Source: Cyanobium sp. AMD-g
GTDB lineage: Bacteria; Cyanobacteriota; Cyanobacteriia; PCC-6307; Cyanobiaceae
DNA length: 64,000 bases
Reading direction: 5' to 3'
NCBI RefSeq assembly: GCF_024346395.1
Contig: NZ_JAGQCW010000007.1
Location: forward strand, 1 to 64,000
Below are positions 1 through 64,000 of the stretch, piece by piece; within the stretch, counting starts at the first letter, position 1, and every line of letters begins with the position of its first letter. A program made the translations under genes and the position numbers. Below the pieces are notes generated by a model. That model worked only from the letters and a program-made list of their open reading frames with translations, was not told the origin of the DNA and ran no database searches.

Positions 1-125
1 TAGGCCGTGGGGAACAGCAGCAGACCGGACCACCCCACGAAAACGAAGCGGTCGCGCTTGAGCCAGTCGTCGAGGACGTCGAACCATCCACGCGTGGCCG
101 GTGCACGCCCTAGGGCGATCGTCAT
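1..125 (-). CDS. psbD: Photosystem II D2 reaction-centre protein, N-terminal fragment
   Basis: The reverse strand from the ATG at 125-123 reads 41 residues before the window edge. They match the very conserved D2 N-terminus: [10 protein letters not shown], then [20 protein letters not shown], leading into the first membrane helix. D2 pairs with D1 to form the photosystem II reaction centre in the thylakoid membrane and binds the quinone QA. The rest of the gene lies outside the window. It is transcribed divergently from ycf4, with about 150 bp between the starts that must hold both promoters; I could not assign boxes with confidence. Confidence 0.97.
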
Positions 126-278
126 GGTTGAAAGCGGTGCGGATGACCCGCAGGGCTGTGGGTTACCGGGGGATGGTAACAACGTTGATCCGCCCCCCGT
201 GCCAGGCGACACGGGCTGAAACTGACGGCTCCGGCACGCTTCGCGGCAGGATGGCGGGCCATTGCCCTTTCGTCCCGC

Positions 279-845
279 ATGGCTTCGCCCGGCGTCGCTT
301 CCCCTTCGGCCGACGAGCAGGTGCTGGAGCAACCGGTGCTCGGCTCCCGCCGTCTGTCCAACTTGCTGGTGGCGGCGGCCGTCAGCATCGGTGGCCTTGG
401 TTTCGTGCTCACGAGCGCCTCCAGCCGCTTCGGCCGTGATCTTCTGCCCATCGGCCACCCTGCCGCCCTGGTCTGGGTGCCCCAGGGTCTTGTGATGGGG
501 CTTTATGGGGTGGCGGCGCTGTTGCTGGCCACCTACCTGTGGCTCGTGATCAGCATTGATGTGGGCTCGGGCCTCAACCGTTTCGATCGCGGGTCCGGCG
601 AAGCCCGCATCAGCCGCCGCGGCTTCCGCCAGCTGATCGAAGTGGTGATCCCCCTCCGGGAGATCCAGGCAGTGAAGGTGGAGGTGCGCGATGGCCTCAG
701 TCCCCAGCGACGCCTGGCCCTGCGGGTGCAGGGGCGCCGGGACATGCCCCTGACCCGGGTGGGCGAACCGATGCCCCTGGCCGATCTGGAGCTGGCGGGC
801 GCGCGCCTGGCCCGCTTCCTCGGTGTTCCCCTGGAGGGCCTTTGA
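279..845 (+). CDS. ycf4: Photosystem I assembly protein Ycf4
   Basis: A 188-residue protein of the usual Ycf4 length. Two hydrophobic segments lie near residues 28-48 and 68-90, followed by a hydrophilic C-terminal half with the family-typical run [21 protein letters not shown]. Ycf4 is a thylakoid membrane scaffold that helps assemble photosystem I. The ATG at 279 precedes the conserved SxxVLxxxVLGSRR region. The head-to-head arrangement with psbD agrees with my recollection of marine Synechococcus-type genomes. The next gene starts 1 nt after its stop codon, so the two are probably cotranscribed. Confidence 0.95.
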
Positions 846-846
846 G

Positions 847-1590
847 ATGGGTCAGACAGGCAAGCGACAGCTCACGACCCCTGCATCCCTTGGCTGGCGG
901 CTGCTGCTCCTGGTGGTGCTGGGGCTGACGCCCCTGGGCTTGGCGGCCTGCGCCGCCGACAGCGGCAACCAACCACTGGGCTGCGAGGCAGCCACCACCC
1001 CCTGTTTGCAGGGCACGGCGGTGGTGGCCATGGAGACCAGCAAAGGACCGGTGGAAGTGAGCCTGGACGGCGCGGCGGCACCACTCACAGCGGGCAACTT
1101 CGTCGATCTGGTGCGCCGCGGGGTCTACAACGGCACGGTCTTTCACCGGGTGGTGCGGGAGCCCGTGCCGTTCGTGGTGCAGGGTGGGGACCCCAGCAGC
1201 GCCGATCCCAAGGTGGCCCCCAGCGACTACGGCTCGGGCGGCTTCGTTGACCCCGCCAGTGGCGAGTCCCGGCGCATCCCCCTGGAGCTCAAGCTCAGCA
1301 ACACCCAGGAACCTCGCTACGGCGAAGAGATCACCACCCCCACCGCCACCCGCCAGCTGGCCCTCACCCATGAGCGCGGTGCCATTGCCATGGCCCGCTC
1401 CAGCGACCCCAATTCCGCCAGCGCCCAGTTCTATGTGGCCCTGCAGGCGCTGCCCGAACTGGATGGCCGCTACGCGGTCTTCGGCCGGGTGACCAAGGGG
1501 ATGGAGGTGATCGATCGCATCCAGCAGGGGGACAAACTGATCCGGGCCCGGGTGATTGAAGGGGGCACGCTGGTCAAGAAGAAGCCCTGA
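847..1590 (+). CDS. Cyclophilin-type peptidyl-prolyl cis-trans isomerase, probable lipoprotein
   Basis: 247 residues from the ATG at 847, immediately after the ycf4 stop. A longer in-frame start at 823 would run into ycf4 and is less likely. Residues 17-34 are a hydrophobic signal ending in a lipobox (LAAC, Cys35), so the protein is probably lipid-anchored outside the cytoplasmic membrane. The cyclophilin fold follows with recognisable [19 protein letters not shown] and SAQFYV motifs. Such enzymes catalyse proline isomerisation during folding of exported proteins. Which cyanobacterial cyclophilin paralogue this is cannot be told from sequence alone. Confidence 0.9.
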
Positions 1591-1596
1591 GGCCCG

Positions 1597-1644
1597 CTCA
1601 GGCGGGGACGCGCTTGCCCTCTCAGGCGGGGACGCGCTTGTCCG
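1597..1644. repeat. 24-bp imperfect tandem duplication at the ilvH 3' end
   Basis: Two adjacent 24-nt units, 1597-1620 and 1621-1644, share their first 20 bases (ctcaggcggggacgcgcttg) and differ only in the last four. The right unit holds the ilvH stop codon and last codons. The left unit is a copy lying just beyond the stop, between the two convergent genes. It looks like a recent slippage or unequal-crossover product and does not alter either protein. Confidence 0.85.
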
Positions 1645-2152
1645 AGGCGGTGGCTTTGAGCAACTCGGTGTTCACCCCCGAGGCCCGCTCCAGAGCCACC
1701 TTGCCCGTGCGGGCGATCTCCAGGATCCCGTAGGCCTCCAGCAGCCGCTCCAGGGCCACCAGCTTGCCCGGATCCCCCACCACCTCAAGGGTGAGGGCAT
1801 CGTCGGCGACGTCCACCACCTTGGCCCGGAAGACCTGGACCAGATCGAAGATGGCGCCGCGGTTCTCCGCCGGCGCCGCCACCTTCAGGAGCATCAGCTC
1901 GCGCTCCACCGCCGGAATGGTGGAAAGATCGATCACGCCGAGCACGTTGATCAGCTTGTTGAGCTGCTTCGTCATCTGCTCGAGGGTGCGATCGTCCCCT
2001 TCCACCACCATGGTGAGCCGGGACATGCCGCGGTGCTCGGCCGGCCCCACCGCCAGACTCTCGATGTTGAAGCCCCGCCGGGCAAACAGACCGGAGATAC
2101 GGCTCAGGGCGCCCGATTCGTCTTCCACCAGCACCGAGAGGGTGTGCTTCAT
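1622..2152 (-). CDS. ilvH: Acetolactate synthase small (regulatory) subunit
   Basis: 176 residues, the normal size for IlvH. The N-terminal ACT domain (about residues 3-78) has the signature [20 protein letters not shown] and FNIESLAVG. The C-terminal half is the usual small-subunit extension. The protein binds the large subunit IlvB/IlvI, stimulates it and makes it sensitive to valine; the pathway is branched-chain amino acid synthesis in the cytoplasm. The catalytic subunit is not in this window. The gene converges on the cyclophilin gene and its tail is duplicated next to the stop. Confidence 0.96.
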
Positions 2153-2238
2153 GTCGGGCTCTTGATCGGGGTGCGGCGGGGGACCGGGGGGAAAGCCGGC
2201 ATGGTCTAACCAAGGTACGCGCCAGGGGAGGCCTCCCT

Positions 2239-3213
2239 TCAGCCCGTCTCCAGGCGCTCCAGCCAGCTGAGCACCGCGCCATGGAAGGCGTCCGGGGTCT
2301 CATCGTGGGGACAGTGGCCGCAGGACGGGATCACCTGCAAGTGGAGGTCGGGTCGTAACCGCAGACACTGTTTGGAGACCTCCACCGGCACCAGCCGGTC
2401 CTGGCCGCCCCAGACCAGCAGGGTGGGCCGGCCCCGCCGCTGCAGCAAGGCGACGGCGGTGGCGCGGAACGGCCGCAGCGCCATGCCGATGCTCATGGCC
2501 CGCAGGGCCCGCACCGCACCGGGGCGTCGGGCGGGTCGGGCGATCAGCCGACGCAGTTCCTGATCGCCGATCACCGGGTGGTGGTAGGCCGACTGGATGC
2601 CCAGGTCGAGCAGGGGGGAATGGGCCAGCAGGGGAACCACCAGCTCCAGGGGCAGGAGCCGCAGCAGCAGGTGAATCACCCCCCGCTTCAGCCGCCGGCG
2701 CCACGGGGGACGGCGCGGGGGGTGGCGCCGGTCCATCAGCAGGCTGGGATCGGGCAGGGGAGCCGCCACCACGGCCCGCACCCACTGGGGGAAGTAGACG
2801 CTGCAGGTCAGGGCCACCAGGCCACCGAGGGAATGGCCGACCAGCACGGCCGGCGTCTGGACCACCTCCGCCAGGAAGGCCTGCACCTGCCTTGACCAGA
2901 GGCGGTTGTCCAGGGCCTGATGGCGATTCAGACCCGGCTGGCTGGAGGCGCCGAAGCCGATCAGGTCGAGGCCATAGACGCACCAACCCGCTGCCGCCAG
3001 GGGGCCGGCGTTGCGGCGCCAATGGCCACTGGCGGCCCCGAAGCCGTGCAACAGCACCAGCGCCGGCCCGTCAGGGGGGCCCAGGCGGCGCCAGTGGCAG
3101 CCGTGGCCATGCCAGTCCCACTGGGCGTGCTCCCCCCAGTCGGCTCCCTGCTGCGGCGCGGTCTGCACGGGGGCAGGCTGGGGGTCGGCGGACGACACCG
3201 ATGGTTGCGGCAA
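2239..3213 (-). CDS. Alpha/beta hydrolase family protein
   Basis: 324 residues if the TTG at 3213 is used; the first 30 or so residues are Pro/Gln-rich and may not be translated. The fold is clear: an oxyanion-hole HGFGA near residue 56, a nucleophile elbow GHSLGG with Ser128, a [10 protein letters not shown] segment carrying the likely catalytic acid and a late GHCPHDE His. Chloroplast and cyanobacterial hydrolases of this type exist, but the substrate cannot be inferred. The start is only about 10 bp from the divergent trm1 start, so one of the two starts may be wrong. Confidence 0.85.
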
Positions 3214-3223
3214 GGACCCGAAG

Positions 3224-4420
3224 TTGAGCGAACCCCCTCACTATTGCGAAGGTGCCGCCGTCGTGGAGACCGGTGGCGGCTTCTTCCGACCCGCCTCCAG
3301 GCCAGCCAGGGACTTCGGTGTGCTGCTGGCTCGCACCCTGGCGGCCCCTGGCCGCGACCGAACCGTGCAGGTGCTGGATGGCATGGCGGGCTGCGGCATC
3401 CGGGCCCTCCGCTACGGCCTGGAGGGCGGCGCCACGGCGGTGTGGGCCAACGACGCCGACCCCGACCGCCTGCCCCTGCTGGAGCGCAATCTGGCCCGGC
3501 TGCCGGCGGCGGTGCAGCGGCAGCTGAGCACCGCCACGGCCCAGCAGCTGCTGGCCGGCTGCCTGGTGGAGGGGCGCCGCTTCGATCTGGTGGATCTGGA
3601 TGCCTTCGGCTGTCCGGCTGCCCTGGTTCCCCTGGCCCTGGAGGCTGTGGCCTTCGGCGGCGTGCTCTATCTGGCCAGCACGGACGGACGTTCGGCCACG
3701 GGCCATGACCGTCTCGCCGCCGTGCGCCGTTTCGGTGCCGCCGCCCGGGCCCACCCCGCCAGCTGGGAGATCGCCCTGCGCCTTCAGCTGGGGCTGCTGG
3801 CCCGGACCGCCTGGGCGATGGGGCGGGGGCTCACCCCCCTGCTGAGCTTCAGCGAAGGCCGGGCGTTCCGCACCGCCGTGCGACTGGCGCGCCATCCCGC
3901 CGCTGGGGAGGAGGCCCAGCTCGGCCTGGTGGCCCACTGCCATGGCTGCGGTGATCAGCAGGTGCAGAGTCTGCTGCGGCTCGGCCGTTGGCGCCCCTGC
4001 GCCTGCTCCGGGGCTGTTGCAGACCAGGGGGAGATCCAGAGCGGGGCGATCCAGAGCGGGGCGGCTCTGGCGGTCAGCGGCCCGCTCTGGATCGGCCCCC
4101 TCCAGGATCCCGCCACGCTGGTGGCGATGCTGCAGCTGGCCGAGGGAGCTGGCGCCCATCTGGACCGGCCGGGCCGGCGCTTGCTGGAGCGGCTCCGGGA
4201 CGACCCGGCCGCGACGCCCCGCTGCTGGCCCGTGGACGCGATTGCCCGCCGTCTCGGTCAGGGGCCCCCGCCGTTGGCGCAGCTGGTGGCGGCACTGACG
4301 GCGGAGGGCTTCGCCACGGCGGCGAGCGGGGTGATGGCCGGCCAGCTGCGCAGTGAGGCCCCCTGGCCGGTGATCGTGGCCACGGCCCGGGGGCTGGTGG
4401 CCGCGACGGCTGCTAGATAG
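3224..4420 (+). CDS. trm1: tRNA (guanine26-N2)-dimethyltransferase, Trm1 family
   Basis: 398 residues from the TTG at 3224, preceded by AAGGA about 9 nt upstream. An open frame extends further 5' but is unlike the family. The N-terminus has [20 protein letters not shown], a SAM-binding [14 protein letters not shown] and the DLDAFG catalytic-loop motif. A CHGCG...CAC cysteine cluster sits around the middle of the C-terminal half, as in Trm1 proteins. The enzyme dimethylates G26 (and in some bacteria G27) of tRNA. Trm1 is typical of archaea and eukaryotes; cyanobacteria are among the few bacteria known to have it. Confidence 0.92.
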
Positions 4421-4446
4421 GTACCCCGTTCCCCCTTGTCCGGGCC

Positions 4447-4545
4447 ATGGCCTCTGAAATCTTCGGCACCGCCGCCATCTTCTGGGTGCTGATCCCCGTC
4501 GGGCTGGCGGGCGGCGCCCTGCTGCTCAAGCTCCTGAACGACTGA
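4447..4545 (+). CDS. petM: Cytochrome b6f complex subunit 7 (PetM)
   Basis: A 32-residue protein, [20 protein letters not shown] followed by a short helix continuation and LLKLLND. It is one transmembrane helix and matches PetM almost exactly. PetM is a small peripheral subunit of the cytochrome b6f complex in the thylakoid membrane. The gene stands between trm1 and ycf39 on the same strand. The 70 bp after it are GC-rich with no clear terminator, so it may be cotranscribed with ycf39. Confidence 0.95.
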
Positions 4546-4616
4546 GCGCCGGATCCCGGCTCCGCGCTGGGGCCGGACGCACCCTTAGGCTCAGCCCGCT
4601 TCCTTTGCAGGGGTCC

Positions 4617-5579
4617 ATGAAGGTTCTGGTCGTCGGTGGAACAGGAACCCTCGGTCGCCAGATCGCCCGTCGTGCCCTTGATGCGGGACACACCGTCCGT
4701 TGCGTCGTGCGCTCACCACGCAAGGCTGCTTTTCTGCAGGAATGGGGCTGTGACCTCACCCGTGGTGACCTGCTGGAGCCCGCCAGCCTCGATTACGCCC
4801 TGGAGGGCCAGGAGGCGGTGATCGATGCCGCCACGGCCCGGGCCACCGATGGCGGCAGCGCCTACGAGATCGACTGGGACGGCAAACAGAACCTTTTCGC
4901 CGCCTGTCGGCGCGCCGGTGTGGGCCGGTTGGTGTTCATGTCGCTGCTGGATGCCGCCAAGCACCGTGGTGTGCCGTTGATGGACATCAAGGCCTGCACC
5001 GAGGAGTGGCTTGAGGCCTCCGACCTCGACTACACGATCCTGCGTGGTGTCGCCTTCATGCAGGGCCTGATCAGCCAGTTTGCGATCCCTGTGCTGGAGA
5101 GCCAGACCGTCTGGGTGAGCGGTGCACCGACGCCGATCGCCTACATGAACACCCAGGACGTGGCCCGTTTCGCCGTGGCGGCTCTTGAGCGGCCCGAAAC
5201 GATCCGGCAGGCGTTCCCGGTCGTGGGTCCCAGGGCCTGGATCACTGGCGAGATCACCCAGCTGTGCGAGAAGTACAGCGGTCGCGAGGCCCGGGTGTTC
5301 CGGGTGCCGCCGGTGCTGCTGGGCCTGATGCAGTCGGTCACCGGATTTTTCGAGGCCAGCCTCAACGTGGCCGAACGGCTGGCGTTCGCCGAGGTGGTGG
5401 GCGGCGGCGAGCCCCTCACCGCGCCAATGGAGGCCAGCTATGCCGCCTTCGGCCTGGATCCAGCCGAAACCACCCTGCTCGAGGATTACCTCAAGGAGTA
5501 TTACGACACGATCCTGCGGCGTCTGCGGGAGATGGAGTCCGACCTCGACAAGGAAGCCAAGAAGAAGCTTCCCTTCTGA
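4617..5579 (+). CDS. ycf39: NmrA-like SDR protein, Ycf39/HCF244 photosystem II assembly factor
   Basis: 320 residues from the ATG at 4617, which follows AGGGG; an in-frame start 12 nt upstream is possible. The N-terminal Rossmann motif VVGGTGTLGRQIARRAL is the NAD(P)-binding site. The protein is full length and has no catalytic YxxxK, as in atypical SDRs. Ycf39, with high-light-inducible proteins, helps insert chlorophyll into newly made D1 during photosystem II assembly. It follows petM on the same strand. Confidence 0.92.
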   Translation: MKVLVVGGTGTLGRQIARRALDAGHTVRCVVRSPRKAAFLQEWGCDLTRGDLLEPASLDYALEGQEAVIDAATARATDGGSAYEIDWDGKQNLFAACRRAGVGRLVFMSLLDAAKHRGVPLMDIKACTEEWLEASDLDYTILRGVAFMQGLISQFAIPVLESQTVWVSGAPTPIAYMNTQDVARFAVAALERPETIRQAFPVVGPRAWITGEITQLCEKYSGREARVFRVPPVLLGLMQSVTGFFEASLNVAERLAFAEVVGGGEPLTAPMEASYAAFGLDPAETTLLEDYLKEYYDTILRRLREMESDLDKEAKKKLPF

Positions 5580-5632
5580 AGCGGCACCCGCTACCAGTTC
5601 GTGTGTACTATTGCTGGGGTTTGCCGGCGGTC

Positions 5633-5848
5633 ATGGCGATTTCCCAGATCAAGAACCTCCAGCGGCGGCTGGCCAACCTGGAGGAGGAGGCCATCGCCGA
5701 ACTCACCCGGGCCTGCGGCCACGAGCTCTGGGCCTCGCTGGGCTTCGATGCCTTCGACACGCTTGAGGATCCGGATCGCCGTGCCCGGGCGAACTACTAC
5801 TACGGCCAGCTCCAGACCGTCAGGGAGTTGAAGGACGCCCTGGTCTGA
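5633..5848 (+). CDS. Conserved small cyanobacterial protein of unknown function
   Basis: 71 residues from the ATG at 5633. The open frame continues upstream inside ycf39 but is not coding-like there. The protein is soluble, with an N-terminal amphipathic helix (IKNLQRRLANLEEEAIAEL) and a central WASLGFDAFDTLEDP stretch. I do not know a function. The last 29 nt overlap the 3' end of the convergent pseudouridine synthase gene. Confidence 0.7.
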   Translation: MAISQIKNLQRRLANLEEEAIAELTRACGHELWASLGFDAFDTLEDPDRRARANYYYGQLQTVRELKDALV

Positions 5849-6437
5849 GCAGTGCCGCCAGACGTTGTCGCTCCTGGGCGCTCACGGCGCGCCAGGTGCC
5901 CGGGGCCAGGCCCACCAGATCCAGGGGCGGCCCGCCATCCATCAGGTCGATCGCCGTGCGCAGCAGGCGCAGGGTGGGCAGCCCCACCGCAGCCGTCATA
6001 CGCCGCACCTGGCGGTTCCGCCCCTCGCGCAGCTCCAGTTCCAGCCAGTCGGTCGGCACCCGCAGCCGGTGGCGGATCGGCGGGTCCCTTTCGGGCAGGG
6101 CAGGGTCCGCCACGGCCCTGGCCCGGGCCGGCAGGGTGCGTCGCCCCTGCACCATCACCCCCTGACGGAGGCTGTCGAGGGCCGGCGGGGTGATCACACC
6201 CTCCACCTGCACCAGATAACGGCGCCAATGTCCCCGGGCCGGGTCGGTGAGCCTGGCCTGCAGCCGGCCATCGTCGGTGAGCACCAGCAGGCCCTCACTG
6301 TCCGCATCCAGGCGGCCGGCGGCATAGACGCCCGGTTGATCGACCAGCTGGGCCAGGGTGCCCCAGGGACTGCCCGGTTCCGGTCGAAACTGGCTGAGCA
6401 CCCCGTAGGGCTTGTGGAGCAGCAGGGTTGTGGTCAC
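5820..6437 (-). CDS. RsuA/RluE-family pseudouridine synthase
   Basis: 205 residues with no S4 domain, as in RluE. The sequence has KPYGVLSQF at the start and the catalytic GRLDADSEGLLVLTDDG motif, with Asp44 as the nucleophile. These enzymes isomerise uridine in rRNA (RluE acts on 23S rRNA position 2457 in E. coli), but the site used here cannot be deduced. The 3' end overlaps the convergent 71-residue gene by 29 nt. Confidence 0.9.
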   Translation of the reverse strand: MTTTLLLHKPYGVLSQFRPEPGSPWGTLAQLVDQPGVYAAGRLDADSEGLLVLTDDGRLQARLTDPARGHWRRYLVQVEGVITPPALDSLRQGVMVQGRRTLPARARAVADPALPERDPPIRHRLRVPTDWLELELREGRNRQVRRMTAAVGLPTLRLLRTAIDLMDGGPPLDLVGLAPGTWRAVSAQERQRLAALLRPGRPSTP

Positions 6438-6450
6438 TGCTCCAGACGCA

Positions 6451-6540
6451 TCAGGCGCCTTCCCGGGCCCGCCAGAGGTTGACCACGCCGATCGAGATCA
6501 GCAGCAGGCCCAGATCCATCGAAATGGGAGGAAGGATCAT
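6451..6540 (-). CDS. Possible 29-residue single-helix membrane protein
   Basis: A short frame (ATG at 6540-6538, TGA at 6453-6451) encodes MILPPISMDLGLLLISIGVV followed by NLWRAREGA. This is a single hydrophobic helix with a basic tail, the shape of small thylakoid or plasma-membrane subunits. It does not match PetL, PetN, PetG, PsaM, PsbX or Psb30 as I know them. No clear Shine-Dalgarno precedes it. It sits between the pseudouridine synthase gene and infA, where no other gene exists. Confidence 0.3.
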   Translation of the reverse strand: MILPPISMDLGLLLISIGVVNLWRAREGA

Positions 6541-6672
6541 GGGGTGGGGCCAGGGGCGCTCGTTCGGCCGACCCTATCGCTCCGGTCTTCCCATCGTGTG
6601 AAGCGCTTGGGAGCCGGCACGGCCGGCGCTTAAGCTGAAACTCTGTTGTTTTCCTCAAGCCAGCCTTCCCGC

Positions 6673-6942
6673 ATGATCGAAACGTCCGGTGTGATCGAAA
6701 AGGAGCAGGGCAACGGGTTCTACCTCGTCACCCTCGAGCAGCCTGCCGGTCACCAGTGCCTCTGCCGGGCGGCGGGCAAGCTCACCAAGTTCCGGATCAA
6801 GCTGCTGGCCGGTGACAAGGTGCTGGTGGAGATCAGCCCTTACGACCTGACCCGGGGCCGCATCACCTACCGGGAGCGCAATGCCGGAGCCACCGGCCCC
6901 AGACCGGGGGGCAACCGTCCCGGCGGGCCCAGGCGCCGCTGA
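6673..6942 (+). CDS. infA: Divergent IF-1-like S1/OB-fold protein
   Basis: 89 residues from the ATG at 6673. The IF-1 OB fold is recognisable (IETSGVIEKEQGNGFYLVTL, GKLTKFRIKLLAGDKVLVEI and the hallmark SPYDLTRGRITYRER). A Cys-containing loop (CLCRAAGK) replaces the usual LAHISGK, and a 20-residue Gly/Pro/Arg-rich tail is added. The canonical IF-1 gene normally sits in the ribosomal protein cluster, so this is probably a second, specialised IF-1 paralogue. IF-1 binds the 30S A-site during initiation. Its function as a true initiation factor is unproven. Confidence 0.8.
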   Translation: MIETSGVIEKEQGNGFYLVTLEQPAGHQCLCRAAGKLTKFRIKLLAGDKVLVEISPYDLTRGRITYRERNAGATGPRPGGNRPGGPRRR

Positions 6943-6958
6943 GGCGAGCTGGGGCTGC

Positions 6959-7333
6959 TCAGATCTCCAGCAGGCCGTCGGTTTCCGGACGGCGGCCGAG
7001 GTGCAGATCCCTGGGCACCATCAGCACATTGGCCTGAAGCAGTTCGGGATGATCTTCCAGCGTGAGCAGCCACTCACGGAATTCCTCGTTGATGGCGTAG
7101 CTGTCTTCGAACAGCTCACGGCCATCGAGGGCGGCCCGGCGGGCCAGGGCCCAGCAGACCGCCACGGTCACGCGGCGATGGACAGCGGCATTGAGGGGAG
7201 CTTCGAGCGGAGCATCAAAACCGCCGTCCCGGTCGCTGGCGTCTCTTGGATTGTCCATCGGGTTGATCTCGGTGGAAGTCCTGTGGTGCCCACGTTGGCT
7301 GCTGGTGGGCACCTCGATGGTGTTGGTTGTCAC
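6959..7333 (-). CDS. Conserved cyanobacterial hypothetical protein
   Basis: 124 residues from a GTG at 7333, or 99 from the ATG at 7258 (MDNPRDASD), which may be the real start since the first 25 residues are low-complexity. The C-terminal two thirds are compact and helical (AAVHRRVTVAVCWALARRAAL, INEEFREWLLTLEDHPEL). No domain is recognised. It lies just upstream of the helicase gene end on the same strand, with about 45 bp between them. Confidence 0.6.
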   Translation of the reverse strand: MTTNTIEVPTSSQRGHHRTSTEINPMDNPRDASDRDGGFDAPLEAPLNAAVHRRVTVAVCWALARRAALDGRELFEDSYAINEEFREWLLTLEDHPELLQANVLMVPRDLHLGRRPETDGLLEI

Positions 7334-7378
7334 ATCGTTGCAGGAAAATCGGCGGCAAACGGCCAGATGTAGCCACTT

Positions 7379-8860
7379 TCAGGCCGATCCGCGCCCAAAG
7401 GACGGCAGCACGGGCCCGCTGACGCTGAGCATCCGGCCGGCATCGTCCGCGATGGCCTGCAGCGGCAGGCGTTGGTCGCTGGCCGGGGAGCCGGCGCTGC
7501 CGGGCACCGTTCCCATCGGGCGGGGCCGAATCACGTAGGGCTCACTCACGGTCCAGGCCCGGGCATAGCTGATCAGCAGGGGATCGGCCGGCGCGAAGAC
7601 GTAGGACGGCCGTCGTGGGATGGTTTCCTGACCGGAGCGATCCCCGTCCATGCGAACGGCCCTTGTGATCGCCTGCACGAAGCGGCTGCGGGTGACCACG
7701 GTGGTCAGGTAAGCCACCACCCGTAGCCGGGGGGCATCGAAGCCTTCGGCGCACATGTCAATGCTCACCAGCCAGTCGGCCTCTCCGGCCTGGAAGGCCG
7801 CCAGACGCTGGGCCGCCTCCGGATCCTGGGAGTGCACCAGGTGCACCCGGTCGCCTTCCGTGGCCAGCAGGTCGGCGATGCAGCCGGCATGGTCGATGTC
7901 GCGGGCGACCACCAGACCGCCGGCTCCCGGATGCTCCAGTCGCACCCGTTCCAGGCGGCGGCGGGCCTGCAGCAGCAGCCGCAGGGCGATCCCGCCCCGA
8001 TCCCCCGGGCGGATGGCCCGGCGCAGGTTGCGGGCACGCCAGCTCTCCCGCTGTTCCGCCGAGAGAGGAGAGGTCTCGGTGTCCCGTCCGCCCTCCGGTC
8101 GCCCGTGTTCGACCCAGCCATCCTGGAAGCGGAATTCCAGGGGCCGCACATCGCCGGCGGCGATCAGGGCACGGGGCTCGACGCAGAGATCCGGGATGAT
8201 GCGCTCGGCCGGTCCGTGCTGGTCGTGCATCCGCACCCGGCGGCCGGAGCAGAAGCCGAGGTTGTCGGCACGGAAAGGGGTGCCGGTGAGCCCGAGGCGC
8301 AGCTGGGCGCCGCCGCTGAGGCTGCTGAAGGCATGCCCCCAGGCGGTGGCTTCCGGTTCGAGGGGATCAAGGCCCAGGTGGTGCACTTCGTCGCCGATCG
8401 CCAGCCAGCGGCGGCCATGCAGATGGCCGGCCAGCTCCCGCTCCAGACGCCGGCGGTGCAGGGCAGCCGCCTGGTAGCTGAGCAGCAGGCCCTGGCCGGT
8501 CGCCGCCGGAGGCGGTCCGCCCGGGGTCTCCCATTCCTGCAGGACCAGACCGAGGCGGGCGGCGGCGCCGATCCACTGGCGGGCGATGGCACTGCGGTGG
8601 CAGAAGACCACGAACCGCTCCAGGCGTCCTTCCCGTTGCAGCTGCTGGAAGGCGAGCAGGGCCCCCAGGGTTTTGCCGGCGCCGGGACCGGCGTGCAGGA
8701 GCACGTCCTGGCCCCCGGGGCTCGCCGCGACCAACCGGGCGCGCAGCAGCTGAATCAGCCGGAGTTGCCAGGCCCGGGGCTCGGGGCCACGGGCGGCGCC
8801 GGGGACTCCCGGCAGGCCTGCATCACGGCGCAGACCCAGATCGAAGGACGGTGGCGCCAT
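7379..8860 (-). CDS. Superfamily II DEAD/DEAH-box DNA/RNA helicase
   Basis: 493 residues from the ATG at 8860; the frame is open further upstream but a run of Arg/Gln codons there looks non-coding. Motif I is HAGPGAGKT, motif II is DEVH, and motif VI is RFVQAITRAVRMDG, so both RecA-like lobes are present. The arrangement resembles the restriction-enzyme R-subunit/UvrB-like helicase group (ResIII) rather than RNA DEAD-box proteins. The nucleic-acid substrate and partner are unknown. It is transcribed divergently from the pnt operon, with about 100 bp between them. Confidence 0.85.
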   Translation of the reverse strand: MAPPSFDLGLRRDAGLPGVPGAARGPEPRAWQLRLIQLLRARLVAASPGGQDVLLHAGPGAGKTLGALLAFQQLQREGRLERFVVFCHRSAIARQWIGAAARLGLVLQEWETPGGPPPAATGQGLLLSYQAAALHRRRLERELAGHLHGRRWLAIGDEVHHLGLDPLEPEATAWGHAFSSLSGGAQLRLGLTGTPFRADNLGFCSGRRVRMHDQHGPAERIIPDLCVEPRALIAAGDVRPLEFRFQDGWVEHGRPEGGRDTETSPLSAEQRESWRARNLRRAIRPGDRGGIALRLLLQARRRLERVRLEHPGAGGLVVARDIDHAGCIADLLATEGDRVHLVHSQDPEAAQRLAAFQAGEADWLVSIDMCAEGFDAPRLRVVAYLTTVVTRSRFVQAITRAVRMDGDRSGQETIPRRPSYVFAPADPLLISYARAWTVSEPYVIRPRPMGTVPGSAGSPASDQRLPLQAIADDAGRMLSVSGPVLPSFGRGSA

Positions 8861-8961
8861 GGTCCGATTCTGCTGGGCTGGCCAGGGCCCGGTGGGCGTG
8901 TCCGCACATTGGCGCCCGGTTGCTTGCCGCCAAGGGCGGGCCTGTCTATCGCTGAACAAGT

Positions 8962-10134
8962 GTGTGTGGCCCCGCGTTGGTCAAATTGCTGATTCCCAGG
9001 GAGACGGCTCCCGGAGAGCGGAGGGTCGCCGCGACCCCCGAAACGGTCAGGCGGCTGGTGGCCAAGGGGGCGACCCTGCAGGTGGAACAGGGGGCGGGCC
9101 AGTCGGCCGGCTTCCTCGACGCCGACTACGCCGCTGTGGGCGCCGAACTGTGGGACGGGGACGCCGGGGCCTGGGGGGCGGTCGATGGGGTGCTCTGTGT
9201 GCAGCCTCCCCGGAGCGAGGATCTCGGCCGCCTGCGCGAGGAAGCCCTGCTGGTGGGGCTGCTGGCCCCCTACGGAGCCACCGCCCTCGTCGAAACGCTC
9301 AACGGCCGGCAGGCCTCTGCCATCGCCCTCGAGCTGCTGCCACGGATCACCCGGGCCCAGTCGATGGACGTGCTCTCCTCCCAGGCCAACATCGCCGGCT
9401 ACAAGGCGGTGCTGCTGGCGGCGGCCGCCCTCGACCGCTACGTGCCGATGCTGATGACCGCGGCAGGCACGATCCAGCCCTCCCGGGTGCTGATCCTGGG
9501 GGCCGGCGTTGCCGGACTTCAGGCGCTGGCTACCGCCCGCCGTCTGGGTGGCGTGGTGTACGTCTCGGACGTGCGGCCGGCGGTGAAGGAGCAGGTGGAA
9601 TCCCTCGGGGGTCGCTTCATCGACCCGCCGCAGCTGGAGGAGGCCCCCGCGGAGGTGGGCGGCTATGCCCGTCAGGCCAGTGAGGCCTTCCTGGCGGCCC
9701 AGCGCCAGCAACTGGCCGACCAGCTGGCTTTGGCCGACATGGTGATCTGCACCGCCCTGGTGCCCGGCCGGCCGGCTCCCCGCCTGATCAGCGAGGAGAT
9801 GCTCGACGGCATGCGGTCCGGCGCGGTGGTGGTCGACCTGGCCGTGGCCCAGGGCGGCAACTGCTTCGGCACGATCCCCGGGGCCACGGTGGAGCGCCGC
9901 GGTGTGCTGCTGATCGGGGCCGATGCCCTGCCCAGCACCGTGCCCAACCACGCCAGCGCCCTGTACGCCCGCAACATTGCCACCCTCATTGAGCACGTGC
10001 TGGGCGAGGACGGCTTCCGGCTGGATCCGGAGGACCCGATCCTGGATGGCTGTCTGCTCACCCATGCCGGCGCCTGCCGCCGCGCCGACATCGTCGAACC
10101 CGCCGGCCTGTCCCCCATCGGAGCCCGTTCATGA
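8962..10134 (+). CDS. pntA: NAD(P) transhydrogenase alpha subunit, NAD-binding part
   Basis: 390 residues if translation begins at the GTG at 8962; a TTG at 8977, five codons later, fits the usual KLLIPRE start slightly better. The alanine-dehydrogenase-like domain I is intact, with RVLILGAGVAGLQALATARR as the NAD(H)-binding motif. This domain faces the cytoplasm and hands hydride to NADP+ on PntB, driven by the proton gradient. In cyanobacteria the alpha subunit is split; the membrane part follows with a 4-nt ATGA overlap. Confidence 0.93.
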   Translation: MCGPALVKLLIPRETAPGERRVAATPETVRRLVAKGATLQVEQGAGQSAGFLDADYAAVGAELWDGDAGAWGAVDGVLCVQPPRSEDLGRLREEALLVGLLAPYGATALVETLNGRQASAIALELLPRITRAQSMDVLSSQANIAGYKAVLLAAAALDRYVPMLMTAAGTIQPSRVLILGAGVAGLQALATARRLGGVVYVSDVRPAVKEQVESLGGRFIDPPQLEEAPAEVGGYARQASEAFLAAQRQQLADQLALADMVICTALVPGRPAPRLISEEMLDGMRSGAVVVDLAVAQGGNCFGTIPGATVERRGVLLIGADALPSTVPNHASALYARNIATLIEHVLGEDGFRLDPEDPILDGCLLTHAGACRRADIVEPAGLSPIGARS

Positions 10135-10420
10135 GCCTTCTGACGCAGTCCCTCTGGGTGCTCCTTCTGGGCAGCCTGCTGGGGCTGGAATTGATCGGCA
10201 AGGTGCCCCCCACCCTGCACACCCCACTGATGTCGGGGGCCAACGCCATCAGCGGCATCACCGTTCTGGCGTCCCTCACCCTCATCCAGCAGGCCGGAGA
10301 CAACACGGCCCTGCTGGTGATCGGAGCCCTCTCCCTGGGCTTCGCTCTCTACAACGTGATCGGCGGCTTCCTCGTCACCGATCGCATGCTCGCCATGTTC
10401 CGCCGCAAGGGTGACAGCCG

Positions 10421-10424
<4 letters not shown>
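10131..10424 (+). CDS. NAD(P) transhydrogenase alpha subunit, membrane part
   Basis: 97 residues that are nearly all membrane helix: an N-terminal helix, the conserved KVPPTLHTPLMSGANAISGI segment, and two further helices ending in NVIGGFLVTDRMLAMF. This is the split-off C-terminal membrane domain of PntA. With PntB it forms the proton channel. ATGA overlaps at both ends show translational coupling with the genes before and after it. Confidence 0.93.
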
Positions 10425-11851
<1,427 letters not shown>

Positions 11852-11866
11852 GGGTGGCTCGGGGTC

Positions 11867-12901
11867 GTGAACCAACTTCCCCACCATCTCGGCCTCCCCC
11901 CCTTCCGCCAGCGTTCCCCCTGGATCGGGGGGGATCTGCAGACCCTGCGGGACACCCTGAGGCCCCTGCGGTTCCCCCCCGATCGCGCTGAGGCCCTGAC
12001 CATCCCCCTGGCCGATGGCGGTCAGCTGCTGGGGCTGCTGGACCGCCCCGCCGGCGCCGCGCCGGCTGCCCTTGTGCTCGTGCTGCATGGGCTGGGGGGC
12101 TCCAGTGACGGCCCCGGCCCGCGCCGGCTGGCCCTGGCCCTGGTCGCCGAGGGGTTCGCCGTCCTGCGGCTCAACCTGCGGGGGGCCGGCCGGGGCCGGC
12201 CGCTCGCCTGGGGCACCTACTGCGCCTGCTGCAACGAGGATCTGCGGCCCGCCGTGGCCCTGGTCCGGCAGCTGGCCGCCGGCCGGCCCCTGTTCGGCGC
12301 CGGCATCTCCCTGGGCGGCACGGTGCTGCTCAACGGCAGCCTGGCCGGGCTGGCATTCGATGGCCTGGTCTGCGTCAGCAGCCCGCTGGAGCTCCATGTC
12401 TGCGCCGTCCAGTTCGAGCGCCGCCGTAACCGGGTGTACCAGCGCTGGCTGATGCGGCGCCTGCGGGAGCAGACCCTGGCTGATCCGGGCGGGCTCCAGG
12501 AGGCTGAACGCCTGGCGCTGGCGGGGCCCGCTCGGGCCCGCACGATCCGGGCCTTCGATGCGGCCATCACCGCCCCGCGCTGGGGTTTCGCCTCGGTGGC
12601 CGCCTACTACGACGCCGCCAGCCCCCTGGCGCCCCTGATCGCGGGCCGGCCCCTGCCCCCCACCCTGCTGCTCCATGCCGGCGACGACCCTTGGGTGCCG
12701 GTCGGACCGCTGCGTCAGCTGGCGGCCGCCAGCAGCGGCAAGGAGGCAGCGGCGTCCCGGCTGGTGCCCCGGATCGTGATCACCCCCCGGGGCGGCCACA
12801 ACGGCTTCCACGCCCCGGGCGACGGGCCCGCCGCCTGCTGGGCCGACCGGCTGGCGGTGGCCTGGCTGGGCCGCCTCAGCCGGGGTGAAGGGGACGGCTG
12901 A
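11867..12901 (+). CDS. YheT-like alpha/beta hydrolase
   Basis: 344 residues from a GTG at 11867. The N-terminal PWIGGDLQTL element and later LHGLGGSSDGP, LNLRGAGRG and nucleophile elbow GISLGG (Ser148) are typical of the YheT/UPF0017 family. The late GGHNGF supplies the likely catalytic His. The substrate is unknown; members act as esterases in vitro. The gene follows pntB closely and its 3' end overlaps the convergent ferredoxin gene by 26 nt. Confidence 0.85.
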   Translation: MNQLPHHLGLPPFRQRSPWIGGDLQTLRDTLRPLRFPPDRAEALTIPLADGGQLLGLLDRPAGAAPAALVLVLHGLGGSSDGPGPRRLALALVAEGFAVLRLNLRGAGRGRPLAWGTYCACCNEDLRPAVALVRQLAAGRPLFGAGISLGGTVLLNGSLAGLAFDGLVCVSSPLELHVCAVQFERRRNRVYQRWLMRRLREQTLADPGGLQEAERLALAGPARARTIRAFDAAITAPRWGFASVAAYYDAASPLAPLIAGRPLPPTLLLHAGDDPWVPVGPLRQLAAASSGKEAAASRLVPRIVITPRGGHNGFHAPGDGPAACWADRLAVAWLGRLSRGEGDG

Positions 12902-13226
12902 AGGGGGTGCGCCGCACGATCCACTCCTCGATCGGCACCCCGCCGATGACGTGCTCATGCACGATCCGTTCGATCCGCTCCGGGGTGACGCCCCCGTAGG
13001 TGATCCCCTCCGGCCAGAGGAGCAGCACCGGGCCCTCACAGCAGACGCGCAGACAGTCGGCCTTGGTGCGCAGCACCACCCCCTGGGGGCGGCCGGGATC
13101 CTCCAGCCCCAGCTCCCGCACCAGCTGCTTGAGCCGGTTCCAGCTGGCCGCACCGACGGCCGGATCGCCGCAGAGCGCCTTGGTGGGGGTGGCGCAGAGC
13201 AGCAGGTGGTGCTGGACGCCGCTCAC
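12876..13226 (-). CDS. Thioredoxin-like [2Fe-2S] ferredoxin
   Basis: 116 residues from the GTG at 13226, which overlaps the dxr stop as GTGA; a longer frame runs into dxr and is less likely. The pattern of C11, C19 and then C58, C62, C63 ([20 protein letters not shown]) is that of the thioredoxin-like 2Fe-2S ferredoxins related to the NuoE/HoxE fold. These are small cytoplasmic electron carriers. Translational coupling to dxr hints at co-expression with the isoprenoid pathway, whose late enzymes need ferredoxin, but a direct link is inference. Confidence 0.85.
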
Positions 13227-14473
13227 GCCGGCAGGGCCGGCGCCGGATGGCTGCACAGCGCGGCGGCTGCCTCGCGGGTGGCCAGCCGCGCCCAGCCGTC
13301 CACCGCCAGCACGTCCTCGAGGGAGGGGGTGCCGTGGTGGTCGGCGCGGTGGCGGTCGCAGACGCGCTCAATCAGCTGGGGGATGGCCAGGAAGGGGATG
13401 GCCTCCTCCAGGAACAGGGCCACCGCCTGCTCGTTGGCGGCGTTGAGGACGGCGGGCATGGTGCCGCCGGCCCGGCCGGCCGCATAGGCCAGTTCCATGC
13501 AGGGGTACTTCTTCCTGTCGGGGGCGCGGAAGGTGAGCTGGCCCACGGCGGTGAGGTCAAGGCGGCGCCAGGGGGTCTCCAGCCGCTCCGGCCAGCTGAG
13601 GCAGTAGAGCAGGGGCAGCTTCATGTCGGGCCAGCCCAGCTGGGCCAGCACCGAGGAATCGGCCAGCTCCACCATCGAGTGGATGATGCTCTGGGGGTGG
13701 ATGACGATCTCGATGTGGTCGTAGTCGAGGCCGAACAGGTAGTGGGCTTCGATCACCTCCAGCCCCTTGTTCATCAAGGTGGCGGAATCCACCGTGATCT
13801 TGCGCCCCATGCTCCAGTTGGGGTGGCTGGTGGCATCGGCCACGGTGGCCTTGGCCAGATCGGCGGCGGGCCAGTCGCGGAAGGCGCCGCCGGAGGCGGT
13901 GAGCTGGATCCGCCGCAGACCGGGTGTGGGGACACCGGTGGAGAGGCGGGCGGTGTCCGCCCAGGGGGTGCCCTGCAGGCACTGGAACAGGGCCGAGTGT
14001 TCGGAGTCGGCGGGCAGCAGCCGGCTGCCACTGCGCTTGAGCTCAGGCAGCACCACCGGGCCGGCGGCGATCAGGGTCTCCTTGTTGGCCAGGGCCAGGT
14101 CCTTGCCGGCCCGGATCGCCGCCAGGGTGGGCAGCAGGCCGGCGCAGCCGACGATGCCGGTGACCACCAGGTCGGCGCTGGGCCAGGCGGCGGCGGCGCA
14201 GAGGCCGTCGGTTCCCCCCACCAGTTCAGGCAGCCGGGCCGGACGCTGGGCCGGTTCCAGGGCCGCCAGGCGGCTGGCCAGTTCGGCGAGGCGGTCGGCA
14301 TCGGCCAGGGCCACCACCTCCGGGGCATGGCGCAGGATCTGCTCCATCAGCAGATCCAGGTTGTTGCCGGCGGTGAGGGCCACCACCTTGAAGCGGTCGG
14401 GGAACTCCTCGGCGATCTCCAGGGTCTGGGTGCCGATCGACCCGGTGGAGCCCAGCACGGCGATGGCTTTCAC
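13223..14473 (-). CDS. dxr: 1-deoxy-D-xylulose 5-phosphate reductoisomerase
   Basis: 416 residues. The NADPH-binding motif [14 protein letters not shown] is at the start, and the catalytic regions [27 protein letters not shown] and [15 protein letters not shown] are intact, including the metal and substrate ligands. It makes 2-C-methyl-D-erythritol 4-phosphate, the committed intermediate of the MEP isoprenoid pathway that feeds chlorophyll phytol, carotenoids and quinones. The stop is shared with the start of the downstream ferredoxin gene. Confidence 0.97.
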
Positions 14474-14565
14474 AGGCTGGCCCCAGCAGGATGGACGGCG
14501 TTCCAGTGTCCCATCTCCGGACGCCGATGACGCTGGCTTAACTGGGGCGACACCGAACCGCTTTC

Positions 14566-14787
14566 ATGTCTTGGTTGCAGCGCTGGAACTTCATCGAGCG
14601 GGCCCGGATCGAGCGCCAGCTCTGGGAGGCTTTCGAGCGTCGTGAGGACCTCGAGGTGCTGGTGGAGGAGTGCCGCGCCGCGGTGGCGGCCGGCGATCGC
14701 GAGCGGGCCTTCCAGCTGGAGGTGTGGCAGACCACCCTGCAGCGGATCCGCAAGATCGAGGCGTTGATGGCCGGCAAGCAGCCCTGA
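14566..14787 (+). CDS. Small helical hypothetical protein
   Basis: 73 residues, almost entirely charged helix (FIERARIERQLWEAFERRED, VEECRAAVAAGDRERAF). It looks like a coiled-coil or helical hairpin and has no signal or membrane segment. No family is recognised. It stands at the left border of the glycosyltransferase region, convergent with the GT9 gene. Confidence 0.6.
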   Translation: MSWLQRWNFIERARIERQLWEAFERREDLEVLVEECRAAVAAGDRERAFQLEVWQTTLQRIRKIEALMAGKQP

Positions 14788-14799
14788 GCCGGAGGCTCC

Positions 14800-15948
14800 T
14801 CAGGAGCGCCGGCTGCCCTGCTGCCAGGCCTGCTGCACCAGGGGCCACACCGCCTCGGGCGGCAGCCCGTCCATGCAGGCGTGACGCTCCAGGGGGCAGG
14901 CGGGGTTCTCGAAGCGCACCTGGAGGCAGCCGCCGCAGCGCTGCCGGCTGCGGCTGACCCAGACATGGTCGGCCCGGGGGGCCCAGAGATCCCGGGGGCT
15001 GGCACCGATGCCGTCGGCGTCGGTGCCGAACAGGGCCACGGTGGGGCAACCGGCGGCCGCGGCCAGATGCAGCGGGCCGGAATCGATGGCGATGCAGAGC
15101 CGGCTGCGGGCCAGGGCCCCCACCAGCACCGGCAGGCTGAGCCGCCCGCGCAGGTCCCGCAGGCCGGCGCGGGCCAGCAGGGCCCGCTCGAGCCGGTCGC
15201 CGGACTGGCGCGGCTCCGCGGGGGGAGGGCCGCCGATCAGGCCGATGGCCCCGGCCGCCAGGCCCATCTCCCGTCGCAGGCGCTCCAGCAGGGCCAGCCA
15301 GTTCTGCAGCGGCCAGAGCTTGGCGGCACGCTCACCGTTCACGGCGATCAGCACCGGCGGCAGCCCAGGCGGTGCGGGCTCCCAGGGGAGTTCCACCCGT
15401 TCGAAGTCGGTGTCCACCCAGGCGACGCGGCAGTGCAGTTCGCGGATGCTGTTGCTGGCGATCCAGCCGCCGTAGCGCTCCACCAGGGTGGGACTGGCCC
15501 AGTGGGGATCGAGGGCCAGAGCCTGCAGGGGGTGGTCGCCGGGCGGGATCGGCGCCGCTCCGACCACGAAGCGGGGTGCCAGGGCCCTGGCCCAGGCGGC
15601 GGTGTGGGGGGCGTGGCCGTCGGCGTTGATGACCAGATCCACCCCGTCGTTCTGGCTCCGGTCCGCCAGGGTTCGCCGCCACTGCGCCAGGGCCGGCAGG
15701 GCCGCCGGGCCCTGCTCCGCCAGGGGAAGGCTGGCGTCGATCCAGGGATTGAGCCACTCCAGCTCCCGGGTGCGCTGGCTGCCCACGTAGGTGATCAGGG
15801 CGTCGGGATACTTGCAGCGCAGCCCCCGCAGCAGCGGCTGGAGCACCACATAGTTGCCCAGCTTGGCGGCCCCGAGCACCACGATCCGGGGCCGTGGGCC
15901 GAGATCCTCGTCCTGGAACCGGCGCATCAGGCGGGGCAGGGTGTTCAT
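14800..15948 (-). CDS. Glycosyltransferase family 9 (heptosyltransferase-like)
   Basis: 382 residues from the ATG at 15948, which overlaps the upstream gene stop as ATGA. The GT9 two-lobed GT-B fold is indicated by RIVVLGAAKLGNYVVLQPLLRGL at the start, INGE-type AVNGERAAKLW in the middle and LCIAIDSGPLHLAAAAGCPTVALFG near the C-terminus. A cysteine-rich C-terminal segment (CGGCLQVRFENPACPLERHAC) is common in this family. Such enzymes transfer sugars from nucleotide donors onto glycans or surface molecules. It is the third gene of an apparent operon that begins with the RTX-like protein. Confidence 0.88.
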   Translation of the reverse strand: MNTLPRLMRRFQDEDLGPRPRIVVLGAAKLGNYVVLQPLLRGLRCKYPDALITYVGSQRTRELEWLNPWIDASLPLAEQGPAALPALAQWRRTLADRSQNDGVDLVINADGHAPHTAAWARALAPRFVVGAAPIPPGDHPLQALALDPHWASPTLVERYGGWIASNSIRELHCRVAWVDTDFERVELPWEPAPPGLPPVLIAVNGERAAKLWPLQNWLALLERLRREMGLAAGAIGLIGGPPPAEPRQSGDRLERALLARAGLRDLRGRLSLPVLVGALARSRLCIAIDSGPLHLAAAAGCPTVALFGTDADGIGASPRDLWAPRADHVWVSRSRQRCGGCLQVRFENPACPLERHACMDGLPPEAVWPLVQQAWQQGSRRS

Positions 15949-16988
15949 GGCCGCCCGGAGCCGACGGGGCCGACCGGATCGGCCGTCGGGGGAGGGGCCG
16001 GCTCCAGCATCCACTGGCTCAGCCAGCGGCGCATCCAGGTGCCGCGATGGGGATGCTCCAGCCGCCGTCGGCTGTGCAGCCAGAGGCTGTTGAGCAGGAA
16101 GGTGGTGCGGTTGCAGGCCTCCAGTCGGGGGTCACTGGCGATGGTGGCGCTGGTCGTGGGGTTGGCCCGCAGCTGCAGGCTCTGGAGGTCGTCAGGGGTG
16201 ATCCATTCGACGGAGTCGCTGGCGCGCAGGCGCTCGGCGTAGTCGATGTCCTCGCAATAGGCCGGGTGGAAGTTGGCATCGAAGAGGCCCACCCGATCCC
16301 AGACGGCCGGGGTGATGGCGAAGGCGGAGAACTCCTGGGGGGACGGCAGCAGCGGCAGGAACTGGGGACGGGATGGGTCGACCCGCTCGATCAGCCGGGC
16401 CAGGACTCCTGGCGCGAACACCACATCGTTGTTGACCAGCAGGGCGAAGGGCGCCTCGGGAAAGGCCGTGAGGATCGCGTTCCAGCTGGAGGCGACACCC
16501 TGGTTGGAGAACGGCCGGGCCACCCGCACCTGGCCGATGCCAGCGGGCGGCTCCCGCTCCAGCTGGGCCAGCAGCCGGCCGAGGGCCGCACTGTCGCGGA
16601 GGCCGGAGGCGATGCTGTTGTCGACAATGGCGAGCGTCTCGACGGGGTGGTCGAGGCTGTCGAGCAGACGCAGCAGCAGATCGGGCCGGTTGAGGATCGG
16701 AACGCCCAGAAGCGGGATGGCGGTCGGCGTGGATGTTCGGGGGCAGACCCCATCCAGCTGCCGCCAGAAGTCGTCCACCGGGGTGCGATCGCCGCTGAGG
16801 GAGGCGTACTGGGCCAGGCAGCCCCAGAGGTCGGGATTGGTGAGCTCGCCGCGGCAGGGGGACGACGGCAGCGTGGAGAAATAGGTCCTGGTCCAGAGAT
16901 GAAGGAGGGACTTGGCTGCCGCCATGTCCCCCTTCTGGAGGCAGGTGATGTAGTTACGGGCGAAGCGGGTCTGTTCCAAGCGGGCCAC
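15945..16988 (-). CDS. Glycosyltransferase family 2
   Basis: 347 residues. After a helical N-terminal segment of about 90 residues, the GT-A domain begins at IPLLGVPILNRPDLL and carries NNDVVF, the DxD-like metal/sugar-nucleotide site, and HPAYCEDIDYAERLR, which resembles the ED acceptor-side motif. It probably adds sugar to a cell-surface or secreted acceptor. It lies 15 bp after the RTX-like gene and overlaps the GT9 gene by 4 nt, so the three are likely one transcript. Confidence 0.88.
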   Translation of the reverse strand: MARLEQTRFARNYITCLQKGDMAAAKSLLHLWTRTYFSTLPSSPCRGELTNPDLWGCLAQYASLSGDRTPVDDFWRQLDGVCPRTSTPTAIPLLGVPILNRPDLLLRLLDSLDHPVETLAIVDNSIASGLRDSAALGRLLAQLEREPPAGIGQVRVARPFSNQGVASSWNAILTAFPEAPFALLVNNDVVFAPGVLARLIERVDPSRPQFLPLLPSPQEFSAFAITPAVWDRVGLFDANFHPAYCEDIDYAERLRASDSVEWITPDDLQSLQLRANPTTSATIASDPRLEACNRTTFLLNSLWLHSRRRLEHPHRGTWMRRWLSQWMLEPAPPPTADPVGPVGSGRP

Positions 16989-17003
16989 CGGTGGCTGGGG
17001 TCA

Positions 17004-17771
17004 TCAGCCGAAGGTGATGGAGTCGCCCTGGGTGGAGATGAAGGCCGTCTGGCTGGTATCGAAGGTGTATTCCTCACCGCCGATGATGAGTAGATCGCCG
17101 TCGCCGGCGCCGAAGATCTGGGTGCCGTTGCCGAGATCTCCTCTGGTGTTGAAGAAGACCTGGTCGACGGCGGCATCGTTTTCGCCGAGGTTGATCCAGG
17201 TGTCCTTCACCTTGGCAGAGAAGTCAAGGATGTCTGCCCCTTGGCCAAGCATGATGGTGGAATCGCTGACCTTGCCCCCGAAGATCAGGGTGTCATCGCC
17301 GGAGCCGGTGCTGATCCGTACCGAATCAGCCTTGCCTGTGATGGTGTAGCTGTCGGCCCCAGCGCCGGAGGTCATGGTGGTGTTCTTGAGGGCACCGGTG
17401 ATGGCGGTGTTGTCACCACTGCCAAGGGAAATGGTGCCCCTGGTGATGTCGGTTGCGATCAGGGTGTCGTCGCCAGCACCTGTGCTGATGGACGTATTCC
17501 GTGTATTGCCCGTGAAGGTGACGGTGTTGTCGTCGGCGTTGCCGGCGTAGGAAATGTCCTTGGAGGCTCCAGAGAACGTGGTGCGCGTGTCACCAGTGGT
17601 GGACTCCTTGATGCCCACATCCTCGATGCTCCGGCCCTTGTTGGGGAAGACGCGGGTGTTGACCGTGTCAGCGCTGAGGCTGGTGAGAACCCTGGCGCCG
17701 GAGGTGGTGGTCTGGGTGATCGTCTCGCCCGAATTCGGCACGAAGATCGAAAGGGTATCGGAGGAAGCCAT
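17004..17771 (-). CDS. Acidic RTX-like repeat protein, candidate type I secretion substrate
   Basis: 255 residues from the ATG at 17771 (a TTG ten codons upstream is less likely). There is no N-terminal signal peptide and no cysteine. From about residue 80 the protein is built of turns of roughly 20 residues containing STGAGDDTLI, SLGSGDN, TSGAGADSY, STGSGDDTLIF and LGQGADILDF. These are RTX-type calcium-binding glycine/aspartate repeats that form a parallel beta-roll. Such proteins leave the cell through type I exporters using a C-terminal signal, here the hydrophobic/Thr-rich tail. An ABC/HlyD exporter is 4 kb away, and two glycosyltransferases follow in the same operon. Confidence 0.75.
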   Translation of the reverse strand: MASSDTLSIFVPNSGETITQTTTSGARVLTSLSADTVNTRVFPNKGRSIEDVGIKESTTGDTRTTFSGASKDISYAGNADDNTVTFTGNTRNTSISTGAGDDTLIATDITRGTISLGSGDNTAITGALKNTTMTSGAGADSYTITGKADSVRISTGSGDDTLIFGGKVSDSTIMLGQGADILDFSAKVKDTWINLGENDAAVDQVFFNTRGDLGNGTQIFGAGDGDLLIIGGEEYTFDTSQTAFISTQGDSITFG

Positions 17772-17999
17772 CTCGAGAAAAATGCCGGATATTCGTTGCA
17801 ATGAAGCTTATGGGCTTGTATTTGAACCCGCGTGTATCCCGTGTAACGTTTTCAACTTACTCTCCTAAACATCTCACTAATAGTGATCAAAGCCTAAGGT
17901 TGTCTTTGTTGGTCCTATGTTGCTGCCCCGCGAACTACAGGCAGACTTTCAGGAAAGATATCCTTGCCATAGTGCTACCGCTTGGCCACTATTCCTGTC
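17772..17999. promoter_or_regulatory. AT-rich divergent promoter region with a perfect 13-nt palindrome
   Basis: This 228-bp gap separates the RTX-like gene (leftward) from the TPR/GT9-like gene (rightward) and is clearly richer in A and T than its surroundings. It contains tcactaAtagtga at 17874-17886, two perfect 6-nt arms around one base, a plausible binding site for a dimeric regulator. On the reverse strand TTGAAA occurs downstream of the palindrome, but no convincing -10 partner at 16-18 bp was found. I infer that both divergent transcripts start here. Confidence 0.45.
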
Positions 18000-19364
18000 A
18001 TGCCAGTGCTTTCCGGTCATTCCGATTTCGAGCAGGTCCTTCAGGAAGTGAGGCAGGCGGAGCGCCGGCAGGAATGGCGTGAAGCCGCCTGCATGTACCA
18101 GGAGCTGATTGGGGCGCATGCTGCAGATGGGCCGTTGATCCTGCGTGCCGCCAATGCCCTCTGGCTCTCGGATCAGCCGGAGGAGGCCCTGGTGCTCTAC
18201 CGGCGGGCCTCTTTGCTGGTGCCGTCCAGCCCCGCCCCCCTCATGGGCCTCGGCAACTGCCTGCGGGATCTCAACCGCTTTGAGGCGGCCGATCGTGCCT
18301 TCCGGGCCAGCCGCCAGTTGCTGGACGGCCCAGAGGTGGCCTGCAACCATGCCTCGGTGCTGATCGGCCTGGAGGCCTACGGGGAGGCCTACGCCCTGGC
18401 GGAGCGCCGGTTCGAACTGTCCAGCCACGCCCCCGGACCGGAGGGAGGGGTGGCGGCTGTGGTGGCCGCGGCACGGCGACTGCACGTTCGCACCGAACAG
18501 GGCCTGGGCGATGGCCTGCAGTACCTGCGCTGGATTCCCCCTTTGATGGAGCAGGCCGCGGTACGGGGCCAGAGGGTGGTACTGGAGGTGGAGCCGTCGC
18601 TGGTGGCCCTGTTGCAGGTGGGGCTGGCCTGGTTGTCCCAGCCGCCAGAGGTGCGGGCCCGACCCGAACCCGACGCAGACGGCGCCGGGGATTCCACTGG
18701 CCGGAACCTGGTGAGCCTGCTGTCGCTGCCGGCGGCCCTGGGCGGCGCCCCATGCCCCCAGCCCCCGGGGCCGGATGGGCAGGGCACCTATCTGCGGGAC
18801 CTGGACCCCGCCGCCTGCGCTGATGGCTACGGCCGGCCACCGCGGATCGGGCTCACCTGGGCCAGCGGCCGCAAGCTCAGCGATGGCTTCACCTGTCGGG
18901 AATACCGCAAGCGCAGCCTGCCGGCCGCCGCCCTGGTGCGACTGGTGCAGGGGGTGGTGGCCCTGGGATGCGAGCCGGTGTTGCTGCAGCAGGGGGAGGA
19001 CCGCCAGCTGGCGGAGCCGGTGGGTGATCTGTTCGGCGGGGCCATCGACCCAACCGGTGATTTCCTCGCCACGGCCCGGGTGCTGGCCGGCACCGACCTG
19101 GTGATCACGGTGGACACGGCCATGGCCCACCTGGCTGGCGCGATGGGCCATCCGGCCTGGGTGCTGCTGCCCTTCAGCGCCGATCCCCGCTGGCTGAGGC
19201 AGCGGCACGACAGCCCCTGGTACCCGAGTCTGCGCCTGTTCCGCCAGGCCGACGACCGGGACTGGCGGCTGGTGGTGGAGACGGTGCTGCAGGCCCTTCA
19301 GCGCAGCAGGCGCAGGCTGCGGATCAGGGCTTCGAAGGCCTCGGCGGCCCGGTTCACCTCGTAG
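18000..19364 (+). CDS. TPR protein with GT9-like C-terminal domain
   Basis: 454 residues from the ATG at 18000; a TTG six codons upstream is possible. The first 150 or so residues are TPR-like helical repeats (NALWLSDQPEEALVLYRRAS, GLGNCLRDLNRFEAADRAFR). The C-terminal half is GT-B like: RIGLTWASGRK, then TDLVITVDTAMAHLAGAMGHPAWVLLPF and RHDSPWYPSLRLFRQ. This TPR-plus-GT9 layout is common in bacterial protein- or glycan-glycosylation loci. The last 67 nt overlap the 3' end of the convergent GT4 gene. Confidence 0.85.
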   Translation: MPVLSGHSDFEQVLQEVRQAERRQEWREAACMYQELIGAHAADGPLILRAANALWLSDQPEEALVLYRRASLLVPSSPAPLMGLGNCLRDLNRFEAADRAFRASRQLLDGPEVACNHASVLIGLEAYGEAYALAERRFELSSHAPGPEGGVAAVVAAARRLHVRTEQGLGDGLQYLRWIPPLMEQAAVRGQRVVLEVEPSLVALLQVGLAWLSQPPEVRARPEPDADGAGDSTGRNLVSLLSLPAALGGAPCPQPPGPDGQGTYLRDLDPAACADGYGRPPRIGLTWASGRKLSDGFTCREYRKRSLPAAALVRLVQGVVALGCEPVLLQQGEDRQLAEPVGDLFGGAIDPTGDFLATARVLAGTDLVITVDTAMAHLAGAMGHPAWVLLPFSADPRWLRQRHDSPWYPSLRLFRQADDRDWRLVVETVLQALQRSRRRLRIRASKASAARFTS

Positions 19365-20497
19365 CGGGCGGCGACGGTGACGCGGCCGGCGTCGGCCATG
19401 GCGGCGAAGGCGGGTGGGTCGGCCAGCACCGCCAGCAGGGTTTCGGCCAGGCGGTCGGTGTCGCTGAAGGGCACCAGCAGCCCGTTGTGGCCGTGCTGGA
19501 TCACCTCGTCCAGCGGCGGGTTGTCGGAGCCCACCACCAGCGCGCCGGAGGCCATCGCCTCCAGCAGGCTCCAGGAAAGGGCGTAGGGATAGGACAGGTG
19601 GACGTGGGCGGCGCTGATGCGGAACAGGGCCAGCAGCTCGCGGTGCGGCAGGGGCGGCAGGAAATGGACACGCTCCAGGGGCAGCCGGTGGCCGAGCAGG
19701 GCCAGCAGTTCGCCCTTGTGGCCCTCGGGGTGGGAGGAAGGGGCGCCGTAGCCGCTGCCGCTGCCCCCCACGATCACGGCCCGGGCGTCCGGCCGGGCGG
19801 CGAGCACGGCCGGCAGGGCCCGCAGGACGCTGCGGAAGCCCCGCAGGGGTTCAAGGTTGCGGCTGGCAAAGGTGATCACCGGATCCCCCTTCACCAGGGT
19901 GGGGCCGCCCTCCAGCCGCAGGCGGGTGCTCCCGGTGGCGGCGGGCGGCAGGGCGAGGCCTTCGTGCAGCACATGGAATCGGCTGCGCAGGTGGGGGGGG
20001 AAGGTGTCGCGGGCAAAGCGGGTGGGCACCACGCAGGCGTCGGCGTCGGCGATCGCCGCCAGGCCCATCAGGTTGCCGCGGCGCCACTGGGCCCGCAGGG
20101 CGGGGGAGGGTTCACCCAGGTCGGCATCGAAGCCATAGCCGAGCAGCAGCGGGGCGGCATAGAGCTCGGGGTAGGCGATCAGCACTGCCTCGGGCCAGAT
20201 GTCGCGCAGGTAAAGACATTCCCCCCAGCCGCTGTGGGCGAGCACGGCCTGCGGGCGGTAGCCCTGCCCACGCAGCTGCAGGCAGCGCTCCTGGACGCGC
20301 CCGGCCCGGTGCAGGTTGGTCTCCAGCAGCGGATCCACCAACCCCGCCGGCAGGGCCGGCGGCCGCCAGGCGTAGTCGAGCCGCTGGCCGCGGGGGGTGG
20401 CACCCAGACCGAGGACGCGGTGGCCGCGGCGTTCAAGGGCGGGGGTCAGATCACGAAACTGGCCGGGATGGTTCTGATGGATCAGCAACAGTTCCAT
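19298..20497 (-). CDS. Glycosyltransferase family 4
   Basis: 399 residues. The N-terminal lobe starts MELLLIHQNHPGQFRDL, typical of one GT4 subgroup. The donor-binding lobe has VITFASRNLEPLRGFRSVLRAL, VHFLPPLPHRELLALF and the EX7E-like SWSLLEAMASGALVVGSDNPPLDEVI. This is a retaining GT-B enzyme that uses a nucleotide-activated sugar. It is transcribed leftward and its stop region overlaps the TPR/GT9-like gene. Confidence 0.9.
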   Translation of the reverse strand: MELLLIHQNHPGQFRDLTPALERRGHRVLGLGATPRGQRLDYAWRPPALPAGLVDPLLETNLHRAGRVQERCLQLRGQGYRPQAVLAHSGWGECLYLRDIWPEAVLIAYPELYAAPLLLGYGFDADLGEPSPALRAQWRRGNLMGLAAIADADACVVPTRFARDTFPPHLRSRFHVLHEGLALPPAATGSTRLRLEGGPTLVKGDPVITFASRNLEPLRGFRSVLRALPAVLAARPDARAVIVGGSGSGYGAPSSHPEGHKGELLALLGHRLPLERVHFLPPLPHRELLALFRISAAHVHLSYPYALSWSLLEAMASGALVVGSDNPPLDEVIQHGHNGLLVPFSDTDRLAETLLAVLADPPAFAAMADAGRVTVAARYEVNRAAEAFEALIRSLRLLR

Positions 20498-20542
20498 CCG
20501 TTAACGCTATTACAATCCCGCTGCGTGTACCTGACCTGCGTG

Positions 20543-21658
20543 ATGTCGCTCTGGAGCCGTCTGTTCGGACGTCGGGATACGGTGAGCTGGGGTGAAAAAA
20601 AGCTGCAGAAAGATAGTGGCCTTCTGGATACTCTGGTGAGTGATCCTGGTACCGTCCCGATGGAGATGGATCGCCTGCCACAGATCACCCCCTGGTCGGC
20701 GGCGAGGCTGGGCGCGATCTTCATGGATTTCGCCCACGAAGCCACCCCCACCCGGCTGGCGGAGGCCCGGCTGGCACGCCAGTGCCTGTCGAAGTTCTGG
20801 TTGAGTGCGCCGATCGATGCGCTGGAACTTCTCTATGGCTCGGCGGTGGGCCAGAGCTATCGCCAGATGATCGGAACTGAGCTGGCCTCCCAGCCCCTGC
20901 TGCGCGATGAAGAGAGCTGGAGAGACCATCTCTCCGAGCGGCTCCAGAGCGGCTTCGATCGGCCGGAAATGGCCAATGTGCTGTTGGCGGCAATGCCCTA
21001 TTTCCGCCGCGGCAAGATGAAAGTGCGTAACTGCGAACAGAATCTTCCCGATTGGTTGCTTGAGGACTACGCCAGCCTGTTCGAACCGGAACTGCTGCCG
21101 CGGTTGCGCCAGCCCAGCCCGCTGCAGCGCCGGGCGCTGGCACCGGCGGGTGCGGTGAAGGCGGTGGGGCCAGTGGCGACCGAGGCCGACCTGCCGCCGT
21201 TGCCCCAGCTCTCCGCTTTCAGCGGCGCCCAGGCCCTGCAGCTCACCGGCAGCGAGGAGTTCCTCACCCGCCTCAACGGGCTTGTGAATCTGTTCGAGAT
21301 CGATCCGGACGACGGCGCCATCCTCCAGGAACTGGGCAGCTTCCGTCGCCAGCTGGGCCAGATCTGGCTGGACACCCCTGAGGAGCGACTGCAGCCCCTG
21401 TTTGAGAGCCCCTTCGGCGATCTCTACCGCAAGTTCCTGCGCAGCGGCTACGCCGGCACGCCCCTGGCGGAGGAGGACCGCCAACTGCGGTCCCAGCTGG
21501 CCCACTACGTGCGCAACATGACCCGCCCCAAGGCCACCCAGGTGGTGCTGGCGGTGCTGCCCTTCTTCCCCCCCGGCAAGATCGGCTTCGCCGGCGGTGA
21601 GCAGTTCATGCCCCAGTGGCTGCTGGGGGCCCTGCCCAGCCTCTATGTGAAGAGCTGA
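20543..21658 (+). CDS. Internally duplicated protein of unknown function
   Basis: 371 residues from the ATG at 20543. Two copies of a domain of about 110 residues are visible, one near residues 70-185 and one near 250-371. Each has the pattern CLSKFWLSAPIDALELLYGS / QLGQIWLDTPEERLQPLFES, then G-x-x-YR/YRK, a charged helix, VLLAAMPYFRRGKMK / VLAVLPFFPPGKIG and PDWLLEDYASLF / PQWLLGALPSLY. A Pro/Ala linker joins them. There is no signal peptide or membrane helix. I recognise no named family. It lies between a GT4 gene and the end of the type I secretion operon, so a role in the secretion/glycosylation locus is plausible but unproven. Confidence 0.8.
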   Translation: MSLWSRLFGRRDTVSWGEKKLQKDSGLLDTLVSDPGTVPMEMDRLPQITPWSAARLGAIFMDFAHEATPTRLAEARLARQCLSKFWLSAPIDALELLYGSAVGQSYRQMIGTELASQPLLRDEESWRDHLSERLQSGFDRPEMANVLLAAMPYFRRGKMKVRNCEQNLPDWLLEDYASLFEPELLPRLRQPSPLQRRALAPAGAVKAVGPVATEADLPPLPQLSAFSGAQALQLTGSEEFLTRLNGLVNLFEIDPDDGAILQELGSFRRQLGQIWLDTPEERLQPLFESPFGDLYRKFLRSGYAGTPLAEEDRQLRSQLAHYVRNMTRPKATQVVLAVLPFFPPGKIGFAGGEQFMPQWLLGALPSLYVKS

Positions 21659-21686
21659 ACAGGGCAGGCCCCAGTTCCGGGGGGAC

Positions 21687-21962
21687 TCACTCGTGGAACT
21701 CCTTCCACAGCAGCCAGTAGGTGAGGTAGCCGAGCAGGGGCAGCAGGACCATCGGGGCCAGGGCGAACAGGGTCACCACCGGCGGCAGGTGCAGCACCAG
21801 CCAAAGCAGCACCAGGCCATAGGCGAGGAAGGCCAGGGTGATGCCCACCCAGCGCTGGCGCAGGCGCTCGTTGAGCCGCAACCGCCAGGCCTTGAAACGG
21901 CGGCGGCGGCGTTGCTCGGGCGGCACGAAGCGCCACCAGTCGCCCTGGGGTCGGAGGCTCAC
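21687..21962 (-). CDS. Small two-helix membrane protein of the secretion operon
   Basis: 91 residues from the GTG at 21962, which overlaps the HlyD stop as GTGA. A basic N-terminal half (PEQRRRRRFKAWRLRLNERL) is followed by two hydrophobic helices (about residues 40-58 and 61-83) ending WLLWKEFHE. It is a cytoplasmic-membrane protein with a strongly basic cytoplasmic side. No family is recognised. Its place as the last gene of a translationally coupled exporter operon suggests an accessory role. Confidence 0.75.
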   Translation of the reverse strand: MSLRPQGDWWRFVPPEQRRRRRFKAWRLRLNERLRQRWVGITLAFLAYGLVLLWLVLHLPPVVTLFALAPMVLLPLLGYLTYWLLWKEFHE

Positions 21963-23479
21963 TGGGACCGTAGACGCTGGAGGTTGCGGCGCTGGTCTTC
22001 GAACAGGCCGGTGAGCAGGCTGATCACGCGTCGCTCGCGCAGCTTGATGTCGGCGGTGAGGGCCATGCCGGCCTGGAGCGGCACGCTGCCCGCATCAGGC
22101 AGGGGGATGGACTGGCGACCGAGCTTGAGGATGACCGGAAAGTGGAGGCCCTCGGCCTGGGTGCCGAGCACCTGGGTCTGCTCCTCGGGGGTGAGGGCAT
22201 CGGAGCCGATGCGTTCCACCGTGGCCGGCAGGTAGCCGAAGCTGCTGGCGGGGAAGGTCTCGATCGAGAGCTCGGCGCTCTGGCCCACCTGCACGAAGCC
22301 GATGGCCTTGTTGGGCAGGTACACCTTGGCTCGCAGGGACTCCTGGGGCACCACCTTCAGCAGGGGGGTGGTGGCGTTGACACCCACCACGCTGCCGGCG
22401 CTGGCGTCGACATCGAAGACGAGGCCATCGGCGGGGGCGGTGAGCAGGCCGTACTGGATCTGGAGGCGGGCCTGGCGGATCTGGGCGTCGAGATCACTGA
22501 TCTGGCGCAGGTTGGCTTCGATCGCGGTGCGCAGCTCCACGTCAGTGCCGGATCCGGTGTTGACCAGCTGGGAGCGCAGGCGGGCGATCTCGCGCTCCTC
22601 TTCGGCCACGCTGGTGCGCAGGTCCTGCATCTTGTTGCGGGCCTCGAGCAGCTGCACCTCACTGACGGCGCCATCGCGCACCAGGGACTGGTAGCGGCGT
22701 TCGATGTCGGCGTAGATGCGCAGGGAATCGCGGTAGCCGGCCAGGCGGGTGGTGCTCTTGGCCAGTTCCTCGCGGGCGGCGTCCAGGCGGCTGCTGAGCT
22801 CACGGGCGCGGTCGCGCAGCTGGTTCTGCTGGTTGGCGGTGAGGCCGGCGGTGGCGGCCTCCTCGCCGAGGGTGACCTTGGCGACGCGGTTCTCGTTGAG
22901 CAGCCGCTCGCGGATGCTCTCGGCGGCGGCCAGCTTGCTGCGGGGTTCGCGCAGGTCGAAGCGGATCAGGGGCTGGCCCTTTCTCACCGACTGGCCCTCC
23001 TTCACCAGCACCTCCTCCACCACACCGGGGACGGGGGAAGCGACGTCCTTGACGGTGCTGGAGGGCTCGAGCTTGCCGGGCACGGCCACGGTTTCGGAGA
23101 TCGGCGCCGTGACGCTCCAGAGGCCGAGGGCGGCGACCCCGCCCAACCCAGCCCAGACCAGCAGGCTGGAGCTGCGGCGGCTCTTGCGCAGCACCACGGT
23201 GTCGCGGAACGACCATTCCTTGGCCGTTTCCGATCCGGCGGTGGTGAGGCCGCTGCCGAAGGGGTGGCTGGCCACTGCCGGGTCGGTTGGGGCCTCCGCC
23301 GGCGACGCTTCCGCCGCCGGCCCTTCGGCGGGCAGGGACCGCTGGCCCACCAGATCGAAGCGCACCGGAATCACCGGGTGGCGGCGGCGGGAGCGGGGGG
23401 AGCGCAGCCAGTCGACGCAGCCGTCGAGCAGGGACACCAGACGGGAGGCGGCATCGGAGGAACGGGGTGGGGTGGCCAT
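21959..23479 (-). CDS. HlyD-family membrane fusion protein (type I secretion adaptor)
   Basis: 506 residues from the ATG at 23479, whose A is shared with the stop of the ABC gene. The order is: a cytoplasmic N-terminus of about 100 residues, one membrane helix at about 104-125, a lipoyl-like half (VASPVPGVVEEVLVKEGQSV), long coiled-coil hairpin helices (about 190-330), the second lipoyl half and a beta-barrel domain. This is the periplasmic adaptor that links an inner-membrane ABC exporter to a TolC-type outer-membrane channel. No TolC gene is in the window. Confidence 0.93.
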   Translation of the reverse strand: MATPPRSSDAASRLVSLLDGCVDWLRSPRSRRRHPVIPVRFDLVGQRSLPAEGPAAEASPAEAPTDPAVASHPFGSGLTTAGSETAKEWSFRDTVVLRKSRRSSSLLVWAGLGGVAALGLWSVTAPISETVAVPGKLEPSSTVKDVASPVPGVVEEVLVKEGQSVRKGQPLIRFDLREPRSKLAAAESIRERLLNENRVAKVTLGEEAATAGLTANQQNQLRDRARELSSRLDAAREELAKSTTRLAGYRDSLRIYADIERRYQSLVRDGAVSEVQLLEARNKMQDLRTSVAEEEREIARLRSQLVNTGSGTDVELRTAIEANLRQISDLDAQIRQARLQIQYGLLTAPADGLVFDVDASAGSVVGVNATTPLLKVVPQESLRAKVYLPNKAIGFVQVGQSAELSIETFPASSFGYLPATVERIGSDALTPEEQTQVLGTQAEGLHFPVILKLGRQSIPLPDAGSVPLQAGMALTADIKLRERRVISLLTGLFEDQRRNLQRLRSQ

Positions 23480-26430
23480 CAGCTGAGACCCTCCTGGTTC
23501 TGGCTGCGGAAGAGGGCGTAGTACCAGCCGCGCAGCTGCATCAGCTGGCGGTGGTTGCCCTGCTCCATCACGGCGCCCTTGTCCATCAGCACGATCAGGT
23601 CGGCGGGCTGGACGGTGGAGAGGCGGTGGGTGATGAAGAAGACGGTGCGGCCCCGGAAGGCCTCGAACAGGTTGATGCACACCTGGCGCTCGGTGCTGGC
23701 GTCGAGCGCGCTGGTGGCCTCATCGAGGATCAGCATCTGGGGGTTCTGGAGCACAGCCCGGGCCAGGGCTAGGCGCTGACGCTGGCCTCCCGAGAGGCCG
23801 GCGCCCCGCTCACCGACGCTGGAGTTGTAGCCCTGGGGCATCTGCATGATGAAGTCGTGGGCGCAGGCGATGCGGGCGGCGCGGATCATCTCGGCGGCGG
23901 TGGCATCGGGCTTCACCATCAGCAGGTTCTCGCGGATGGTGCCGTCGAAGAGGAGCGAATCCTGGGGCACCACCCCGATCTGGCGGCGCAGGGAATAGAG
24001 CTCCACCTTGCCGATGTCGAGGCCGTCGATCAGGACGCTGCCCCGCTCCGGCGGATAGAAGCGGGAGAGCAGCTTGAGCAGGGTGGATTTGCCGCTGCCG
24101 GAGCCCCCCACCAGCCCCACGAAGGAGCCGGCGGGGATCTCCAGATCCACCCCATCGAGCACCAGGGGGCCCTGGTCGCGGAAGCGGAAGCCCACATCGA
24201 CGAACTGCACCCGGCCTTGCAGGGGGGGCAGGGGGATGTTGCTGGCCTGCTCGCTGGTCTGCTCAGTGTCGCGGTCGACCACATCGGCCACCATGCGCAG
24301 CGACTGGGTGTTGAACTGGAAGTCCTGCCAGGTGCCCACCAGTTGCACCATGGGCTGGCGGATGTGGCCGGAGAGGATGTTGAAGGCGAACAGGGCGCCA
24401 AGGTTGAGCTTGCCCTGGATGACCAGCCAGATCGCCACGGCGATCACCACCAGCTGGCTGAGGTTGCTGAGGAAACTGGAGAGGTTGGCGATCGATTCGC
24501 GGGTCACCTTGAGCTTGAAGTCTTCGCCGATGTAGGCGGAATAGCGGTTCTGGAATTCCCAGCGGGTCTTGAGTTCGGCGTTCTGGGATTTGATCGTCTG
24601 GATGCCGGTGATGGCTTCGTTGAGGAAGCTGGAGGCGCGCACCGCCTGGGCCATGGTGCGGTTGATCTGGCTGCGCACCAGGGGATTGCTGACCAGGCCC
24701 ACGGCGGCGATCAGGGGCAGGGTGGCCAGGGTCACCAGGGTCAGCAGCGGGCTGATGGCGAAGAGGATGGCCAGGTAGATCAGGCTGAAGCCGAAATCCA
24801 CCAGGGTGGGCAGGGTCTGGCCGAGCAGGAAGTCGCGCAGGCGATCGAGCTGGGAGAAATAGAAGGTGATCTGGCCCACGGGGCGGGCATCGAAGAATCC
24901 CTGGGGCAGCCGCACCAACTGGTCGAGGATCGTGGCCTTGGCGTCCTGGTCGACGCGGTTGGCCAGGTCGGTGAACAGGAAGCTGCGCAGCGTCTTGAAG
25001 ATGCTCTCCATCAAGGTGGCGAGCAGCATCACGCTGGCGATGCTGACCAGGGCGCCGATGTTGCGACTGGCCACCACGCTCTGGATCAGCACCATCAGGC
25101 CGAGGGGGAAGACGATGCGCAGGGCGTTGATCAGCACCGAGGCCACCAGCACCTCGATCAGCTCGCGGCGGTGCTGGCGCAGGAAGGGGAAATACCAGCT
25201 CCAGCTGAAGCGCTGCTGCTTGGCATCGGGTTTGCGGTCGAAGAGCAGCAGCTCCACCAGGCCCCCCTCGTGGGTGATGAGCTCCTCGGCCGGCACCAGC
25301 AGGGCGCCGAGTTCGGCTTCCAGCAGGCGGGCGCGGCCATCGGGTTCGACGCCATCGAGCAGGCCGAAGTGGCCGTTCTGGAACAGCAGGGCCGGGGCGG
25401 GCACGCGCCCCAGGCGGCTGGCGGGCACGCGCGAGAGCACCACCCGCAGGCCGAGGGTGTCCATGATCTGGCCGATGTTGACCAGGTTGAGCTGGTCCTG
25501 GCGCTGCAGGATGGCGTCCACCTGGTCGGCGAGGGCGTCGCGGTTGAGGGGCAGGCCGAAGTAGTCAGCCAGGGCCTGGCAGAGGGCGATGGGCACGGCG
25601 CGGACACCGCTGGCCCGGCCCAGGGCCAGCTGGCCGCTGCGGTCGCCGGCGCGGCGGGGCGGTGGTTCGAGGGCGGGGGCGTAGGTGCCGCCGGCCCCCT
25701 CGGCCAGCACGGTGGGGGTGAGGAGGTCGGGGCCGAGGGTGATGGGGGGTTCGGCCTCCCGGGGCATCGCCAGGCCCACGAGCCGCAGCCAGGGGGCCTC
25801 GGGGCCGGGGCGCATCAGGGGACGGTCCGACCAGGGCTCGGCCAGGGGCAGGCCGCTGCTGGCGAACCAGCGGAAGCCCGGAGGCAGGCCCAGCTCTCCG
25901 GGCCCGCCCGGGGGCAGGCTGCGCAGGCGCACCTGCTCGGGCGGCAGGGGCCAGTCCTCGAGCAGGGCCTCGCCGTGGGGATCCCGTTGGGCCAGCGCCA
26001 GCAGCAGGGTGTGGAGCTCGGCGGCGCTGGGCTGGTTGGCGAACCAGGCGGCGAAGTCGGGATGGCCGCTCAGGAGGTCGCGGAAGGCGGCGGCGGGCAG
26101 CTGGAGGGCCTCCACTTCGGTGGTGGCGCGCAGGTGCTCGCAGGGGTCGCAGCGCAGCAGGCCGGCCCAGCCGGCTAGGGATCCGGGGCCGAGGCGCTCG
26201 ATCGTGCGCAGGCCCCGGCCGCTGGGGCTGGGGCCGAGGCTGCGCAACTGGCCGCTGCAGAGCAGCAGCACGCCCTCGGGTAAGACGTCCGGGCGCAGGA
26301 CGGTCTGGCCGAGCCGGAAGCGCAGGGGCTCCAGCAGGGAATCGATCGCGTCGCGGCGGGCGGGGGGCAGCCGGTCGAAGGGGGCGAAGTCGTTGAGCAG
26401 TCCGCTGATGGCTCCGGGGGAGGAGGTCAT
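23479..26430 (-). CDS. Type I secretion ABC exporter with cNMP-like and C39-like domains
   Basis: 983 residues from the ATG at 26430; the frame is open much further upstream but there it lies antisense-like over the PPIase gene. Residues about 10-140 resemble a cyclic-nucleotide-binding fold but lack the conserved Gly-Glu of the phosphate cassette. A C39-like domain follows (about 290-440); the catalytic Cys of the DCG motif is missing, so it should bind substrate rather than cleave it. Six membrane helices precede the ATPase: Walker A GGSGSGKST (about 775-783), signature LSGGQRQRLALARA, Walker B MLILDEATSALD and H-loop ITHRLST. The layout resembles the HetC/HlyB group. Confidence 0.93.
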   Translation of the reverse strand: MTSSPGAISGLLNDFAPFDRLPPARRDAIDSLLEPLRFRLGQTVLRPDVLPEGVLLLCSGQLRSLGPSPSGRGLRTIERLGPGSLAGWAGLLRCDPCEHLRATTEVEALQLPAAAFRDLLSGHPDFAAWFANQPSAAELHTLLLALAQRDPHGEALLEDWPLPPEQVRLRSLPPGGPGELGLPPGFRWFASSGLPLAEPWSDRPLMRPGPEAPWLRLVGLAMPREAEPPITLGPDLLTPTVLAEGAGGTYAPALEPPPRRAGDRSGQLALGRASGVRAVPIALCQALADYFGLPLNRDALADQVDAILQRQDQLNLVNIGQIMDTLGLRVVLSRVPASRLGRVPAPALLFQNGHFGLLDGVEPDGRARLLEAELGALLVPAEELITHEGGLVELLLFDRKPDAKQQRFSWSWYFPFLRQHRRELIEVLVASVLINALRIVFPLGLMVLIQSVVASRNIGALVSIASVMLLATLMESIFKTLRSFLFTDLANRVDQDAKATILDQLVRLPQGFFDARPVGQITFYFSQLDRLRDFLLGQTLPTLVDFGFSLIYLAILFAISPLLTLVTLATLPLIAAVGLVSNPLVRSQINRTMAQAVRASSFLNEAITGIQTIKSQNAELKTRWEFQNRYSAYIGEDFKLKVTRESIANLSSFLSNLSQLVVIAVAIWLVIQGKLNLGALFAFNILSGHIRQPMVQLVGTWQDFQFNTQSLRMVADVVDRDTEQTSEQASNIPLPPLQGRVQFVDVGFRFRDQGPLVLDGVDLEIPAGSFVGLVGGSGSGKSTLLKLLSRFYPPERGSVLIDGLDIGKVELYSLRRQIGVVPQDSLLFDGTIRENLLMVKPDATAAEMIRAARIACAHDFIMQMPQGYNSSVGERGAGLSGGQRQRLALARAVLQNPQMLILDEATSALDASTERQVCINLFEAFRGRTVFFITHRLSTVQPADLIVLMDKGAVMEQGNHRQLMQLRGWYYALFRSQNQEGLS

Positions 26431-27260
26431 GGGCTGTCGTCCTCCTGCAGCAGGGCGAGCATCGCGTCGAGGGGCGGCAGCGTCTGGCCTTCGAGCAGGA
26501 GCCGCGCCCGCTGCTCGAGCCATTCCTCGAAGAGTTCGCCCATCATGCGCTCCCTGGTGAGGTCGTTCAACTCGGCCGGCAGGAACTGTTCGAGCCTCAG
26601 CACCACCCAGCTCTCGCCGGCCATGAAGGGTTCGAACAGCTGGCCGGGGCGGCCACGGCGCAGGCGGCTGACCAGGCTCTCGTGGCCGGCGGCCAATGGC
26701 AGGGGGCCGATCTGGCCGCGGCAATGGCGCTCGGGGCCTTCGGAATGGAGCGGCGCCAGGGCGTCGAAATCGGCTTCGCCCTCGGCGATCTGGTGGTGCA
26801 GCTCCGCGGCGAGGTCCTCGCTGTCGACACGCAACAGGGAATAGACCACCTGGTCGAGCTCGGGTTTGCGCTGCAGGAATCGCACTTCCACCTCGTCCTC
26901 CCAGCGGCAGCGCACCAGGCGCTGCAGGCGCCGCTTCTGGGTGGCGAGGATGCGCAGGTCGTCGAAGACCAGGCCGCGCTCCTGGAGCCAGCCGGGCACC
27001 TGGTCGTCCTCGCTGATGCCCCGGCGTTCCAGGAAGGCCGCCATCAGGGCCTTCTCCTCCTCGATGGGCAGGGGAATGGCGTGCACGAGCTGGTCGAGCA
27101 CCCAGGCGCGGGCCAGGGGCCGGGCCTGGCCCTGCTGGCGGATCAGGCGGTTGAGTTCGGAGAGGGCCAGCCAGGGGCGGCCGGGGGGCAGTTCCACCAC
27201 CGCCGGCTCCGGCAGGCCGGAGAGGGGTTCGGGCAGGGTGTCGCGGGCGGTGCTCATCAT
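26427..27260 (-). CDS. Parvulin/SurA-like peptidyl-prolyl isomerase of the secretion operon
   Basis: 277 residues. The N-terminal half is helical (LSELNRLIRQQG, IPLPIEEEKALMAAFLERRG), like the chaperone part of SurA/PpiC. The C-terminal half resembles a rotamase domain: FDALAPLHSEG, GQIGPLPLA, LVSRLRRGRPGQLFEPF, SWVVLRLEQFLPAEL. No signal peptide is seen, so it may act in the cytoplasm, keeping the substrate unfolded before export. It overlaps the GT fusion upstream and the ABC gene downstream by 4 nt each. Foldases of this kind accompany cyanobacterial type I exporters. Confidence 0.82.
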   Translation of the reverse strand: MMSTARDTLPEPLSGLPEPAVVELPPGRPWLALSELNRLIRQQGQARPLARAWVLDQLVHAIPLPIEEEKALMAAFLERRGISEDDQVPGWLQERGLVFDDLRILATQKRRLQRLVRCRWEDEVEVRFLQRKPELDQVVYSLLRVDSEDLAAELHHQIAEGEADFDALAPLHSEGPERHCRGQIGPLPLAAGHESLVSRLRRGRPGQLFEPFMAGESWVVLRLEQFLPAELNDLTRERMMGELFEEWLEQRARLLLEGQTLPPLDAMLALLQEDDSP

Positions 27261-30166
27261 GCGGGCCTCCGGTGGGGCAGATCAAGGCGGGCCAGGGCAT
27301 CGGCCATCAGGGCCAGGCCGCTCTCCCGGCTCCAGGTGGCGCTGGCGTAGCCGAAGGCGGCGGCGGCCATGGCGCGCCAGGTGTCGTCGTCGTCGTTGAG
27401 CTGGAGCACGGCCTGGCACCAGTCGTCGGGGCTGCGGGCGATCAGCACCTCCTGGCCGTGGCGCAGACCGGTGGCTTCGGCGGCCAGGGGGCTGAGCACC
27501 TGGGGCAGGCCGTGGGCGGCGGCGGCCACCACCTTGCCCTTGAGGCCGGCCCCGGATCGCAGCGGCGCCACGAAGACGCGATGGCGGGCGTACACCGTGG
27601 CCGGATCGGCCACCCAGCCCTCGACGACCACGCCGGCTTCGGCACCCCAGCGGGCGGCGACGGTGGCGTCGAGACCGCTGCCGTACAGATGCAGTCGCAG
27701 CCCGGGCCGTCTCTCGAGCAGCAGGGGCCATACCTGCACCAGGAAGGCCTCGACGGCATCGCTGTTGGGGGGATGGCCGTAGCTGCCGAGGAAGGCGAGG
27801 CCGCTGCGGCCCTCAAGGGGGGCGGGAGCTTCCGGGCCGTGCACCACCCAGGGGCAAGCGGCGGTGGCGGCCTCGCCGAGGGTTTCGGCCTCGATCACCG
27901 CCCGCTCCACCTCCGAATAGCTGAAGGTGAGATCCACCTGGCGCATCACCGCCAGCTCCTGCTGCTTGACCTCTTCCACCGCTTCAAAGGCGCGGCGGCC
28001 CTCTTCGCCCTCCAGACCCTCGGCACGGGCGGCACGCAGCTGGCGCAGGTGGTGCAGGTCGGCGTTGCAGAACAGCAGCCGGGCCTGGGGGGCGTAGCGG
28101 TGGATCAGGGGCAGGGCCTCGGCGGCCACCGTGTAGCGGGTGAGATAGATCAGATCGAACTCCCGGCCCCGTTCGCTCAGAAAGGCTTCCAGGGAGAGCA
28201 CGAAGGGGGCGTGGATGAGCTCGATGCCGCGGCGCTGGAGCGCCTCGCTGTAGCTGGCCAGCCAGGCCAGGTTGAGGGGCAGCAGGGTCACCTTCCAGCC
28301 CAGCTCCTGGAGCAGCTCCATCTCCACCAGGGCGGCATGGCTGCCGGCATCGCGGTCGGGCCGAGGGGTTTCCTGATCGAGGCAGAGAACGCGCCCAACG
28401 ATGCCGCGGTCCTTGATGGTTTCGGCGGCGGCGTGGTCGGGCTCGCGGCTGCCCTCGAAGGCGGCGGCCCACTTCTGCTGGAAAACGGGGCCGTGGACCG
28501 CCTGGAAGCGCTTCAGCCCGCTGGTGGCCTGGGTGTCGGTGCCGCAGCTGAGGCCCTCGTGGTGGATCACCCGGGCCAGGGGGCTGTAGCGCACGGTGTG
28601 GCCGGCCTGGCGCACCTTGAAGGCCAGGTCGGTGTCCTCGTAGTAGGCGGGGGAGAACTCCGGGCTGAAGCCACCGAGCCGCTTCCAGAGTTCGAGGGGG
28701 ATGGCGAGGGCGGCGGCGCTGACGTAGTCCACCTGGCGGGTGTAGGCGAAACGGGGGTCGTGGGGGTTGCCGCCGCGGCCGTAGTTCCAGGGTTCGCCGT
28801 TGCCCCAGACGATGCCGCCCGCCTCCTGCAGGCTGCCGTCGGGGTAGATCAGCTGGGCTCCCACCATGCCGGTGTCGGCCCAGCGCTGGAAGGGATCGAG
28901 CAGCTCCTCCAGCCAGGCGGCGCAGGGTTCGGTGTCGTTGTTGAGCAGCACCAGAAAGGGGGCGCGGGCGGCGGCGGCACCGCTGCAGCAGGCCTGGTTG
29001 AAGCCGCGGGCGAAGTCGTGGCGGATGACGCGCACCCCGGGGGCCTCGGCGGCCAGGGCCTCCGCCGTGCCGTCGCTGGAGCCGTCGTCGACGACCAGCA
29101 CCTCGAACGGAACACGGGTGGGGGCGTAGGCGATCGCCGCCAGGCAGCGGCGGGTGACGCCGTACTGGTTGTGCACCGGGATCACGATCGACACCAGCGG
29201 ATCGGCCGCGATCGGCAGCTGCAGGGGCTGGCGCGGCACGGCGCCGCCGTCGGGGCCGGGTTCCTGGTTTGACGCGCCGCGGGGCAGGGGGTGTTCGAGC
29301 AGGCGCTGCAGCAGGGGCAGGTCAGGGGGCAGGGGGGTGCCATCGCTGTCGGCCCAGGCCAGCCAGGTGCGCAGGCTGCGGTAGCGCTCCCGGGCCAGGG
29401 GCGAAAGCTCGTCGGGGAAGGGGGGACGGGCGTGCCGCTGCAGGGCGGCCCAGGGGGTCAGGTGGAAGGGGAGCAGCTCGAAGCGCTGATCCAGCACCAG
29501 GCCGGAGCCGGTTTCCAGCTGCAGATGGTGCACGGCACCGTCGGCCAGGCCGGTTGGGAGCAGCTGCTGGAAGGGCCAGGTCCCTTCCGGCGGGGGCTCG
29601 GGGGGGGCGATCGGCAGGGTGGTGTGGCCGTCGAGGCGCAGCAGCAGGGGCTCGGTACCGCGGCCCCAGCCGTGCAGCAGGGGCGTCTGCAGCTGGGTGA
29701 GGGCGCCTTCGCGGATGGGACCGTGCTGACGCTGATGCTCGATCCGGGCGTGGGTGCCGGCATCGAGCCGCATGGGACTGCCGGCCAGTTCCGTGCCGCT
29801 CCCTTTGACCAGCACCCGCAGCACCAGCCCCTGGGAGTAGGCGGGCAGGGGATGGCTGGGGCCCCACCAGAAGCGGAAGCCGCAGGGCTGCTCGATGCCC
29901 AGCGCCAGAAGATCAGGCCGGGCCTGGGCCGCCATCAGTTCGGCGACCAGCTGGTGCTGGCCGGGGTCGAGCAGGTCGTCGAGCACCAGCTGCAGGCGCA
30001 GTGGCGCGGCCTGGGGCTGCAGGGGCCAGGGGCAGGCCCAGCCGCCCAGGCCGCCCTGCGGGCTCCAACCTTCGAGCCGGCCCACCAGGCCGCGGCGACG
30101 CCATTCGGCGAGGGAGGCGGTGGGGGTTTCCAGGGTGCCGGGCGGCTCGGCGAGCATCGCAGCCAT
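27257..30166 (-). CDS. Large GT2-GT4 fusion glycosyltransferase
   Basis: 969 residues. The first 320 or so residues have no recognised family and contain beta-rich stretches (LRLQLVLDDLLDPGQ, TEPLLLRLDGHTTLPI), perhaps a carbohydrate-binding module. A GT2 domain follows from about 323: VSIVIPVHNQYG, VDDGSSDGTAEALA, LLNNDTEP (the DxD-like site) and YYEDTDLAFKVRQAGH. The last 350 residues are GT4-like: LAFLGSYGHPPNSDAVEAF, VAPLRSGAGLKGKVVAAAAHG. It is the first gene of the five-gene secretion operon and so probably builds the glycan of the exported product. Confidence 0.9.
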   Translation of the reverse strand: MAAMLAEPPGTLETPTASLAEWRRRGLVGRLEGWSPQGGLGGWACPWPLQPQAAPLRLQLVLDDLLDPGQHQLVAELMAAQARPDLLALGIEQPCGFRFWWGPSHPLPAYSQGLVLRVLVKGSGTELAGSPMRLDAGTHARIEHQRQHGPIREGALTQLQTPLLHGWGRGTEPLLLRLDGHTTLPIAPPEPPPEGTWPFQQLLPTGLADGAVHHLQLETGSGLVLDQRFELLPFHLTPWAALQRHARPPFPDELSPLARERYRSLRTWLAWADSDGTPLPPDLPLLQRLLEHPLPRGASNQEPGPDGGAVPRQPLQLPIAADPLVSIVIPVHNQYGVTRRCLAAIAYAPTRVPFEVLVVDDGSSDGTAEALAAEAPGVRVIRHDFARGFNQACCSGAAAARAPFLVLLNNDTEPCAAWLEELLDPFQRWADTGMVGAQLIYPDGSLQEAGGIVWGNGEPWNYGRGGNPHDPRFAYTRQVDYVSAAALAIPLELWKRLGGFSPEFSPAYYEDTDLAFKVRQAGHTVRYSPLARVIHHEGLSCGTDTQATSGLKRFQAVHGPVFQQKWAAAFEGSREPDHAAAETIKDRGIVGRVLCLDQETPRPDRDAGSHAALVEMELLQELGWKVTLLPLNLAWLASYSEALQRRGIELIHAPFVLSLEAFLSERGREFDLIYLTRYTVAAEALPLIHRYAPQARLLFCNADLHHLRQLRAARAEGLEGEEGRRAFEAVEEVKQQELAVMRQVDLTFSYSEVERAVIEAETLGEAATAACPWVVHGPEAPAPLEGRSGLAFLGSYGHPPNSDAVEAFLVQVWPLLLERRPGLRLHLYGSGLDATVAARWGAEAGVVVEGWVADPATVYARHRVFVAPLRSGAGLKGKVVAAAAHGLPQVLSPLAAEATGLRHGQEVLIARSPDDWCQAVLQLNDDDDTWRAMAAAAFGYASATWSRESGLALMADALARLDLPHRRPA

Positions 30167-30221
30167 GCTGGAATCGTTGGCGGAACGTTATTGCCGCCGT
30201 ACCGCTTTGTCTCGTGTCGCC

Positions 30222-31892
30222 ATGGACCCGGCAGGCGGAGAACCGGCGGTGCGGGTGCCGCTGCGGCTGCTGCGGGAGCTGCCGCTGCCCTACCCGGCCT
30301 ATCACCAGCTGATCGCGTCGCTGCGGCCCGAGGCGGGCGGGGCTGCTGAGGATCCCCTGCTGGCGGAACTGGCGGAAGCCAGTGCGGCGGCCCTGCGGGA
30401 GGCCCTGGAGCACGGCCGCCTGGAGGCGGCTTTTGCCGCCCACGACGATCTGTTGGGCCATGTGATCGAATTGGCGGCGGCGCGGCCGGAGGTGGCGGCG
30501 GTGCTGTGGCAGCGCTACGGCGACCTGCTCGGCCAGCTGACGATCCAGGTGCACGAGCGGGTGATCCCCCGCGATGGGGCCACGCCGGATTTCACTGCCG
30601 CCGAACGGGCCACTGACGGGGCGCTCTGCCAGCGGATGGCGGAGATCCTGGAGCTGGCGGCGGCCCACCCTTGGGCGGTGCCCGAGTGGTTGCCGGTGCT
30701 GGAGCAGCAGCTGGTGCAGCATGGCGCCCTGGCCTGGCGGCAGCGGCTGGAGCAGGAGCCGGCTGCGGCCGGGCCCTGCCTGGATCTGTTCCTGCGTCTG
30801 GGCCAGCTGCTGGATCCGGTGCCGGAGTGGGTGGAGCAGGGCTGCCACAAGGCGATGGGGACGGTGATCGAAGCGTTGCCGCCCGCCGGCGCCCTGGCGG
30901 AGCCGGAGCTGGCCCTGCTGGTGGCGCGGGTGGGGCGGCTGCCGGTGGCGGCGGAGCAGCGAGCGGCCTTCGACGCCGCCCTGCTGCGGGCCCGCTTCAG
31001 CCTGGAGTTGCTGCAGCAGGGCCGTGACCTCAGGCGCCCCGGCGACGGCGCGGAGGTGGAGGTGCTGGAGGCGGAATGGCTGGAGGACGACGCGCCCGAT
31101 CCCGGGGCGGCGCCCTCCCTGCCGGCGGTGGAGTGGCGCCCCGGCGCGCTGGTGGTGGAGCTGGATGCGCTGGAGCTGCGGCTGCTGCAGTACGCCGAAG
31201 GGCCGGCCGAGCCCCTGGAGGAGGCCCTGGCCGAACTGCGCCGCCGCCATCACGACAGCGACTTCTGGAGCGCGGCTGCCAGCGAGGGGTACTCGGCGGA
31301 ACCTGACCCGCTGGAGCTGCTGCGGCGCTTCGAGCTGGAGGCCGGCTTTTACGCCAACATCCAGTCGCCGCTGGAGAGCCTGCGGCAGTGGGCCCGACCG
31401 GCGCTGCAGGCCCTGCTGCAGGCCCAGGTGTGGAGCGCCGACGCGGCCACCCACGACCTGTGGCAGCCATGGGGGCAGCCGGGCCAGCGGCGCCAGCCGC
31501 CGAGCGGCTCCGGGCTGTTGGAGCGGCTGGGCGGTGGTGAGGTGCTGCTGGTGGGCGAGGGCCCCGAAGCCACCGAGGCACTGCTGGCTGCCCACCGGGC
31601 CGGGCGGTTGTTCCCGGGGGGGGCGTTCGGCCTGCGCTGCCTGGCGGCGCCCCAGAGCTGCCACCCGCAGCGGCCCGCGGCGGGTTTCGAACACAGCCTG
31701 GAGGGTCTGGTGGCGGCAGTGGAGGCGCTGTACCAGGAACGGCCGTTCACGGTCCTGCTGGCCGGGGGCGGGGCCTACCGGCTGCCCCTGGCCCAGGCGA
31801 TCGGCAGCCGCTACGGGGTGCTGGCGGTGGCGGGGGCCACGGGTCTGGCGGCGTGGCTGGGGGGGCACGCCATGCCGGAGCTGCGCCGATGA
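30222..31892 (+). CDS. Large hypothetical protein of the glycan/secretion locus
   Basis: 556 residues from the ATG at 30222; an in-frame ATG at 30165 would overlap the start of the divergent GT fusion. The body is helical and rich in Leu, Ala and Glu, with a short proline-rich linker near residue 295. The last 130 residues look like a Rossmann-type unit (EVLLVGEGPEATEALLAAHR, FTVLLAGGGAYRLPLAQAIG). No signal peptide or membrane segment is seen and no family is recognised. The stop overlaps the next gene as ATGA, so the two are probably made together. Confidence 0.7.
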   Translation: MDPAGGEPAVRVPLRLLRELPLPYPAYHQLIASLRPEAGGAAEDPLLAELAEASAAALREALEHGRLEAAFAAHDDLLGHVIELAAARPEVAAVLWQRYGDLLGQLTIQVHERVIPRDGATPDFTAAERATDGALCQRMAEILELAAAHPWAVPEWLPVLEQQLVQHGALAWRQRLEQEPAAAGPCLDLFLRLGQLLDPVPEWVEQGCHKAMGTVIEALPPAGALAEPELALLVARVGRLPVAAEQRAAFDAALLRARFSLELLQQGRDLRRPGDGAEVEVLEAEWLEDDAPDPGAAPSLPAVEWRPGALVVELDALELRLLQYAEGPAEPLEEALAELRRRHHDSDFWSAAASEGYSAEPDPLELLRRFELEAGFYANIQSPLESLRQWARPALQALLQAQVWSADAATHDLWQPWGQPGQRRQPPSGSGLLERLGGGEVLLVGEGPEATEALLAAHRAGRLFPGGAFGLRCLAAPQSCHPQRPAAGFEHSLEGLVAAVEALYQERPFTVLLAGGGAYRLPLAQAIGSRYGVLAVAGATGLAAWLGGHAMPELRR

Positions 31893-32203
31893 GCGACCAG
31901 ACCAACTGGGACATGGACTGGCGGGCGGTGATCGCGGCCCACCCGCTCGAAAGCCACGAGGCCGCCGCGTGGTTGCGGTATGGGGTGGCCCTGAGCCAGC
32001 TGATCGAGCCCTCGGCCCAGGAGCGCCAACAGCAGCAGCAGGTGGGGCTGGCCTTCGCCCACGCCGAAGCGCTGGGGGCAGCGAAGCAGGCCGTGGCCCT
32101 GAGCCAGCGGCAGGCGACGCTGCTGGGCCTGGCCCAGGCCCTGGAGCTGGCCGGGGTCGGGGCGGCAGCGAAGGCGCTGGGGCGCCTGGCCGACTGGCCG
32201 TGA
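31889..32203 (+). CDS. Small hypothetical protein coupled to the 556-residue protein
   Basis: 104 residues. The start is WDMDWRAVIAAHPLESHEAA, then LRYGVALSQLIEPSAQERQQ and Ala/Leu-rich helices. The repeated helix pairs (HPLESHEAAAWLRYGVAL, GLAFAHAEALGAAKQAVAL) suggest a small TPR-like helical protein of the sort found beside glycosyltransferase genes. It overlaps the preceding gene by 4 nt. Function unknown. Confidence 0.65.
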   Translation: MSDQTNWDMDWRAVIAAHPLESHEAAAWLRYGVALSQLIEPSAQERQQQQQVGLAFAHAEALGAAKQAVALSQRQATLLGLAQALELAGVGAAAKALGRLADWP

Positions 32204-32351
32204 ATGGCGGCTGGTGCGGGCAGAGGAGGGGGCTTGCTGGCGGGATGTGGCGTTGTGTACAGGCTGTACAGGTCTGGCGTCGGGCCCCGCGAGCCCACCC
32301 GGTTCCCCGGGGATCCGACGGACGACCTGATGTGAACGGCGCTTACGCTGA

Positions 32352-32366
32352 CGTCATCTGATGACG
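32352..32366. promoter_or_regulatory. Perfect 15-nt palindrome, likely operator of the VapBC-like pair
   Basis: cgtcatc-t-gatgacg is a perfect palindrome with 7-nt arms around one base, ending 8 bp before the antitoxin ATG. Ribbon-helix-helix antitoxins bind such short dyads next to their own start and repress the operon, alone or with the toxin. The position makes autoregulation likely. About 75 bp further upstream, tgtacaggctgtacag contains a 7-nt direct repeat that may belong to the promoter. Confidence 0.6.
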
Positions 32367-32374
32367 CTGATTCC

Positions 32375-32584
32375 ATGCGCACCATCGTGGATCTGCCCGA
32401 GGGCGAGCGCGATCAGCTGGATGCCCTCTGTTCCCAGCGGGGCATTTCCCGGGCCCAGGCGCTCCGGGAGGCCCTGACCCTCTGGCTGGAGCGGGAGCGT
32501 CCACGCCACGGGGCGGTGTTCGGGCTCTGGAGCAACCGGGACCTCGATGGTGTGGCGCTGCAGCAACGGATTCGGCAGGGATAG
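32375..32584 (+). CDS. Ribbon-helix-helix antitoxin (CopG/VapB type)
   Basis: 69 residues. The N-terminal MRTIVDLPEGERDQLDALC is the beta strand plus helix of a ribbon-helix-helix domain, and GISRAQALREALTLWLERER is the second helix. The C-terminal FGLWSNRDLDGVALQQRIRQ is the toxin-binding tail typical of VapB partners. The toxin gene starts 2 nt after the stop. A perfect palindrome precedes the start. It is expected to neutralise the PIN toxin and repress the operon. Confidence 0.85.
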   Translation: MRTIVDLPEGERDQLDALCSQRGISRAQALREALTLWLERERPRHGAVFGLWSNRDLDGVALQQRIRQG

Positions 32585-32586
32585 CT

Positions 32587-32913
32587 GTGTTGCTGGGCAA
32601 GGATGTTGCCTTGGAGTGGATCCAGGCACAGCCCCGCTGTTCCATCAGCGTGATCACCTGGATCGAGGTGCTGGTGGGTTGCGGCCCTGGCGAAAGCGAG
32701 GCGGTGGAGGTGTGGTTGCGGGGGTTCCACTGCCTGCAGCTCGATGGCGCCGTGGCCCGGGAAGCAGTGGACTGCCGTCGGGCCCTGGGGCTGAAGGTGC
32801 CGGACGCCATCATCCTGGCCACCGCCCGTTGCCATCAGTTGCGGTTGGCGACGCGAAACATCCGGGATTTTCCTGAGGAGCTGGCCGGCGTCGTTGTCCC
32901 CTACACCCTCTGA
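32587..32913 (+). CDS. PIN-domain toxin (VapC type), N-terminus apparently shortened
   Basis: 108 residues from a GTG at 32587. The central and C-terminal PIN motifs are present: ISVITWIEVLVG with the conserved Glu, VPDAIILATARCHQLRLATRNIRDF with the conserved Asp residues. The usual opening LLDxNVLIDLLR is replaced by LLGKDVALEWIQAQP, and about 15 residues between the first strand and the ITxxE motif seem to be missing, so the first catalytic Asp is doubtful. PIN toxins cleave RNA. This copy may be inactive or may use the displaced Asp6. Confidence 0.8.
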   Translation: MLLGKDVALEWIQAQPRCSISVITWIEVLVGCGPGESEAVEVWLRGFHCLQLDGAVAREAVDCRRALGLKVPDAIILATARCHQLRLATRNIRDFPEELAGVVVPYTL

Positions 32914-32921
32914 CGGACGCC

Positions 32922-34262
32922 GTGGCCAGCAAGCGCAGCCTCAATGCCCGCAATCTGGAGGCCCTGGGGGCGGCGGCGCTGGCGGAGCTGCTGCTGGAGG
33001 TGTCGAGCGGCCAGGCGGTGATCCAGCGGCGGCTGCGGCTGGCGCTGGCGGCGGCGGAGGGGGCCTGTGGCGCTGCGCAGGAGGTGCGCAAGCGGCTGGC
33101 GGCGATCGATCGGTCCCGCACGTTCGTGGGTTCGGCCCGGCGTCCGGCGCTGCTCAGGGATCTGGAGGCGCAGCGGCAGGCGATCACCGGCCCGATCGCC
33201 GCCGAAGACCCCGGGGTGGCCTGCGAGCTGCTGCTGCGCTTTCTGGAGATTTCCGGCGGGGTGCTGGCGCGCTGCTCCGACAGCACCGGCGCGGTGAGCG
33301 GGGTGTTCGAGCGAGCGGCTGAACAGCTCGGACCGCTGGCGGTGGCCGTCCAGCTGGCGCCCGAGACCCTGGCCGAGCACGCCGCCGAGCTGTTGCTGGA
33401 GGACAGCCACGGGGTGTTCGATGCTCTGGTGCCAGCCCTGAAGGAGGCCCTCGGCGACGGGGGACTGCAGCGGCTGGAGCAGGGCTGCCGCGAGCGTGGC
33501 GCCCGCCACGGCAGCCGGCTGCTACTGCAGATCGCCGAGGCCCGGGGGGATGGGGAGGGCTACCTGGGCCAGTTCAGTGCCGCGGACCTGCAACGGCGCC
33601 CGATCGCCGCCGACGTGGCCCGGGTCCTGCTGGCCAATGGCCGGGCGGCGCAGGCCCTGGAGATCCTCGATGGCGCCACCGCAGACAACCCAGGCCGGCT
33701 CGATGGTGCCTGGCAGGACAGCCGCCTGGCCGTTCTTGAGGCGCTGGATCGCCCCGCCGAAGCCCAGGAGATGCGCTGGCAGTGGTTCTGCCGCACCCTT
33801 TCGATCCCCCACTTGCGCGCCTACCTGCGGCGCCTCGATGACTTTGAAGATGGCGAGGCGGAGGAGCGCGCCTTTGGGGTGGCCGAGCAGCATCCAAGCC
33901 GCCTGCTGGCGCTGGAGTTTCTGGTGGCCTGGGGGGCGCTCGCCCGGGCCGCCCGCCTGGTGCTGGCCCACGCCAACGACTGGGACGGGGAGGCCTACGT
34001 CCTCCACAGCGCCGCCGCCGAGCGGCTCAGCGCCGACCACCCCCTGGCGGCCACGTTGTTGCTGCGGGCGATGGTGTGGGGGGCGCTGGAGATGGGCCGC
34101 AGCCAGCGCTACCGCTACGCCGCCGAGCACCTGCGCAGCTGCGATCTGCTCGCCGACCGCCTCGACGACTGGCAGGGCCACCCCGACCATGCCGCCTTCG
34201 CGGCGCGGCTGCAGGAGCGCTTTGGGGGGCGGTGGGGCTTCTGGAAGCTGGTGGAGGCGTGA
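32922..34262 (+). CDS. DUF6880-like helical-repeat protein
   Basis: 446 residues from a GTG at 32922, 8 bp after the toxin stop. It opens SLNARNLEALGAAALAELLL and has VRKRLAAIDRSRTFV, MRWQWFCRTLSIPHLRAYLR, HPLAATLLLRAMV and SRYRYAAEHL. These fit the DUF6880 family as I remember it, which is mostly found in proteobacteria. It is an all-helical solenoid of unknown function. Proximity to the toxin-antitoxin genes suggests it arrived with them or is expressed from the same promoter. Confidence 0.65.
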   Translation: MASKRSLNARNLEALGAAALAELLLEVSSGQAVIQRRLRLALAAAEGACGAAQEVRKRLAAIDRSRTFVGSARRPALLRDLEAQRQAITGPIAAEDPGVACELLLRFLEISGGVLARCSDSTGAVSGVFERAAEQLGPLAVAVQLAPETLAEHAAELLLEDSHGVFDALVPALKEALGDGGLQRLEQGCRERGARHGSRLLLQIAEARGDGEGYLGQFSAADLQRRPIAADVARVLLANGRAAQALEILDGATADNPGRLDGAWQDSRLAVLEALDRPAEAQEMRWQWFCRTLSIPHLRAYLRRLDDFEDGEAEERAFGVAEQHPSRLLALEFLVAWGALARAARLVLAHANDWDGEAYVLHSAAAERLSADHPLAATLLLRAMVWGALEMGRSQRYRYAAEHLRSCDLLADRLDDWQGHPDHAAFAARLQERFGGRWGFWKLVEA

Positions 34263-34387
34263 GGTTCAGGGCCGCGGCCCGCCGATCCATCGACAGGAAC
34301 GTGCTGTCGCCCACCATGACTCCCGGGTGCTGGACCTGTCGGCAGATTCTTCAGAACGCTGGGGGGGGGCGAAGTGTTGGAACTCCT

Positions 34388-35461
34388 TCAGTCGGACGAT
34401 GGATTGTCCTCCATGAGTGATTCAATGGCCAGCCCAATAGATTGGGCATTGATCTCTAGCGTTGCCGCAGTGTCAGAGTGCTTTGGATGCGCTTCAACAT
34501 GAAGTTTCGAATATCTTTTCAGCGGAAGAAGGGCCGCCAGACGCTTGAAGCAGTCATTGTGCTTTCCAACGATGGCTAGCTCAATGAGCTCACAGGAAGG
34601 ATCGGCGAAAATCAGATTGGTAAGCCCTGCACCATGAAATCCAACAACGGTACTCGCCCTGCTGAAGATATAGATCTGTTGCAGCACACTGTACTTTTCA
34701 GCATCGAGGATTGTGTATCCAATCGACTCCAGTTTTTCTGCTAGTTCGAACTCATTGTGGATCGCACGTGCTCCTTTCACTCCTCTTGAAAGAAAGATTC
34801 TGTCAATTGTCGCAGGAAGCCCAGACAGGACTGACTCCGGTGAGTTTCTAAGCCATGCCTTCAAGGAGGCAAGAGCCGACTTTCTGAGCTGCTGAACGGA
34901 AGAACGAGAGGGATTCAAGTGACTACTGGAGGTGGCCAGACAGGTGCCTGTGGTGATGGCATACTTTCTGGGAAGGGTAATGTAGTCCCCTCCCAGGACA
35001 GTCAACCACTGGAACTGGAAGGATTTAAAGATGTGGGGCGCCAGCAAAACGAGCCGACGCTCTTCTTTCCTTTTCTTTTGATGGTCGAGCAGAAGTGCCC
35101 AGGAGGCCATTCCTTGCGCAACCCAGTGGTAGTAGTTGTTGGCCCAACGATTCACAGCGACAGCAAAGACATGTTGATCGCTATGAAGATTCAGGCTCGA
35201 TACAATGTCCTGCGTCGATTTCTGTAGCGAGGCTTCACTCGGCTTGTCCATCGCCAGAGCGGATTCCAGCGAACCGTCGGCCTCGTAGACGTAAGCGTCG
35301 CTGTAATACACGACCTGCGTATGGGCAGTAATTGTCGGCTCTGTGGTGGCATCTCGGGGAAGCCATGATTGCAACTCTATGTCACGATGGCTTTCCATCA
35401 TGGAAGCAAGGCCGTCGATATCTTTCATTGGAATTGGATCACAAACGGTGCAGCCTCGCAA
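34388..35461 (-). CDS. GT61-like (DUF563) glycosyltransferase
   Basis: 357 residues from the start at 35461; MKDIDG at 35428 is an alternative. Family features are NRWANNYYHWVAQGMASWALL near residue 110, IDRIFLSRG, the ATTVVG-type RASTVVGFHGAGLTNLIF and FADPSCELIEL. These match the GT61/DUF563 glycosyltransferases used in capsular and N-glycan synthesis. The base composition is much lower in G+C than the flanks, which points to acquisition from elsewhere. It follows the next gene with a 4-bp gap. Confidence 0.85.
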   Translation of the reverse strand: MRGCTVCDPIPMKDIDGLASMMESHRDIELQSWLPRDATTEPTITAHTQVVYYSDAYVYEADGSLESALAMDKPSEASLQKSTQDIVSSLNLHSDQHVFAVAVNRWANNYYHWVAQGMASWALLLDHQKKRKEERRLVLLAPHIFKSFQFQWLTVLGGDYITLPRKYAITTGTCLATSSSHLNPSRSSVQQLRKSALASLKAWLRNSPESVLSGLPATIDRIFLSRGVKGARAIHNEFELAEKLESIGYTILDAEKYSVLQQIYIFSRASTVVGFHGAGLTNLIFADPSCELIELAIVGKHNDCFKRLAALLPLKRYSKLHVEAHPKHSDTAATLEINAQSIGLAIESLMEDNPSSD

Positions 35462-35465
35462 AGAT

Positions 35466-36377
35466 CTAGAAGAGATCTGTGTAGTACCTTCCCATCAAGC
35501 TTTTGGTGGAGCCTTGCAAGTGGAGGGAGCCCATCCAAATTCGCTGTCCTTCGTCGGTGAAGACATAAGCACGCCTATCTCCATCAAAATGAACGGACTT
35601 GATCGACATCTTTGACCGAGGCTCAATTGTTGACTGGATGCCGTGGGAGCCCAGCGTCAGGGTTCGCAGCATGTTGTCAAATGAAAGGGAATCATTGTGG
35701 CCAGGACTAAAGTTGGGAATCGGATCTGAGCTGTCCATCAGCACGAAGCTGTTGGAAAATCCATGTTCTTGCTTGATCGCATAGGAATGAAATGTCATAT
35801 CGCAGATACCGCCCAGCCCACCCCTTTCGATGTACTTGGGATACCAGGAGGTTAATGCTTTGATCACCGAACCTGTATAGACTGTTAGGACCATGTCGCA
35901 ATAGTATTCCAAGTAATCCTGTTTAAACCATGCCGTTGCAGGGCACTTGAGGCCCGTCAATGCGGCATCGGGACTGACAAGTCCGAAGCCAGATAGCATG
36001 ATCGAAAGATCTTGAAGAACAAGAACATCAGATTCCACCGTAAAGGCGGACTTGATGTTCAGGCGCCGAAACAGGTTCCGCAGATAAAACATGCGGAGGA
36101 TACTCCGCAATTCAAACTCATGGTGGTTGGTTGAGAGATGGACGTAGGAGTCAATGAGCGTCGTGATGTCTTCGCTGTCAAGTAAGTTTGTTGAGACTGA
36201 TGTGGATCTTCCGCCCGCAGTGATGGCAAAGTTATCGTTGGCATCAAGATAAAGAATCTCCCTGCTGGCAGGCTGGCTTTTTGCGAGGCTCGAAATAGAA
36301 AGTGGAAGATAGATCTCATCCCACTGAGTCTTTTTGGCGCCAAGCCAGTGAGGTAGTGCAATGACGGGATCATTCAC
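35466..36377 (-). CDS. Putative nucleotide-sugar glycosyltransferase, GT-A-like
   Basis: 303 residues. The N-terminus (IALPHWLGAKKTQWDEIYLP) leads to strand/helix elements and ESDVLVLQDLSIML, a DxD-like site after a hydrophobic strand (SAFTVESDVLV), as in GT-A enzymes that read nucleotide-sugars. The rest (KYIERGGLGGICDMTFHSYA) is consistent with a transferase but no specific family was recognised. It belongs to the low-G+C block and has its own probable promoter just upstream. Confidence 0.6.
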   Translation of the reverse strand: MNDPVIALPHWLGAKKTQWDEIYLPLSISSLAKSQPASREILYLDANDNFAITAGGRSTSVSTNLLDSEDITTLIDSYVHLSTNHHEFELRSILRMFYLRNLFRRLNIKSAFTVESDVLVLQDLSIMLSGFGLVSPDAALTGLKCPATAWFKQDYLEYYCDMVLTVYTGSVIKALTSWYPKYIERGGLGGICDMTFHSYAIKQEHGFSNSFVLMDSSDPIPNFSPGHNDSLSFDNMLRTLTLGSHGIQSTIEPRSKMSIKSVHFDGDRRAYVFTDEGQRIWMGSLHLQGSTKSLMGRYYTDLF

Positions 36378-36405
36378 GCGTGAGCTTACACTAACTAGCC
36401 GTCAT

Positions 36406-36433
36406 AATTTAACACGACTTTCTCTTGTGTCAA
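36406..36433 (-). promoter_or_regulatory. Sigma70-like promoter for the low-G+C glycosyltransferase pair
   Basis: On the reverse strand TTGACA (36433-36428) is a perfect -35 box, followed after 16 bp by TAAATT (36411-36406), matching four of six positions of TATAAT. Transcription would start near 36399, about 22 bp before the ATG at 36377. This would drive the genes at 35.5-36.4 kb and 34.4-35.5 kb. Confidence 0.5.
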
Positions 36434-36555
36434 TCACAGTCGTGGCATGTTTAGAGAGGGCTTAAGCTCCAATGAATAGCCATCAGCATCAGAAACAAGC
36501 CGTCCATGTTGGACTGATTGCATGAAACACGCGTTGCCTGGAGATGCATGGGCTA

Positions 36556-39045
36556 TTAGCCGAAACAGGTGAGGGATCTGCTGGCCTTGAAGAATCGCTG
36601 CCCGAGCTCCTGCATTGCTTGCCGCTGGAATGAAGAGGTGGCGCGTAAGCGCGCATCAAGTTGCTGAAGCTCTCCTTCGGCATGCTCAATCACGGCTTGC
36701 CCCCAATCCATCCCAGTAAACCCCATGCGCTCAAGGCTTGGGAACTCATAGCGATCACTCAGGACGACTGGAATTGAGCCAATGCCCAGTGATTCCCACA
36801 GCCTGAGGGTATTTGGGCCGGAGCCGGCAGGGCACAATGAGAAAAGAGACTGTGACAGTAACTGATTGTAATTTCTGATGGACTCTTTCTCCACGGCATC
36901 TTTGTCGGACTGCTTGTTGGCAATCTGGAAGTTGTAAACAACTTTGTTGAAGTGCCACAAGTCCGTCACTTCTACTTCGTACCCTTCCAAGGGGGCCAGA
37001 CTTGTTAGTCGTAACCTGATATCCGTTGGGTAGTGCTTCATGTGGGCTCCTTTGAAAGAAGCAAAAACCGCTTTCTCCTGGACCGGTAGAAGCTCGAGTC
37101 CGTCGCCTCTTTCGGGATCAAGAATATTGACGGCATAGAGAGGCCAGGATTGCAGACTCAAGCCAAGCTCGTGCTCCCAACCCTTTTCTTTGTGGGCAAT
37201 CCATAAATGCTTGACACCGGCCTGCTCAAAGCGATGCGTATGTTCTTTCCAGCGAATGTGCTGACAGACGCTGTGCACCTCCAACGGCTGGTCGAGCATC
37301 TCCCGCACGGCTTCCAGGCGGCTGTTAAAGGCACCCAGCAGTTGCTCAGGAAATGTCTTCTTGTCGATCCATGTAGCCCAGGGCATGCCCAGGTAGACGT
37401 GGACGCCAGTTCGGTCGCGATAGGGTGCAGAGAGTCGTTGATGACGTTCAAAAGCATCTTGCTCCGTCCGGCAGGGGTACTGCCAGAAATTCAACTGTGA
37501 TGGAAACAGCTTCTCCGAGGAGTATTGATTTGGCTTCCATTCCAGAACAGGTGAGGCGAAACCATGCAAGAAGGCCTCGCTCAGGGATTCGCTATCCCAA
37601 TCAGAATCCTTGGGGTCAGAAAAGGTCAGTGCTGAGGGCCAGAAGCGGTCAATCATTGCAATTCGACCGTCGCGAGCCCTTATCGAAAAGCGACTGTTGT
37701 ATTGGTGGATCACTGGCCAGTGAAGGCCATCAATGGTCTTGACAAGCTCCAGTCTCTTGTCTTGAAGCTGAAGCCGTAATGGCGGCGTCTTCTGGCTGAT
37801 GACTGTCAAGGGCTGAGCCGCACACTCAGGCTGTTCTGGTGACTTTTCACCAAAGACAATGAGTTCTACAACATGGGAGTGGTCGAGGGTATCGATGGTT
37901 GGTTGAGAGATGTTTTTCAAGCGGAGTCTCAGCTGGGTCCAGTTCTCCTGAAGGACCCTGTCATCGATGAAAAGCCTTCGCCCATCTCCCCTTAATTTGG
38001 CGGTAGGCTTGACGTCAAGTGGTTTCCAGTCTCCATCGCGATGCATCCGTCCTTCCAGTTCAAGCTTGAGTGGCCCCGAAACGGTGCGCGGCAACCTGAG
38101 CTGCAGACCGTTGACGCGCCGTTGACCGGCTAACTCCAGAACTGCTCCCGGTGGACTTGTCAGCTCATGGAATGGTCGCGTCGAGGCATGGTCGCTGCGA
38201 AGACAGCCCAGTGGCGGATTGGCCCAAGCCAGACCGGTGCTCTTGTGATGCTCTTTGAATATTTCTGCTAGCCCAACATCCTTGGCCAGGAGTTGGTGCA
38301 CGCCACGGTCAACTGACTGCTGATTGATCAGAACTCCAGGGCAGGGCTCGCTTGCCCTTGTCCAAATGGTGTGCTCCAGCTCGGATGGTTCGTTTAATGA
38401 CAGAGTGGGATGAACATAACTTGTTCCCCCGTAGAGTCGGTCAGAGTTCTTGTCGTAATCCCTTCTCGTTTCAGCTTGGTGGTGCAATGTCTCAACGTGA
38501 TGGCATGGGTTCTTGACTGTCAGGCCATAGCTCCACAGCACATAGGCGATTCGATTGTCACAGCCGGGAAATCCAATGGGGAAATCGGCGGCATAGAGCA
38601 GGCTTTTGGGGATGGGCGCGTCACTGCGCAGAGCCCAGGTGTCCTGTGTCCAGTGAGGGAAGCGATTCAGCCGTGCTGGTCTCCCCAATGGGTCAGGGTT
38701 GTAACGGCTGAGCGTCACGACACTCTCTGGTGTATCCAGAACTGTTTCTATGTGGTTCCACCCCTGTCCAAGTGCGATGTCTGAGTTGATCAGGATGCCG
38801 ATGGCATCGGGTTGATCCTTCAGCATCCGCATCCAGCTCGCATATGTGAGTCGGTTCGCGTCCTCCAGGAGCTGGACAGGCATCCGTGCAGGGCCAGGTA
38901 GATCAGGCGCGTCCGGTTCATGCAGCACTACGACCATGTCCAGTTCGGGATGTTGCAGGTTGCTGCGCAGACAATGATCCAGCTCAGCCTGGCGATCAGG
39001 CGTTTTGGCGCGGTAGTACTGCGTGTAGAGAACTTTGCGCATCAT
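36556..39045 (-). CDS. Bipartite glycosyltransferase: GT-A-like N-terminus, exostosin-like C-terminus
   Basis: 829 residues from the ATG at 39045 (a start 15 codons upstream is possible). The first 270 residues look like a sugar-transferase domain (MRKVLYTQYY, GILINSDIALGQGW, YNPDPLGRP). The middle, about 300-480, is a beta-rich segment of unknown type. The C-terminal 350 residues are exostosin/GT47-like: LLSQSLFSLCPAGSGPNTLR, then WESLGIGSIPVVLSD and EFPSLERMGF. Exostosin-like enzymes make surface or matrix glycans. The gene belongs to the low-G+C block. Confidence 0.8.
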   Translation of the reverse strand: MMRKVLYTQYYRAKTPDRQAELDHCLRSNLQHPELDMVVVLHEPDAPDLPGPARMPVQLLEDANRLTYASWMRMLKDQPDAIGILINSDIALGQGWNHIETVLDTPESVVTLSRYNPDPLGRPARLNRFPHWTQDTWALRSDAPIPKSLLYAADFPIGFPGCDNRIAYVLWSYGLTVKNPCHHVETLHHQAETRRDYDKNSDRLYGGTSYVHPTLSLNEPSELEHTIWTRASEPCPGVLINQQSVDRGVHQLLAKDVGLAEIFKEHHKSTGLAWANPPLGCLRSDHASTRPFHELTSPPGAVLELAGQRRVNGLQLRLPRTVSGPLKLELEGRMHRDGDWKPLDVKPTAKLRGDGRRLFIDDRVLQENWTQLRLRLKNISQPTIDTLDHSHVVELIVFGEKSPEQPECAAQPLTVISQKTPPLRLQLQDKRLELVKTIDGLHWPVIHQYNSRFSIRARDGRIAMIDRFWPSALTFSDPKDSDWDSESLSEAFLHGFASPVLEWKPNQYSSEKLFPSQLNFWQYPCRTEQDAFERHQRLSAPYRDRTGVHVYLGMPWATWIDKKTFPEQLLGAFNSRLEAVREMLDQPLEVHSVCQHIRWKEHTHRFEQAGVKHLWIAHKEKGWEHELGLSLQSWPLYAVNILDPERGDGLELLPVQEKAVFASFKGAHMKHYPTDIRLRLTSLAPLEGYEVEVTDLWHFNKVVYNFQIANKQSDKDAVEKESIRNYNQLLSQSLFSLCPAGSGPNTLRLWESLGIGSIPVVLSDRYEFPSLERMGFTGMDWGQAVIEHAEGELQQLDARLRATSSFQRQAMQELGQRFFKASRSLTCFG

Positions 39046-39512
39046 CGGAACCTGCGCGGTTGGGTGGCGACAGCAGAATGGCTCCCCCATGCCATCCGTG
39101 GAGGCATGGTGCCGCTACACCTGGGTGGTTCAATCGTCGCCGTCATGGACGTCTGTCAATGCAGAGATGAACAGGACAAACACTCTCTCTAGGGCTTGTC
39201 ATCAGGTTTGTGCCTTCTGCGAGGATGATGCCCTTGCCAGAAGGGCTACTCCGGGTTGTTTTGGCGGTCGGGTCACTGAAGAGATCCTGTTGCCCATCAG
39301 CGTGCTGTCGGCGTGGCTGAACATCTGCCAGATCATTCCGTGGCCATGTCTGGTGATGCCATTTTCCTGCCTGTATATCTCCATCCGATCATGCTATGTA
39401 CGGGTGCGATTGGCTTCTGGTGAGTTGGCTGTACAGGCACTGAACAGTGGCTGTGGGCTGCTCGTGAGAGTGCCAGCTCCATGGACCAACGCCCTTGTGG
39501 GTTCTGCTTCGT
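39046..39512. other. 467-bp intergenic region without a recognisable gene
   Basis: Open frames here are short, cysteine- or arginine-biased and unlike any family. One perfect inverted repeat with 7-nt arms lies at 39087-39109 (ccatgcc...ggcatgg, 9-nt loop), with no T-run on either side, so it is not a classical terminator. A weaker one (ccttctg...cagaagg) lies at 39213-39244. Composition changes from AT-richer to GC-rich across the gap, so the right border of the acquired block probably falls here. Confidence 0.5.
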
Positions 39513-40784
39513 TCAGGTAGGGACGTTGAGCCCTGGCGCCGCCGGCGCCCCTGGTGGTGTCACGTTTCCCATCCAAACGGCAACATCGTCTGCGAATGCT
39601 CTCGTCAGGATCTGTCGCCCATAGGGTGTCACCCAGGTGGGTTCGCCTGGCTTCTGGCCTGGAGCCTGGTCGAGGCTGGCCGCCAGGCCCTCCAGCCACC
39701 CGCCATCGTTAGCGCTGCGCCAGCCCAGGCCCAGGTCCCTGGCCTCACGCTCCATCCAGCCCCCCGCGCGCCCCAGCACCGTCGCTGGTCGGCCGCTCAG
39801 CAGCCGGGCCGCGCCGTAGCACCACAGCAGACCTGAACTGCGCTGCCGGTACAGGGTCGGGTCGTAGGCCAGCAGGGCTCCATCACAGCCTGCAAGCAGC
39901 GCCTGCATCCGCTCCGGCTCCACCCGCCCGTTCAGCCACTGGAACCCGCTGATCCGCTCACGGGCCCGCTCAAGGGTTGCGCGTTGCGCTTCGGGCAACG
40001 CGTCTTGGCTGTGCTGGTGGAACAGCCAATCCGCCTCGCTCAGCGCCGCTGGCCGGGGCCTTCCGTCCAGCAGGGCGTTCACCACCTCCAGCGCTTCCCG
40101 GCGCCCCTTGCCGCGTTTGAGGTCGCCCCAGTGCAGCAGGATCCGTGGCCGGCCGCTCGCGTCGTGGAGCTCCAGCAACGGCTGGCCAGCCCCCACCACG
40201 GCTGGATGAAGGCCGGCACAGGTCAGGCCGGCCGACGCCAGCAGGGGCTCGTAGAGCTCCAGGCTCTGCTGGCTCGGCAGCAGCAGCTGTAGTCGGTGGC
40301 CGCCCTGCGTCACCGCCCGCGCCAGGGCGCCCAGGGCCACCCGGCAGTTGCTGCTGGCGTCCGCCTCTCCCCCTGGCCCCTCCAGGGTTTCCCCCGGAGC
40401 GAACATCAGGCTCACCACCACGGTTGTCGCAGGGCAGTGGCACAACGCCCGGGCCAACCCCAGCAGCTGGAACGGAAGTGCGGTGTGCATCACCCAACCG
40501 CCCACGGGCGACTGCCCCTCCAGCGCCGCGCGCAGCTGCCCCTCCAGCCGTCTGGCCAGGTGTACCGTGCCGCCCAGATCGGCCCAGTGGCGCGGGTCCA
40601 CATAGCCGCAGTAGCGGAACACCCCCCGGCAACCGGGGGCATTCACCGCCACGTCCGCCCAGCACTCCGCCTCCCAGCCCTGGGCCGCTAGCGTCGCCAG
40701 CAGCTGGGCGTTCACATCGCCGTGGTGCCCTACGTCGCTGGCGTAGGCCGGATCCACGATGACCACCCGCCCGTTTCGCTCCAT
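39513..40784 (-). CDS. GT4-like glycosyltransferase
   Basis: 423 residues from the ATG at 40784 (MERNGRVVIVDPAYASDVGHH). The N-terminal lobe shows VVSLMFAPGETLEGPGG. The C-terminal lobe has RILLHWGDLKRGKGRREALE, ISGFQWLNGRVEPERMQALLAGCDGALLAYDP and YRQRSSGLLWCYGAARLLSG, like the donor-binding half of a GT-B retaining enzyme. The acceptor is unknown. It is divergent from the TPR-like gene at 40.8 kb, with about 60 bp between the starts. Confidence 0.75.
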   Translation of the reverse strand: MERNGRVVIVDPAYASDVGHHGDVNAQLLATLAAQGWEAECWADVAVNAPGCRGVFRYCGYVDPRHWADLGGTVHLARRLEGQLRAALEGQSPVGGWVMHTALPFQLLGLARALCHCPATTVVVSLMFAPGETLEGPGGEADASSNCRVALGALARAVTQGGHRLQLLLPSQQSLELYEPLLASAGLTCAGLHPAVVGAGQPLLELHDASGRPRILLHWGDLKRGKGRREALEVVNALLDGRPRPAALSEADWLFHQHSQDALPEAQRATLERARERISGFQWLNGRVEPERMQALLAGCDGALLAYDPTLYRQRSSGLLWCYGAARLLSGRPATVLGRAGGWMEREARDLGLGWRSANDGGWLEGLAASLDQAPGQKPGEPTWVTPYGRQILTRAFADDVAVWMGNVTPPGAPAAPGLNVPT

Positions 40785-40847
40785 CCGTTCCGCTTCGATG
40801 CCAGTCGCCGTCAACCGCCGCACAATGGTGCCAGTGTTCTTCCGGCA

Positions 40848-42092
40848 GTGACCCGAAACAGCTGGCCAACGGCAGCGGAACTCCTTGAGGCATTGGCCAG
40901 TGGACCCTCGGACAGCCGGGCCGTTCGACTCGAGCAGCTGCGCTGGCTGGGTCGTTACGCGCTGGTGGAGCACCTGGAGGAATTTGTTGCCCAGCTGCGG
41001 TGCTCTCCCCACTGGGATGCACCGCTGGCGCTGGAGGTGAGCCTGGCCTGGTTGCTTGCCGGCCATGGCCATCAGGCCGACCTGGCCTTCCTTGAGGCCG
41101 ATGAGCTCGATCCCTGCCTCGGCCTGGTTCCCGATCTGTGGGGCCTCTGGCCCACATCCGGCGACCACCGGGCCGTCACGCCCCAGGAGCAGAGGGCCGA
41201 CGCAGCGGCCCTGGCCGCCCGGATCCGCCACTGGCGCTGGCTGGATCCTGGCAGCCTGGATCCCTCCTGGCGGCAACGGGCCCAGGCCGACTGGACGCTG
41301 GCGCTCACCAGTCCCGGGCTGGAGGAACTGATCCTGTTGCTCCGCCAGAGGCCAGCCCCCGATCCCCCCATCGAGCCGTTCCTGGCCGACCTTGTCGGGG
41401 AGCAGCCGGTCGCGGACAGCCCTGATCAAGCCTTTCAGTTCTGGGCCCACCTCACCGATATCCGACCGGATTGGACCCACGCGCGCCTCAAGGCCGCCGA
41501 TCTCGCCCTGGCCCGTGGTGATCAGCAGCGCTGCGCCAGCTGGATCGCCACCGCCTCAACCGAGGCGAAGCGCAACCCCTGGACCTGGGACATCGCCGCC
41601 CGCTCAGCCTTGGAAGCCGGTGCCATCACCACAGCCCTTGATCACTGGGGGCAGGCCCTGGCGGAAGCGCCCCCCGAGCTGGCGGAGGTGTTCCGCCAGC
41701 GGCGCCGCGAAGCCCGTCGGGGACCCGGCCTGCTCCAGGCCCGCTCACTGCTCCATTCCGGTGACATCACGGCGGCCCTCGCTCTGCTGCAACGGCTGGT
41801 GGCCGACGACCCCCAGTGGCAGCCCTTGCGCCTGCTGTTGCAAGAGGCCCAGACCAGCGTCGCGGCAGCTGGCGGAGTCGCAGCTGGTGGAGCCGCAGCG
41901 CTGGCCGACCAGCCTCCCCGGCGCTTCGGCCAGCTCCTGGAGCAGGCCGCTGCCCGCATCGGACTCACCCTTGCTTCAGCCGGCCCTGATCCCCAGGGTG
42001 GCGTGCAGGATGTCGAGGCAGCTCGTCAGCGGCTGAAGGCCTTCTCCAACGCCCTCAGCGACGCCGAAGCCCGCTTCGCCCTGGGGGCCTGA
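40848..42092 (+). CDS. TPR-like helical repeat protein of the glycan locus
   Basis: 414 residues from a GTG at 40848; earlier in-frame starts would overlap the divergent GT gene. Helical pairs recur: ADLALARGDQQRCASWIATA, DIAARSALEAGAITTALDHWG, LLQARSLLHSGDITAALALL. The C-terminus carries an Ala/Gly-rich hinge and two further helices. No enzymatic motif is present. Such scaffolds commonly accompany glycosyltransferases; its partner is unknown. Confidence 0.7.
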   Translation: MTRNSWPTAAELLEALASGPSDSRAVRLEQLRWLGRYALVEHLEEFVAQLRCSPHWDAPLALEVSLAWLLAGHGHQADLAFLEADELDPCLGLVPDLWGLWPTSGDHRAVTPQEQRADAAALAARIRHWRWLDPGSLDPSWRQRAQADWTLALTSPGLEELILLLRQRPAPDPPIEPFLADLVGEQPVADSPDQAFQFWAHLTDIRPDWTHARLKAADLALARGDQQRCASWIATASTEAKRNPWTWDIAARSALEAGAITTALDHWGQALAEAPPELAEVFRQRRREARRGPGLLQARSLLHSGDITAALALLQRLVADDPQWQPLRLLLQEAQTSVAAAGGVAAGGAAALADQPPRRFGQLLEQAAARIGLTLASAGPDPQGGVQDVEAARQRLKAFSNALSDAEARFALGA

Positions 42093-42102
42093 CGGCCCGA
42101 CC

Positions 42103-42363
42103 TCAGACCTTGCGCGCTTCGATCCTCTCCAGCAGGGCGGCGATCAACACTTCCGCCCGGCGTTCCTCCTGCTGATGTTGCTCGAGCAGCTGCAGCTGTT
42201 CCTGATGCGCCAGGAAATAGAAGGCCAGTTCCTCCTGCACCTGCTGCAGTTGCAGCAGATTCAGTTCGGCTTCATCCCGTGCCTCTTCCAGCTGGCCCTG
42301 AAGGCTGATGATCTCGGCGGCCAGCGCCTGGGGATCTGCTGTGGTTGCAGGGGTTTGGCTCAT
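42103..42363 (-). CDS. Small coiled-coil protein typical of glycosyltransferase loci
   Basis: 86 residues, predicted as nearly continuous coiled coil. The motif LEEARDEAELNLLQLQQVQE followed by ELAFYFL is one I know from proteins and domain ends within bacterial surface-glycan loci. There is no signal or membrane segment. It is convergent with the TPR-like gene, with a 10-bp gap, and divergent from the methyltransferase gene. Confidence 0.65.
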   Translation of the reverse strand: MSQTPATTADPQALAAEIISLQGQLEEARDEAELNLLQLQQVQEELAFYFLAHQEQLQLLEQHQQEERRAEVLIAALLERIEARKV

Positions 42364-42446
42364 CGATGTGAGCTTAGGTGCCCTTCCCTGCCGCGTCGAG
42401 TCACCGCCACGGTGCCGTTCCCGGCGGCTCCCGGTAGCGTGCCTGA

Positions 42447-43337
42447 GTGGTCTGCCTTGGCGCCGTGCCCCTGGCCTCCCCGACCCTCGATCAGCGCACC
42501 TATCGCCACCAGGCGGCGTTCCAGCACGACTTCGCGGCGCAGTGGAGTGATCTGGCCAGGCAGGTGCGAACCAGCTTGCGGCTGATGGCTCTGAATGGAA
42601 TCGCCGACCCCCTAACCGATACCCCCATCGCCGCCAGTTCCCTTCAGGTGGACGGCCCCAACTTCCGTGAAAGCCTTCAGCACGATGGCCTCGTATCCCG
42701 CCAGCGGGCCGTGCTGCTGCTGCTGCGCCAGTTGATCGAAGCCGGGCAACTGCCGCGTCTGGAAGCCCTGAGGCTCTACTGCCCCGAAGCCATCACTCCG
42801 TTCGCTCAGCGGCTGCGTGGCGTGGTGGCGAACTTTCAGGGCAGCGAATACATTCCGGATCCCGTGGATACCCGGCGCCAGAAGGTGCGCCATGAGGATC
42901 TCTGCCAGCTCAGCTTCGACGATCGCAGCTTCGACGGGGTGATCTGCAACGAGATCCTCGAGCATGTCTACGACCTGCCGGCGGCCCTGCGTTCGATGCG
43001 GCGGGTGCTGGTGCCCGGCGGCTCTCTCATCGGCACGGTGCCCTTCGCCTACTGCCAGGCGGAAGCCACCGTGAAGGCCCTGCACCTCGGCCGGGATCAG
43101 ACCCCCGAGCTCCTGATGGAGCCCGAATACCACGGTGATCCGGTGCAGGCGGAACGGGGCTCCCTCGTCTATCGCATTCCCGGCTGGGAGTTTCTCGATC
43201 AGTTGCGCGACGCCGGCTTCGAGGATCCCCGCATCGAAGCCATCCATTCCCCCACCTACGGCATCCTCGGCGCCGAAATCCCCTGGATCCTGGTGTTCAT
43301 GGCCCAGCGCCCGCAGGATCCAGCACCTGCAGGCTGA
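42447..43337 (+). CDS. SAM-dependent methyltransferase
   Basis: 296 residues from a GTG at 42447; a GTG six codons later is equally possible. The Rossmann motifs are LRLYCPEAITPFAQRL, then FDGVICNEILEHVYDLPAALR and RSMRRVLVPGGSLIGTVPF, as in class I methyltransferases of the Methyltransf_11 type. A glycan or small-molecule methyl acceptor is likely, given the neighbours. Its last codons lie in a 35-bp repeat shared with the end of the GT gene 0.5 kb away. Confidence 0.8.
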   Translation: MVCLGAVPLASPTLDQRTYRHQAAFQHDFAAQWSDLARQVRTSLRLMALNGIADPLTDTPIAASSLQVDGPNFRESLQHDGLVSRQRAVLLLLRQLIEAGQLPRLEALRLYCPEAITPFAQRLRGVVANFQGSEYIPDPVDTRRQKVRHEDLCQLSFDDRSFDGVICNEILEHVYDLPAALRSMRRVLVPGGSLIGTVPFAYCQAEATVKALHLGRDQTPELLMEPEYHGDPVQAERGSLVYRIPGWEFLDQLRDAGFEDPRIEAIHSPTYGILGAEIPWILVFMAQRPQDPAPAG

Positions 43338-43358
43338 ACGGCGGCGCCAGCGACGCCC
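43324..43358. repeat. Left copy of a 35-bp direct repeat flanking hicAB
   Basis: Bases 43324-43358 (cacctgcaggctgaacggcg, then 15 more) are identical to 43891-43925 in the same orientation. This copy spans the stop codon of the methyltransferase gene; the other lies in the 3' end of the GT2-like gene. The 532 bp between them contain only hicA and hicB. Confidence 0.9.
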
Positions 43359-43446
43359 AGGATCCATGGCAGGTTCAGTGGTTTCACGGTTGAGGTCTCA
43401 CCTGCTCCCCACGGATCATGAGGAGTCGACGCGTGATCGGGATGAC

Positions 43447-43638
43447 GTGAAAGTCCGCGAGGTGATCAAACGCTTGGAGCAAGCCGGTTGGCTCCTGGTG
43501 GCAACCCGTGGCAGCCACCGTCAGTTCAAGCACCCTGATCGGCCTGGTCGCGTTACGGTTGCCGGAAAACCTGGCGATGATCTTGCCCCAGGAACCCTGA
43601 AGAGCCTCGCCAAGCAATCCAGACTCCCCCTGCCATGA
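43447..43638 (+). CDS. hicA: HicA-type toxin (mRNA interferase)
   Basis: 63 residues from the GTG at 43447. The dsRBD-like fold is shown by VKVREVIKRLEQAGWLLVAT, then GSHRQFKHPDRPGRVTVAG with the catalytic His, and DDLAPGTLKSLAKQS. HicA cleaves mRNA when its partner is absent. It overlaps hicB by 4 nt (ATGA). The upstream region gatcatgaggagtcgacgcg shows partial dyad symmetry that may be the operator. Confidence 0.9.
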   Translation: MKVREVIKRLEQAGWLLVATRGSHRQFKHPDRPGRVTVAGKPGDDLAPGTLKSLAKQSRLPLP

Positions 43639-43847
43639 GCCAACCTTTTGCGGTCGTGATCGAAAAGGCTGGAGCCGGGTTCTCGGCCTACGTGCCCGAC
43701 TTGCCGGGCTGTGTGGCCACCGGAGAATCTCAGCAACAGGTGCTCCAGCACATCCAGGAAGCCATCGCCTTTCACCTTGAGGGGATGGCTGCCGATGCCC
43801 AGCCACTGCCAACCCACCGCACCAGTGTGGCCACGGTGATGGTTTGA
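43635..43847 (+). CDS. hicB: HicB-type antitoxin
   Basis: 70 residues. FAVVIEKAGAGFSAYVPDLP and GCVATGESQQQVLQHIQEAI are the partly degraded RNase H-like fold of HicB, which masks HicA. It is a short HicB without an added C-terminal DNA-binding domain, so repression may rely on HicA or another protein. It overlaps hicA by 4 nt and ends 34 bp before the convergent GT2-like gene. Confidence 0.9.
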   Translation: MSQPFAVVIEKAGAGFSAYVPDLPGCVATGESQQQVLQHIQEAIAFHLEGMAADAQPLPTHRTSVATVMV

Positions 43848-43881
43848 TCCTTCCTTCGCTTCTGTCAGATCGATGAGGGAG

Positions 43882-45114
43882 TCAGCCCACCACCTGCAGG
43901 CTGAACGGCGGCGCCAGCGACGCCCCTGCCCAGGCGGCCGTCGCGTCCTCGCCGCTCCACACCAGCAGCTCCACCAGATCGCCGATCCGCTCGCCGCCAC
44001 CGTCCGCGTCCCTGTCTCCCAGCTGTAGGTCGTGCGGCATCAGGGCTTCCGCTGTCCAGCGCTGCTCCAGTGCTGGCTGGCCCAGGTCCAGCGGCGGCCC
44101 GTCCACCAGCAGCGGCAGCACCCGCAGCCGTGCCTCGCCGGCGATCGCCAGCGACACCCGCAGCGCCGATCCGGCCGCCATCAGTGCATACAGCGGCACC
44201 CCCGGCACAAGACGCCCATTGAGGCTTCGGTGGGGCAACAAATGGTTGAACGGCGCGCAGGCCTCCTCCGCCACGTGCCTGATCGCTTCCGGCACCTCTG
44301 GCGCCTCGGCCCGCCGGAACAGCTGCTCATTCGGAAAGCCGATCGCATCGGCCATGGCCCGGCCATACACCTCCGCCTGGGCGGCGCCATCGAAATTCCC
44401 CTGCGCGAAGAACTGGCGCGCCGCCTGGAAGCTGCCCTCCAGGCCCCGCTCGCCATGCAGGTGGAAGTAGAGGCAGTTGTAGAAGCCGAATTTGATGCTG
44501 GCCCCGTAGGCGCTGCGCACCGTGGTGAGGTGGGCGCCGCCGCAGAGGGCCTCCGGTAGGAAGTCGTCTGAGGCCACCGCCGCCTGCTCTACCCCCACCA
44601 GCCACAGGTAATCCAGGTGGTGTTCGGCCGTGATCGCTTCGCGCTTGAAGGCGAACGGTTTGCGGGCCACCAGCGGGCTGCCCGCCTTGCCGCACACCAG
44701 GTTCAGGTAGGTGAAGTTGACGCAATCAAAGCTGGCCACCACCGCCGCGCTGGCCCAGAAGCCGTCCACCGCCTCCCGATCCAGCAGCAGCAGCTCGTCG
44801 GCATCCACCGACAGCACCACATCGCCCGTCGCCAGCCCGTAGCCGTGGATCCGCTTCTCCCGCTCGCCGGAGAACACCCCGTGGTGGTAGTGGATCGGCA
44901 CCCCCAGCCGCCGGCCCAGCAGGGCGAACAGGCCGGCCGCCCGTTGGCTCGGCTGCTCCAGATCCCGCCCCACCAGCGGCTCGAGCAGCTCCCGTGTGAA
45001 CTGGAACGGCCCGTCGTTCACCACGATCTCGTCCACCCAGGCCAGCCGCTCCACCACCCGCTCGATGAAATCGAAGTCCTCGAAGAACTGGATCACCACC
45101 GAGACGCTCGCCAT
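43882..45114 (-). CDS. GT2-like glycosyltransferase
   Basis: 410 residues. The N-terminal VSVVIQFFEDFDFIERVVER and VDEIVVNDGPFQF, with GDVVLSVDADELLLLD (the DxD site), place it in the GT2/WaaE-like group. The remaining 250 residues include a helical domain and a C-terminal beta-rich domain (LRVSLAIAGEARLRVLPLLV). It starts 4 bp after cysS and may be cotranscribed with the rfb genes. The 3' end holds one copy of the repeat that flanks hicAB. Confidence 0.85.
   Translation of the reverse strand: MASVSVVIQFFEDFDFIERVVERLAWVDEIVVNDGPFQFTRELLEPLVGRDLEQPSQRAAGLFALLGRRLGVPIHYHHGVFSGEREKRIHGYGLATGDVVLSVDADELLLLDREAVDGFWASAAVVASFDCVNFTYLNLVCGKAGSPLVARKPFAFKREAITAEHHLDYLWLVGVEQAAVASDDFLPEALCGGAHLTTVRSAYGASIKFGFYNCLYFHLHGERGLEGSFQAARQFFAQGNFDGAAQAEVYGRAMADAIGFPNEQLFRRAEAPEVPEAIRHVAEEACAPFNHLLPHRSLNGRLVPGVPLYALMAAGSALRVSLAIAGEARLRVLPLLVDGPPLDLGQPALEQRWTAEALMPHDLQLGDRDADGGGERIGDLVELLVWSGEDATAAWAGASLAPPFSLQVVG
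43891..43925. repeat. Right copy of a 35-bp direct repeat flanking hicAB
   Basis: Identical to 43324-43358. Read on the reverse strand, this copy encodes the C-terminal GASLAPPFSLQVV of the GT2-like gene, so this is likely the original and the left copy a duplicate. Confidence 0.9.
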
Positions 45115-45118
45115 CGGC

Positions 45119-46575
<1,457 letters not shown>

Positions 46576-46579
<4 letters not shown>

Positions 46580-47721
46580 CGGCCCGCTCCCGCCTTCGCC
46601 TGGCCCAGACGGCCGCCGCCGTAGCCGGCCCGGCTGCGCACGTTGGTGCACCAGTCGCCGTGCGCCAGGTACCACTCCACCGTCTGCCGCAGGCCCTGGT
46701 TGAAGTCATGGCGGGGCTGCCAGCCCAGCTCGGTGCTGATCCGCTCCGGGTCGATGGCGTAGCGCCGATCGTGGCCCGGCCGGTCGGCCACCGGCGTGAT
46801 CAGGCCGGCATGGGGGGAGCCGGTGGGCCGCAGCTCGTCCATCAGGGCGCAGATGGCCTGCACCACCTGCTTGTTGGTGCGCTCGCCATGGCCACCGACG
46901 CAGTAGCTGCGTCCGACTTCGCCGCTGGTGGCCGCCAGCAGCAGGGCCTCCACATGGTCCTCCACGTACAGCCAGTCACGCACATTGGCGCCATCGCCAT
47001 ACAGCGGGATCGGCTCGCCGGCGGCGGCCTTGAGGATCACCACCGGGATCAGCTTCTCGGGGAACTGCCAGGGGCCGTAGTTGTTGCTGCAGTTGGTCAG
47101 CACCACCGGCAGCCCGTAGGTGTGGTGCCAGGCCTGCACCAGGTGATCGCTGCCCGCCTTGCTGGCCGAATAGGGGCTGCGCGGGTCGTAGGGGGTGGTT
47201 TCCGAAAACCGCCCGCTGGCCCCCAGGGAGCCGAAGACTTCGTCGGTGCTGATGTGGTGGAAGCGGAACTGCTCCCGGCGCTTCGGCGCCAGCCCCTCCC
47301 AGTGACTCCGCACCGCCTGCAGCAGGTTGTAGGTGCCCATCACGTTGCTGACCAGGAACGCGCCCGGATCGTCGATCGAGCGGTCGACGTGGCTTTCGGC
47401 CGCCAGGTGCAGCACCAGATCCGGATCGGCCTGCCGCACCGCCGCCGCCACCGCCTCGCCATCGGCCAGATCCACCTGCAGCAGCCGGTGGCGCGGGCCG
47501 TCGGAGCGCTCGGCAGCCTCACCCAGCTGCGCCAGGGTGTTGTAGACACCCAGCAGATCGCTGGCGTAGCCCATCTTGTCGAGGTTGAACACCGTCACGG
47601 TGCTGCCCCGCAACAGCCGCCGCACCAGCGCACCGCCGATGAAGCCCGCCCCCCCCGTCACCAGGATGCGGCGACGGCCGGCGAGCAGCACCGGCAGGTC
47701 GATGGGGTGGTTGGGGAGCAT
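46576..47721 (-). CDS. rfbB: dTDP-glucose 4,6-dehydratase
   Basis: 381 residues from the ATG at 47721. The extended SDR has the NAD motif [17 protein letters not shown], the catalytic [10 protein letters not shown] (YxxxK) and [12 protein letters not shown], plus ESHVDRSI. It makes dTDP-4-keto-6-deoxyglucose for dTDP-rhamnose. It lies between rfbD and cysS on the same strand. No rfbA or rfbC is visible in the window. Confidence 0.95.
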
Positions 47722-47753
47722 CGGGATGGGGCGAAACGACAAAAAAGGGGAGG

Positions 47754-48653
47754 TCAGGCCGGGGGCAGGGGGATCTGCGCCAGCACCTCGGCCAGGGCGG
47801 CCTGCCAGTGCTGGCCCTCCAGCTCCAGTGCATGGCGGGTGGTGCTGGTTTCCAGCAGCGAGTAGGCGGGGCGTCGGGCCGGGGTGGGGTAGTCGGCGGT
47901 GGTGATCGGTTTCACCCGGGCCGGGGTGTTGATCAGCCCCCGCGCCGCCGCCTGGGCGCCGATGGCCACGGCGAAGTCATACCAGCTGGCGGCGCCGCAG
48001 TCGCTCCAGTGGTGGCGTCCGCTCGCGCCCCGCGCGATCACCCGCCAGCAGGCGGCCGCCAGTCCGGACGTGGCCGTGGGGCAGCCCACCTGGTCGGCCA
48101 CCACCCCCAGGGCTTCGCCGGCGGCGGCTTTGGCCCGGTGCAGCCGCAGCATGGTGAGGCAGAAGTTGGCCCCCACCGGCCCGTACACCCAGCTGGTGCG
48201 CAGCAGGCACAGGCGTTCCGCTGGCAGGGCGGCCGCCGCCCGCCGCTCCCCTTCGGCCTTGGTGGCGCCGTAGACCCCCAGGGGCGCCAACGCCTGCTCC
48301 GGTGTGTAGGGATGGCCCTGTTCACCGTCGAAGACGAAATCGGTGCTCACCTGCAGCAGCCGCCCGCCGCCGCTGGCCAGGGCTTCGGCGAAGGCCCCGG
48401 GGGCACCAGCGTTCACCGCCTCGGCCAGCGCCGGTTCCGACTCGGCCCGATCCACCGCCGTGTAGGCACCGGCGTTGAGCACCCAGTCGGGCCGGTGCTG
48501 GTCCACCGCCGCCCGGCAGGCGGCCGCATCGGCCAGATCAAGCTCGCCCCGGCCCGTGGCGATCAGCTCGATGCCGGCGGGGGCCGAGGCCACCAGGGCC
48601 TGTCCCAGCTGGCCGTGGCGGCCGGTCAGCAGCACCCGCACCGGTTCAGGCAT
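47754..48653 (-). CDS. rfbD: dTDP-4-dehydrorhamnose reductase
   Basis: 299 residues. The sequence has LLTGRHGQLGQALVASA, STDFVFDGEQGHPYTPEQAL and YGATKAEGERRAA, the motifs of the RmlD group. It reduces dTDP-4-keto-rhamnose to dTDP-L-rhamnose with NAD(P)H. It starts 44 bp downstream of polA and 33 bp upstream of rfbB on the same strand. The product is a likely donor for the glycosyltransferases in this region. Confidence 0.95.
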   Translation of the reverse strand: MPEPVRVLLTGRHGQLGQALVASAPAGIELIATGRGELDLADAAACRAAVDQHRPDWVLNAGAYTAVDRAESEPALAEAVNAGAPGAFAEALASGGGRLLQVSTDFVFDGEQGHPYTPEQALAPLGVYGATKAEGERRAAAALPAERLCLLRTSWVYGPVGANFCLTMLRLHRAKAAAGEALGVVADQVGCPTATSGLAAACWRVIARGASGRHHWSDCGAASWYDFAVAIGAQAAARGLINTPARVKPITTADYPTPARRPAYSLLETSTTRHALELEGQHWQAALAEVLAQIPLPPA

Positions 48654-48696
48654 CGATGGCGGGGGAAAAGCTCAGGCGCAGCCTACCTTCGCGTGG

Positions 48697-51642
48697 CTAT
48701 TTCGCCTCCATCCAGTTGGGGCCGACCCCGGTGTCCACCACCAGGGGCACCAGCAGTTGCACCGCCTGCTCCATGGTGCGCTGGGTGAGCTGCCGCACCT
48801 CCTCCAGTGCTTCCGGCGCCGCCTCCAGCACCAGCTCGTCGTGCACCTGCAGCAGTAGGCGCGCCGGTAGGCCCGCCGCCGTGAGCGCTTGCTGGAGGCT
48901 CACCATGGCCAGCTTGATGATGTCGGCGCTGGAGCCCTGGATCGGGGCATTGGCGGCCGCCCGCAACTGCTGGGCCTCCATGCCGCCCCGGCGGGCCACC
49001 TCCAGGTCGATCTCCAGCGGATCCTTGCCCCGCAGCCGGCCCAGGCCGCCGGGATCGAAGTGGAACGGCCGCCGCCGCCCCAGGATCGTCTCCACGTAGC
49101 CGCGGCTGAGGGCCAGCCGCTCCTGCAGCTCCAGGTACAGGAACACCCGCGGGTATCGCTGCTTGTAGAGACCCAGGAACTCCTTGGCCCGCGCCTGGCC
49201 CATGCCGGTCTCCCGTGCCAGCCGCTGGGCCCCCATGCCGTAGATCACCCCGAAGTTGATCGTCTTGCCCAGGCGCCGCTCCTCTGGCGTCACCGTGTCG
49301 GTCTCCAGCAGCAGCCGGGCGGTCAGGGCGTGGACGTCGTCGCCCTCGTTGTAGGCCTGCACCAGCACCGGTTCGCCCGAGAGGTGGGTGAGGATGCGCA
49401 GCTCGATCTGGGAGTAGTCGGCGCTGATCATCCGCCAGCCCTCCTGGGGCAGGAAGGCCTTGCGGATGCGGCGGCTGAACTCGGTGCGGATGGGGATGTT
49501 CTGCAGGTTGGGGTTGCTGCTCGACAGCCGCCCGGTGGCGGTCACCGCCTGGTTGAAATCCGTGTGCACCCTCCCGGTCTCCGGCTCCACCAGCGCCGGC
49601 AGGGCCTCCACGTAGGTGCTCAGCAGCTTGCTGAGCGTGCGGTGCTCCAGCACCAGCTTCACCACCGGGTGGTCGTCCTCCAGCTTCTCCAGCACCGCCG
49701 CGTCGGTGCTCCAGCCGGTTTTGGTGCGGCGCGATTTCTTGCGGTCGAGCCCCAGGGTGTCGAACAGCAGTTCCCCCAGTTGCTTCGGGGAGGCCAGGTT
49801 GAAGTCGACTCCCGCCGCTTCCTGGGCCTCCCGCTCCAGCCGCACCAGGGTGCTGCTCAGCTCCTCGGCCAGCTCCTTGAGGTAGGGCACGTCGATGCGG
49901 ATGCCGGTGGCCTCCATCTGGGCCAGCACCGGCTCCAGGGGCAGCTCCACCTGCTGCAGCAGCAGGGGCAGCTGGGGCCCCATCGCCGCCAGCTGCTCCG
50001 CCAGCAACGCTCCCAGACGCCGGGTGAGGTGCACGTCCATGGCGCAGTAGCGCGCCGCCGCCTCGACCGGCACGTCGGCGAAGCTCTGCCCCTTGGCGAC
50101 CAGATCGCTGTAGGCCGTGGGATGCAGCCCGAAGTTGCGCTCCGCCATGGCCTCCAGGCCATGCTTGTCGTTGGCATCCCGCAGGTAGTCCGCCAGCAGG
50201 GTGTCCATCACCACTCCGGCCAGGGGCAGCCCATGGCGCAGCAGGATCAGGCGGTCGTACTTGGCGTTCTGGAGTGCCTTGGGGTGCCCGGCGCTGGCCA
50301 GCCAGGGCCCCAGGGCCAGCAGCACCGCATCCAGGGGCAGCTGCACCGGCGCGGGCGGCGGCGTGCTGAGCAGGTCGGCGGCCGGTGGGCTGTGGTGGCC
50401 GATGGGCACGTAGGCCAGGTCCGCCAGGCCCTCTCCCCAGCAGACGCCGATCCCCACCAGCTCCGCCTTGAAGGGATTGAGGGAGGTGGTCTCGGTGTCG
50501 AGGGCCACCGGCGCCGCCGGATCGCTGCAGGCCAGCAGCCGCTCGATCAGGGCGGCCAGGGCCTCTGGGGTGGTGATCAGCTGCGGCCGCAGGGCCGGCA
50601 GGCCGTCTTCGGCCCCGGGCTCTGTCGCCGCGGACAGCTCTGGCGTCGCTGGATCGCTGGCGGGGGCGGATGGGCCTGTGGCGGTAGCGGCTTGGGCAGT
50701 GGCGGAGGGCTCCGGGGGCTCCGCCGAGAACAGGCGGGCGAAGCCCTCGGTCTGCTTCACCAGGCTGAACAGCTCCAGCTCCGCCAGCCGCGCCCCCAGC
50801 CCCTCGCTGTCCACCCGCCCCAGGGCCAGGCGGGGCTCCTCTGGCAACGGGATCTGCACCAGGATCTCGGCCAGCATGCGGGAGCGGAAGGCGTTCTCAC
50901 GGTCGGTTTCCAGCTTGGTTTTGAGGGCCCCCTTCTGCTGGTCGAGGGCGGCGTAGATGCCGTCCAGGTCGCCGTGGGCCTTGAGCAGGGTCAGGGCCGT
51001 CTTGGGCCCCACCCCCTTGACCCCGGGGATGTTGTCGGAGCTGTCGCCGGTGAGGGCCTTGAGGTCCACCACCCCCTCCGGCGGCACCCCCAGCTTCTCG
51101 ATCACCTGGGCGCGGCGGATCTGGGTCGGGCCGCTGTTCTTGGCGTAGGGGCCGCCACCCATGTACAGCACGCTGATGTCCCGCTCGTCGTCCACGAGCT
51201 GGAACAGGTCGCGGTCGCCGGAGAGGATCCGCACCCGCCAGCCCTCGCCCGCCGCCCGGTTGGCCAGGGTGCCGAGCACGTCGTCGGCCTCGTAGCCCGG
51301 CGCCATCGACAGGGGCAGGTCGAGGCAGTCCCTGAGGATGGCCTGCAGGTTGGCCAGGTCGGCGAAGAAGTGTTCCGGTGCCTCCTCCCGGTGGGCCTTG
51401 TAGGCGGCGTCCGCCTCATGGCGGAAGGTGGGTTCGGCCGTGTCGAAGGCGATCACCACCCCCTGGGGGGCCAGACCCTTGCAGTTGTCGAGCAGGGCCT
51501 TGAGGAAGCCGTAGGTGACGCTGGTGGGCACGCCGTCCTTCGTGCTCAGGCCCCCCTCACCGCCCTTGGCGAAGGCGTAGAAGCTGCGGAAGGCCAGGGA
51601 GTGGCCGTCCACCAGCAGCAACAGGGGCTTGTCCCGCTCCAT
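48697..51642 (-). CDS. polA: DNA polymerase I
   Basis: 981 residues from the ATG at 51642 (a start 11 codons upstream is less likely). The order is: 5'-3' exonuclease/FEN domain (about 1-300, LLLVDGHSLAFRSFYAF, GDRDLFQLVD), an Ala/Pro linker near 320-360, a 3'-5' exonuclease domain that keeps the DTETTSLNPF and YCAMDVHLT motifs, then the family A polymerase with ADYSQIELRILTHLS, INFGVIYGMG and VHDELV. It repairs DNA and removes Okazaki primers. The intact DTET indicates active proofreading. Confidence 0.97.
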   Translation of the reverse strand: MERDKPLLLLVDGHSLAFRSFYAFAKGGEGGLSTKDGVPTSVTYGFLKALLDNCKGLAPQGVVIAFDTAEPTFRHEADAAYKAHREEAPEHFFADLANLQAILRDCLDLPLSMAPGYEADDVLGTLANRAAGEGWRVRILSGDRDLFQLVDDERDISVLYMGGGPYAKNSGPTQIRRAQVIEKLGVPPEGVVDLKALTGDSSDNIPGVKGVGPKTALTLLKAHGDLDGIYAALDQQKGALKTKLETDRENAFRSRMLAEILVQIPLPEEPRLALGRVDSEGLGARLAELELFSLVKQTEGFARLFSAEPPEPSATAQAATATGPSAPASDPATPELSAATEPGAEDGLPALRPQLITTPEALAALIERLLACSDPAAPVALDTETTSLNPFKAELVGIGVCWGEGLADLAYVPIGHHSPPAADLLSTPPPAPVQLPLDAVLLALGPWLASAGHPKALQNAKYDRLILLRHGLPLAGVVMDTLLADYLRDANDKHGLEAMAERNFGLHPTAYSDLVAKGQSFADVPVEAAARYCAMDVHLTRRLGALLAEQLAAMGPQLPLLLQQVELPLEPVLAQMEATGIRIDVPYLKELAEELSSTLVRLEREAQEAAGVDFNLASPKQLGELLFDTLGLDRKKSRRTKTGWSTDAAVLEKLEDDHPVVKLVLEHRTLSKLLSTYVEALPALVEPETGRVHTDFNQAVTATGRLSSSNPNLQNIPIRTEFSRRIRKAFLPQEGWRMISADYSQIELRILTHLSGEPVLVQAYNEGDDVHALTARLLLETDTVTPEERRLGKTINFGVIYGMGAQRLARETGMGQARAKEFLGLYKQRYPRVFLYLELQERLALSRGYVETILGRRRPFHFDPGGLGRLRGKDPLEIDLEVARRGGMEAQQLRAAANAPIQGSSADIIKLAMVSLQQALTAAGLPARLLLQVHDELVLEAAPEALEEVRQLTQRTMEQAVQLLVPLVVDTGVGPNWMEAK

Positions 51643-51704
51643 GGCCGTCCCTGGGATCCGCCCGCCGATCGCCACAGCCTGCCATCCGGCGGCCCGGAAG
51701 CGCC

Positions 51705-52265
51705 GTGACGACCACCGGGCGGGCCGCCTTCAGCCGTTGTCGCCAGTACCGCTGGTGGCTGGAGCGGGTGTGGGAGCCGCAGGGCAGCCGCCTGCTGTTC
51801 ATCGGCCTCAACCCCTCCCGCGCCGACCATCGCCACGACGACCCCACCCTGCGGCGGCTGATGGCCTTCGCCGCCGGCTGGGGCTACGGCGGACTGGAGG
51901 TGCTCAACCTCTTCGGCCGCATCAGCCCGAGCCCGGCGGCCCTGGCCCATGCCGCCGATCCGGTGGGCGCCGCCAACGGGGCCTGGCTGCGGCGGCGCCT
52001 GCGGGCCGGGGCGGGGCCGGTGTGGCTGGGCTGGGGCAACGGCGGTCGGCGGCAGGGCCAGTCCGAACGGGTGCTGGCGCTGCTGGCCCCCCACCAGCCG
52101 CGGCTGGTCTGCCTCGGCCTCACCGCCTCCGGCGCCCCGCTCCATCCCCTCTACCAACCGGCGGCGAGCCTGTTGCAGCCCTATGGGCCATCCTGTGGGC
52201 GTTCAGCCGCAGCCGCTGCTCCATGGCCCGCACCCCCCGCCGCTATGCCATCCACCTGTTCCTGA
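51705..52265 (+). CDS. DUF1643-family protein
   Basis: 186 residues from a GTG at 51705. The family signature RLLFIGLNPSRADHRHDDPT, TLRRLMAFAAGWGYGGLEVLNLF and VWLGWGNGG match DUF1643. No catalytic role is established. It is divergent from polA with about 60 bp between the starts. Its last 43 nt overlap the next small gene in another frame; the terminal Ser/Ala-rich residues may therefore be non-conserved. Confidence 0.8.
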   Translation: MTTTGRAAFSRCRQYRWWLERVWEPQGSRLLFIGLNPSRADHRHDDPTLRRLMAFAAGWGYGGLEVLNLFGRISPSPAALAHAADPVGAANGAWLRRRLRAGAGPVWLGWGNGGRRQGQSERVLALLAPHQPRLVCLGLTASGAPLHPLYQPAASLLQPYGPSCGRSAAAAAPWPAPPAAMPSTCS

Positions 52266-52465
52266 GTGGCGGCCACCACCAGGAGGTGCACTTCAACACC
52301 CTGGAGGACTTCCAGACCTGGTACGGCGGGGTGCTGAACGCGGCGTCCCTCGATGCTTTCGTCAACGTGCCGATCAGCGACCTGACCAGCGAGTTCCTCG
52401 TGCTGCGGGCCGGCAGCGTCCAGGCGATCCGGGTGGAGCCGATCTACGGCGCCCTCGAAGACTGA
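52223..52465 (+). CDS. Conserved small cyanobacterial protein
   Basis: 80 residues from the ATG at 52223. It reads MARTPRRYAIHLFLSGGHHQ, then VHFNTLEDFQTWYGGVLN and FVNVPISDLTSEFLVLRAG. This looks like a compact alpha/beta protein. I recognise no named family, but the sequence has strong coding character. It overlaps DUF1643 by 43 nt. Confidence 0.65.
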   Translation: MARTPRRYAIHLFLSGGHHQEVHFNTLEDFQTWYGGVLNAASLDAFVNVPISDLTSEFLVLRAGSVQAIRVEPIYGALED

Positions 52466-52488
52466 GCCAGGCCCCCCAGGGCTGATCC

Positions 52489-53931
52489 TCAAAGGGCGGC
52501 GGCGATTCGCTCCCGGTCGCTGCCCAGCCGGTGCAGCAGCAGCCAGGTGGTGAGCAGATCGGGCCCTTTCAGGCTGCCCAGCAGGGCGGCCCGCAGGCCC
52601 TTCATCAGCACCCCTTTCTTGACGCCGGCGGCCGTCGCGGCCTCCGCCAGCAGCCCCTGGGCGGTCTCGGCGTCGAGCGGGCCCTCCGGCAGCCGCTCCA
52701 GCAGGGCGCCCAGGGCGCCGCGGCTGCCCGGGTCGGTCCGCAGGGCCAGGGCCGGCTCGTCCGGCTCCGGCGTTTCAAAGAAGGGGGCGGCCTGGTCGAC
52801 CCCGTCCGCCAGCAGGCTGAGCGAGGGCCCCAGCAGGGCGCAGAGATCCTCCTGCCAGGCGGCGTCAGCGGCCGCCCCCTCGCCCCAGCCCCGGGCCTGC
52901 CAGAGGGGCAGCAGCCGCTGGCGCAGCTCGCCGGCCGCCAGCCCATGCAGTACCTGGGCGTTGAGCCAGTTGAGCTTGTCCCAGTCGAAGCGCGCCCCGG
53001 CCCGGTTCACCCGCTCGAACGAGAACACCGCCGCCGCCTGCTCGAGGCTGAAGCGCTCGCCGATTCCCTCCGGCGGCGACCAGCCCAGCAGGGTCATGTA
53101 GTTGACCAGGGCCTCGGCGGTGTAGCCCATGGCGCGGAAATCGCCCACCGAAGTGACGCCATCGCGCTTGGAGAGCTTGCGGCCCTCCTGGTTGAGGATC
53201 AAAGGGGTGTGGGCGAACAGGGGCGGCGTCAGCCCCAGGGCGGCGTAGAGCAGCAGCTGCTTGCCCGTGTTGGCGATGTGGTCCTCGCCGCGGATCACGT
53301 GGCTGATGGCCATGGCGGCGTCGTCCACCACCACCACCAGGTTGTAGAGGGGGTCGCCGATGGCGCCGGCGGGCGCCCGGCGGGCGATCACCATGTCCCC
53401 GCCCAGGTCGCTGCCCGCCCAGCGCATCTCGCCCCGCACCAGGTCGTTCCAGGTGATCGTGGCGCCGTCGTCGATGCGGAAGCGGATCACCGCCTCCCGG
53501 CCCTCGGCGATGTAGGCCTGCTGCTGCTCGGGGGAGAGATCGCGGTGCAGGTTGTCGTAGCGGGGCGCCCGGCCCTCGGCCTGCTGGCGTTCCCGCATCG
53601 CCGCCAGCTCGGCGTCGCTGGCGAAGCAGCGGTAGGCATGGCCGCTTTCGAGCAGCTGGCCGATGGCCTGCCGGTGGGCCTCGATGCGCGCGCTCTGCAC
53701 CACCGGCTCCTCGTCCCAGGTCAGGCCCAGCCAGCGCAGGCCATCGAGGATGTTGTCGGTGAATTCCGGCTTGGAGCGTTCCCGGTCGGTGTCCTCGATG
53801 CGGAGCAGGAAGGCGCCCCCCACGTGGCGGGCGAACAGCCAGTTGAACACCGCCGTGCGGGCGGTGCCGATGTGCAGGGTGCCGGTGGGGCTGGGGGCCA
53901 GCCGAACGCGTACGGGAACCGTTGCGGGCAC
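52489..53931 (-). CDS. gltX: Glutamyl-tRNA synthetase
   Basis: 480 residues from the GTG at 53931, which gives [20 protein letters not shown], the usual start; the frame is open further upstream into the tRNA-Asp gene, so the downstream start is right. The class I motifs are [12 protein letters not shown] and [11 protein letters not shown] (KMSKS-type). In cyanobacteria this enzyme charges tRNA-Glu and often tRNA-Gln, which the amidotransferase then corrects. tRNA-Glu also feeds tetrapyrrole synthesis. Confidence 0.97.
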
Positions 53932-53955
53932 GGAAGCGGCTCCAGATGGTGAGAA

Positions 53956-54029
53956 CGGGACTGACGGGGCTCGAACCCGCAACTTCCGCCGTGACAGGGC
54001 GGTGCTCTAACCGATTGAACTACAGTCCC
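53956..54029 (-). tRNA. tRNA-Asp (GUC)
   Basis: A complete cloverleaf on the reverse strand: acceptor GGGACUG/CAGUCCC, D-arm AGUUCAAUCGGUUAGAGC, anticodon arm CCGCCCUGUCACGGCGG with GUC and T-arm GCGGGUUCGAGCCCCGU. The discriminator base is G, as expected for tRNA-Asp. CCA is not encoded. It lies just upstream of gltX on the same strand. Confidence 0.97.
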
Positions 54030-54137
54030 AGACCGACGTTCGAGGCGCGAATCGCCCCGAGGGGTGGATCCGGCACCGATGGGCGATCGCGACGGCGCGG
54101 ACGCCGACTAGGGAAGTATCCATCGTCACCCGTCCCA

Positions 54138-54175
54138 CCGTCAACGCCGCCCGTCAACGCCAAGCCGTCAACGCC
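54138..54175. repeat. Three short direct repeats (ccgtcaacgcc)
   Basis: The 11-mer ccgtcaacgcc occurs at 54138-54148, 54151-54161 and 54165-54175, spaced 13 and 14 bp apart. The stretch lies in the gap between tRNA-Asp and the terminator. No protein-coding sense is apparent. It may be simple slippage or a binding array. Confidence 0.7.
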
Positions 54176-54221
54176 ACCGCTGCTGCCGCTGACCAGGGGT
54201 CAGGGCGACGATCGGCCACAC

Positions 54222-54247
54222 AAAAAGCCCCGTGCAGGGCACGGGGC
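54222..54247 (-). terminator. Rho-independent terminator
   Basis: On the reverse strand gccccgtgc-cct-gcacggggc forms a perfect 9-bp GC-rich stem with a 3-nt loop, followed directly by TTTTT (54226-54222). It ends the leftward transcript of the small gene at 54.3-54.5 kb (and possibly tRNA-Trp), separating it from tRNA-Asp and gltX. Confidence 0.9.
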
Positions 54248-54293
54248 CGATGGCGCTTGACGGTGCTGCGGGGGCGCCGGAACGCCCTGGCCC

Positions 54294-54482
54294 TCAGGGG
54301 CGGAAGCCGGCGGGTTCAATCAGGCGCACCTGATTGCCCCGGGCGGTGAATTCCCGCCCCTGGTCGCTCTGAACCACGACCCGACCTCCGGATTTGACCC
54401 GGATCACCCGGGCCCGAACCCAGCCAAGGGCCGCTGATTCCAGCACCTTGACCACATCACCGGGCTGTAGATCCAACTCCAT
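54294..54482 (-). CDS. Small conserved SH3-like hypothetical protein
   Basis: 62 residues from the ATG at 54482. Longer frames would begin within tRNA-Trp, so this start is preferred. MELDLQPGDVVKVLESAALG, WVRARVIRVKSGGRVVVQS and EFTARGNQVRLIEPAGF describe a small all-beta barrel resembling SH3/KOW folds. It follows tRNA-Trp and is closed by the terminator at 54.2 kb. Function unknown. Confidence 0.7.
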   Translation of the reverse strand: MELDLQPGDVVKVLESAALGWVRARVIRVKSGGRVVVQSDQGREFTARGNQVRLIEPAGFRP

Positions 54483-54518
54483 GTCCGGAACCACGAAACT
54501 GCAAATGGGACCATCGAA

Positions 54519-54591
54519 CGCGCCGTGGAGGACTTGAACCCCCGACATCAGGTTTTGGAGACCTGCGTTCTACCAACTGAACTAACGGCGC
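54519..54591 (-). tRNA. tRNA-Trp (CCA)
   Basis: A complete reverse-strand cloverleaf: acceptor GCGCCGU/ACGGCGC with discriminator G, D-arm AGUUCAGUUGGUAGAAC, anticodon arm CAGGUCUCCAAAACCUG with CCA, and T-arm CGGGGGUUCAAGUCCUC. CCA at the 3' end is not encoded. It lies between rplS and the small SH3-like gene, all on the same strand. Confidence 0.97.
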
Positions 54592-54656
54592 AAGGCGATG
54601 GTCCCTGGAAAGCGTGAAAGGGAAACCCGGGCAATGAAATCCCGAGAAACCAGGCT

Positions 54657-55166
54657 TCAGCGATCGAAGCGCTGTTTGACGCGAGTGGCTTTACCCACCC
54701 GGTCACGCAGATAGAAGAGCTTCGCCCGACGCACCTTACCGCGCCGCTCCACCTTCACGGAGGCGACCTGGGGGCTGTGAAGCATGAACACCCGCTCCAC
54801 GCCGATGCCCTGGAAAATCCGGCGCACGGTGATGGTCTGGTTGAGGCCGCCGTGGCGCTTGGCGATCACCACGCCCTCGTAGGGCTGCACCCGTTCCTTG
54901 TTGCCTTCCCGGATCCGCACGCCCACCTTGACGGTGTCGCCCACGTAGATCTCGGGGAGGTCGCTCTTCAGCTGGGCCGCCTCGAACTCGTCGATCAGGG
55001 CCCGGGCGCTGAGCTTGCCGGTGGTCACCTTCACCGTCGTGGCCGCGGTGGCCGCAACAGCAGTGGCCGTCACGGTTTCAGTCGCCGTTTCCGCTTCCAC
55101 CGACTGGGGCTCCGCGTCTGGGGTTTGTGGGTCCACTTCCGTGGACGGATCGATCTCGGTTGCCAT
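54657..55166 (-). CDS. rplS: 50S ribosomal protein L19 with N-terminal extension
   Basis: 169 residues from the ATG at 55166. The core from about residue 55 is typical L19: [40 protein letters not shown] and [20 protein letters not shown]. The first 50 residues are a low-complexity Thr/Ala/Glu/Val extension. L19 of most bacteria is about 115 residues. L19 lies at the 30S-50S interface. The gene is on the same strand as the tRNA-Trp. Confidence 0.96.
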
Positions 55167-55208
55167 CCCTGTTCTCGGAGCGCCAGGCCAAACCAACACC
55201 TTACCGCC

Positions 55209-55571
55209 TCAGGTGACCCCCTTCCCCCCAGGCCGCCGCCAGCCCCGCCGCAGCCGCTCCCAGGCCATGAACCCTCCGGTGACCAGCATCCACAGCAGCC
55301 CCAGGCCGTTGAGCAGCACGTAAACCGTCTCGCCCACCTCGCCCACCCATCCCTGGAGCCATTCGCCCTCGTGCAGCACCATCAGCGGATGGGCCTGGTC
55401 CCGGCTCAGCCCGCCCCAGTCGCGCAGCAGTCGGTATCCCACCCCCGTGACGGCCGAGAGCAGCAGGGGAGCGAGCACCAGTGGCGCCAGCCAGGCATGG
55501 GCCTGCCGCAGGCGGACGCCCCAGGAGGTTGCGGCGGGTCGTGAGGGTGCGGCCGGGGTGGGGTTGGACAC
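55209..55571 (-). CDS. PepSY-associated membrane-helix protein
   Basis: 120 residues from the GTG at 55571. WGVRLRQAHAWLAPLVLAPL, a first helix, then HPLMVLHEGEWL and a second helix VYVLLNGLGLLWMLVTGGFM, with a basic C-terminus. This resembles the cyanobacterial PepSY-TM group. A redox or iron-linked function is only a guess. It is divergent from map; starts are about 60 bp apart. Confidence 0.7.
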   Translation of the reverse strand: MSNPTPAAPSRPAATSWGVRLRQAHAWLAPLVLAPLLLSAVTGVGYRLLRDWGGLSRDQAHPLMVLHEGEWLQGWVGEVGETVYVLLNGLGLLWMLVTGGFMAWERLRRGWRRPGGKGVT

Positions 55572-55634
55572 GGATAACCAACGGCGGGAGGGACGCCATT
55601 GATAACTTGATTGTCCGGCTCCGACTCCCACCGC

Positions 55635-56495
55635 ATGAACCTGTTCGCCGATCTGCTGGCCAGCACCAACGGCGTCAAGGGCGGCGGCACCCCTCTCACC
55701 CAGGCCGGCCCCCGCATCCAGAAGGGCCGCCGCGGTGTCGAGGTGAAATCGGCGCGGGAGATCGCGATCATGCGCCAGGCCAGCCGCATCGTGGCCACGG
55801 TGCTGCGGGACATCATCGACATGGCCGCCCCGGGCATGACCACCGGCGACCTCGACCGCCACGCCGAAACCCGCATCCGCGCCATGGGGGCCACCCCCAG
55901 TTTCAAGGGTTACCACGGGTTCCCGGCCAGCATCTGCGCCAGCATCAACAACGAGGTGGTCCACGGCATCCCCAGCGCCAAACGGGTGATCAAGGCCGGA
56001 GATCTGGTCAAGATCGACACCGGTGCCTACTTCGAGGGCTTCCATGGCGACAGCTGCGTCACCCTCTGCGTCGGTGAGGGGGTGCCGGAGGAGGCCCGCC
56101 GCCTCAGCCGGGTGGCCCAGGAATCCCTGATGAAGGGCCTGGCCACGGTCAAGGCCGGCAGCACCCTGCTGGAGCTGGCCGGCGCGGTTCAGGACCACGT
56201 CGAGGCCCACGGCTACGCCATCGTCGAGGACTACACGGGCCACGGCGTCGGGCGCAACCTGCACGAGGAGCCCTCGGTGTTCAACTACCGCACCAGGGAT
56301 CTGCCCAACATGCAGCTGCGGGCCGGCATGACCCTGGCGGTGGAGCCGATCCTCAATGCCGGCAGCAAGGCCTGCCGCACCCTCAAGGACCGCTGGACCG
56401 TGGTGACGGTGGATGGCAGCCTCTCGGCCCAGTGGGAGCACACGATCGTCGTCACCTCCGACGGCTGCGACATCCTCACCGACCGCGATTTCTAG
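55635..56495 (+). CDS. map: Methionine aminopeptidase, type I
   Basis: 286 residues from the ATG at 55635. The metal-binding ligands are in place: [32 protein letters not shown] with the catalytic His, TLAVEPIL and QWEHTIVV. The N-terminal 45 residues are an extension common in cyanobacterial paralogues. It removes the N-terminal Met from new proteins. Several map paralogues exist in cyanobacteria. Confidence 0.96.
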
Positions 56496-56516
56496 GCCCG
56501 GCCAACCCTGCCGCCC

Positions 56517-57251
56517 TCACGGCCGCCGCAGCAGGCCCACATAGGCCCAGCGCCCCAGGGTGGCCAACGGCATCAGCACGTAGGTGAGCGGGTTCGGCGT
56601 CACGATGATCAGACTGCAGTTCCAGTCGGCCTGCCGCAGGATCTCGCCGGCCACCCAGTCGGCCCCCATCACCCCCACGGGGTTGAGGGCGGAACGGAAC
56701 GGCCCCAGCACCAGCCGCCGCAGCCGCAGGGTTGGCGCCAGCTCCGGCGCCCGCAGGCTGAGCAGCTGGCCCAGCAGCCGCTTGCTGATCTCATACAGGG
56801 GGCTCACGGCCGGCTGGATCTCCGCTTCCGAGGTGTTCACCCACACCTCTGCCCGCCGCGCCCCCTCCCGTCGCTTCGCCCCCTCCCGCCTCAGCGCAAC
56901 CCCGGCGAACAGTTCCAGTAACCGCCAGGCGCTCAGGGCGTTCACCTCCAGGGAACGGTCGGTCGCCTCGGCGCTGCAGTCGCCATGGACGTTGATGCCG
57001 TGGTTGATCACCAGCACGTCCACCTGCTCGAGCAGGGGTTCCAGGGCCGCCTCCTGGCCCACCTGCCAGTGCACCTGGCGCAGGGGGATCGGCTGCCCGT
57101 CCGGGCCGGCCAGCTGCAGCGGCGTGCGGCCATGGCAGAGGGCGATCAGCCGGGCCCCGCGGCCGTGCCAGCGGCGCAGCAGGGCCTGGCCCAGGGCGCC
57201 GCTGGCCCCGGTGATGGCCACGGTGAACGATTCGGTCGACGGGTCCGGCAT
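56517..57251 (-). CDS. Short-chain dehydrogenase/reductase
   Basis: 244 residues from the ATG at 57251. The NAD(P) motif is AITGASGALGQALLRRW, followed by LVINHGINVHG (NNAG-like) and the catalytic YEISKR (YxxxK). A short duplicated element, RREGAKRREGARR, follows the helix near residue 120. Substrate unknown. The C-terminal LMPLATLGRWAYVGLLRR is hydrophobic and may touch the membrane. It is divergent from the DRTGG gene. Confidence 0.85.
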   Translation of the reverse strand: MPDPSTESFTVAITGASGALGQALLRRWHGRGARLIALCHGRTPLQLAGPDGQPIPLRQVHWQVGQEAALEPLLEQVDVLVINHGINVHGDCSAEATDRSLEVNALSAWRLLELFAGVALRREGAKRREGARRAEVWVNTSEAEIQPAVSPLYEISKRLLGQLLSLRAPELAPTLRLRRLVLGPFRSALNPVGVMGADWVAGEILRQADWNCSLIIVTPNPLTYVLMPLATLGRWAYVGLLRRP

Positions 57252-57314
57252 CGGCCTGTGGTGGACGTGCTGCCTAGATTGCCCCGCACCTGCAGGACCC
57301 GGCGAGGTCAACCC

Positions 57315-58421
57315 ATGTCCATCCCCCTGCTGATCGGCTCCTGTGAACCCTTCAGCGGCAAGTCGGCGGTGGTTCTCGGTCTTGGCCGCCAGCTGGCGCG
57401 CGCGGGCGTGCCGCTCGCCTTCGGCAAGCCGCTGGTCACCTGCATGGATGATCCGCTCGACAACTTTCCCGACGCAGCGCCGGGCCACCCCCTGCTGGAT
57501 CCCGATGTCCGCTTTATCGGCGACACCCTCGGACTTTCCCAGGACCAGCTGATCCCGTCGTTGCATGTGATGGATCCGGCGGCCGCCCGGGAGCGCCTGC
57601 TGGCAGGGGACCTGACCCCCGGGGAAGGGCTGACGCTGCTGCAGCGGCGCATTCACGACGACGCCGATCGCCTGGTGCTGCTCGAAGGGGCCGGCAGCCT
57701 CAGCGAAGGCCAGCTCTACGGCCTGGGTCTGGTGCAGCTGGCCCACGCCCTGCAGGCGCCGGTGCTGCTGGTGCATCCCTGGAGCGACAGCCGCAGCGTC
57801 GATGCGTTGCTCGAAGCCAGGCGCCAGCTGGGCGATCTGCTGGCTGGTGTGGTGCTCAACGCCGTGCTGCCCGACATGGTGCCGGAGGTGCGGGAGGCGG
57901 TGCAGCCGGCCCTGGAGCGGCTGGGCATCCCGGTGCTGGGTGTGATGCCCCGCAGCCCCCTGCTGCGCAGCGTCACGGTGGAGGAGCTGGCCCGCCGCCT
58001 CGAGGCCACCGTGCTCTGCTGCCACGACGGCCTCGACCTGCTGGTGGAGACCCTCTCGATCGGCGCCATGAACGTCAACTCGGCCATGGAGTTCTTCCGC
58101 CGCCGCCGCAACATGGCCGTGGTCACCGGCGCCGACCGCACCGACATCCAGCTGGCGGCCCTGGAGGCCTCCACCCAGTGCCTGATCCTCACCGGGGCCG
58201 GTGAGCCGCTGCCCCAGCTGATCAGCCGGGCCGAGGAGCTGGAGGTGCCGGTGCTCAAGGTCGACCACGACACCCTCACCACCGTGGAGGTGATTGATGC
58301 CGCCATCGGCCATGTGCGCCTGCACGAAGCCGTGAAGGCCACCTATGCGATCCGCCTGGTGGAGGAGAACTGCCACTTCGAACGGCTGTTCGGCCGGCTG
58401 CGCCTGGCGGTCCATGCCTGA
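57315..58421 (+). CDS. BioD-like P-loop protein with DRTGG domain
   Basis: 368 residues from the ATG at 57315. The N-terminal half has a P-loop GSCEPFSGKSAVVLGLGRQL and the dethiobiotin-synthetase-like ligand region LVLLEGAGSLSEG. The C-terminal DRTGG-type region is SIGAMNVNSAMEFFRRRRNM, with ADRTD in place of the signature. This is the architecture of the N-terminal part of phosphotransacetylase. A regulatory role is likely, though unproven. It is followed 39 bp later by the SLOG gene. Confidence 0.85.
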   Translation: MSIPLLIGSCEPFSGKSAVVLGLGRQLARAGVPLAFGKPLVTCMDDPLDNFPDAAPGHPLLDPDVRFIGDTLGLSQDQLIPSLHVMDPAAARERLLAGDLTPGEGLTLLQRRIHDDADRLVLLEGAGSLSEGQLYGLGLVQLAHALQAPVLLVHPWSDSRSVDALLEARRQLGDLLAGVVLNAVLPDMVPEVREAVQPALERLGIPVLGVMPRSPLLRSVTVEELARRLEATVLCCHDGLDLLVETLSIGAMNVNSAMEFFRRRRNMAVVTGADRTDIQLAALEASTQCLILTGAGEPLPQLISRAEELEVPVLKVDHDTLTTVEVIDAAIGHVRLHEAVKATYAIRLVEENCHFERLFGRLRLAVHA

Positions 58422-58460
58422 GGGCGCTGCTAGTTTCAGGTCGTTGGTTGTCGATAACGG

Positions 58461-58973
58461 GTGACCCGGTCCCTAGATCTTCCGGCCCTGGACCGGATCG
58501 ATACGCTCGCCCAGGAGCTGGCCATGCTCCAGGACCGGGGCAAACGCAGAATCGCCTTCCTCGGCAGCCGCCATGTGCCGGTGGTTTCGATCCATCTTGT
58601 GGAGCTGGTGGCCCGCTCCCTGGCCCAGGAGGGCCACAACCTGATCACCTCCGGGGCGCAGGGGGTCAATGCGGCCGTGATCCGCAGCGTGCTGGAGGTG
58701 GATCCGGCCCGGCTCACCGTGCTGCTGCCCCAGAGCCTGGAGCGCCAGCCCGGTGAATCCCGCAGCCAGCTGGAGCGGGTGCTGCACCTGGTGGAAAAGC
58801 CTGAGAACGATGAGCTGCCCCTGCCCATGGCCAGCAGCCTCTGCAACCAGGAGATCATCAACCGCTGCGACCAGCTGATCTGCTACGCCTTCCACGACAG
58901 CGAAACGCTGCTCTCCAGCTGCCGCACCGCCGAGGACATGGGCAAGGTGGTCAGCCTGATGTTCTTCGACTGA
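58461..58973 (+). CDS. SLOG/DprA-like Rossmann protein
   Basis: 170 residues from a GTG at 58461. RRIAFLGSRHVPVVSIHLVE and EGHNLITSGAQGVNAAVIRS are the SLOG (LOG/DprA) nucleotide-binding signature; NQEIINRCDQLICYAFHDSE completes the fold. Proteins of this group bind nucleotide-derived ligands. The DprA label used for this cyanobacterial family is not well supported, since the DNA-binding part is absent. Confidence 0.75.
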   Translation: MTRSLDLPALDRIDTLAQELAMLQDRGKRRIAFLGSRHVPVVSIHLVELVARSLAQEGHNLITSGAQGVNAAVIRSVLEVDPARLTVLLPQSLERQPGESRSQLERVLHLVEKPENDELPLPMASSLCNQEIINRCDQLICYAFHDSETLLSSCRTAEDMGKVVSLMFFD

Positions 58974-58985
58974 GCCCGCCGGGTA

Positions 58986-59435
58986 TCAGCCCAGCAGGTT
59001 TTCCTGCCGGGGCAGCACCTGCAGCCGCGTCCCCTCCCGGCCCATCACCGTCACCTGGGTTCCGGGGGGCAGGAGCTGATCCGGGTCCAGGTTCTGGGCG
59101 GCCCAGCTCTGGCCCTGCCAGCGCACCCGGCCCTCGCCGTTGGCATCGAAGGCCGTGGTCACCTCCGCCAGTTCGGCGCGGGCGCTGGGGGGGATGGCTC
59201 GGGCCTGGCGGCGGGCCGACCAGCGCCGCAGCCAGGCGTAGCCCGTGCCCACCAGCACGGAGTAGAGAAGCAGCTGGGCCAGGGGCGGCACCACCGGCAG
59301 CAGGATGGCGACGAGGGTGAGCAGCAGGGCCGCCACGGCACCGATCAGCAGCAGGCCATCCCCGTCGGCGCCCACCAGTTCCAGCAGCAGCAGCACCCCC
59401 GCCAGGGCCAGCCAGAGGATCGGTGGGGCGGGCAT
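58986..59435 (-). CDS. NfeD-family membrane protein
   Basis: 149 residues. Two to three helices at residues 5-70 (LWLALAGVLLLLELVGADGD, LLIGAVAALLLTLVAILLPV) are followed by an OB-fold tail (GEGRVRWQGQSWAAQNLDPD, GTQVTVMGREGTRLQVLP). This is the short NfeD type that pairs with a stomatin/SPFH protein. It is divergent from that gene by about 100 bp. Confidence 0.88.
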   Translation of the reverse strand: MPAPPILWLALAGVLLLLELVGADGDGLLLIGAVAALLLTLVAILLPVVPPLAQLLLYSVLVGTGYAWLRRWSARRQARAIPPSARAELAEVTTAFDANGEGRVRWQGQSWAAQNLDPDQLLPPGTQVTVMGREGTRLQVLPRQENLLG

Positions 59436-59536
59436 CGGCAGGAGGCGAAGGGGCGTGGCGGAGGAACAACGAAACCAACGGGAGCGTTGGCCATCGCCCC
59501 CATCCTGCCTAGCGTTGCGCCAGTGAAGAAGGCTGC

Positions 59537-60451
59537 ATGGAAGCGCTCATCATCCCGGTGCTCGTGGTGCTCGCCGGACTGGGCATCAGCGGCGTCAAGG
59601 TCACCAGCAGCAGCCGCTCGATGCTGGTGGAGCGCCTCGGCAAGTACGACCGCGAATTGCGTCCAGGCCTCTCTCTGGTGATCCCCGGCCTGGAACGGGT
59701 GGTGAGCCACGAATCGCTCAAGGAGCGGGTGCTCGACATCCCCCCGCAGCAGTGCATCACCCGCGACAACGTCTCGATCGAGGTGGATGCGGTGGTGTAC
59801 TGGCAGCTGCTGGAGCACGCCCGCGCCTACTACGGCGTCGACAACCTCCAGGCCGCCATGGTCAACCTGGTGCTCACCCAGATCCGGGCTGAGATGGGCA
59901 AGCTCGACCTCGACCAGACCTTCACCACCCGCAGCGAGGTCAACGAAACCCTGCTCAAGGAGCTGGATCAGGCCACCGATCCCTGGGGCGTCAAGGTGAC
60001 CCGGGTGGAGCTGCGCGACATCCAGCCCTCCCAGGGGGTGCAGCAGGCGATGGAGCAGCAGATGACCGCCGAGCGGGAGAAGCGGGCGGCGATCCTGCGC
60101 TCCGAGGGGGAGCGGGAATCCCAGGTGAACGCGGCCCGGGGCCGGGCCGAGGCCCTGGTGCTCGATGCCAAGGCCAAGCAGGAGGCGGTGCTGCTTGATG
60201 CCGATGCCCAGGCCAAGCAGCAGTTGCTGCTGGCCAAGGCCCGGGCCGAGTCGGCCACCCAGCTGGCCGCGGTGATCGAGGCCCATCCGGCGGCGGCCGA
60301 AGGCCTGCGGCTGCTGCTCGCCAAGGACTGGATGGCGATGGGCCAGCAGATGGCTGCCGCCCACGGAGGATCCGTGCTGATGGTGGATCCCCAGAGCCCG
60401 GCCTCACTGCTGGCGGCCCTCAAGGGGCTGCAGGAGAAGGGCGGCAGCTGA
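59537..60451 (+). CDS. SPFH-domain (stomatin/paraslipin-like) protein
   Basis: 304 residues. An N-terminal hydrophobic segment (IIPVLVVLAGLGISGVKV) anchors it to the membrane. The SPFH/PHB domain follows (SMLVERLGKYDRELRPGLSL, QCITRDNVSIEVDAVVYWQL, VTRVELRDIQPS), and then a long alanine/glutamate coiled coil. These proteins form oligomeric scaffolds. It pairs with NfeD next door. Confidence 0.92.
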   Translation: MEALIIPVLVVLAGLGISGVKVTSSSRSMLVERLGKYDRELRPGLSLVIPGLERVVSHESLKERVLDIPPQQCITRDNVSIEVDAVVYWQLLEHARAYYGVDNLQAAMVNLVLTQIRAEMGKLDLDQTFTTRSEVNETLLKELDQATDPWGVKVTRVELRDIQPSQGVQQAMEQQMTAEREKRAAILRSEGERESQVNAARGRAEALVLDAKAKQEAVLLDADAQAKQQLLLAKARAESATQLAAVIEAHPAAAEGLRLLLAKDWMAMGQQMAAAHGGSVLMVDPQSPASLLAALKGLQEKGGS

Positions 60452-60484
60452 GGCCCACCCCAGATCAGTCCCCCGTTCCTGCCT

Positions 60485-60973
60485 TCAGCTGCGCAGCACC
60501 GCCCGCAGCCCTTCGCTGTAGAGCAGGGCGGTGCAGAGAATCCCGCCGGCCCAGCAGAGGCTTCGCACGGGGGGGAGGTTGGCCACATAGGCCGCCAGGT
60601 AGCCCAGGCGCAGGGCTGGGTGCAGCAACGCCGCCAGCGCCAGCCAGGGGGAGGCCGCCAGCACGCCAGGGGCCACCACCAGGCACAGCAGGCAGGCCGG
60701 CGCGTGCAGGGTGAAGGCCTCGAAGCTGTTCTGGTGGGCCCAGTTGGCCCGCTTGCCCCAGGCCGGCAGCCGCTCGAACATTGCCCGCGGCGCGGCCAGG
60801 TCGGAGGGTTTGAAATCGGCCTGGGAGCGGGCGGCCCCCAGGGGGATCAGGCTGAGCACCACCACGGCACCCGAGAGCACCAGGGACCAGGCGAAGGGCC
60901 CACCCGCCGCCGCCGGCAACACCGGCAGGGCGATGCTGGCCGCCAGAAGGGAGCTGGGCAGGGGGAAGGTCAT
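60485..60973 (-). CDS. MAPEG-family membrane protein
   Basis: 162 residues with four hydrophobic helices. WSLVLSGAVVVLSLIPLGAA, RANWAHQNSFEAFTLHAPAC and ALRLGYLAAYVANLPPVRSL are typical of MAPEG proteins, related to microsomal glutathione transferase. The substrate is unknown; bacterial members may detoxify lipids or peroxides. Confidence 0.85.
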   Translation of the reverse strand: MTFPLPSSLLAASIALPVLPAAAGGPFAWSLVLSGAVVVLSLIPLGAARSQADFKPSDLAAPRAMFERLPAWGKRANWAHQNSFEAFTLHAPACLLCLVVAPGVLAASPWLALAALLHPALRLGYLAAYVANLPPVRSLCWAGGILCTALLYSEGLRAVLRS

Positions 60974-61032
60974 CGGGACGGGGCCGCAAGGTCTCTTTTC
61001 TAGGCTGGCGCTGCCTTGCCTTCGCCTGCCCC

Positions 61033-61524
61033 ATGGCTGACAGCTATTCCTTCGACGTCGTCTCCGACTTCGACCGCCAGGAGCTGGTGAATGCCGTCGA
61101 CCAGGTGCGCCGCGAGGTGGGCCAGCGTTACGACCTCAAGGACTCGGCCACCGAGATCGATGTGGAGGAGGCCAGCCTGACGATCACCACCGCCAGCGAC
61201 ATGACCCTCGACGCGGTGATGGATGTGCTGCGCCAGAAGGCCACCAAGCGCAACCTGTCGCTGAAGATCTTCGACCTGCAGACCCCCGAGCCGGTGGGCG
61301 GCAACCGGGTCAAGCAGGTGGTCAAGCTGCGCAAGGGTCTCAGCCAGGAGCTGGCCAAGAAGCTCAGCAAGCTGGTGCGTGACCAGATCAAGAAGGTGAC
61401 CGTGGCGATCCAGGGCGAAAGCCTGCGCGTCACCGGCAAGAACAAGGACGACCTGCAGCAGGTGATCACCCTGCTGCGCGCTGAGGACCTGGAGGTGCCG
61501 CTGCAGTTTGAGAATTACCGCTGA
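61033..61524 (+). CDS. YajQ family (UPF0234) nucleotide-binding protein
   Basis: 163 residues, the usual YajQ length. MADSYSFDVVSDFDRQELVN, YDLKDSATEIDVEEASLTIT and KVTVAIQGESLRVTGKNKDD are the conserved YajQ segments. Some YajQ homologues bind cyclic di-GMP and act as regulators. The final 59 nt overlap the convergent PEP-CTERM-like gene. Confidence 0.95.
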   Translation: MADSYSFDVVSDFDRQELVNAVDQVRREVGQRYDLKDSATEIDVEEASLTITTASDMTLDAVMDVLRQKATKRNLSLKIFDLQTPEPVGGNRVKQVVKLRKGLSQELAKKLSKLVRDQIKKVTVAIQGESLRVTGKNKDDLQQVITLLRAEDLEVPLQFENYR

Positions 61525-62119
61525 GGGGGGCGCGGATCCGGCTTCTCAGCCGGCGGCTGAACCCGAAGGCGGCAGCGAGGCCGAGGATGGGCAGGGGTCC
61601 AGGCACCCCGTCCCCGGGGTCGGGGTGGGGCATCGGTGTGACCGGTCCGGATCGTGGCTCGGGGGCGGGATCCGGACACTCGTCGGGATCGCCGTCGCTT
61701 TCATAGCCGGGGCAATAGAACAGTGAGCCATACAGAGGCCAGTTGGAACTTCCGGGATGGCCTGAGCCCGAGGGCGTGATCAACAGCTGCCAGCCCCCGT
61801 TGACGCCATGGAAGAGGGCAGGAGTGGCGAGATTCCTGCCACTGGCATCCACGGACATGAAGCCACAATCCGGGAGCTGGCAGATGGGGGCAAGGCTGTA
61901 GAGACCCCGTGGTGCGTTGTTGGGCGGCGTGACGGTCAGCCAGGCTTCGGCGGGAGGAAGGGTTGTGGTCTGGCCTGCCTCCAAGCCACGGAAGACGCCC
62001 ATGACACCGTCGAGAACGAACGTGATCTCCAGGGCAAGGGCCGCCTGCGGGGCCAGCAGGATGGCGGATGAAATCCCGACAGCAATGGATGGATTGAACA
62101 GAAGAGCTCGCCGCTTCAC
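61466..62119 (-). CDS. PEP-CTERM-like exported protein
   Basis: 217 residues from a GTG at 62119. A signal peptide (VKRRALLFNPSIAVGISSAI, then ALALE) is followed by a 140-residue exported domain with Cys at PICQLPDCG. Near the C-terminus, after a proline-rich spacer, is VPGPLPILGLAAAFGFSRRL, then RSRIR: a sorting signal like PEP-CTERM, with motif, hydrophobic helix and arginine cluster. Normally such proteins end there. Here 18 extra residues overlap the yajQ gene, so a frame slip may have extended it. Confidence 0.7.
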   Translation of the reverse strand: MKRRALLFNPSIAVGISSAILLAPQAALALEITFVLDGVMGVFRGLEAGQTTTLPPAEAWLTVTPPNNAPRGLYSLAPICQLPDCGFMSVDASGRNLATPALFHGVNGGWQLLITPSGSGHPGSSNWPLYGSLFYCPGYESDGDPDECPDPAPEPRSGPVTPMPHPDPGDGVPGPLPILGLAAAFGFSRRLRSRIRAPLSGNSQTAAAPPGPQRAAG

Positions 62120-62591
62120 TGTGACTGAGCCTTCGTTGATTCCATCTTTGTGGGTGATGGCTGGCGCAGCCGTCACTGTTGCCGGATCGTCACCGCTGAT
62201 GCAGATCTGATGCCGGCATGCATCCCCGCGCCAACGCCTCAATCGCCTGCAGGCGGCGCTGACCACCAGCTGATCGCGACGGCCGTCGCGGCGTATGGCT
62301 CTGCTGCCACCTGGGCCTGGAACTGGGGCGTCGATGAATCTCCACCATTCCGGAGATGACGGCGAAACGAGATTCCCCCTCGACAGGGTCATCTCTGTCC
62401 TGAAAATCATTCTGCTCCGTTCACCCATTGCAGCAGCGAGACTCTGACGATGCTGCCGAGCACGGCGGTGAGCGGCCGGCTGGACCCTCCGATGGTCGGC
62501 TTCCCAGATACCGTCGGCACCTTCATCCTGGGAAGGCTTCTCCGTCGTCCGCTCCGGTGTCTGCCTGCCGTCCCAGCTCTCAACGCCCGTC
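62120..62591. other. 472-bp gap without a recognised gene
   Basis: Open frames in this stretch are short and low-complexity. No tRNA, terminator or long inverted repeat was found. It should contain the promoters for the leftward PEP-CTERM-like gene and for the rightward oxoprolinase-like gene. Confidence 0.5.

Positions 62592-64000
<1,409 letters not shown>

Follow-up and report, generated by a model that had tools for sequence, protein, structure and literature searches.

A duplicated helical domain beside a cyanobacterial type I secretion system has relatives inside GT41- and GT4-type glycosyltransferases

The protein described here contains a genuine duplicated domain that is strongly associated with glycosyltransferases (GTs) of the protein-modifying kind and with type I secretion. 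We call this protein DIDOM (P0001); its gene lies at 20543–21658 of the window, by which we mean the whole 64,000-nucleotide stretch of Cyanobium sp. AMD-g DNA that was analysed. DIDOM probably assists in glycosylating a surface protein ahead of export, a reading put forward because the same domain is built into sugar-attaching enzymes of other cyanobacteria. Stated in full, DIDOM would be an accessory subunit, itself non-catalytic, in a cytoplasmic module that glycosylates a protein destined for export by the neighbouring type I secretion system (T1SS), and to this we assign a probability of about 0.5. The gene and its parts are given below in window coordinates.

20543..21658, + strand: two-domain protein DIDOM, 371 aa (open reading frame, codon G+C, orthologue start)
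20543..20686, + strand: N-terminal tail, residues 1–48, with a hydrophobic and basic start; predicted disordered, missing from short-type proteins
20687..21094, + strand: domain copy A, residues 49–184 (alignments, AlphaFold model)
21095..21247, + strand: linker, residues 185–235 (pLDDT below 50 for residues 191–216)
21248..21655, + strand: domain copy B, residues 236–371 (alignments, AlphaFold model)

The open reading frame looks like a real coding gene, because its G+C by codon position (0.68/0.46/0.83) fits the coding pattern at such G+C; the ATG at 20543 is also the start kept in close orthologues from the same genus. Named relatives at 90–95% identity include Synechococcus sp. CS-1332, an Aphanothece saxicola MAG, and Cyanobium strains, among others. 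One further copy of the gene (L126, 1158–1924, genome G256) is broken across more than one frame—perhaps a pseudogene, perhaps a sequencing error.

The initial annotation had proposed that the protein consists of two related copies of one domain, each of which we find to be about 136 residues long, and the comparisons bear this out. As single sequences the copies align at 62 bits in blastp, with 33 of 102 residues identical, and the self-alignment suggested in that annotation gives a Smith-Waterman score of 152, whereas none of 2000 shuffles exceeded 52. When alignments of orthologues are compared (hhalign), A and B match with a probability of 99.7, an E-value of 3.8e-26, and a score of 150; the highest score in 60 column-permuted controls was 22.5, and a reversed alignment scored 12.9. 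All four motifs that had been picked out (W-L, Y-R, P-x-F-x-x-GK, and W-L-L) are present in both copies, as WLSAPIDAL/WLDTPEERL, YR/YR, PYFRRGK/PFFPPGK, and WLLEDYASL/WLLGALPSL (copy A/copy B). The limits first assigned, residues 70–185 and 250–371, are slightly too narrow; we set them at 49–184 and 236–371. The view that the first copy has diverged has to be given up: among 26 long-type proteins (one genome counted twice, L072 being L110) identity averages 0.50 over pairs of A copies and 0.45 over pairs of B copies, and A is the more similar in 259 of 325 pairs. Both copies are conserved in long-type proteins, A slightly more so, and copy A is not a decaying copy.

No match to P0001 was found in Pfam or NCBIfam at E≤1, so the domain is unrecognised in these databases, as was first noted; it does, however, have relatives inside GT41 and GT4-type glycosyltransferases. 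At the same threshold Pfam yields no GT41 domain (PF13844), no other GT domain, and no TPR or other repeat in DIDOM. HMW1C_N (PF18071) is likewise absent from P0001 at E≤1 and from six relatives at E≤5; a PF18071 scan of 96 cyanobacterial genomes gave no match even in the control genomes and carries no information. A profile of 26 domain copies (A1), searched against PDB sequences at E≤10, retrieved four chance-level chains, none of them HMW1C-like. Phages searched with P0001 gave no match, a viral structure library held nothing confident for the DIDOM domain, and, on plasmids, the tandem copies were matched in Acaryochloris only. An Azospirillum plasmid GT41 protein (L140) was considered as a carrier of the domain and rejected, as it has no detectable copy.

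Structure prediction, also suggested at the outset, returned well-predicted helical domains but no confident counterpart in the PDB. The AlphaFold2 model of the whole protein (22 orthologues; mean pLDDT 76.8, pTM 0.45) consists of two such domains, a partly disordered linker, and a disordered N-terminus, and the AlphaFold model of domain B on its own (37 copies; pLDDT 89.9, pTM 0.86) is all helices. Foldseek gave no PDB match at E≤0.001 for the whole protein or the single domain, and the best VIA-align Z-scores (6.3 and 6.1, respectively) are to generic helical structures and possibly reflect just a common arrangement. The fold matches of the DIDOM model are weak, HEAT/ARM-like and other helical ones; no HMW1C chain is among the best 50 matches of each Foldseek or VIA-align search.

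The relatives of the domain in GT41 and GT4-type enzymes point to glycosylation rather than to export as such. With P0001 alone as query, relatives were found in 23 of 60 genomes; profile A1 at E≤1e-5 detects the domain in 44 of the 388 genomes of the class, 14 in the window's family and 30 outside it. Within the family the domain occurs as the stand-alone two-copy protein. Outside it we examined 20 domain-bearing ORFs (16 loci, 14 of the 30 genomes): 14 carry GT41 (PF13844), three a GT4-type domain, one a sugar-methyltransferase-like domain, and two nothing recognised. The N-terminal copy ends 250–261 residues ahead of the C-terminal GT41 half in 14 of 14 GT41 proteins, and this fixed distance makes it a built-in component of the enzymes. 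Seven of the 14 have two to four extra copies behind the catalytic part; the 14 proteins are 627–2797 aa long, and GT2, GT4, and methyltransferase modules are frequent in them. Two of the ORFs, L086 2754–10979 (2742 aa) and L091 1837–10227 (2797 aa), each combine methyltransferase, GT2, GT4, GT41, and the new domain in a single frame, and are apparent glycan-assembly megaenzymes. At another locus (L032) two ORFs 11 kb apart, 1409–3109 and 12609–17198, share the second half of one domain copy letter for letter, which suggests recent recombination or gene conversion.

Profile searches place the DIDOM domain in the same family as the GT41-linked domain: a seed of P0001 A and B plus four L021 copies matches GT41-linked copies outside that seed with i-E values of 1.1e-17 (L023) and 1.9e-22 (L024). 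The hhalign comparison of A1 with P0005 (probability 99.5, E 4e-23) is not independent, the P0005 copy being a row of A1. The catalytic part of one domain-GT41 protein is related by sequence to O-GlcNAc transferases and SPINDLY; its relationship to HMW1C-like enzymes is weaker (3q3e, E 6.5e-05). In a FastTree phylogeny of 111 copies, the 32 A copies group without exception in a clade of their own (support 0.873), as do the 26 long-type B copies (0.996), the six short-type B copies (1.0), and 15 N-terminal fusion copies (0.885), 14 of which come from GT41 proteins and one from the GT4-type protein L032:1409. Copies A and long-type B group together without short-type B (0.806), and the stand-alone DIDOM copies lie apart from the N-terminal enzyme clade, together with tail copies and those from GT4-type or GT-less proteins. 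Both A and B are maintained in the long and the short types.

The placement of the gene within a secretion locus, as initially described, is correct: genes for HlyD, HlyB, and a peptidyl-prolyl isomerase (PPIase) come after DIDOM. The neighbouring genes are as follows.

14800..15948, − strand: GT9 glycosyltransferase (Pfam)
15945..16988, − strand: weakly GT2-like protein (under Pfam cut-off)
17004..17771, − strand: Ser/Thr-rich repeat protein, candidate exported substrate; resembles RTX-like ORFs of related loci
18000..19364, + strand: TPR and GT9-like protein (both Pfam matches under curated cut-offs)
19298..20497, − strand: GT4 glycosyltransferase (PF12000 + PF00534), divergent neighbour of DIDOM, 45 bp away
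21687..21962, − strand: small protein, 91 aa; no family above its cut-off
21959..23479, − strand: HlyD-type membrane fusion protein (TIGR01843, PF13437)
23479..26430, − strand: HlyB-type T1SS ABC transporter with N-terminal cNMP-binding domain (TIGR01846, PF00664, PF00005)
26427..27260, − strand: PPIC-type peptidyl-prolyl isomerase
27257..30157, − strand: GT2-GT4 fusion glycosyltransferase, 966 aa
34388..35461, − strand: GT61 glycosyltransferase, same region
36556..39090, − strand: exostosin/GT47-like glycosyltransferase, 844 aa, same region

The HlyB assignment combines TIGR01846 (E 3e-178, under its curated cut-off) with PF00664 and PF00005, both above cut-off; that of HlyD combines TIGR01843 (E 1.7e-57, under its curated cut-off) with PF13437, above cut-off. 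Much of the gene order in the window—GT9, GT2-like, Ser/Thr-rich, TPR-GT9-like, GT4, DIDOM, small protein, HlyD, HlyB, PPIase, GT2-GT4—is seen again in relatives. GT41 is absent from the window locus, and the one GT41 gene detected in the genome lies on another contig. Some further genes were observed in passing. Homologues of the exostosin/GT47-like gene recur in four related loci (L037, L113, L117, L119); glycosyltransferases of this type are known mainly from eukaryotes. A DUF6880 protein (32922–34262, + strand; Pfam E 1.6e-134) adjoins the secretion and glycosylation region. The last ~60 residues encoded at 43135–43638 (+ strand) look like a HicA-type small RNase toxin, possibly with a HicB-like partner nearby.

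Co-occurrence with the exporter genes, another of the checks first suggested, proved strong. DIDOM is present in 38 of 151 family genomes. Cognate HlyB genes, scoring above 1000 bits, number 22 and occur in 21 of the 151 (the next score is 748); all 22 have DIDOM within 2.7 kb, in 21 of 21 genomes, and none without DIDOM was found in the 151. The genome with two such HlyB genes also has two DIDOM genes. Genome G365 (L073, L074) carries the DIDOM-HlyD-HlyB-PPIase module twice. An HlyB-like gene sits 10–13 kb away on the same contig in 12 of the 17 remaining DIDOM genomes, and for five of the 38 (G527, G449, G454, G461, G475; three partial matches, one 4.9-kb contig, and one other) no HlyB is listed on the DIDOM contig.

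The linkage extends to the GT4 gene. A GT4 homologue lies within 350 bp of DIDOM in 23 of 27 named loci and in 19 of 21 family loci, both types included, and an HlyB homologue is present in 24 of 27 and 20 of 21; the two sets overlap in at least two genomes (L072/L110 and L083/L097, identified by contig). The GT4 misses are one contig end (L104) and five loci with none in the flanks (L073, L074, L108, L116, L118), and the HlyB misses are three contig ends (L121, L122, L135) and L116—neither gene is found in the ~7–8 kb flanks of L116. Short-type DIDOM proteins lack the N-terminal tail, and their genes are co-directional with the GT4 gene across a gap of 13–54 bp. In the two short-type loci read ORF by ORF (L125, L130) an RTX-like ORF and two GT41-like ORFs sit between DIDOM-GT4 and PPIase-HlyB-HlyD, in ~16 kb that also holds a TPR-GT9-like gene. 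Pfam confirms these contents in L125, with GT41 in both ORFs (3.9e-34 and 2.5e-31) together with TPR matches, and PF00353 in the RTX-like ORF (3e-06); in L130 they are assigned by resemblance. An impression that short-type loci lack a T1SS was false and came from stretches of about ±10 kb, the T1SS sitting 10–13 kb away. The RTX-like gene of L125 (4236–6990) runs in two overlapping frames and is a single ORF in L123 and L130; an assembly frameshift is possibly the cause.

The candidate substrates are rich in Ser and Thr: together these make up 24–28% of four such proteins, against 9% in the called genes of the window. The window protein (17004–17771) has no Pfam match at E≤0.1, RTX repeats (PF00353) included. 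It contains 3 N-X-S/T sequons against 3.4 in shuffles, and three related candidates lie somewhat above their shuffles (L125, 13 vs 8.5; L130, 14 vs 10.9; L123, 21 vs 13.9). We dropped an argument for O-linkage from a lack of sequon enrichment, as these three exceed their shuffles.

Outside the family the tie to export is looser. In family f34 the domain gene lies less than 3 kb from HlyB (E≤1e-100) in all four domain-bearing genomes, and the one locus of this family that was read (L094) has a GT4-GT2-domain-GT41 protein followed by PPIase and HlyB. No HlyB at that threshold is near the domain in 26 of the 30 non-family genomes, though contig breaks may hide some; thus the domain does not always come with export, and it is associated more widely with glycosyltransferases than with secretion. 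This bears on the best-surviving alternative, in which DIDOM would serve the T1SS substrate as a dedicated chaperone or pilot, preventing it from folding and delivering it to HlyB, while glycosylation would be left to other proteins and the nearby GTs would serve elsewhere. The tight linkage to HlyB, HlyD, and PPIase agrees with such a role, and a PPIase neighbour suits substrate handling. Many long-type proteins also begin with a hydrophobic and basic stretch that could conceivably form a membrane-tethering helix, for which the amphipathic signal is weak (mean percentile 0.74 relative to shuffles, 26 long-type proteins). We consider a pure chaperone unlikely: besides the many genomes with the domain and no nearby T1SS, 17 of the 20 non-family ORFs fuse it to GT41 or GT4-type domains.

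A second alternative keeps the glycosyltransferases and discards the glycoprotein: DIDOM would scaffold GTs that make a surface polysaccharide (exopolysaccharide or lipopolysaccharide), and the adjoining T1SS would be incidental. The abundance of GT2, GT4, GT9, GT61, and GT47-like genes in the window region fits this proposal, as do the large proteins (up to 2797 aa) of other cyanobacteria in which the domain is fused to several GTs and methyltransferases. We regard it as less probable again than a chaperone, since the solved relatives of the GT41 part (OGT, SPINDLY, HMW1C) are protein-modifying enzymes and since the absence of any HlyB above 1000 bits without DIDOM from the 151 family genomes is unexpected under incidental linkage. 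That DIDOM is instead a regulatory or structural protein of unrelated function travelling with the island is improbable: although it has no predicted activity and its model is a generic helical bundle with weak matches, the arrangement is kept in two locus types, with GT4 adjacent at the frequencies given above for the overlapping sets, and the domain is repeatedly fused to GTs.

We return to the favoured reading, DIDOM as an accessory subunit in protein glycosylation. DIDOM would be located in the cytoplasm and, as their adjacency suggests, act together with the partner GT4. Most likely it would bind the unfolded Ser/Thr-rich RTX-like polypeptide, hold GT4 on it, or both; acceptor binding or enzyme scaffolding is suggested by the place of the domain in GT41 enzymes. 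The module would thereby glycosylate its substrate, with the Ser/Thr-rich RTX-like protein as the putative acceptor. Sugars would be added before export through HlyB/HlyD, and gene linkage suggests that the modified protein would leave by the T1SS.

Several known systems offer points of comparison. The cyanobacterial GT41 proteins (such as L086 and L094) have the same domain by profile at a fixed distance from the catalytic domain, whereas DIDOM has no catalytic domain. HMW1C-like N-glycosyltransferases (ApHMW1C, 3q3e; AaNGT, 8p0o) also have a helical region ahead of a GT41-type catalytic domain; excerpts of the literature describe these enzymes as soluble and as modifying a large secreted adhesin (PMC10507012, PMC3983070, PMC2877744), and for AaNGT an excerpt reports that the all-alpha domain recognises the acceptor peptide (PMC10507012). 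By position alone, the N-terminal copy in the GT41 enzymes might be equated with the HMW1C all-alpha domain; the same position would, by analogy, also be that of the TPR region in O-GlcNAc transferases. Between HMW1C-like enzymes and the DIDOM domain, sequence searches detect no match and fold searches no confident one, and the former belong to two-partner secretion, whereas the DIDOM locus has type I secretion. O-GlcNAc transferase and SPINDLY have a catalytic domain homologous to that of the fusion proteins, whereas DIDOM has no TPR or GT match at E≤1. As a type, the DIDOM pathway would resemble that of HMW1, where a secreted adhesin is the target of a glycosyltransferase (PMC2877744 and PMC3983070, in excerpt); it would differ in its secretion machinery and in having an accessory subunit absent from Pfam/NCBIfam. 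The cyanobacterial RTX-type surface proteins SwmA and oscillin are reported as glycosylated in an excerpt of PMC3034196. Among the titles and abstract openings listed from open-licence papers, none gave an account of the domain or of cyanobacterial T1SS-coupled glycosylation.

A more specific version of events is tentative and, on balance, doubtful: the acceptor-recognition domain of a glycosyltransferase may have turned into a subunit in its own right, with two domains and acting in trans with GT4, RTX-like proteins being glycosylated in the cytoplasm and then exported by a dedicated T1SS. If true, this would amount to an HMW1-like pathway built on type I secretion, and might explain how RTX proteins of cyanobacteria come to be glycosylated. 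The domain, absent from Pfam/NCBIfam, marks a recurring picocyanobacterial gene module and connects glycosyltransferases of the protein-modifying GT41 kind with type I secretion. If our reading of DIDOM holds, the module would give genetic access to the production of glycosylated surface proteins in cyanobacteria, and would supply a testable case of a glycosyltransferase substrate-reading domain working as a separate subunit.
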